Under the pieces are notes generated by a model. That model was not told the DNA's origin. It was given only the letters and a program-made list of their open reading frames with translations, and made no database searches. Shown here piece by piece: positions 1-22,903 of a DNA stretch of 22,903 nt. A program made the position numbers and the translations under genes. The first letter of the stretch is position 1. Each line of letters starts with the position of its first letter. Source of the DNA: a virus; the IMG/VR virus record IMGVR_UViG_3300020395_000115, positions 1 to 22,903 of that record. One strand, written 5' to 3'.

Positions 1-687
1 GAAAAGAAACTTAAGGACTATACAGTAGCATCTGTTACACCTGTAGTAGTGGATCCTTCTATACTATACATTGAATTGGATTCGACTATTAGTTACAAGT
101 CTGCTAAAACGACTTTGACTAAAGCAGAACTACAAACAAAGGCAATTTCTGCAGTTGAAGGATACATCTCACAGTCTGAGACTGAAAAGTTTAATGGTAA
201 GTTCCGTCATAGTAAGTATGCCTCTGTTATTGATAATGCTGATCAGTCATTCACATCTAATGTAACGAATGTTACACTTAGAAAGGATTTCTATCCTACA
301 CTCAACTCTACCTTCTATTATGAGATGTGTTACTTGAATCAATTCAAGGATTCATGTGATGCTTCTGTATTAAAGTCAACAGGTTTTATTGTTAGTGAGT
401 ACCCTGCTTTCACAGTATATTTGGAAGATGATACAAAGGGAAAAATCGACCTATATAGACTAAACCCTCTAACTGGTGAAAAGATATACCTGGTCAAGGG
501 TGTGGGTGATATTAATTACACCAAAGGTGAAATACAACTATACAATCTAACTGTTATTAAAGGTAGCTTCACAGATAATAAAATTGAACTACGAGTAGAA
601 CCTGCATCAAGAGATGTAGATGCTGTTCGTGAAGTCTATCTTGATATCGATATCTCTAAATCCAAATTCAGTGCGGTTGCAGAATGA
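1..687 (+). CDS. gp6: Baseplate wedge subunit gp6, C-terminal 228 residues (5' truncated)
   Basis: The frame is open from base 1 to the TGA at 685-687, so the gene begins upstream of the window; the GTG at 49 is internal. In T4, gp6 (about 660 residues) forms the dimeric ring that ties six wedges around the baseplate hub. The visible part has the expected character of the gp6 C-terminal region: a stretch FRHSKYASVIDNADQS followed by SNVTNVTLRKDF, the 'small number of conserved turns then TSN-T-V-LRKD' pattern seen in gp6 and Baseplate_J-like proteins, and then an all-beta end. No signal peptide or membrane segment is seen. Its stop overlaps the next start (ATGA at 684-687), implying coupled translation with the gp7-like gene. 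The family call rests on remembered motifs plus the gp7-gp8 context. Confidence 0.82.
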   Translation, partial: EKKLKDYTVASVTPVVVDPSILYIELDSTISYKSAKTTLTKAELQTKAISAVEGYISQSETEKFNGKFRHSKYASVIDNADQSFTSNVTNVTLRKDFYPTLNSTFYYEMCYLNQFKDSCDASVLKSTGFIVSEYPAFTVYLEDDTKGKIDLYRLNPLTGEKIYLVKGVGDINYTKGEIQLYNLTVIKGSFTDNKIELRVEPASRDVDAVREVYLDIDISKSKFSAVAE

Positions 688-3600
688 ATGTAAAGTCGAG
701 AAATATCTCATCGCTGATTGAGAGTCAGATCCCACAATTTATTGTGGGTGAGTATCCTTTCTTCGTTAAGTTCCTTGAGTCCTATTATGCTCAACAGGAA
801 CTTAGTGGTGGTGTTCTTGACATCGTAACAAATTTAACAGAATATCGTGATATCAATTTTTATAGTAAAGATATTCTAAAACAGTCCTCGAAAACCACTG
901 CAGTGACTGGGTTCTCGGATACTACTATTTCGGTTGATAGTACAGATGGATTTCCCGATGAAGGACTTGCTAAAGTTGGTGATGAGATCTTTTTCTATCA
1001 AAGCAAGACTGATACATCATTTACAGAAATTTCAAGAGGAGTTAGTGGTAACACCTCTCTAGGTAATCTTTATAGCACTAGTACATTTGTATCAACTGAT
1101 GCAAAGACACATGCTAGTGGATCAACAGTACATAATATTAGTAATCTGTTCTTATATGCTCTTATCCAGAGTTTTGAGTCAGAATATCTTGCTGGTGTAC
1201 CTGAGAAGTATCTACGTGGTGAAATTGATAAGAGAACTCTTATTAAGCATATTTCTTCTTTCTATAAAGCAAAGGGTACTAAGCGTTCTATTCAGTTCAT
1301 TTTCAATTCTTTAATTGCATCTGATGATACTGATGTATACTATCCAAAAGATATTACATTAAAGTCATCTGAGTCTGATTGGATTACAGATTATACCCTC
1401 AAAGTTATTGCAGTGCAAGGGAACCCAGAGGATCTAGTAGGTAAGACTATTGTACAGTCTGGTGATGTATATGCTTCTGCTGTAGTTGATAATGTAAGAA
1501 AAGCACAGAGTGTAGATGGTACACAAATATGGGAGTTGATAATTGCCCCATCTAGTATCAATAATGTTTTCAGTGTAAGTAATAAGACTAAGTTAACAAA
1601 GGCAATTGATAATACCGACCAAGTTGGATCAAAGATATATGTCGATTCTACATTTGGTTGGGATAAGGAAGGAACTATATTAATTGGTAGTGAAGTCATT
1701 ACGTATTCAAGTAAGACTATCAAGCAGTATACAATCAAGTCTAGAGTTTCTACACAGACTCATAATGTCGGTACTATAATATATGATAACAAAAAGATTG
1801 TATCAGGTGATGTTCAGATCCTTGCTCTAGGAGTCGTTTATAACTTATCACCTAAAGCAAATGTACCATATGGTATAGAAGGTGAAACAGTTGTAGTCGA
1901 AGACTCTGGTTTTGATACCATAGATTCTATTATTAAGAATCAATTGGGACAAGTGAGATGGGAAATGAGCGATTCCACTGCGGTCTCATCTGGCGATCCT
2001 AGGACTCTAAGTGAGAACACTGATACCATACCTGGTATTGCAGAGGTATTCTCTGATGAGAATAATTATTACTTCTGTACAAATGGATTCCCTAAGAGAA
2101 CTGTATATTACAATCAGACCATAAGTGCTGACACCACACCAGTATCACAGTCTTTACTTAGAACGATAAGAAAGACACCACTTACCACTACCGAGGTTTA
2201 TCAATCTCCTAGAAAGGATATTGGTATCATGGTTGATGGTACGTTAGCTTACAGTTATAAAGATACAGGTAGTGTGTTCTTTGGTAAGTTAACAAAGATC
2301 ACTGTTAACAATCAGGGTAGTGCATATACTAGAGCACCATTTGTTCTTGTTAACAACACAGCATATAAAGCAACTGCTAATATGTCTGGAAGTGTTGTAG
2401 AAACGATATCTATTAATGATACTAGTTCTTATACAGTTGCACCTACCATAGACATTGTATCTGGTAGAAATGCAGTACTTACACCCGTTGTTACTGGTGG
2501 TGCTATTACTAGTTTAGTTATTGCTGATGCTGGTGAATACTATTCAGCACCACCTACAATTAGAATAGTAGATAAATTGGGGAAAGGTCGATTTGCTGAG
2601 TTCACTGCTGAAGTGTCTGCTACTGGTCAAATAACCTCTACTACACCAATAAACACTGGTAGTTTCTATACAACAGAGAATGTTGTTATACAAATCATTC
2701 CAGCTGGTTCTGGTGCTACTGCTACTTCATCTATCTTCGAGTGGGTTAAAAATAGATATGCCTATGCTACAAAAGATACTGAATATGGTTTCTCCCACCT
2801 TAATGATCAAGGTTTCTATAATTATGGTGTTCTATCTTATTCACCTAGTCTCCAAACATCCTTAAGTGATGATGGAACTAATCATTCTCCTATCATAGGA
2901 TATGCCTATGATGGTAATCCAATCTATGGTCCTTATGGATACACTGATGCTGCTGATTCATCTACTGCTATCATTAAGATGACTAGTGGTTATATTTTGA
3001 GAACTGCTAGACCAAATGGTCCTTCAGTAGCAACATATCCTTTAGGGTCATTCATACAAGACTATTACTATGCTGATAGAACATCTACACTTGATAAAAA
3101 CAATGGTCGTTATTGTGTAACACCAGACTATCCTGATGGTGTCTATGCTTATTTCGTTACTTTAGATAGTACAGATGTACCAGTCTATCCATATATCATA
3201 GGTAAGAACTTCTATTCTCTACCTCTTGCTTCTAACTACGATCAGAATCAAACACAAAACGATATTCCAACTGATGCAGTTCGTTTAAGAACTACCACAA
3301 GTCCTAATAATGGATTACAGGTACGAGCAGTAACGAAAGATACAGCACCAGGCAGTATATCTAATTTTACTGTATTCTCATCATCCAATAATTTTAAAGT
3401 TGGTTCAGAACTCTTCTTAGATAATTCTGGTACTGGTGGTACAGAAGCTTCTGGTACAGTTGAATCTATTAAAGGTAAAGACATCATTGAGGTTAGAGCA
3501 ACTGATAAGCAGAGAGTAGCAAAAGTTCAACTTACAGAGAACTGCTATGTATTCTCTGGAGATACTCTCACACAACCTTCTAGCGGTGCTTATGGTACTG

Positions 3601-6600
3601 TTGTTGGCGATGTACTAGACGGTAAGATTCTTGTCTTACAGGACGTTGTAGGCAACTTTGACGATAGTGGAATATTTGATGCTACTACATTATCAATTAA
3701 CATGGTTCTCAACACAAATGCCACCTTCACAAAGGGTGCAACCGTTGAGTTGACTAATGGTACTGTTAATCAAACTAACCCACCATCTATATTAGCAACA
3801 GGTGAAGTAATAGAATCTACTGATAAGAGAAACTCTGTTAAGGTTAAGGTTCTATCTGGTACGTTTGTACAAACAACAGGATATTACTTAAGAAGTGATA
3901 ACTTACTTAATACTGTTGGTGCAGAGATACTATCAACTAAGAGTTTAAGTACTGGATTGGTTCCATTCCAAGTTAATACTAACATTGCATTGGTTAAGAC
4001 TGATGGTGACCATGAACTAGGAATAGGAGATAAGATTTTCATATCTATTGACCCTAATGATTCTATTACAACTACTACCAAGTATGTACAGTTAGGTGCT
4101 ATACAAGAAATAGATGTAGAACCACCTACCTACAAGTCTGCATTAAATGATGCTGGTATAGGAAGAGTAGACCTTCTCAATAGTGGTGCAGATTATACAT
4201 CCAATACCTATACAGACATAGAACTTACTGGTGGTAAAGGTACTGGTGCTAAGGCAACTGTACTAGTGGTCAATAGTATAGTACAGACTGTAACAATTAC
4301 TACAAAGGGATCTGGATATGAGAAAGGAGATGTCCTTACCGTTGCTGATGTTGACTTAGTACGTTCTGCTGCTTCGACTAATACCAATAGATTAAGAGTA
4401 CGTGTAGATCATATTGGTTTTGCTGCTGGTGAGACTACTTTAAATCTAGACAGTATATTTGGTTTAAGTAAGAATGATCTTCTTACCGTTGGAGAAGAAG
4501 TCGTTAAGATTACTGATATAGGATCCACTTCTGTAACTGTCACAAGGGCACAAGAAGGAACTACTGATTCTGATCATTTTGATAACGAAGCAGTCACATT
4601 ATACAATACAGATTATAGATTTACTGTAGGTGAGTCTATAGCAGTTACTGGTAATACAGCATTAGATCCAAAAGTTCTTTCCTTTGCTAATAATAAATTA
4701 ACAGTTGAGCATAATAATAGTTTCTTTAATCAAGGAGATTTTGCTCCCTATAAGGTAACTACCCAATCTACTTTATTTGATGAGTCAGATCCTAAAAGAA
4801 CTCTTAAGATAACTGCTGTTTCGGAATTCAAAATCGTAACAAAAATTTCAGATTCTGTGAATGGTCCTTATACCATATCTCCAAATATTAACATACAAGA
4901 GTTTTATCAGTATAGATTCGACCTAAGTCACTTTACTAATGATAAATCTGAATTTATTATATCACCAAGTAAGAATGATAATATCATCGCTCCAGAGGTA
5001 GTTAATGTTGGTACACCTGGTCAACCTGATTCATATGCATATGTTAAGTTTGGATATGGAGCTCGACTAGGGACAATTGATCTAACTGGCACACTCACTA
5101 AGAGAGTTCCTAGGAGATATCAGAGATACTATTACAAATCTGTTGTAAGAACTACTGCTAATGGAGATGCAGAAATTCGTATCGGTCCTTCTACGTCTAT
5201 TGTAGATAGTGATAGTTTCATGGAGATTATCAATGATCCTTTACAGGGAAGACAGATAATCACAGATGCGTTAACAACTTCTGGTGATTCACAAGGACAA
5301 GCAGTATCATTTGTTACATCAGATAGATTTGTATATGAGATGTCTCAAGTACCTGAATGGTATGGTACTGGTACTCAGAAGTATACATCAGAATCAAGAT
5401 CTGCTATTGGTGGTATTGATAATATTAAAGTAGCGAATCTTGGATCTGGATATAAGCAAGTTCCTATTGTTAAGGGATGTGAGTTACACCCTGCTTATTC
5501 TTCAACTGTAACTGCTGAATGGGATTCTGTTAATAACAATATTGTTGGTGTAATTGTTGATACACCAGGTTCTAATTATTCTAAACCAATAGTAGTTGTA
5601 TCTGATGGTAATGGTACAGAAGCAGAGTTTGAGGTATTAAAAACTGCTGATAATAAAGTTGCTAGAGTTACAGTAATCAATAAAGGTAAAAACTATACAT
5701 ACAAACCATCTCTTAAAGTTGTAGAAGGAGATTTGAGAGCATATGCTTTAGGTGATTCTATTGGTATCACTAAGAATGTAGAGATGGAATTTAATGGTGC
5801 TGGTATCTGGGATGATACGTCTACCATTAGGAGACATTCTTGTAGTGATGTTCTTATTGTAGATACGACAGATAATTTCTTAAATGGTGAGCAAGTTAAG
5901 CAAGGAAATTCTATAGGACATGTTGTTCCTAATGGTTGGAGACCAGGATCTAACATACTCAAGATATCTGTTAAATCTGGAGAGTTTGTTAGTGGTACAC
6001 CTGTACTAGGTATTGCAAGTAAAGCATCAGGAAGTGTTCTTAAAGTATTGAAGACAGAATTTGATGTTGATCTTAGATCATACTATGATAATCTAGGAAC
6101 CTTTACTTCAGATAAAGGTAAGGTAGGTGTAAGAACACATAAGATAGCAGATAATAATTTCTATCAAGACTATTCATATGTTGTTGAGTCTAAGACAGAT
6201 ATTAATAAGTGGAGAGACTTAATTAAGGAGTCTGTACACCCTGCTGGATTTAAGTTATTTGGTGAGTTAAATGTAGATTCAAACGCTGCTGTATCAATCA
6301 GTAATAATTCTAAAACTAATCAAGTATCAACATTAAAACTCTGGAATGAGGAGACTAACAAAGTTACTGTTGGTGATACTAAGAGATATCATCAAACTGT
6401 AGTTAATCTATCAGAGAATATCAATCTTATTAGAGGAACTGGTTCTTTCACTGAAAAATCTTCTGATACATCTGGTATTATTGCTAGAGAGATTAAGTTA
6501 ACTCCAGCATTTGATGGAGATTTTGATGCTAATGGTAATATCTCTGGTACTAGAGAGTTTACTATAGTAGATGCAGGTACAAATGCACCTATAACTCCAT

Positions 6601-9600
6601 ATAATGCTATGGCGTTGACTATAACACTGGATGGTATATTACAAGAACCAGAAGTTGCATATACTCTTGATGCTAACAAGATAACATTTGCGAAAGCACC
6701 ATTTGGTCCTAGAACAGATAACAACGCTACAACTAAAGCAACTAAGTTTGTTGGAAGGTTATTCCAATTCAAAGATGCGTCTCAAAATGCGACTTATTTG
6801 AAAAAGATAAGACAGATTTTCCAGAGAGAAGGTACATGGATAGATGCTGCTAACCAATTACGTTTCAACAGAACATTTATTCAAGAAGAAGCAATTGGAT
6901 ATGTTAAAGCAATGTATCCATCACTAACTTGGAATACATTAGAATCTAAGTGTATGCGTGATATTGGATTACTCGTAGATTCTTATGAGCATGATTTAAG
7001 ATTTGGTGGTAATGCATCCACTTATGATGCTGCTAAGAAATACTTCAATGATGGTTCCTTAGCATACATCGATGCCCAGTTAACAGAAAGTATAGCAGCA
7101 TACGAGTACACAATGAATTTATGTGTTGCTGCAGCAAGGAACTGGGATTTATCAATGAAGAACTGTATTGTAACACAGGGTACTAACACTATAACTGTAC
7201 CATCAACATTAGGTATATGCATTGGTATGAATGTAAGTACAGGTAGTCAGTTTGCACCAGACACTACTGTTACTGAAATACTAAGTCCAACATCAATTAG
7301 AGTTTCTAGGGATGCAGAACTATCATATGCTGGTCAAACGATTACCACATTAGTTACTAATACTGGTAATACCAGTTATGGTCCTACAGTGATATCATCT
7401 ACTGGTACTTTGAATATATCACCTAGTGCTACTACAACTATCTACTCTTCAATTAATAATATTGATGAGGTTACCTTCTCATTTGCTAGGACAAATACTG
7501 GTAAGTTTATGGATGCTGCTAGATTGATCAGGAAGAATAAGAAGTATATTCAAGAAGAATCTCTTGGTTGGGTAAAAGCAACATATCCAAATTTAGTTAT
7601 TCCTGATGAAGATAAGTGTGAGAGAGATACTGGATATCTTATAGATGCTTATGTTTATCATTTACAATATGGTGGTAACTTCAATGTAGTAGATTTTGCA
7701 GAAAGATATTATACTGGATATACACTTTCACATATTGCTAGTCAAAAAGCAGAAAGTATAGCAGCATTTAACAAAGCTAAAGACCTTATGGTCGTAGCAA
7801 TGAAGAATAACCTTGGTGCTGGTACATATACTGCAATATCACCATTCACAGATGCTATTCTTCCTGATCCACAGGGTGTTTTATACATGTGTGCTGAAGT
7901 AGAGCAGACATTGGATACTTACAATACTATCGTTGCTAATGTAATTAATAAAGGACCATACACCATCGAGAAAGTATCTGATAACAATCAGAGAAATGGT
8001 AATTGGACAACAATGCAAACATTTAGTAATATTAACATTCTTGCTAAGGAAGATGTATTTACTGAATGTGCTGATGTTGTTTCTGCACTCAATTCTTTAT
8101 TCCTAAACGTCAAAGAAATTCTCAATGGTAATAGTGCTACTAAGTCTTTACCAGATTATTTCAATGGTGATAATACAGACTTTGAATTGTATTACACAGA
8201 TAATACTCCTGTTAAAACATCAGTTAAACAGGATCTATTTGTTGGTATTAATGGTATCTTCCAGAATGCTAAGTATGATGAGACATTCCCTAGATTAAAT
8301 TCTTATTATATCAAGAGATCTGCTGGTGCTAGTGATCCTGATAGAATTGTATTTGCAGAACCACCTAAGTGGGAACAGAAAGCAAACACATTAACTGTTC
8401 AGGAACCTCTTGCTGTAGAGAAGTTCTTTGCACACAATGTTGGTGGATATAAGAGATTAATAATTCAAGGTGAGAACTTTAATGGATCTACTCTTGGTCC
8501 TTTTGTTATGAGAGATGAAGAAGTAAAAGATGTTGTTGTAGTTGATGACGATAGATTCGTATTAGTGTTCGTTGATGGTATTTTACAAGAAAGAACACGT
8601 GCTTATAGTATTAATGAATCTTCAATCACATTTACACAACCACCAAGAGAGGGACAAAGAGTTGATATAGTTCTTTTAGTTGGTATTTCTACAGATCAGA
8701 TATTAGATGGATATAATATCGAACCCAATAACTTTATGAATGAGGTAACTGTAAATGTTACTGGATTGGATTCAGCGTATGATTCATTCTCTAATACGAA
8801 AGATGGTCAGATAATATGGCAATTTACAGATAATACATATCCTACTCCTGATGAGTATACCACTATAGGTATGGTAAGAGGTCATGGATTAGTATCTGGT
8901 GGTTGGGAATTTATTATGAGTGCTCAGAATCCTGATATAGATTTCACCAAACCTCTAAGAATTGCTGCTAACACTGACTATATAAATGCTTCTTACATTG
9001 AAGTAGATTTATCTACTGCTACTACTTCTGTAACATATGCTACAGAAGATGGTAGAAGAGTGATGAAGAAAGATACTGCTGGATGGTTATATGCTTCTGC
9101 ACGTCCTAATATGACTAATGTAGAACCAGGTGATAAGATTATTATTGATGGAGAAACTGATTACAGGACTGTTAAGAAGGTTCCTAGTAGAGTCAATCCA
9201 TTAGATTATGTTCCTGATACTCAAGCATCTAGTGCCAGTGTTGGAACTGTCACAGTCAGTAATTATAATGGTCTCTCAAGAGGAGAGGGATTGGATGTGA
9301 AAGCAGTATTGACTGGAGATGTTGTTACTTCCTTAACGTGGAATAAGAGAGATCTTAGTAGGAATCCAGATGCTTATCAATATGATACCCCACCAGTACT
9401 TAGTATTGAACCAGTTAATGATAATGGTGGAGGTGCTAAGGCACATGTTGTAGTTGATGGTGGTGAAGTTATTGATGTTATTCTTACTTCGGGTGGTAGT
9501 GGATATACTGCTATACCTACAGTTAATGTATCACGTGGATATAAGATTATAAAAGGTCATAGACAATTTGATAGTAAGTATACCAAATACATTGAACATA

Positions 9601-10415
9601 TTGTTACTGGTACTAATACTTTATCTACTGCATCGTCTGTAGGTGAAGCAACACGGTTGGCGTATGAGTTTAGTCATAGTGTCGCTGCTGTTTCCTCACA
9701 AAATAATGTACTTGAAGTAACTCAACAGTTGCTTAGGAATGTTTCTGCACCAGCTATTACACAGGAGATTGTACTTCAACCGAAGGAAAGTAATGTTAGT
9801 AATAACATTGTTTCTATATTATCAACTCCTGGTAACACAGTTAAGCAGATAAAGACTTCTGCATTAGCATCTTCTACTCAAGAGACCAAGTTGACTTCAC
9901 CATCATTAGCACCTGCTATGACTATGGTAAGTACTTTTGATAGTAAGAAGGCAGATTTACTTGACGTGGATCTTAATTGGGGTGATGCATATGTAATGGT
10001 TCCATCTACTACTGGATTTGATCCTAGTGGTAGTTTACAAGTTGGAGAATACTACATAGAATATTCATCCAAATTATCTGATCGTTTCGTTATTAGATAC
10101 AATGCAGCAGTAGTAACTGCAACTATTGCTACTACTGGTACTGGATATCCTAATTCAGGAACTGCGGCATGTACTGGTGGTGATGGATCAGGATTACAAG
10201 TAAGTTATACAGCAGTAAGTGGTGCTCTGGTTTCAGTCTCCATTTCTAATGCTGGACTAGATTATAACGCAGGTAACGTAGTTACAGTTACTGGTGGTAC
10301 TATTAGTGCTACTTTAACTATTACTGATGTTGTTACCAATAGCACCTCCACAAGAGGAGTTGCTTCTGTTGCTCCAGCAACAATTTCCGCAGGAACACTA
10401 GTTAGACAAGTATAA
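684..10415 (+). CDS. gp7: Giant gp7-like baseplate wedge protein (3243 aa) with YHYH-like and repeated modules
   Basis: T4 gp7 (about 1032 aa) is the wedge initiator that binds gp10, gp8 and gp6. Residues 1-300 here match, from memory, the T4 gp7 C-terminal region: an F-KFLE-YY helix, a KR-L-KHISSFYKAKGTKRS segment (about 186-205) and an EDLVGKTI segment before a beta stretch. The downstream gp7 element, a YSYVVESK strand then W-DLIKESVHPAGF, appears only at about 1828-1856. Between lie VDST-GF modules (about 82, 320, 1256), GSGY-type modules, a YHYH-like motif at 739-753 (GYAYDGNPIYGPYGY) and SGTF/SGEF modules (1058, 1765). After it come DGILQ-like modules (1983, 2523, 2631), a duplicated helical domain (2054-2153 and 2277-2376), a GGSGY module (2937) and a fourth VDST-GF-like module (3106). 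The N-terminal half of T4 gp7 is not recognisable. The ATG at 684 overlaps the gp6 stop; no Shine-Dalgarno is seen. Alternative name: YHYH-domain virion structural protein. Confidence 0.8.
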   Translation: MNVKSRNISSLIESQIPQFIVGEYPFFVKFLESYYAQQELSGGVLDIVTNLTEYRDINFYSKDILKQSSKTTAVTGFSDTTISVDSTDGFPDEGLAKVGDEIFFYQSKTDTSFTEISRGVSGNTSLGNLYSTSTFVSTDAKTHASGSTVHNISNLFLYALIQSFESEYLAGVPEKYLRGEIDKRTLIKHISSFYKAKGTKRSIQFIFNSLIASDDTDVYYPKDITLKSSESDWITDYTLKVIAVQGNPEDLVGKTIVQSGDVYASAVVDNVRKAQSVDGTQIWELIIAPSSINNVFSVSNKTKLTKAIDNTDQVGSKIYVDSTFGWDKEGTILIGSEVITYSSKTIKQYTIKSRVSTQTHNVGTIIYDNKKIVSGDVQILALGVVYNLSPKANVPYGIEGETVVVEDSGFDTIDSIIKNQLGQVRWEMSDSTAVSSGDPRTLSENTDTIPGIAEVFSDENNYYFCTNGFPKRTVYYNQTISADTTPVSQSLLRTIRKTPLTTTEVYQSPRKDIGIMVDGTLAYSYKDTGSVFFGKLTKITVNNQGSAYTRAPFVLVNNTAYKATANMSGSVVETISINDTSSYTVAPTIDIVSGRNAVLTPVVTGGAITSLVIADAGEYYSAPPTIRIVDKLGKGRFAEFTAEVSATGQITSTTPINTGSFYTTENVVIQIIPAGSGATATSSIFEWVKNRYAYATKDTEYGFSHLNDQGFYNYGVLSYSPSLQTSLSDDGTNHSPIIGYAYDGNPIYGPYGYTDAADSSTAIIKMTSGYILRTARPNGPSVATYPLGSFIQDYYYADRTSTLDKNNGRYCVTPDYPDGVYAYFVTLDSTDVPVYPYIIGKNFYSLPLASNYDQNQTQNDIPTDAVRLRTTTSPNNGLQVRAVTKDTAPGSISNFTVFSSSNNFKVGSELFLDNSGTGGTEASGTVESIKGKDIIEVRATDKQRVAKVQLTENCYVFSGDTLTQPSSGAYGTVVGDVLDGKILVLQDVVGNFDDSGIFDATTLSINMVLNTNATFTKGATVELTNGTVNQTNPPSILATGEVIESTDKRNSVKVKVLSGTFVQTTGYYLRSDNLLNTVGAEILSTKSLSTGLVPFQVNTNIALVKTDGDHELGIGDKIFISIDPNDSITTTTKYVQLGAIQEIDVEPPTYKSALNDAGIGRVDLLNSGADYTSNTYTDIELTGGKGTGAKATVLVVNSIVQTVTITTKGSGYEKGDVLTVADVDLVRSAASTNTNRLRVRVDHIGFAAGETTLNLDSIFGLSKNDLLTVGEEVVKITDIGSTSVTVTRAQEGTTDSDHFDNEAVTLYNTDYRFTVGESIAVTGNTALDPKVLSFANNKLTVEHNNSFFNQGDFAPYKVTTQSTLFDESDPKRTLKITAVSEFKIVTKISDSVNGPYTISPNINIQEFYQYRFDLSHFTNDKSEFIISPSKNDNIIAPEVVNVGTPGQPDSYAYVKFGYGARLGTIDLTGTLTKRVPRRYQRYYYKSVVRTTANGDAEIRIGPSTSIVDSDSFMEIINDPLQGRQIITDALTTSGDSQGQAVSFVTSDRFVYEMSQVPEWYGTGTQKYTSESRSAIGGIDNIKVANLGSGYKQVPIVKGCELHPAYSSTVTAEWDSVNNNIVGVIVDTPGSNYSKPIVVVSDGNGTEAEFEVLKTADNKVARVTVINKGKNYTYKPSLKVVEGDLRAYALGDSIGITKNVEMEFNGAGIWDDTSTIRRHSCSDVLIVDTTDNFLNGEQVKQGNSIGHVVPNGWRPGSNILKISVKSGEFVSGTPVLGIASKASGSVLKVLKTEFDVDLRSYYDNLGTFTSDKGKVGVRTHKIADNNFYQDYSYVVESKTDINKWRDLIKESVHPAGFKLFGELNVDSNAAVSISNNSKTNQVSTLKLWNEETNKVTVGDTKRYHQTVVNLSENINLIRGTGSFTEKSSDTSGIIAREIKLTPAFDGDFDANGNISGTREFTIVDAGTNAPITPYNAMALTITLDGILQEPEVAYTLDANKITFAKAPFGPRTDNNATTKATKFVGRLFQFKDASQNATYLKKIRQIFQREGTWIDAANQLRFNRTFIQEEAIGYVKAMYPSLTWNTLESKCMRDIGLLVDSYEHDLRFGGNASTYDAAKKYFNDGSLAYIDAQLTESIAAYEYTMNLCVAAARNWDLSMKNCIVTQGTNTITVPSTLGICIGMNVSTGSQFAPDTTVTEILSPTSIRVSRDAELSYAGQTITTLVTNTGNTSYGPTVISSTGTLNISPSATTTIYSSINNIDEVTFSFARTNTGKFMDAARLIRKNKKYIQEESLGWVKATYPNLVIPDEDKCERDTGYLIDAYVYHLQYGGNFNVVDFAERYYTGYTLSHIASQKAESIAAFNKAKDLMVVAMKNNLGAGTYTAISPFTDAILPDPQGVLYMCAEVEQTLDTYNTIVANVINKGPYTIEKVSDNNQRNGNWTTMQTFSNINILAKEDVFTECADVVSALNSLFLNVKEILNGNSATKSLPDYFNGDNTDFELYYTDNTPVKTSVKQDLFVGINGIFQNAKYDETFPRLNSYYIKRSAGASDPDRIVFAEPPKWEQKANTLTVQEPLAVEKFFAHNVGGYKRLIIQGENFNGSTLGPFVMRDEEVKDVVVVDDDRFVLVFVDGILQERTRAYSINESSITFTQPPREGQRVDIVLLVGISTDQILDGYNIEPNNFMNEVTVNVTGLDSAYDSFSNTKDGQIIWQFTDNTYPTPDEYTTIGMVRGHGLVSGGWEFIMSAQNPDIDFTKPLRIAANTDYINASYIEVDLSTATTSVTYATEDGRRVMKKDTAGWLYASARPNMTNVEPGDKIIIDGETDYRTVKKVPSRVNPLDYVPDTQASSASVGTVTVSNYNGLSRGEGLDVKAVLTGDVVTSLTWNKRDLSRNPDAYQYDTPPVLSIEPVNDNGGGAKAHVVVDGGEVIDVILTSGGSGYTAIPTVNVSRGYKIIKGHRQFDSKYTKYIEHIVTGTNTLSTASSVGEATRLAYEFSHSVAAVSSQNNVLEVTQQLLRNVSAPAITQEIVLQPKESNVSNNIVSILSTPGNTVKQIKTSALASSTQETKLTSPSLAPAMTMVSTFDSKKADLLDVDLNWGDAYVMVPSTTGFDPSGSLQVGEYYIEYSSKLSDRFVIRYNAAVVTATIATTGTGYPNSGTAACTGGDGSGLQVSYTAVSGALVSVSISNAGLDYNAGNVVTVTGGTISATLTITDVVTNSTSTRGVASVAPATISAGTLVRQV
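731..748 (+). other. Perfect 7-bp hairpin at the start of the gp7-like gene
   Basis: CCCACAA (731-737) and TTGTGGG (742-748) are perfect reverse complements around the loop TTTA. The hairpin sits 47 bases after the start codon, inside the reading frame (residues 16-22). No T tract follows, so it is not a rho-independent terminator. It could slow ribosomes or mark an mRNA processing point just after the gp6/gp7 junction; chance is also possible. Confidence 0.4.
2898..2942 (+). other. YHYH-like motif in the gp7-like protein
   Basis: These codons (residues 739-753) encode GYAYDGNPIYGPYGY, the signature block of the YHYH protein family, which is usually found in secreted or surface proteins. Flanking residues fit the domain: an HSPIIGYAYDG lead-in before it, and FIQDYYYADRTSTLDKNNGR followed by Y-VTPDYPDGVYAYFVT at about 792-830. 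The domain lies inside the large insertion that separates the two gp7-like segments. Its role in phage virions is not known; a surface-exposed binding or folding role is inference. Confidence 0.75.
6843..7142 (+). repeat. Helical domain duplication, copy 1 (residues 2054-2153)
   Basis: This 100-residue, mostly helical block starts DAANQLRFNRTFIQEE and ends near VAAARN. It aligns to copy 2 with one single-residue gap in each and about 44 identical residues by hand count. Shared anchors are DAA, IQEE, G-VKA-YP, KC-RD-G-L-D-Y, GGN and ESIAA. The two copies are separated by about 120 residues that include a beta module of the form GTNTITV-STLGICIGM. Function unknown; similar blocks recur in marine T4-like structural proteins as I recall. 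Confidence 0.85.
7512..7811 (+). repeat. Helical domain duplication, copy 2 (residues 2277-2376)
   Basis: This is the second copy of the domain, starting DAARLIRKNKKYIQEE and ending near VVAMKNN. The copies differ at over half of the residues and have no long identical DNA tracts, so the duplication is old rather than an assembly artefact. It lies between the first and second DGILQ-type modules. Confidence 0.85.
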
Positions 10416-10424
10416 ATATAAATA
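10411..10424 (+). promoter_or_regulatory. Two overlapping T4-type late promoter boxes upstream of gp8
   Basis: TATAAATA occurs at 10411-10418 and again at 10417-10424, both exact matches to the T4 late promoter -10 box recognised by gp55-type sigma factor. The first overlaps the TAA stop of the gp7-like gene (10413-10415). Transcription would start near 10430-10437, leaving a short leader before the gp8 ATG at 10466. The leader holds a small hairpin (GTAGT 10438-10442 with ACTAC 10448-10452) followed by CCCTATTTT. That looks too weak for a terminator but could shape the gp8 leader. Confidence 0.8.
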
Positions 10425-10465
10425 ACTCGGATAACCTGTAGTACAAAACTACCCTATTTTCAATT

Positions 10466-12292
10466 ATGTCGGCAATCATATCAGAAAAGTTTCGCATTTT
10501 TAATGCACAACAGTTTCTAGAATCACTCACTGAAGGTGCTAATGACACCAGTGCAGATCGATCTCGTATGTACTTCTTCGTTGGTCGTTCGGATCAATGG
10601 GATTCATATTTAGAGATCTATAATCCTAATGCTACAGCATTTAATGTAGGGGATGAGGTGTATGATGCTGGTGCTGCTGGTGCTACTGCATATGGATCTA
10701 CGACATGGAAGGCAACTGTGCGTAAGGTTAATCCAGGATCACTATTAGTACACAGTCCATCCCCTGCTGCTGGTACTCCGACTGCTGGTAATGTAATTAA
10801 GGGTTATGCTAGTGCTGCCGACACTGGTGCTGAGGCTGTAGGTGGTGTGTATCGTATTGCCGATGAAACGAATGCACCAGCTCCACTGGACAACCAGACA
10901 GAGAAGTTCAAAGTTTATGAAGAACTGATTGCTGCAAAAAGGGTAGAGTCATCTAATGTTATAACAGTAGTTCCTCGTTACAACTGGAACACAGTTACTA
11001 ACCCTAAGTTCGACATGTACAAGCCTGACTACAGTGCTGCACCTGCTTCAGGTGGTACTGCAAAGCAGACTGCTACAGGACAGAACACACTTAGTGCTGC
11101 TAAGTTCTATGTAATGAACAGCAACTACGAAGTATTCAAGTGTCTTTACAATAAGGAAGATACAGTTTCTGGTGGTGCTAATGCATCTGATATGCCTACC
11201 ACAGCAAACAACTATGTTAGTGGAGTATACACAGGACCTAACGATGGATATCGTTGGAAGTATCTCTATACAATGACCACTCAGCAAGTTATGGATTTCC
11301 TATCCAGTGACTTCATGCCTGTTGGTACATATGCTGGACCTGCTGCTGTAGACGGTGCTATTGATACAGCACTCATCTCAAGTGCTGGTAGTGGACTACC
11401 TGCTAACAAGACTGGTGCTTCTTCACTCTATGCTCCTATATTAGGAGATGGAACTGGTGGTAAGGTTAAGATTGAAACAGATGGTTCTGGTGCAATCACC
11501 TCTGCTGTTATTCAAGCTGCTGGTACAGGATATACCTACGGTACAGTTGCATTAGTAACTGGTACAGGTACTGGTGCTGGTGGAGATGCTTATGGTCTAT
11601 TCTCTGATGATACCCTAGGTACATCTGAGACCATTGCTGGATCTGCTCGTGGATCACTTGAAATTATCATTCCTCCTGCTGGTGGACATGGTGCTAATTT
11701 ATCCAATGAGCTTAACGGCAAACGCATTATGGTCAACGTACGTTTGACCTATGCTGAAGGACAAGGTGATTTCCCTGTTGATAATGACTTCCGTAGAATC
11801 GGAATTATTAAGGATCCACTACAGTTTGGATCATCAAATTATGCTACTGCAAACACACTTTCTGGTGTCTATGCTGTAAGAGTAACAGGAACTGGTCTTA
11901 CTAGTTCTTCTTTCGGAAAAGATAATCAAATTTCACAGACTGTAACTGGTGGAACTGCTAAGGGAACCGTTGTTTCTTGGAAACTAGACGATTCAAGCAC
12001 TACAACTGGTGTTCTTAAATACTTCCAGTCACCTGAATCACATACAGACAGTGGTATTGTAAGAGCATTTGCTTCTGATGCATCTAATGCTATTACTGAT
12101 GCTGGTACATCTGTATCTGTTAATGTTAATACATCATATGCTTCAACCCTTGAAGGTGTAACATTTGCAAGCGGTTTGGCGAATCCTGAGATCAAATCTA
12201 ATTCTGGAGAACTCGTATACATAGAGAACAGGAGACTGATTACGAGAGCTGCTGACCAAATAGAGGACATCAAGCTAGTAATCGAATTCTAA
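10466..12292 (+). CDS. gp8: Baseplate wedge subunit gp8 (608 aa, enlarged)
   Basis: gp8 is a dimeric wedge protein that joins the gp7/gp10 complex during baseplate assembly. T4 gp8 is 334 residues, and its landmarks can be followed through this longer protein. They are: an N-terminal SEKFRIFNAQQFLESL helix then YFFVGRSDQW; RYNWNT from 171; NDGYRWKYLY (259-268), like GDGYVWEYLF in T4; FRRIGIIKDPL (442-452), like FRQISIITNPL; and the last residues SGELVYIENRR...DQIEDIKLVIEF, nearly the T4 ending SGEMIYMENR...DQTEEINILFTF. Extra material sits at about 52-130, 295-380 and 465-575; the second insert carries GTGY at 353-356. The ATG at 10466 follows a late promoter; no Shine-Dalgarno is visible. 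Confidence 0.93.
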   Translation: MSAIISEKFRIFNAQQFLESLTEGANDTSADRSRMYFFVGRSDQWDSYLEIYNPNATAFNVGDEVYDAGAAGATAYGSTTWKATVRKVNPGSLLVHSPSPAAGTPTAGNVIKGYASAADTGAEAVGGVYRIADETNAPAPLDNQTEKFKVYEELIAAKRVESSNVITVVPRYNWNTVTNPKFDMYKPDYSAAPASGGTAKQTATGQNTLSAAKFYVMNSNYEVFKCLYNKEDTVSGGANASDMPTTANNYVSGVYTGPNDGYRWKYLYTMTTQQVMDFLSSDFMPVGTYAGPAAVDGAIDTALISSAGSGLPANKTGASSLYAPILGDGTGGKVKIETDGSGAITSAVIQAAGTGYTYGTVALVTGTGTGAGGDAYGLFSDDTLGTSETIAGSARGSLEIIIPPAGGHGANLSNELNGKRIMVNVRLTYAEGQGDFPVDNDFRRIGIIKDPLQFGSSNYATANTLSGVYAVRVTGTGLTSSSFGKDNQISQTVTGGTAKGTVVSWKLDDSSTTTGVLKYFQSPESHTDSGIVRAFASDASNAITDAGTSVSVNVNTSYASTLEGVTFASGLANPEIKSNSGELVYIENRRLITRAADQIEDIKLVIEF

Positions 12293-12317
12293 TTCCCCAT
12301 GATAGATTTGGTTTACG

Positions 12318-15300
12318 ATGCCACAAAAGACGAACCTAAACGTATCACCATATTATGACGACTATGATGCGTCTAAGAATTTTTATCGAATTCTTTTTCG
12401 CCCTGGATACTCGATACAAGCCAGAGAATTAACACAGTTACAATCTGTTCTTCAGAATCAGATTGAATCTATAGGACGTTATTCCTTCAAACAGGGTGAT
12501 ATGGTCATCCCTGGTGAAGTTGGACTGAACAATAGATTAGACTATGTTAAACTATCATCTGTTACAGAAGTTGCTGTAACGGAAGGAGATAATATTGTCT
12601 TCAAGAAATATGATATAGCATTACTAAAAGGTCAGACTTTAAAAGGCATCACTTCTGGCGTTACAGGTACTGTTGTTTCTACTCGTTATGCAACTACTAC
12701 ATCATCAGATACTGTTTACGTTAACTACACAAGCAGTGGAAATTCAAGTGATGAAGCAACTTTTAGACAAGGGGAAACTCTAGAGGTTGTAGATGGTGTT
12801 AATACACCTTTATTGGTCGTTGGAACGGACGGTAGCGTACTTCCAACTACTGTTACGTTAAAAGACCCAGATACAGGGGTAGAGACCTCTTACAACAGCC
12901 CTGCGATGGGTTTTGCTTCTGGTGTACAAGTAGAGCAAGGTATTTACTTCGTTAATGGACATTTTGTAAGAAATGAAGAAGAACTTCTTGTCCTAGAACC
13001 TTTCATTAATATTCCATCTGCTAAAGTTGGATTTAAGATCTCAGAGTCTTTAATCACTCCTGAAGAGGATTCAACACTCTATGATCAAGCAAGAGGATTT
13101 GCAAACTTCTCAGCACCTGGTGCTCATAGACTATCTGTATCATTAGGACTTATCAAGTATGATTTAGATGCGTCTACAGATAGTAATTTTATACAACTTC
13201 TTAGTGTTAAGAAGGGTGCTGTACAGAAAAAGATTACAGCAGCAAATTATAGTGTAATCGAAGAAACATTAGCAAGAAGAACTTATGATGAATCTGGTGA
13301 TTATGTTGTAGAAGATTTTTCAACTGATATACGTGAATACTATCAGACTGGTGGTAATAGAGGAGTCTATGCTAAGAATGTAACTACTGGTTTGGTTAAT
13401 GGCGAAGCAGAAGTTGATGCTTTGCAAAAGATGGTTGCAACTATAGGACCAGGTAAGGCATACATTAAAGGTTTTGAAATTGTTAACAAAGAAAGTTCTT
13501 ATGTAGATCTTAATAAATCACGTGAAAGTCTTGAGAGAGATAATATTACTCTTAAACATGGTGGTCTTAGTAGTTTTTACTTAACAAATACTTATAATAC
13601 TATTCCTCTAAATGCATTTGGTGCAGATCTTTCTACCTATCCAACACTGTTTCTTAACGGTGTATTTGGTGACGGATCACTTGGTCAAAATAATACAGAA
13701 CCTGCTACAGATGGTCTTGGAGCAAATGGTGAAATTGATGGACATAAACAGACACGCTCTAGAAGAACTAGTACATTTGATTCCGATCAAGCAGTTAAGA
13801 CTCTTATCGTAGATATTCTAGGTACAGCACCACACAATTTTGCAAGTATTACTAATTCTAACTGGGAAGCAAACATTGGTACATTAGCAGTTAGAACATC
13901 AGGATCAGGTAATGATGCAGAAGAACTAACTGTTCTTTCTTATTCTAAGTTTCATGGTGGAGATGCTCAATGGCCTAAGTCTTTCTTAGGAGCACCATCA
14001 TACATCGAGATTACTGTACTTGGTAGAAGAGATGTTATCGATTCCTTGAAGGAATATGATGATAATGATGGTAATGGTATGAGTGGAGTTACTAAAATGA
14101 CTCGTCTCTTCTGTGCAGAAGGTGCAGCAAGTGCTAAGACTAATGCAGAGAATGCTAATGATGCTGGTGTTGCTTCTGATCCTCCTGGACTTTGGGGCAG
14201 AGTAGTTTCATATAGTGATACTATTGTTCCTATTGTTGGACTTGCTAAACCAAAAAACTTCTCTTTAGAAGAAAGAGGAATTGGATTTAACGTAGATTCT
14301 GATAAGATTCTATCAAAGGGCAGACTTGGAAGTACAGATGCATACAATACGACTTTCAAGATGTCGTATTTCAATCCAACATTCTTAACTCAAATTAAGA
14401 TTGATACTGTAATTGCAGATGGTACATTCCAAGCTGGTTATTATATTACTGGATCTAAGAGTAAGGCATATGCTGTAGTTGAGGGATCTCCTAATGGAAG
14501 ATTGTCTGCTGGTAATAGATTATTTGTAAAGGTTCTTTCAGGAACATTTGTAGAAGGTGAAACTATCATCGATGAAGATGGTAATACATTAAGAATTGCT
14601 AGAGAGAATACTATATCACACTTTGTTGTTGATATTAGAGGTAATGGTTATGGTGGTTTGTGTACTGTTACAGTTGATGGTGTAACATATGATCCTACTG
14701 TTTTACTTCCTGATGTTGCAGATACTGATACCATTTACAAGATTAGTATTTTAGATAGAAGTTTGTTGGGTGATACATATGCTCAACCACCTTCAGTTGT
14801 AATCGCTGCTCCAAATGCATCTGTTTCTACAGTTGCACAGGCACGTGCAGTTCTCTTTAAGAATGTTATTCAAACATACACCCCACAGAATGTTAAATCT
14901 ATGTGGGCAAGGTTTGGTGTAGCACCTTCAGGAGGTGTAGCACCTAACATCTTCACTTCTGATGTAGAACTTTCAAGAGATGCTTACCTCACAAGTGCGA
15001 ATGTTACAGACTTTACATGGAGTGGTACTGAGGGTAATTCTTATCTTGAGTGTACTGGATTTGGGGCAGATGCTTCTTCTCTTCTTGTACAAGGAGATCT
15101 AGTACAATTCTCCGATACAAATAACAATCTTGTTAAAGCAATTGTTCAACAGGCTACTAAACCAGAAGGAGCTAAGAAATCAAGAATATATCTCGATTCT
15201 TTATTACCTTCTAGCGTAAGTAGTACATCTGTACTAAGAGTAAGACCAAAGATAGAGAATTCTTCTAAGTCTTCTTTGATCTTCCCTACAGGATCAAAAC

Positions 15301-18300
15301 AAATTAAATCACTTGTTAAAGGAACTGATGATACCGCAATTACTTTTAATTCTAGACGAGACTTCATACTGGATTCTAGCTCTGCTGGTGGTAAGATTAC
15401 ATTTAAGGCAAATCTTGAGTATGGTACTCAAAAGTTCGTTGCCTTTACTGAGAAAAATTTCCTTCTCACCATTCACAATAAGGGTAATGCTACCCAGATT
15501 GAGACAGGAGACATTGTTTATATCCCAACTGATGCTGTTTCAGTAGTAAGTTCAGTTGATGCTTCTAGTGGATTAACTGCTGGTAGTGTTAGTATAGAAC
15601 TACCTGATAACTATTTTGGTGCTTTAAGTGGTGGTACTGAATATCCTACACTTAAATTATCTGCAACTCTAGAGTTAACTAAGGCAAGACCTAGGTTAAA
15701 AACAGTTGTTAAGGATAAGAAGATTGTTATTAACCCTGCAAAGGATAATATTATTCCTTTAAGAGGACAAGATCAAGAAGCATCTGAAATCAAGACTGTT
15801 TCTTATTCAGATGTCTTTAAAATCAATTACATATATGAAGGATCTACTACTGCTGCTCCAACAATTGATAGTGCTGGTAATCTAGTTAGTGGTACTGATG
15901 TTACTAATAGATTTACGTTTGATGATGGACAAAGAGATACTTTGTATGATGTATCTCGTATTATAATCAAACCAGGTTTTGATTTACCTGTAGGACAACT
16001 TTTAGTATCATTTAATTACTTTGATCATTCACAAGGAGATTTCTGTACAGTAGATTCATATCTACATGAGTCTGGTGTTGCTGCTAATGAGATACCTACG
16101 TTCAACTCATCTGTATTTGGTGTTACTAACCTTAGAGATGTTATCGACTTCCGTCCAAAGGTAGATACTAATGCTACTATTACTGGATTTGAAAACCAGT
16201 CTATATTTAAGAATTCAACATTTAATAATTTCACTGGAGATGGTGGTGTAGTATCAAGTTGTCCAGCATCTGATACCAATCTTCCATTTACTATTTCATT
16301 CTATCAGAGTCAGTATTTAGATCGTATAGATGGTTTATTCTTAACTAAAAAGGGTGAGTTTATAGTCAAGGAAGGAAACCCATCTCTTAACCCATCAAGA
16401 CCTGAGACAATAGAAGATGCTATTGCCTTAGCTTACTTGTACATACCTGCTTACACAACAGATGCTTCTGATGTAAGAGTTGTTCCTGTTGATAACAAGC
16501 GTTACACAATGCGTGATATTGGTAGGATTGAAAAACGTGTTGAAAGGTTGGAATACTACACACTTCTTAGTGTTCTTGAACAGCAAGCATTCAATATGCA
16601 GATCAAGGATGAAGTTGGATATGAAAGATTCAAGAGTGGATTTGCTGTAGATAACTTTGAGACTCATAAGTTAGGTAATCTCAAGTCTATCGACTATGCA
16701 TGTTCTATTGATACTAAACAGTCTGTATTGAGAGCACAGTCTAAAGAAGATTCGTTTGATCTTATAGAAGTCAATACAAAAGAAGATGAAAGAGTAGTTG
16801 CTGGATATCAAAGATCTGGTGATGTTATAACTCTTCCATATTCTGAGCTCAAGATGCTCGACAACCCATTTGCAACTAAGACTATTAACCCAAATCCATT
16901 TGTGGTTATTCAGTACGTTGGAGATGCAAGTTTAGATGCTCCTGTTGATTCTTGGTATGAGGATACAGACGCACCTTTAATATCAGATAATAATACACAA
17001 CTCTATACCATATTCCTTGCTAAGGATAATGTACGTGAAGCATATTCTAGTTTGTACAACAATTATGCTATCAATTGGGTTGGATCTAATGATACCTTCT
17101 TTAATATTGGACCTCTTTCTGATATTAACTCAGATCAGGTATTCTCTACAGTTAAGATTGCTAATGTAGGTAGTTCTTCTAATATCAGTCCTCAGAATAA
17201 TGAGACTGGTAAAGGAATTGCTACAAAAGTAGTTGGTGATGCATCTGTTGCTACTTCTATGCAGCAGTTTGTTAGATCTAAAGCAGTTAAATTTACTATT
17301 ACTAGGTTGAAACCAAACACTAGGGTATTTCCTTTCATGGAAGGAAGGGATATTAGTAGATGGTGCAACCCCGATCTAAGATATACAGGAAAACCAGGAA
17401 ACTCATTATCAACATTCGGTGCATCTATTGTTACTGATGATGGTGGTAATGCTAGTGGACTTATTATAATACCTAATGGATATGCTCCTACACAAGGAAG
17501 TACTTGGAACAACTATCTCTATAACACAAATTATGATACCAGTTCTGAACAATTACAATTCACGACAGGTGAAAAAACAATTAGATTTACTTCGAGTTCT
17601 ACAGATAGTAATAAAGACAATGTAGAAACATATACTGAAGTTAAATATTACCCTGCAGGTCTTCTACCTACTGTTTCAAGTAGTATTGTTTCAACATTAC
17701 CTGCATTCCTTAAATCTAATGAAGGAGTTCAGTTAGTTGCTTCTCAAAATGAGAAGAGACCTAATCCTCTTGCTCAAACATTTAAGGTTGAAGGATATGA
17801 AGGTGGTGTATTTGTTACTGGATTAAATCTCTACTTTAATAAAAAGTCAAGTTCTATTCCTGTAAGAACATACTTAACAGATACTGTTAGTGGTAAACCT
17901 GGAAAGCATATTGTTCCTGGTACTGAGAGATCTCTTTCACCAAAAACATATCTTAAGGTATTTGTGTCTCAAGAGACTAATATTGAGATTGCAGAATTAG
18001 CATCAGGTATACAATCTGGAGCATCAGGTCCAGTATCTAAAGTATTTGATAAGACTGGTATTGAGGTACTTCCTGGAAATGCTAATAGAATACCTCTTTC
18101 TGCTGATCAGGTATACACACTTGTTCTTTCAAATAACAATGGAACAGCATTTACTGCTGGAGAAACCCTAATACTTCCATCTATAGTTCTTGCTAATGCT
18201 ACTAATAATACTAACATTACACTTACTATTGCTAAGGATTCTGGTAAAATAATAGACCTTAAAGTTATTGGTGCTGGTACTGGATATGATACAGCAACGA

Positions 18301-20588
18301 TGACTATAGAGAGTCCACAATTACCAGGTGGTACTACTGCAAGTGGTACAATAGGTGTATCTGGTGGTAAGTTATTCAGTTCTGAAGTTTCTATATCTGG
18401 TTCTGGTTATACAAGTGCTCCTTCTATTGTTATTGCTGGTACAGGAACTAGTAATTCAGGTGGTGCTGTACAGGCAATTATATCTAATGATACACCAGGT
18501 GTAAGAATGGGTGTAGCAACTAATTTAACAACTGATGTTAATGGTAGTGTTCCAACTCACTTTAAGTTCGATCATCCAGTATATCTATTGAATGATACAG
18601 AATATTCTTTAGTTGTTGAAACAGATTCTGTTGATTATGAAATATGGGCATCTGAAGTTGGTGCAGCTGCAGGTTCTGGTACTGTAACAGCACAACCTGG
18701 TTTAGGTTCTGTTTACAGATCTCAGAACGTAGATGAATGGCATGAAGATCTTAGAGAAGATATTAAGTTTGATCTTAACAGAGCAGAATTTGATATCACA
18801 AGACCTGGTGATCTTCTATTAACAAATGAAAACCCTGCATACGAGACAATGTATGCTGGATCAGTTCGTACAAGTGCTGAGTCTAGTAGTAGTGCAACTC
18901 TAGAAAGATTTAGAGGTAACAATAAGTATATTGAAATAACACATAGAGATCATGGATTTGAAGATTCTGGTAAATCTTATGTGTTCTTTAAGAACCTAGT
19001 ACAGACTGGTGGTGTTAGTGCATCATCATTAAACACTACTTTATTTGAAGTTGTTAATAGTGGTGTAGATACATTCAATATTGTTTCTACTACTCAAGCA
19101 AGTTCTAATGAAATTGGTGGTGGTTTAACTGGAATGATAGCATGTAATAAAAAGTATGAAAAATTATATGCTGATATTGGATATCTAGCATTCCCAGAAG
19201 CAAAAATTTCTGCTTCTGTTAAAACAACAGATATTGTTCCTGTAGATAGTGGTACTGTTAATTACACATCATACACACAAGGTAGTTTTGAGAAAACATT
19301 TATTAAACAAGAACATTACTTTATCAATCAAAAAGTTATAACTTCTAGAATCAATGCATTAAGAAATGATCTTTCTGATTCACTTGTCTATAAGTTAAAT
19401 ATGTCATCCACAAAGACTACACTTTCTCCTGTGGTTGATTTGAGAACTAGTTCTGTTAAGACAATTACTAATAGAATAGAAAATCCTAAAGGTTTGGAAT
19501 CTAGGTATGGTAGACAAAATCAGGAAGTAGAACTCTATAGAGTCTTTACAATCAAACTTACTGGTAACACTGATAGTAGTACTACAATTCCAATTACTGT
19601 TGGACAAAGTATTGATTCTACAACTTCAGCAAAGACTTCTACTGTTGCTGGTTTAACAGGTGGTAGTGGTATTGTTCTTAAATATGACGATACTGTTAAT
19701 GCTGTTACAGTTAAACTTAAGAATACAGGACAATTCAAAGCAGATGAAGTTGTTAGATTCTCTAGTCAGTCTTTTGGTACTGGTAATCTAGCATCCAAGA
19801 CTGTGACTATTGATACTAATGGTCCTACTGAAGAAGTTCCGACATTCACTTTAAACACTATTGTTACTGCATATAATCCAGCACAGGATCCATCAGTTGA
19901 TAATGATGATTTATATACCGATAAGATTAGTGGTTCTATTGTTGAATGGGATGTTAATAGTAGAAAATTAGTTCTATTTAATAACAAGCAACCAATCAGT
20001 GATGATTTTACTGCTAAGATATCTGGTGGTGTTGCGTTTAATAGAAAGACGGATCCTAGCACACAGACAGCAGATATCTTTAGATCTGGTGATCTAATTC
20101 AATTCACTGGACAAGCAGCAAATACCTCAGACTGGTGGGAGATTAATAAGATGTCTCTTGCACCAGGCATTGGATTTGTACCAGAAGATTCTTCTGTTAA
20201 TACAGCAGGTATTGCTAAGTATGTTACTAAAGAAATCTCTCTACCTAATCCTGGTACAGCAATTGATGTTAAGATCACTGCTAATATTAGAAACATTAGT
20301 GATATTAAAGTTCTCTATAAATCTAATGAAGAATCTAGCGAGATCTACTTCGATGATCTTGAGTGGAAATACTTCAATGTAGATGGTAGTCCTGATATTG
20401 ATATATCTGCTACTGCAGAAAATGAGATATCTGGAATATTTGAAAATCAAGAGTCTTATCAAGAGATACCATTTAGTATTAATAACCTTCCTGAGTTTAC
20501 TTCGTTTGCGGTTAAAGTTGTTATGAATTCAGACAATCCAGCATACGTACCTAAGATTCAGGATCTAAGAGCAGTAGCATCCTTCTAA
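12318..20588 (+). CDS. DUF4815-type giant baseplate/fibre structural protein (2756 aa)
   Basis: The N-terminus (PQKTNLNVSPYYDDYDAS, then FRPGYSIQARELTQLQSVLQ) is the hallmark start of phage DUF4815 proteins. Related pieces follow: QGIYFVNGHFVRNEEE near 208-222 and GPGKAYIKGFEI near 375-387. Further on are SGTFVEGE (741-748), GNGY (775), a helical DIGRIEKRVERLEYYTLL segment (1400-1417), FPFMEGRDISRW (1671-1682), an LAQTFKVEGYEGGVFVTGL segment (near 1818), GSGY-type modules (1985-2031) and SVYRSQNVDEWHEDLRED (near 2132). No enzyme motif, signal peptide or membrane segment is seen. It sits directly after gp8, where T4 has genes 9 and 10, so a peripheral baseplate or fibre-attachment role is likely but inferred. 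The gene starts 25 bases after gp8 with no promoter or Shine-Dalgarno. Its stop overlaps the next start (TAATG). Confidence 0.83.
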   Translation: MPQKTNLNVSPYYDDYDASKNFYRILFRPGYSIQARELTQLQSVLQNQIESIGRYSFKQGDMVIPGEVGLNNRLDYVKLSSVTEVAVTEGDNIVFKKYDIALLKGQTLKGITSGVTGTVVSTRYATTTSSDTVYVNYTSSGNSSDEATFRQGETLEVVDGVNTPLLVVGTDGSVLPTTVTLKDPDTGVETSYNSPAMGFASGVQVEQGIYFVNGHFVRNEEELLVLEPFINIPSAKVGFKISESLITPEEDSTLYDQARGFANFSAPGAHRLSVSLGLIKYDLDASTDSNFIQLLSVKKGAVQKKITAANYSVIEETLARRTYDESGDYVVEDFSTDIREYYQTGGNRGVYAKNVTTGLVNGEAEVDALQKMVATIGPGKAYIKGFEIVNKESSYVDLNKSRESLERDNITLKHGGLSSFYLTNTYNTIPLNAFGADLSTYPTLFLNGVFGDGSLGQNNTEPATDGLGANGEIDGHKQTRSRRTSTFDSDQAVKTLIVDILGTAPHNFASITNSNWEANIGTLAVRTSGSGNDAEELTVLSYSKFHGGDAQWPKSFLGAPSYIEITVLGRRDVIDSLKEYDDNDGNGMSGVTKMTRLFCAEGAASAKTNAENANDAGVASDPPGLWGRVVSYSDTIVPIVGLAKPKNFSLEERGIGFNVDSDKILSKGRLGSTDAYNTTFKMSYFNPTFLTQIKIDTVIADGTFQAGYYITGSKSKAYAVVEGSPNGRLSAGNRLFVKVLSGTFVEGETIIDEDGNTLRIARENTISHFVVDIRGNGYGGLCTVTVDGVTYDPTVLLPDVADTDTIYKISILDRSLLGDTYAQPPSVVIAAPNASVSTVAQARAVLFKNVIQTYTPQNVKSMWARFGVAPSGGVAPNIFTSDVELSRDAYLTSANVTDFTWSGTEGNSYLECTGFGADASSLLVQGDLVQFSDTNNNLVKAIVQQATKPEGAKKSRIYLDSLLPSSVSSTSVLRVRPKIENSSKSSLIFPTGSKQIKSLVKGTDDTAITFNSRRDFILDSSSAGGKITFKANLEYGTQKFVAFTEKNFLLTIHNKGNATQIETGDIVYIPTDAVSVVSSVDASSGLTAGSVSIELPDNYFGALSGGTEYPTLKLSATLELTKARPRLKTVVKDKKIVINPAKDNIIPLRGQDQEASEIKTVSYSDVFKINYIYEGSTTAAPTIDSAGNLVSGTDVTNRFTFDDGQRDTLYDVSRIIIKPGFDLPVGQLLVSFNYFDHSQGDFCTVDSYLHESGVAANEIPTFNSSVFGVTNLRDVIDFRPKVDTNATITGFENQSIFKNSTFNNFTGDGGVVSSCPASDTNLPFTISFYQSQYLDRIDGLFLTKKGEFIVKEGNPSLNPSRPETIEDAIALAYLYIPAYTTDASDVRVVPVDNKRYTMRDIGRIEKRVERLEYYTLLSVLEQQAFNMQIKDEVGYERFKSGFAVDNFETHKLGNLKSIDYACSIDTKQSVLRAQSKEDSFDLIEVNTKEDERVVAGYQRSGDVITLPYSELKMLDNPFATKTINPNPFVVIQYVGDASLDAPVDSWYEDTDAPLISDNNTQLYTIFLAKDNVREAYSSLYNNYAINWVGSNDTFFNIGPLSDINSDQVFSTVKIANVGSSSNISPQNNETGKGIATKVVGDASVATSMQQFVRSKAVKFTITRLKPNTRVFPFMEGRDISRWCNPDLRYTGKPGNSLSTFGASIVTDDGGNASGLIIIPNGYAPTQGSTWNNYLYNTNYDTSSEQLQFTTGEKTIRFTSSSTDSNKDNVETYTEVKYYPAGLLPTVSSSIVSTLPAFLKSNEGVQLVASQNEKRPNPLAQTFKVEGYEGGVFVTGLNLYFNKKSSSIPVRTYLTDTVSGKPGKHIVPGTERSLSPKTYLKVFVSQETNIEIAELASGIQSGASGPVSKVFDKTGIEVLPGNANRIPLSADQVYTLVLSNNNGTAFTAGETLILPSIVLANATNNTNITLTIAKDSGKIIDLKVIGAGTGYDTATMTIESPQLPGGTTASGTIGVSGGKLFSSEVSISGSGYTSAPSIVIAGTGTSNSGGAVQAIISNDTPGVRMGVATNLTTDVNGSVPTHFKFDHPVYLLNDTEYSLVVETDSVDYEIWASEVGAAAGSGTVTAQPGLGSVYRSQNVDEWHEDLREDIKFDLNRAEFDITRPGDLLLTNENPAYETMYAGSVRTSAESSSSATLERFRGNNKYIEITHRDHGFEDSGKSYVFFKNLVQTGGVSASSLNTTLFEVVNSGVDTFNIVSTTQASSNEIGGGLTGMIACNKKYEKLYADIGYLAFPEAKISASVKTTDIVPVDSGTVNYTSYTQGSFEKTFIKQEHYFINQKVITSRINALRNDLSDSLVYKLNMSSTKTTLSPVVDLRTSSVKTITNRIENPKGLESRYGRQNQEVELYRVFTIKLTGNTDSSTTIPITVGQSIDSTTSAKTSTVAGLTGGSGIVLKYDDTVNAVTVKLKNTGQFKADEVVRFSSQSFGTGNLASKTVTIDTNGPTEEVPTFTLNTIVTAYNPAQDPSVDNDDLYTDKISGSIVEWDVNSRKLVLFNNKQPISDDFTAKISGGVAFNRKTDPSTQTADIFRSGDLIQFTGQAANTSDWWEINKMSLAPGIGFVPEDSSVNTAGIAKYVTKEISLPNPGTAIDVKITANIRNISDIKVLYKSNEESSEIYFDDLEWKYFNVDGSPDIDISATAENEISGIFENQESYQEIPFSINNLPEFTSFAVKVVMNSDNPAYVPKIQDLRAVASF

Positions 20589-20779
20589 TGGATATCCAAG
20601 TAGAGGGTCAGGATAGTCTTTATAGAGATTCTGATACAGGTGCTATAATTAATAAAGATAAGAAAGCATTTGAACAGGTAAGAGCAGCACGTAAACTTGT
20701 TGATAGAAGGGATAGAGAGATAACTGAACTTAGAGCAGAATTAGAGGTGCTAAAATCTATGATTCGTGCTACAATGTAG
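20588..20779 (+). CDS. Small coiled-coil protein (63 aa), unknown function
   Basis: The ATG at 20588 shares its A with the TAA of the DUF4815 gene, which implies translational coupling. The first 20 residues (MDIQVEGQDSLYRDSDTGA) look beta-like or extended. Residues about 24-60 are highly charged and helical, with a heptad-like spacing of I and L (DREITELRAELEVLKSMIR) that suggests a coiled coil. No catalytic motif or membrane segment is seen. A small oligomerising virion accessory or assembly factor is possible; the function is not known to me. Small proteins of this type occur beside structural genes in marine T4-like phages, as I recall. Confidence 0.75.
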   Translation: MDIQVEGQDSLYRDSDTGAIINKDKKAFEQVRAARKLVDRRDREITELRAELEVLKSMIRATM

Positions 20780-20795
20780 ATAGAATAACTTTATT

Positions 20796-22238
20796 ATGAA
20801 ACTGATTGGTCTGAGGTTGTGTGAGCATGACTCTAATGTATCGTACTATGATGGCGAGACAGTACGTTATTTTAAGTCAGAGAGAGTCTATGATGTAAAA
20901 CATCATGGATATAGTGACTTGCATTCTTGGAAGAAAGATTTTAAAGATATATTTGGTGATGATCCAGAAGATGCTGATGAGATAGCAATAGTTATAGACC
21001 CTTGGGTTCATGGTTTACCAACTGATAACGAGGAGTTTTTCCCTGCTATCAAATACCCTGCTGTATCTGATAATTGTTGGAGAGTTAATCATCACTATGC
21101 TCATGTTCTTAGTACATTTAAAGAGAAAGGTTTGCATATAGTTATAGATGGATTTGGTGACGAGAATAATAGTTGGTCTGTATTTAGAAATGGTGAGGTA
21201 GTTGATAGAGGTTACTGTGATGCAGATGGATCTATTGGTTGCGAGATGATCAAAGCTGGTAAACTTCTTAACATTAAAGCAGGTTGTGATTTAGATATTG
21301 CTGGTAAGTTGATGGGATTACAATCTTATGGTACTTACATGGATGAATATGCTAGGATCTTACCAAGAACTATGCATAATATTAGAAGAATATTTGAAGA
21401 AAGTAGATATAAAGCATTTGAGAGAGACATGTTTGGTACTCTTGGTATATCTAAATTGAATTGGATGAGGACTGTCCATGAGCATATGGGTAATGTGTTA
21501 TTGGACTTTTTTAATGAGTACATATACCATGATGAGGATGTTATATCATATACAGGTGGTTGTGCTCAGAATGTTATATGGAATACAAAACTAAAGAAAA
21601 AATATAGAAACTTGAGCATTCCACCACATTGTGCTGATGAAGGACTATCACTTGGTGCTTTAGAGTTTCTAAGAAGAAAGAATAATATAGATCCATTTGT
21701 GGTTGAATACCATCAACAGGATATTGCTGCAGAGACAAAACCATCTGATATGACACTTGCTAAAGTGGCACATGCTTTAGCAGAAGGCAAGATAGTTGGA
21801 TGGTATCAAGGACATGGAGAAATAGGACCAAGGGCATTAGGAAATAGATCTATTCTTATGAATCCATATATTGATGATGCTAAAAAGAAGATTAACATGA
21901 TAAAGAAGAGAGAAGGGTATAGACCATTTGGTGCTTCCATATTAGAAGGGTATCAGAAACGTATACTTGATACGGATATCCAGAATCCCCACATGCTGTA
22001 TGTTGGGGATATTGCTGCTCCAGGATTGGAATCAATAACCCATGTGGATGGTACATGTAGGTATCAAACGGTAACACAAGAGAACGAGAGTTACTATAAA
22101 CTGTTGCAAGTACTGGAGTTTCCTATATTACTTAACACCAGTATGAATCTTGCTGGTAAACCAATCATGAGCAAACCAGAGAATTTCCCTAAAGGTTTAG
22201 ATATGGTGGTTGTCGGAAACGATATATCTGTGCTATAA
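20796..22238 (+). CDS. NodU/CmcH/TobZ-type O-carbamoyltransferase (480 aa)
   Basis: This family makes carbamoyl-adenylate from carbamoyl phosphate and ATP, then transfers the carbamoyl group to a hydroxyl on a sugar or other small molecule. The N-terminal Kae1-like domain shows the metal/active-site histidine motif NHHYAH (98-103), DGFGDE (118-123), TGGCAQN (253-259) and HCADEG (278-283). The C-terminal YrdC-like domain shows GWYQGHGEIGPRALGNRSIL (335-354), REGYRPFGASIL (372-383) and NTSMNLAGKPI (447-457), where many relatives have NTSFN. All key motifs are present, so it looks intact, though it is shorter than typical bacterial members (about 540-680 aa). It starts 16 bases after the coiled-coil gene, in the same late block. 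Its substrate is unknown: candidates are host surface sugars, virion glycans or hydroxylated DNA bases. Confidence 0.92.
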   Translation: MKLIGLRLCEHDSNVSYYDGETVRYFKSERVYDVKHHGYSDLHSWKKDFKDIFGDDPEDADEIAIVIDPWVHGLPTDNEEFFPAIKYPAVSDNCWRVNHHYAHVLSTFKEKGLHIVIDGFGDENNSWSVFRNGEVVDRGYCDADGSIGCEMIKAGKLLNIKAGCDLDIAGKLMGLQSYGTYMDEYARILPRTMHNIRRIFEESRYKAFERDMFGTLGISKLNWMRTVHEHMGNVLLDFFNEYIYHDEDVISYTGGCAQNVIWNTKLKKKYRNLSIPPHCADEGLSLGALEFLRRKNNIDPFVVEYHQQDIAAETKPSDMTLAKVAHALAEGKIVGWYQGHGEIGPRALGNRSILMNPYIDDAKKKINMIKKREGYRPFGASILEGYQKRILDTDIQNPHMLYVGDIAAPGLESITHVDGTCRYQTVTQENESYYKLLQVLEFPILLNTSMNLAGKPIMSKPENFPKGLDMVVVGNDISVL

Positions 22239-22244
22239 TAAATA
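22233..22244 (+). promoter_or_regulatory. Probable late promoter upstream of the 79-aa gene
   Basis: The run CTATAATAAATA contains AATAAATA (22237-22244), a 7/8 match to the T4 late box TATAAATA. It overlaps the TAA of the carbamoyltransferase gene (22236-22238), just as the box upstream of gp8 overlaps its own upstream stop. The next ATG is at 22267, so the leader would be about 10 bases long. This would start a short transcript ending at the terminator at 22519. Confidence 0.6.
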
Positions 22245-22266
22245 CGTAAGATCGATCATTACACAC

Positions 22267-22506
22267 ATGACAATGGAACCAGCGACTCTCAAAGAAGAAT
22301 TTGAGAAGCAACTGACTGATGCTAACGCTAAAATTTCACGAGCAGAAGCAGAACTTATAAGGTTGAGAGAGTACCGAACAAAACTAGAAGGTGGTTTAGA
22401 AACAATTGGTTTAATAACTGGAGAAGTACCAACACCACCTGAAGAACCACCAGCAACAGAAGGTGAAGATGCTCCACCAGTTGCACCTCCAACCGTAGAA
22501 GGTTAA
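22267..22506 (+). CDS. Small helical protein with Pro/Glu-rich acidic tail (79 aa), unknown function
   Basis: I chose the ATG at 22267. A start at 22210 would add 19 residues overlapping the carbamoyltransferase end and would lie upstream of the probable late promoter. The first half (LKEEFEKQLTDANAKISRAE onward to about residue 40) is a charged helix with coiled-coil spacing. A short GLETIGLITG linker follows, then a low-complexity tail of P, E, A and T (about 50-79) that is likely disordered. No known motif is seen. The unit is bounded by its own promoter and terminator, which argues for a separately expressed product. A small virion decoration, chaperone or linker protein is possible; this is inference. 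Confidence 0.72.
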   Translation: MTMEPATLKEEFEKQLTDANAKISRAEAELIRLREYRTKLEGGLETIGLITGEVPTPPEEPPATEGEDAPPVAPPTVEG

Positions 22507-22518
22507 TATAATAAACTT

Positions 22519-22551
22519 ACCCCTTGCTAAATAGTGAGGGGTTCTTTATTT
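22519..22551 (+). terminator. Rho-independent terminator
   Basis: A 10-bp stem pairs 22519-22528 (ACCCCTTGCT) with 22533-22542 (AGTGAGGGGT), including two G-T wobbles, around an AAAT loop. TTCTTTATTT follows. It lies 12 bases after the stop of the 79-aa gene and 14 bases before the next ATG, so it separates two transcription units. The upper stem and loop contain CTAAATAG, a partial late-box match (GCTAAATA, 6/8), so the element may also help start transcription of the next gene. Confidence 0.85.
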
Positions 22552-22556
22552 GTCAG

Positions 22557-22892
22557 ATGGCTGCTATACCAATAAATCTAATATGTGAAAAAGGAACTGA
22601 TTTTGCAGCGACCTTTAATATTCAGAATGAAGCAAACACTACCCCATTAAATTTAACTGGTTACACTGCTGTAGCTAAGATTAAAAAAAGTTATACTTCT
22701 AGCACATCTACAGACTTTGTTGTTGACTTTCCAGATAGATACAATGGACAGTTAAAAGTTAGTCTAGATAATACTGCATCTGCAGCATTAACTGCTAGAA
22801 GATATGTTTATGATATCCTCCTGACTGCACCTTCGGGTACTAAGTCAAGAGTTATTGAAGGAATACTTGAAGTAACACCTGGAGTTTCCTGA
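22557..22892 (+). CDS. Small beta-rich phage structural protein (111 aa), Ig-like/BppU-N-like
   Basis: The ATG at 22557 gives MAAIPINLICEKGTDFAATF; a TTG at 22524 would put the start inside the terminator stem, so it was not used. The pattern is one seen in small phage baseplate/fibre proteins with an immunoglobulin-like fold: KGTDF-A-F, then LNLTGYTAVAKI, then KVSLDNTASAALTARRYVYD (near 72-91) and a final IEGILEVTPGVS strand. No enzyme motif is seen. It probably attaches to or extends the baseplate or fibres. It is the first gene after the terminator, and its TGA overlaps the next ATG (TGATG), so it leads a new operon segment. No Shine-Dalgarno stands close to its start. Confidence 0.75.
   Translation: MAAIPINLICEKGTDFAATFNIQNEANTTPLNLTGYTAVAKIKKSYTSSTSTDFVVDFPDRYNGQLKVSLDNTASAALTARRYVYDILLTAPSGTKSRVIEGILEVTPGVS
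22881..22884 (+). promoter_or_regulatory. Shine-Dalgarno GGAG for the gene starting at 22892
   Basis: GGAG ends 7 bases before the ATG at 22892. It is the only well-placed Shine-Dalgarno found ahead of any start in this window, and it supports that start. Confidence 0.55.
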
Positions 22893-22903
22893 TGCCTACC
22901 TAT
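22892..22903 (+). CDS. Start of the next gene (MPTY..., 3' truncated)
   Basis: An ATG overlaps the preceding TGA (TGATG), has a GGAG at good spacing, and reads M-P-T-Y to the window end. The coupling suggests another structural gene of the same operon. Four codons are too few to name it. Confidence 0.5.

Follow-up and report, generated by a model that had tools for sequence, protein, structure and literature searches.

The gp7 proteins of phage T4 (the wedge initiator; PDB 5IV5 and 5HX2) and Klebsiella phage KP1 (9F4A) resemble the protein analyzed here in their core (residues 645-892), their domain V barrel and their gene position between gp6 and gp8. These T4-type proteins differ from it in carrying about 640 residues ahead of the core and in having the Pfam domains V, VI and helical recognized, and no insertion was found in them at the two sites (1 and 2) that are occupied in our protein. 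Minimal gp7s of 400-631 aa, found in Ochrobactrum phage OC, Desulfovibrio phage 7757 and the IMG/VR proteins L015-L020, L040 and L048, provided the basis for our profile; unlike our protein they have a contiguous core without insertion, followed by about 100-350 residues. The gp7 of Sinorhizobium phage phiM12 (1007 aa) has 706 residues inserted at site 2, but shows neither a site-1 insertion nor a Pfam YHYH match at E 1. A further likeness was observed in the cyanophages P-SSM4 (7,312 aa), S-ShM2, MED4-213, S-SCSM1 and Sf-CH11, where both sites are used (93-609 residues at site 1 and 1,475-2,691 at site 2) and core segment A, a YHYH block and core segment B follow one another in the same order, with several beta-module matches to our protein out of order.

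Two further systems are comparable by published description and provide precedents for the reading preferred here. In Vibrio phage XM1, gp17 is reported as a gp7 ortholog of 242 aa in total that holds the tail spikes, a host-contact apparatus, by its C-terminus and a loop (80-106) interrupting domain I; the spikes are separate proteins and the loops are short (PMC10457771). In Anabaena phage A-1(L), the gp6-type wedge protein gp31 reportedly holds the long fibre (as gp31B) by an insertion domain reaching out to it, as is proposed here, although that insertion comprises 100 residues and lies in the other wedge protein (PMC10966104).

The window, which is the whole stretch of 22,903 nucleotides that was analyzed, represents positions 1-22,903 of the IMG/VR record IMGVR_UViG_3300020395_000115 from an ocean cyanophage, and the features given here with nucleotide coordinates lie on its + strand. 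A 3,243-aa ORF (684..10415) occupies the gp7 slot in a gp6-gp7-gp8 gene order, judged from Pfam and PHROG matches of its neighbors: upstream, the C-terminal end of a gp6-type wedge protein (1..687; PF21871 Gp6_C-III, E 3.7e-7; phrog_219, E 4.4e-56) whose ORF is open at the window start, and downstream, a gp8-type wedge protein of 608 aa (10466..12292; PF09215, E 1.1e-9; phrog_438, E 1e-155). The slot after gp6 also holds gp7 in T4, phiM12, OC, Sf-CH11, MED4-213, S-SCSM1, P-SSM4 and S-PM2. Between gp7 and gp8 there is one ORF in each of Sf-CH11 and S-PM2 and two in S-SCSM1, and the gene next after gp7 in P-SSM4 is annotated gp9.

A gp7-core HMM, based on eight naturally occurring gp7s (400-631 aa), matches the ORF in three collinear pieces, at residues 4-67, 160-288 and 1759-1864 (full E 4e-43). 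Core segment A1 (693..884, residues 4-67; HMM positions 3-66, iE 1.8e-11) comprises the N-terminal helices. Core segment A2 (1161..1598, residues 160-305) contains the helices with KGTKRS and the first part of the domain V barrel (EDLVGKTI); it is based on HMM positions 63-191 at residues 160-288 (iE 2e-19), and its right boundary was set by eye to within about 20 residues. Core segment B (6081..6293, residues 1800-1870) contains the end of domain V and the stretch NNFYQDYSYVV...VHPAGFKLFGE, and is based on HMM positions 188-285 at residues 1759-1864 (iE 1.2e-16). The motifs KFLESYY, KGTKRS, EDLVGKTI, YSYVV and VHPAGF were found at residues 29, 197, 249, 1830 and 1851, and their T4 counterparts (KGIEAS 738, EDLVGQTI 779, YYVMKI 861 and VHPVGF 883) occur in the identical order, with a much larger last gap in our ORF. 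The Pfam family PF23786 'Baseplate_wedge' matches in two stretches with 35.4 bits against a cut-off of 27. Gp7_5th, Gp7_6th and Gp7_helical, all of which match T4 gp7, gave no match in the ORF at E 0.1. The earlier note had likened two segments of this ORF to the C-terminal region of T4 gp7, separated by about 1,500 residues and followed by about 1,380 more; the collinear pieces agree with this reading, as there is an excess of about 1,474 residues between the last two pieces, and the ORF continues for 1,379 residues beyond the end of the core match (residue 1864). A second insertion at residues 68-159, with an excess of about 96, was absent from that first reading.

Profile comparison of the two segments with gp7, which the same note had suggested, gave matches for both, though only weak ones directly against the T4-type profile. 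By hhalign, A and B of the window family match minimal gp7 with probabilities of 99.7 and 99.0, and the minimal profile in turn matches the T4-type profile over 8-283 = 645-892 (probability 98.0, E 1.8e-13). In the direct comparison with the T4-type profile, A1 by itself reached 0.8%, A and A2 15-30%, B 37-51%, and a 150-residue scanning window containing B at most 62%; the case for gp7 therefore rests on the bridging relatives. In both sliding scans the seven best scanning windows all fall on A or B, and the top ones match collinear T4 positions (702-755, then 818-892). A scan of 177,635 distinct PDB sequences with the minimal-gp7 profile (A5) returned three at E <= 10, two of them gp7 (E 9e-8 and 4e-7) and the third the P22 molecule in 8h2i (E 0.13), so that only gp7 lies below E 0.1. 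We consider it almost certain that the ORF is a gp7. As judged from the profiles, a core of about 285 residues (helices, domain V barrel and HPxGF closing part) is homologous to T4 gp7 at about 645-892, and insertions break it at two fixed points.

Two other views of the identity of the ORF were weighed against this. One is a fusion of a gp7-like start with an unrelated later part, the match of B being a chance repeat motif. Segment B is indeed short (about 70 residues) with a weak direct T4-type match, but its agreement with the minimal family and its HMM score speak otherwise, B follows A in every ladder protein in which both were chained, and the two are contiguous in 8 natural gp7s, IME13 and EC-F2; a fusion is thus highly improbable. 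The other view, that gp7 is truly missing from these phages and replaced by VrlC, has a statement in print on its side, as gp7 was reported absent from pelagi- and cyanomyophages in 2020 (PMC7029224), and tblastn with T4 gp7 (E 0.01) gave no cyanophage among the matches listed (60 of 1,434 records). Against it, S-SCSM1 has gp7 profile and gene-order evidence beside an ORF annotated VrlC/virulence associated, and S-PM2, where gp7 is identified by the B match and position only, also carries an ORF annotated in this way. We regard such a replacement as just as improbable as the fusion.

The insertions were compared across the family. The site-1 insertion (885..1160, residues 68-159, excess 96 by HMM) contains the beta module 'TTISVDSTDGFP...GDEIFFYQSK', and the site-2 insertion (1599..6080, about residues 306-1799) has an excess of 1,474 aa by HMM. 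In a ladder of 68 proteins, ten gp7s have no excess at site 2 and many have 85-335 residues, against 706 in phiM12, about 1,470 in the window and about 2,690 in P-SSM4. L065 and L100 show no site-2 gap in this ladder because their B match, though recovered in the HMM search, was lost in chaining, and L065 is labelled 0 in the tree. In all of the 80 retrieved ORFs that carry the YHYH block, core A was found upstream in the same ORF, B was found downstream in 51 of them, and the order was never broken. It is very likely that relatives with and without inserts have the site-2 insertion point in common. In a tree built from 64 of the 68 cores, with L009, L010, L013 and L100 left out because of their low cover, the large-insert proteins cluster with three rows that have small inserts and long branches (support 83) and also with the 225-335 class including L065 (support 94); the base is unresolved and long branches come together, so that the insert may have been gained once or several times. 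Much of the size range of the family, from 400 (L040) to 7,312 residues (P-SSM4), is due to insertions at these fixed points.

The large insert contains 'GSGY'-type beta modules at residues 528-690 (2265..2753), for which AlphaFold2 gave a pLDDT mostly above 90 (residues 1-160 of the modelled piece), and a further copy of the site-1 beta module lies at residues 315-373 (17.9 bits against a shuffle maximum of 5.1). The YHYH-like domain described in the earlier note was recovered as a PF14240 match at residues 682-830 (2727..3173; E 4.7e-29, 102.2 bits against a cut-off of 25). No PDB sequence matched the YHYH piece at E 1, and no Foldseek match of its model reached E 0.001; the best VIA match of this model, to the T4 sheath protein gp18 (Z 5.1, 69 residues, rmsd 2.3 A), runs via the beta modules. 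As the YHYH part itself is poorly modelled, we make no claim about its fold. A duplicated domain V was rejected as the source of the insert; with a domain V HMM the window's insert shows no copy, the true site alone exceeding 5 bits (6.2), and the window-family module HMMs likewise found no copy. Core HMM positions of about 186-230 often match on both sides of the insert, and weak domain V copies were seen in the window's 2756-aa ORF (17.0, 8.0 and 6.1 bits), at residues 6280-6316 of P-SSM4 (10.1 bits) and in 18 positions of the phiM12 insert (7.9), against a maximum of 4.0 bits in 20 shuffled sets. Peroxiredoxin-type matches at about 1688-1768, the only PDB matches of the whole ORF by phmmer (best E 0.008), found no corroboration and were set aside as chance; a Phycobilisome Pfam match below cut-off was left unused.

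Packing of the two segments was modelled on a relative with a 229-residue insert (L027), standing in for the window protein. Three of its 363 Foldseek matches reach E 0.001 (5iv5_BJ, 9f4a_A0 and 5hx2_A), all of them T4-type baseplate entries with gp7-length chains that the PDB scan names gp7, with low TM-scores of 0.13-0.14 by query. Superposition on 9f4a, 5iv5 and 5hx2 gave Z of 11.0, 10.6 and 8.8 over 89, 88 and 79 residues (rmsd 2.8, 3.0 and 2.4 A). The model has a pTM of 0.54, and its helical ends (1-128 and 460-529) a pLDDT mostly below 60. Model residues 130..458 align on 763..853 of the T4-type gp7 chain, a single contiguous domain there; the alignment starts before and ends after the insert, which would place the insert within a domain V loop. 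The earlier suggestion that the two segments form one domain is thus favored to the extent that the alignment spans the insert, but this concerns the relative and end points only, as VIA reports the first and last aligned residues and gives no residue count past the insert.

Among nine close relatives, conservation of the insert comes close to that of the core: mean pairwise identity is 72% for YHYH and 64-71% for other insert pieces, with core segments A and B at 76% and 81%. The least conserved stretch (2861-3100, 54%) lies in the C-terminal extension (6294..10412, residues 1871-3243), whose other parts are insert-like at 63-69%; two repeats were seen in this extension, near 2027-2213 and 2219-2430. 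The most probable overall explanation is a gp7 with a split core in which the insert is a side arm with a scaffold or docking role. As the single-copy subunit of a (gp6)2-gp7 wedge unit, gp7 would build the wedge through its core and dock on gp6 as in T4, and the insert would leave and re-enter the domain V barrel at adjacent points, extending from the wedge as the arm. Presence of such a gp7 in the virion is suggested by ORF122 of cyanophage S-CREM2, reported with 91 unique peptides (PMC10665884) and equated with the large gp7 by gene position. The arm and the C-terminal extension may take over part of the periphery that T4 makes from the gp7 N-terminal half and gp10-gp11-gp12, most likely as a structural scaffold and a surface on which fibres dock; for this role in particular we would put the chances slightly below even. 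Host-specific contact, if any, would more probably fall to the C-terminal extension, with its lower conservation, than to the insert.

The earlier note had instead considered that the insert might give the phage new adhesins without separate fibre genes; in this view, YHYH and the beta modules would bind the host surface and set host range. YHYH domains are reported to be often fused to tail or baseplate proteins or lectin-like domains (PMC7824862), T4 wac, g10, g11, g12, g34, g35 and g37 are reported missing from cyanomyoviruses (PMC2984593), and when the window is compared with Sf-CH11, the insert is less alike (34-50% identity) than A and B (55-61%). However, the C-terminal parts diverge further in that comparison (27-39%, with only 41-75% of columns aligned), the insert is almost core-like in conservation among the nine relatives, and the virion of S-CREM2 is reported to contain distinct long and short tail fibre proteins (PMC10665884). 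An adhesin is accordingly doubtful, and we consider it unlikely. A metal-dependent hydrolase helping to open the cell wall, which would follow the histidine triad and aspartate published as a prediction for YHYH domains generally (PMC7824862), is less likely still. The aspartate (alignment D216) is kept in 44/44 phage rows and in both bacterial YHYH proteins compared, but the window domain is without the name-giving histidines of these two proteins, the bacterial AHxQPxGxYHYHG stretch shows no conservation in the 44 phage copies, and their only invariant histidine in alignment columns 150-344 (H207, window residue 734) is missing from both bacterial proteins, the next best column having 14/44 His.

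The loss of the T4 N-terminal half, also supposed in the earlier note, is not supported. Among the gp7s examined, only six T4-type proteins have about 630-750 residues preceding the core; the core begins at residue 4 in the window ORF and no more than about 35 residues from the N-terminus in OC, the Desulfovibrio phage, phiM12, the cyanophages and most IMG/VR gp7s, the exceptions being L073 and L085 with 144 residues ahead of it. Since this half is found only in T4-type gp7s among those examined and the XM1 ortholog has 242 aa, its acquisition in the T4 lineage is the simpler account.

Some GenBank records already name such genes gp7, and gp7 has been counted in the non-cyanophage core (PMC3037559). 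No description of a split gp7 core was found in the literature searched, with preprints, supplements and some subscription journals outside its scope. The comparison shows, against the printed absence (PMC7029224), that gp7 is present in cyanophages with its core kept but split. More tentatively, the domain V loop might be an evolutionary port of contractile tails, equivalent to the spike loop of XM1 gp17, with gp7 and its C-terminal extension replacing the T4 gp10-gp11-gp12 periphery in marine cyanophages and coupling host contact to the sheath trigger; if true, lineages would have plugged 0 to about 2,700 residues into one spot of the wedge. The main photosynthetic bacteria of the ocean are hosts to T4-like cyanophages, yet g10, g11 and g12 are among the T4 tail genes reported missing from these phages (PMC2984593), and the gp7 inserts name a testable place where the missing baseplate periphery may have gone.

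The window, a virus record of 22,903 bases, opens with a partial ORF (1-687) that ends in a gp6 C-terminal domain, followed by the gp7-type ORF (684-10415, 3,243 aa), gp8 (10466-12292, 608 aa), a DUF4815 ORF (12318-20588, 2,756 aa) and, downstream of the tail genes, a Nol-like carbamoyltransferase gene (20796-22238). The gp7-type ORF is covered at residues 3-3136 by phrog_4406 ('virion structural protein') and matches two Pfam families, PF23786 Baseplate_wedge in two stretches (35.4 bits against a cut-off of 27, best at 1-223) and PF14240 YHYH at residues 682-830. A tblastn search with its first 700 residues matched 480 of 50,697 phage records; Synechococcus, Prochlorococcus or Cyanophage appears in the names of 457. 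Among the 60 matches listed, some are annotated 'gp7' or 'baseplate wedge initiator' and others 'hypothetical protein' or 'structural protein'. A gp7-family gene also follows gp6 in T4 (1,032 aa), phiM12 (1,007), Ochrobactrum phage OC (631), Sf-CH11 (3,275), MED4-213 (4,458), S-SCSM1 (4,120), P-SSM4 (7,312) and S-ShM2 (about 6,200, the locus ending inside the gene). The P-SSM4 gene (L114:5426-27364) takes up about 12% of its phage genome. One or two small ORFs separate the gp7-family gene from gp8 in Sf-CH11, S-SCSM1 and S-PM2, the last having a 3,048-aa 'hypothetical protein' after gp6 that is putatively assigned to the family by its match to core segment B (see below).

Searching with OC gp7 yielded 80 viral contigs as a source of further gp7 ORFs, and in some of these the region resembling window residues 1-300 passes directly into the ...YYQEYSYV...HPAG... 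end. A core HMM of 289 positions was built from eight proteins picked for such a contiguous core (OC and contig proteins L011, L015, L016, L017, L019, L040 and L048), here termed minimal gp7s. Its matches to the window ORF fall into three pieces in collinear order: HMM 3-66 at residues 4-67, 63-191 at 160-288 and 188-285 at 1759-1864 (full E 4e-43). The core segments are referred to as A1 (4-67), A2 (160-305) and B (1800-1870), the insertion points between them as site 1 (68-159) and site 2 (about 306-1799), residues beyond the core HMM at a site as its excess, and residues 1871-3243 as the C-terminal extension. In T4 gp7 the core HMM matches 646-757 with iE 5e-11 and gives a weak match (iE 0.07) to 848-890. 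It matches the gp7s of IME13 (634-880) and EC-F2 (645-890) in one piece; in the remaining T4-type gp7s it matches A, with B matched weakly at best. In the L073 and L085 gp7s the core begins at residue 145, so some non-T4 gp7s carry an N-terminal addition of their own.

A second profile of these proteins, with L018 replacing L017 (one residue different), found three matches at E 10 or better among 177,635 distinct PDB sequences: T4 gp7 (9e-8), KP1 gp7 (4e-7, a single stretch of profile 10-281 at 649-892) and a molecule named P22 in 8h2i (E 0.13). In hhalign, minimal gp7s align with T4-type gp7s at 98.0% (E 1.8e-13), and window-family proteins with minimal gp7s at 99.7% for A and 99.0% for B. 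Direct comparison of window-family with T4-type proteins gave from 0.8% (A1) up to 62%, and the seven best windows of a sliding-window comparison all fall on A or B.

The earlier note had asked for a structure prediction to see whether the two gp7-like segments pack together, which was examined on the gp7 of a relative, L027 (529 aa, 229-residue excess), predicted from 42 aligned sequences. The model has a mean pLDDT of 75.7 and a pTM of 0.54, where most of residues 130-455 score over 90, apart from some blocks at 69-86, and the ends are mostly below 60. It has 363 PDB matches, of which three reach E 0.001; each of these is a T4-type baseplate entry whose chain has the length of a gp7. Refined alignment places 89 model residues within 130-458 on KP1 gp7 763-853 at Z 11.0 (rmsd 2.8 A), and for T4 gp7 the match is 88 residues on 763-851 at Z 10.6 (3.0 A); Z is 8.8 against 5hx2 and 6.2 for the next, unrelated row. 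Thus about 90 consecutive chain residues are matched by residues spread over 329. The last aligned residue, 458, falls in ...SGIVSYPGKYIDTKGWLS..., in the core just past the insert, so the alignment, whose output gives only the first and last aligned residues, crosses the 229-residue insert, with at least residue 458 beyond it. Pfam places gp7 domain V at T4 gp7 766-861. The L027 model supports packing of both segments in one domain for this relative.

When 68 gp7 proteins are compared by core-HMM chaining, site 2 has no excess in IME13, EC-F2 and the eight minimal proteins. The freshwater Synechococcus phage BUCT-ZZ01 has 85 extra residues there, Stenotrophomonas YB07 and Acidovorax ACP17 have 150, phiM12 has 706, and 36 of the 50 IMG/VR rows lie in the range 225-335. 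Site-2 excess reaches 1,463-1,493 in six window-like contigs (1,474 for the window), 1,475 in Sf-CH11, 2,128 in S-SCSM1, 2,234 in MED4-213, 2,625 in S-ShM2 and 2,691 in P-SSM4. Among the 68, chaining retained A alone for T4, Aeh1, F86 and P4-3, and dropped a B match present in the core-HMM search for L065 and L100. At site 1 the window-like rows, Sf-CH11, MED4-213 and S-SCSM1 have an excess of 93-106; S-ShM2 and P-SSM4, whose site-1 module is itself split, have 604-609, and the site-1 gap is absent from all other rows of this comparison. In the window protein a further copy of the site-1 module occurs at residues 315-373, where the site-2 insert begins.

The YHYH block lies inside this insert. 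Core A was found upstream in the same ORF for all of the best 80 of 589 confirmed YHYH stretches, a sample so weighted to close relatives, and core B downstream for 51; among those lacking B, 28 extend past the locus end and one, L124, meets a stop codon 3 bases short of the contig end. A zinc-hydrolase function has been proposed for YHYH domains (PMC7824862, as excerpted). This reading is not supported for the phage gp7 copies because the histidine stretch of two plasmid-encoded bacterial YHYH proteins is not kept in them, one histidine being invariant across 44 aligned phage copies.

The window gp8 has 608 aa versus 334 in T4, its PF09215 match being confined to the last 34 residues; a gp8 phrog also matches gp7 insert residues 1150-1221, and a beta module is therefore common to both. 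Residues 706-756 of the DUF4815 ORF resemble gp7 domain V (17 bits; shuffles reach at most 4.0). In three contigs an ORF downstream of gp7 (L029:7259-8593, L030:6490-8061, L031:10120-11691) matches core HMM 127-232 (full E about 2e-4), a putative domain V-like module outside gp7. The C-terminal extension holds two repeats of about 200 residues (about 2027-2430; window 6762-7973), which are repeats D2 and D7 at the DNA level, and matching blocks are present in the S-ShM2, P-SSM4 and MED4-213 gp7s.

The label gp7 already stands in GenBank on genes of P-SSM4, S-SM2 and P-HM1. In the portions of the literature searched, gp7 is placed in the non-cyanophage core with divergent copies of such functions expected in cyanophages (PMC3037559), or is given as absent with VrlC as substitute (PMC7029224), and no description of a split core or common insertion site was found. 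The virion proteome of S-CREM2, in the excerpt available, includes ORF122 (91 peptides), which carries the name 'baseplate wedge protein, intermediate' (PMC10665884) and by gene position would correspond to the window gp7 ORF.

Mean identity among nine close relatives is 80.5% for B, 76% for A1 and A2, 72% for YHYH, 64-71% for other insert parts and 54-69% for C-terminal parts; between the window and Sf-CH11 identity is 55-61% for A and B, 34-50% for the insert and 27-39% for C-terminal parts, the last with many columns unaligned. According to the excerpted sources, T4 gp7 touches gp8, gp9 and gp10 (PMC3004832), and cyanomyoviruses are reported to lack g10, g11 and g12 (PMC2984593). Precedents by analogy for an arm or extension may be seen, as far as the excerpts go, in Vibrio phage XM1 gp17, which uses a loop and its C-terminus to hold spikes (PMC10457771), and in A-1(L) gp31B, whose insertion domain holds a fibre (PMC10966104). 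We infer that the insert would form a side arm off the wedge, serving more as a scaffold than as a variable adhesin, and that the C-terminal extension may hold the host-specific part.
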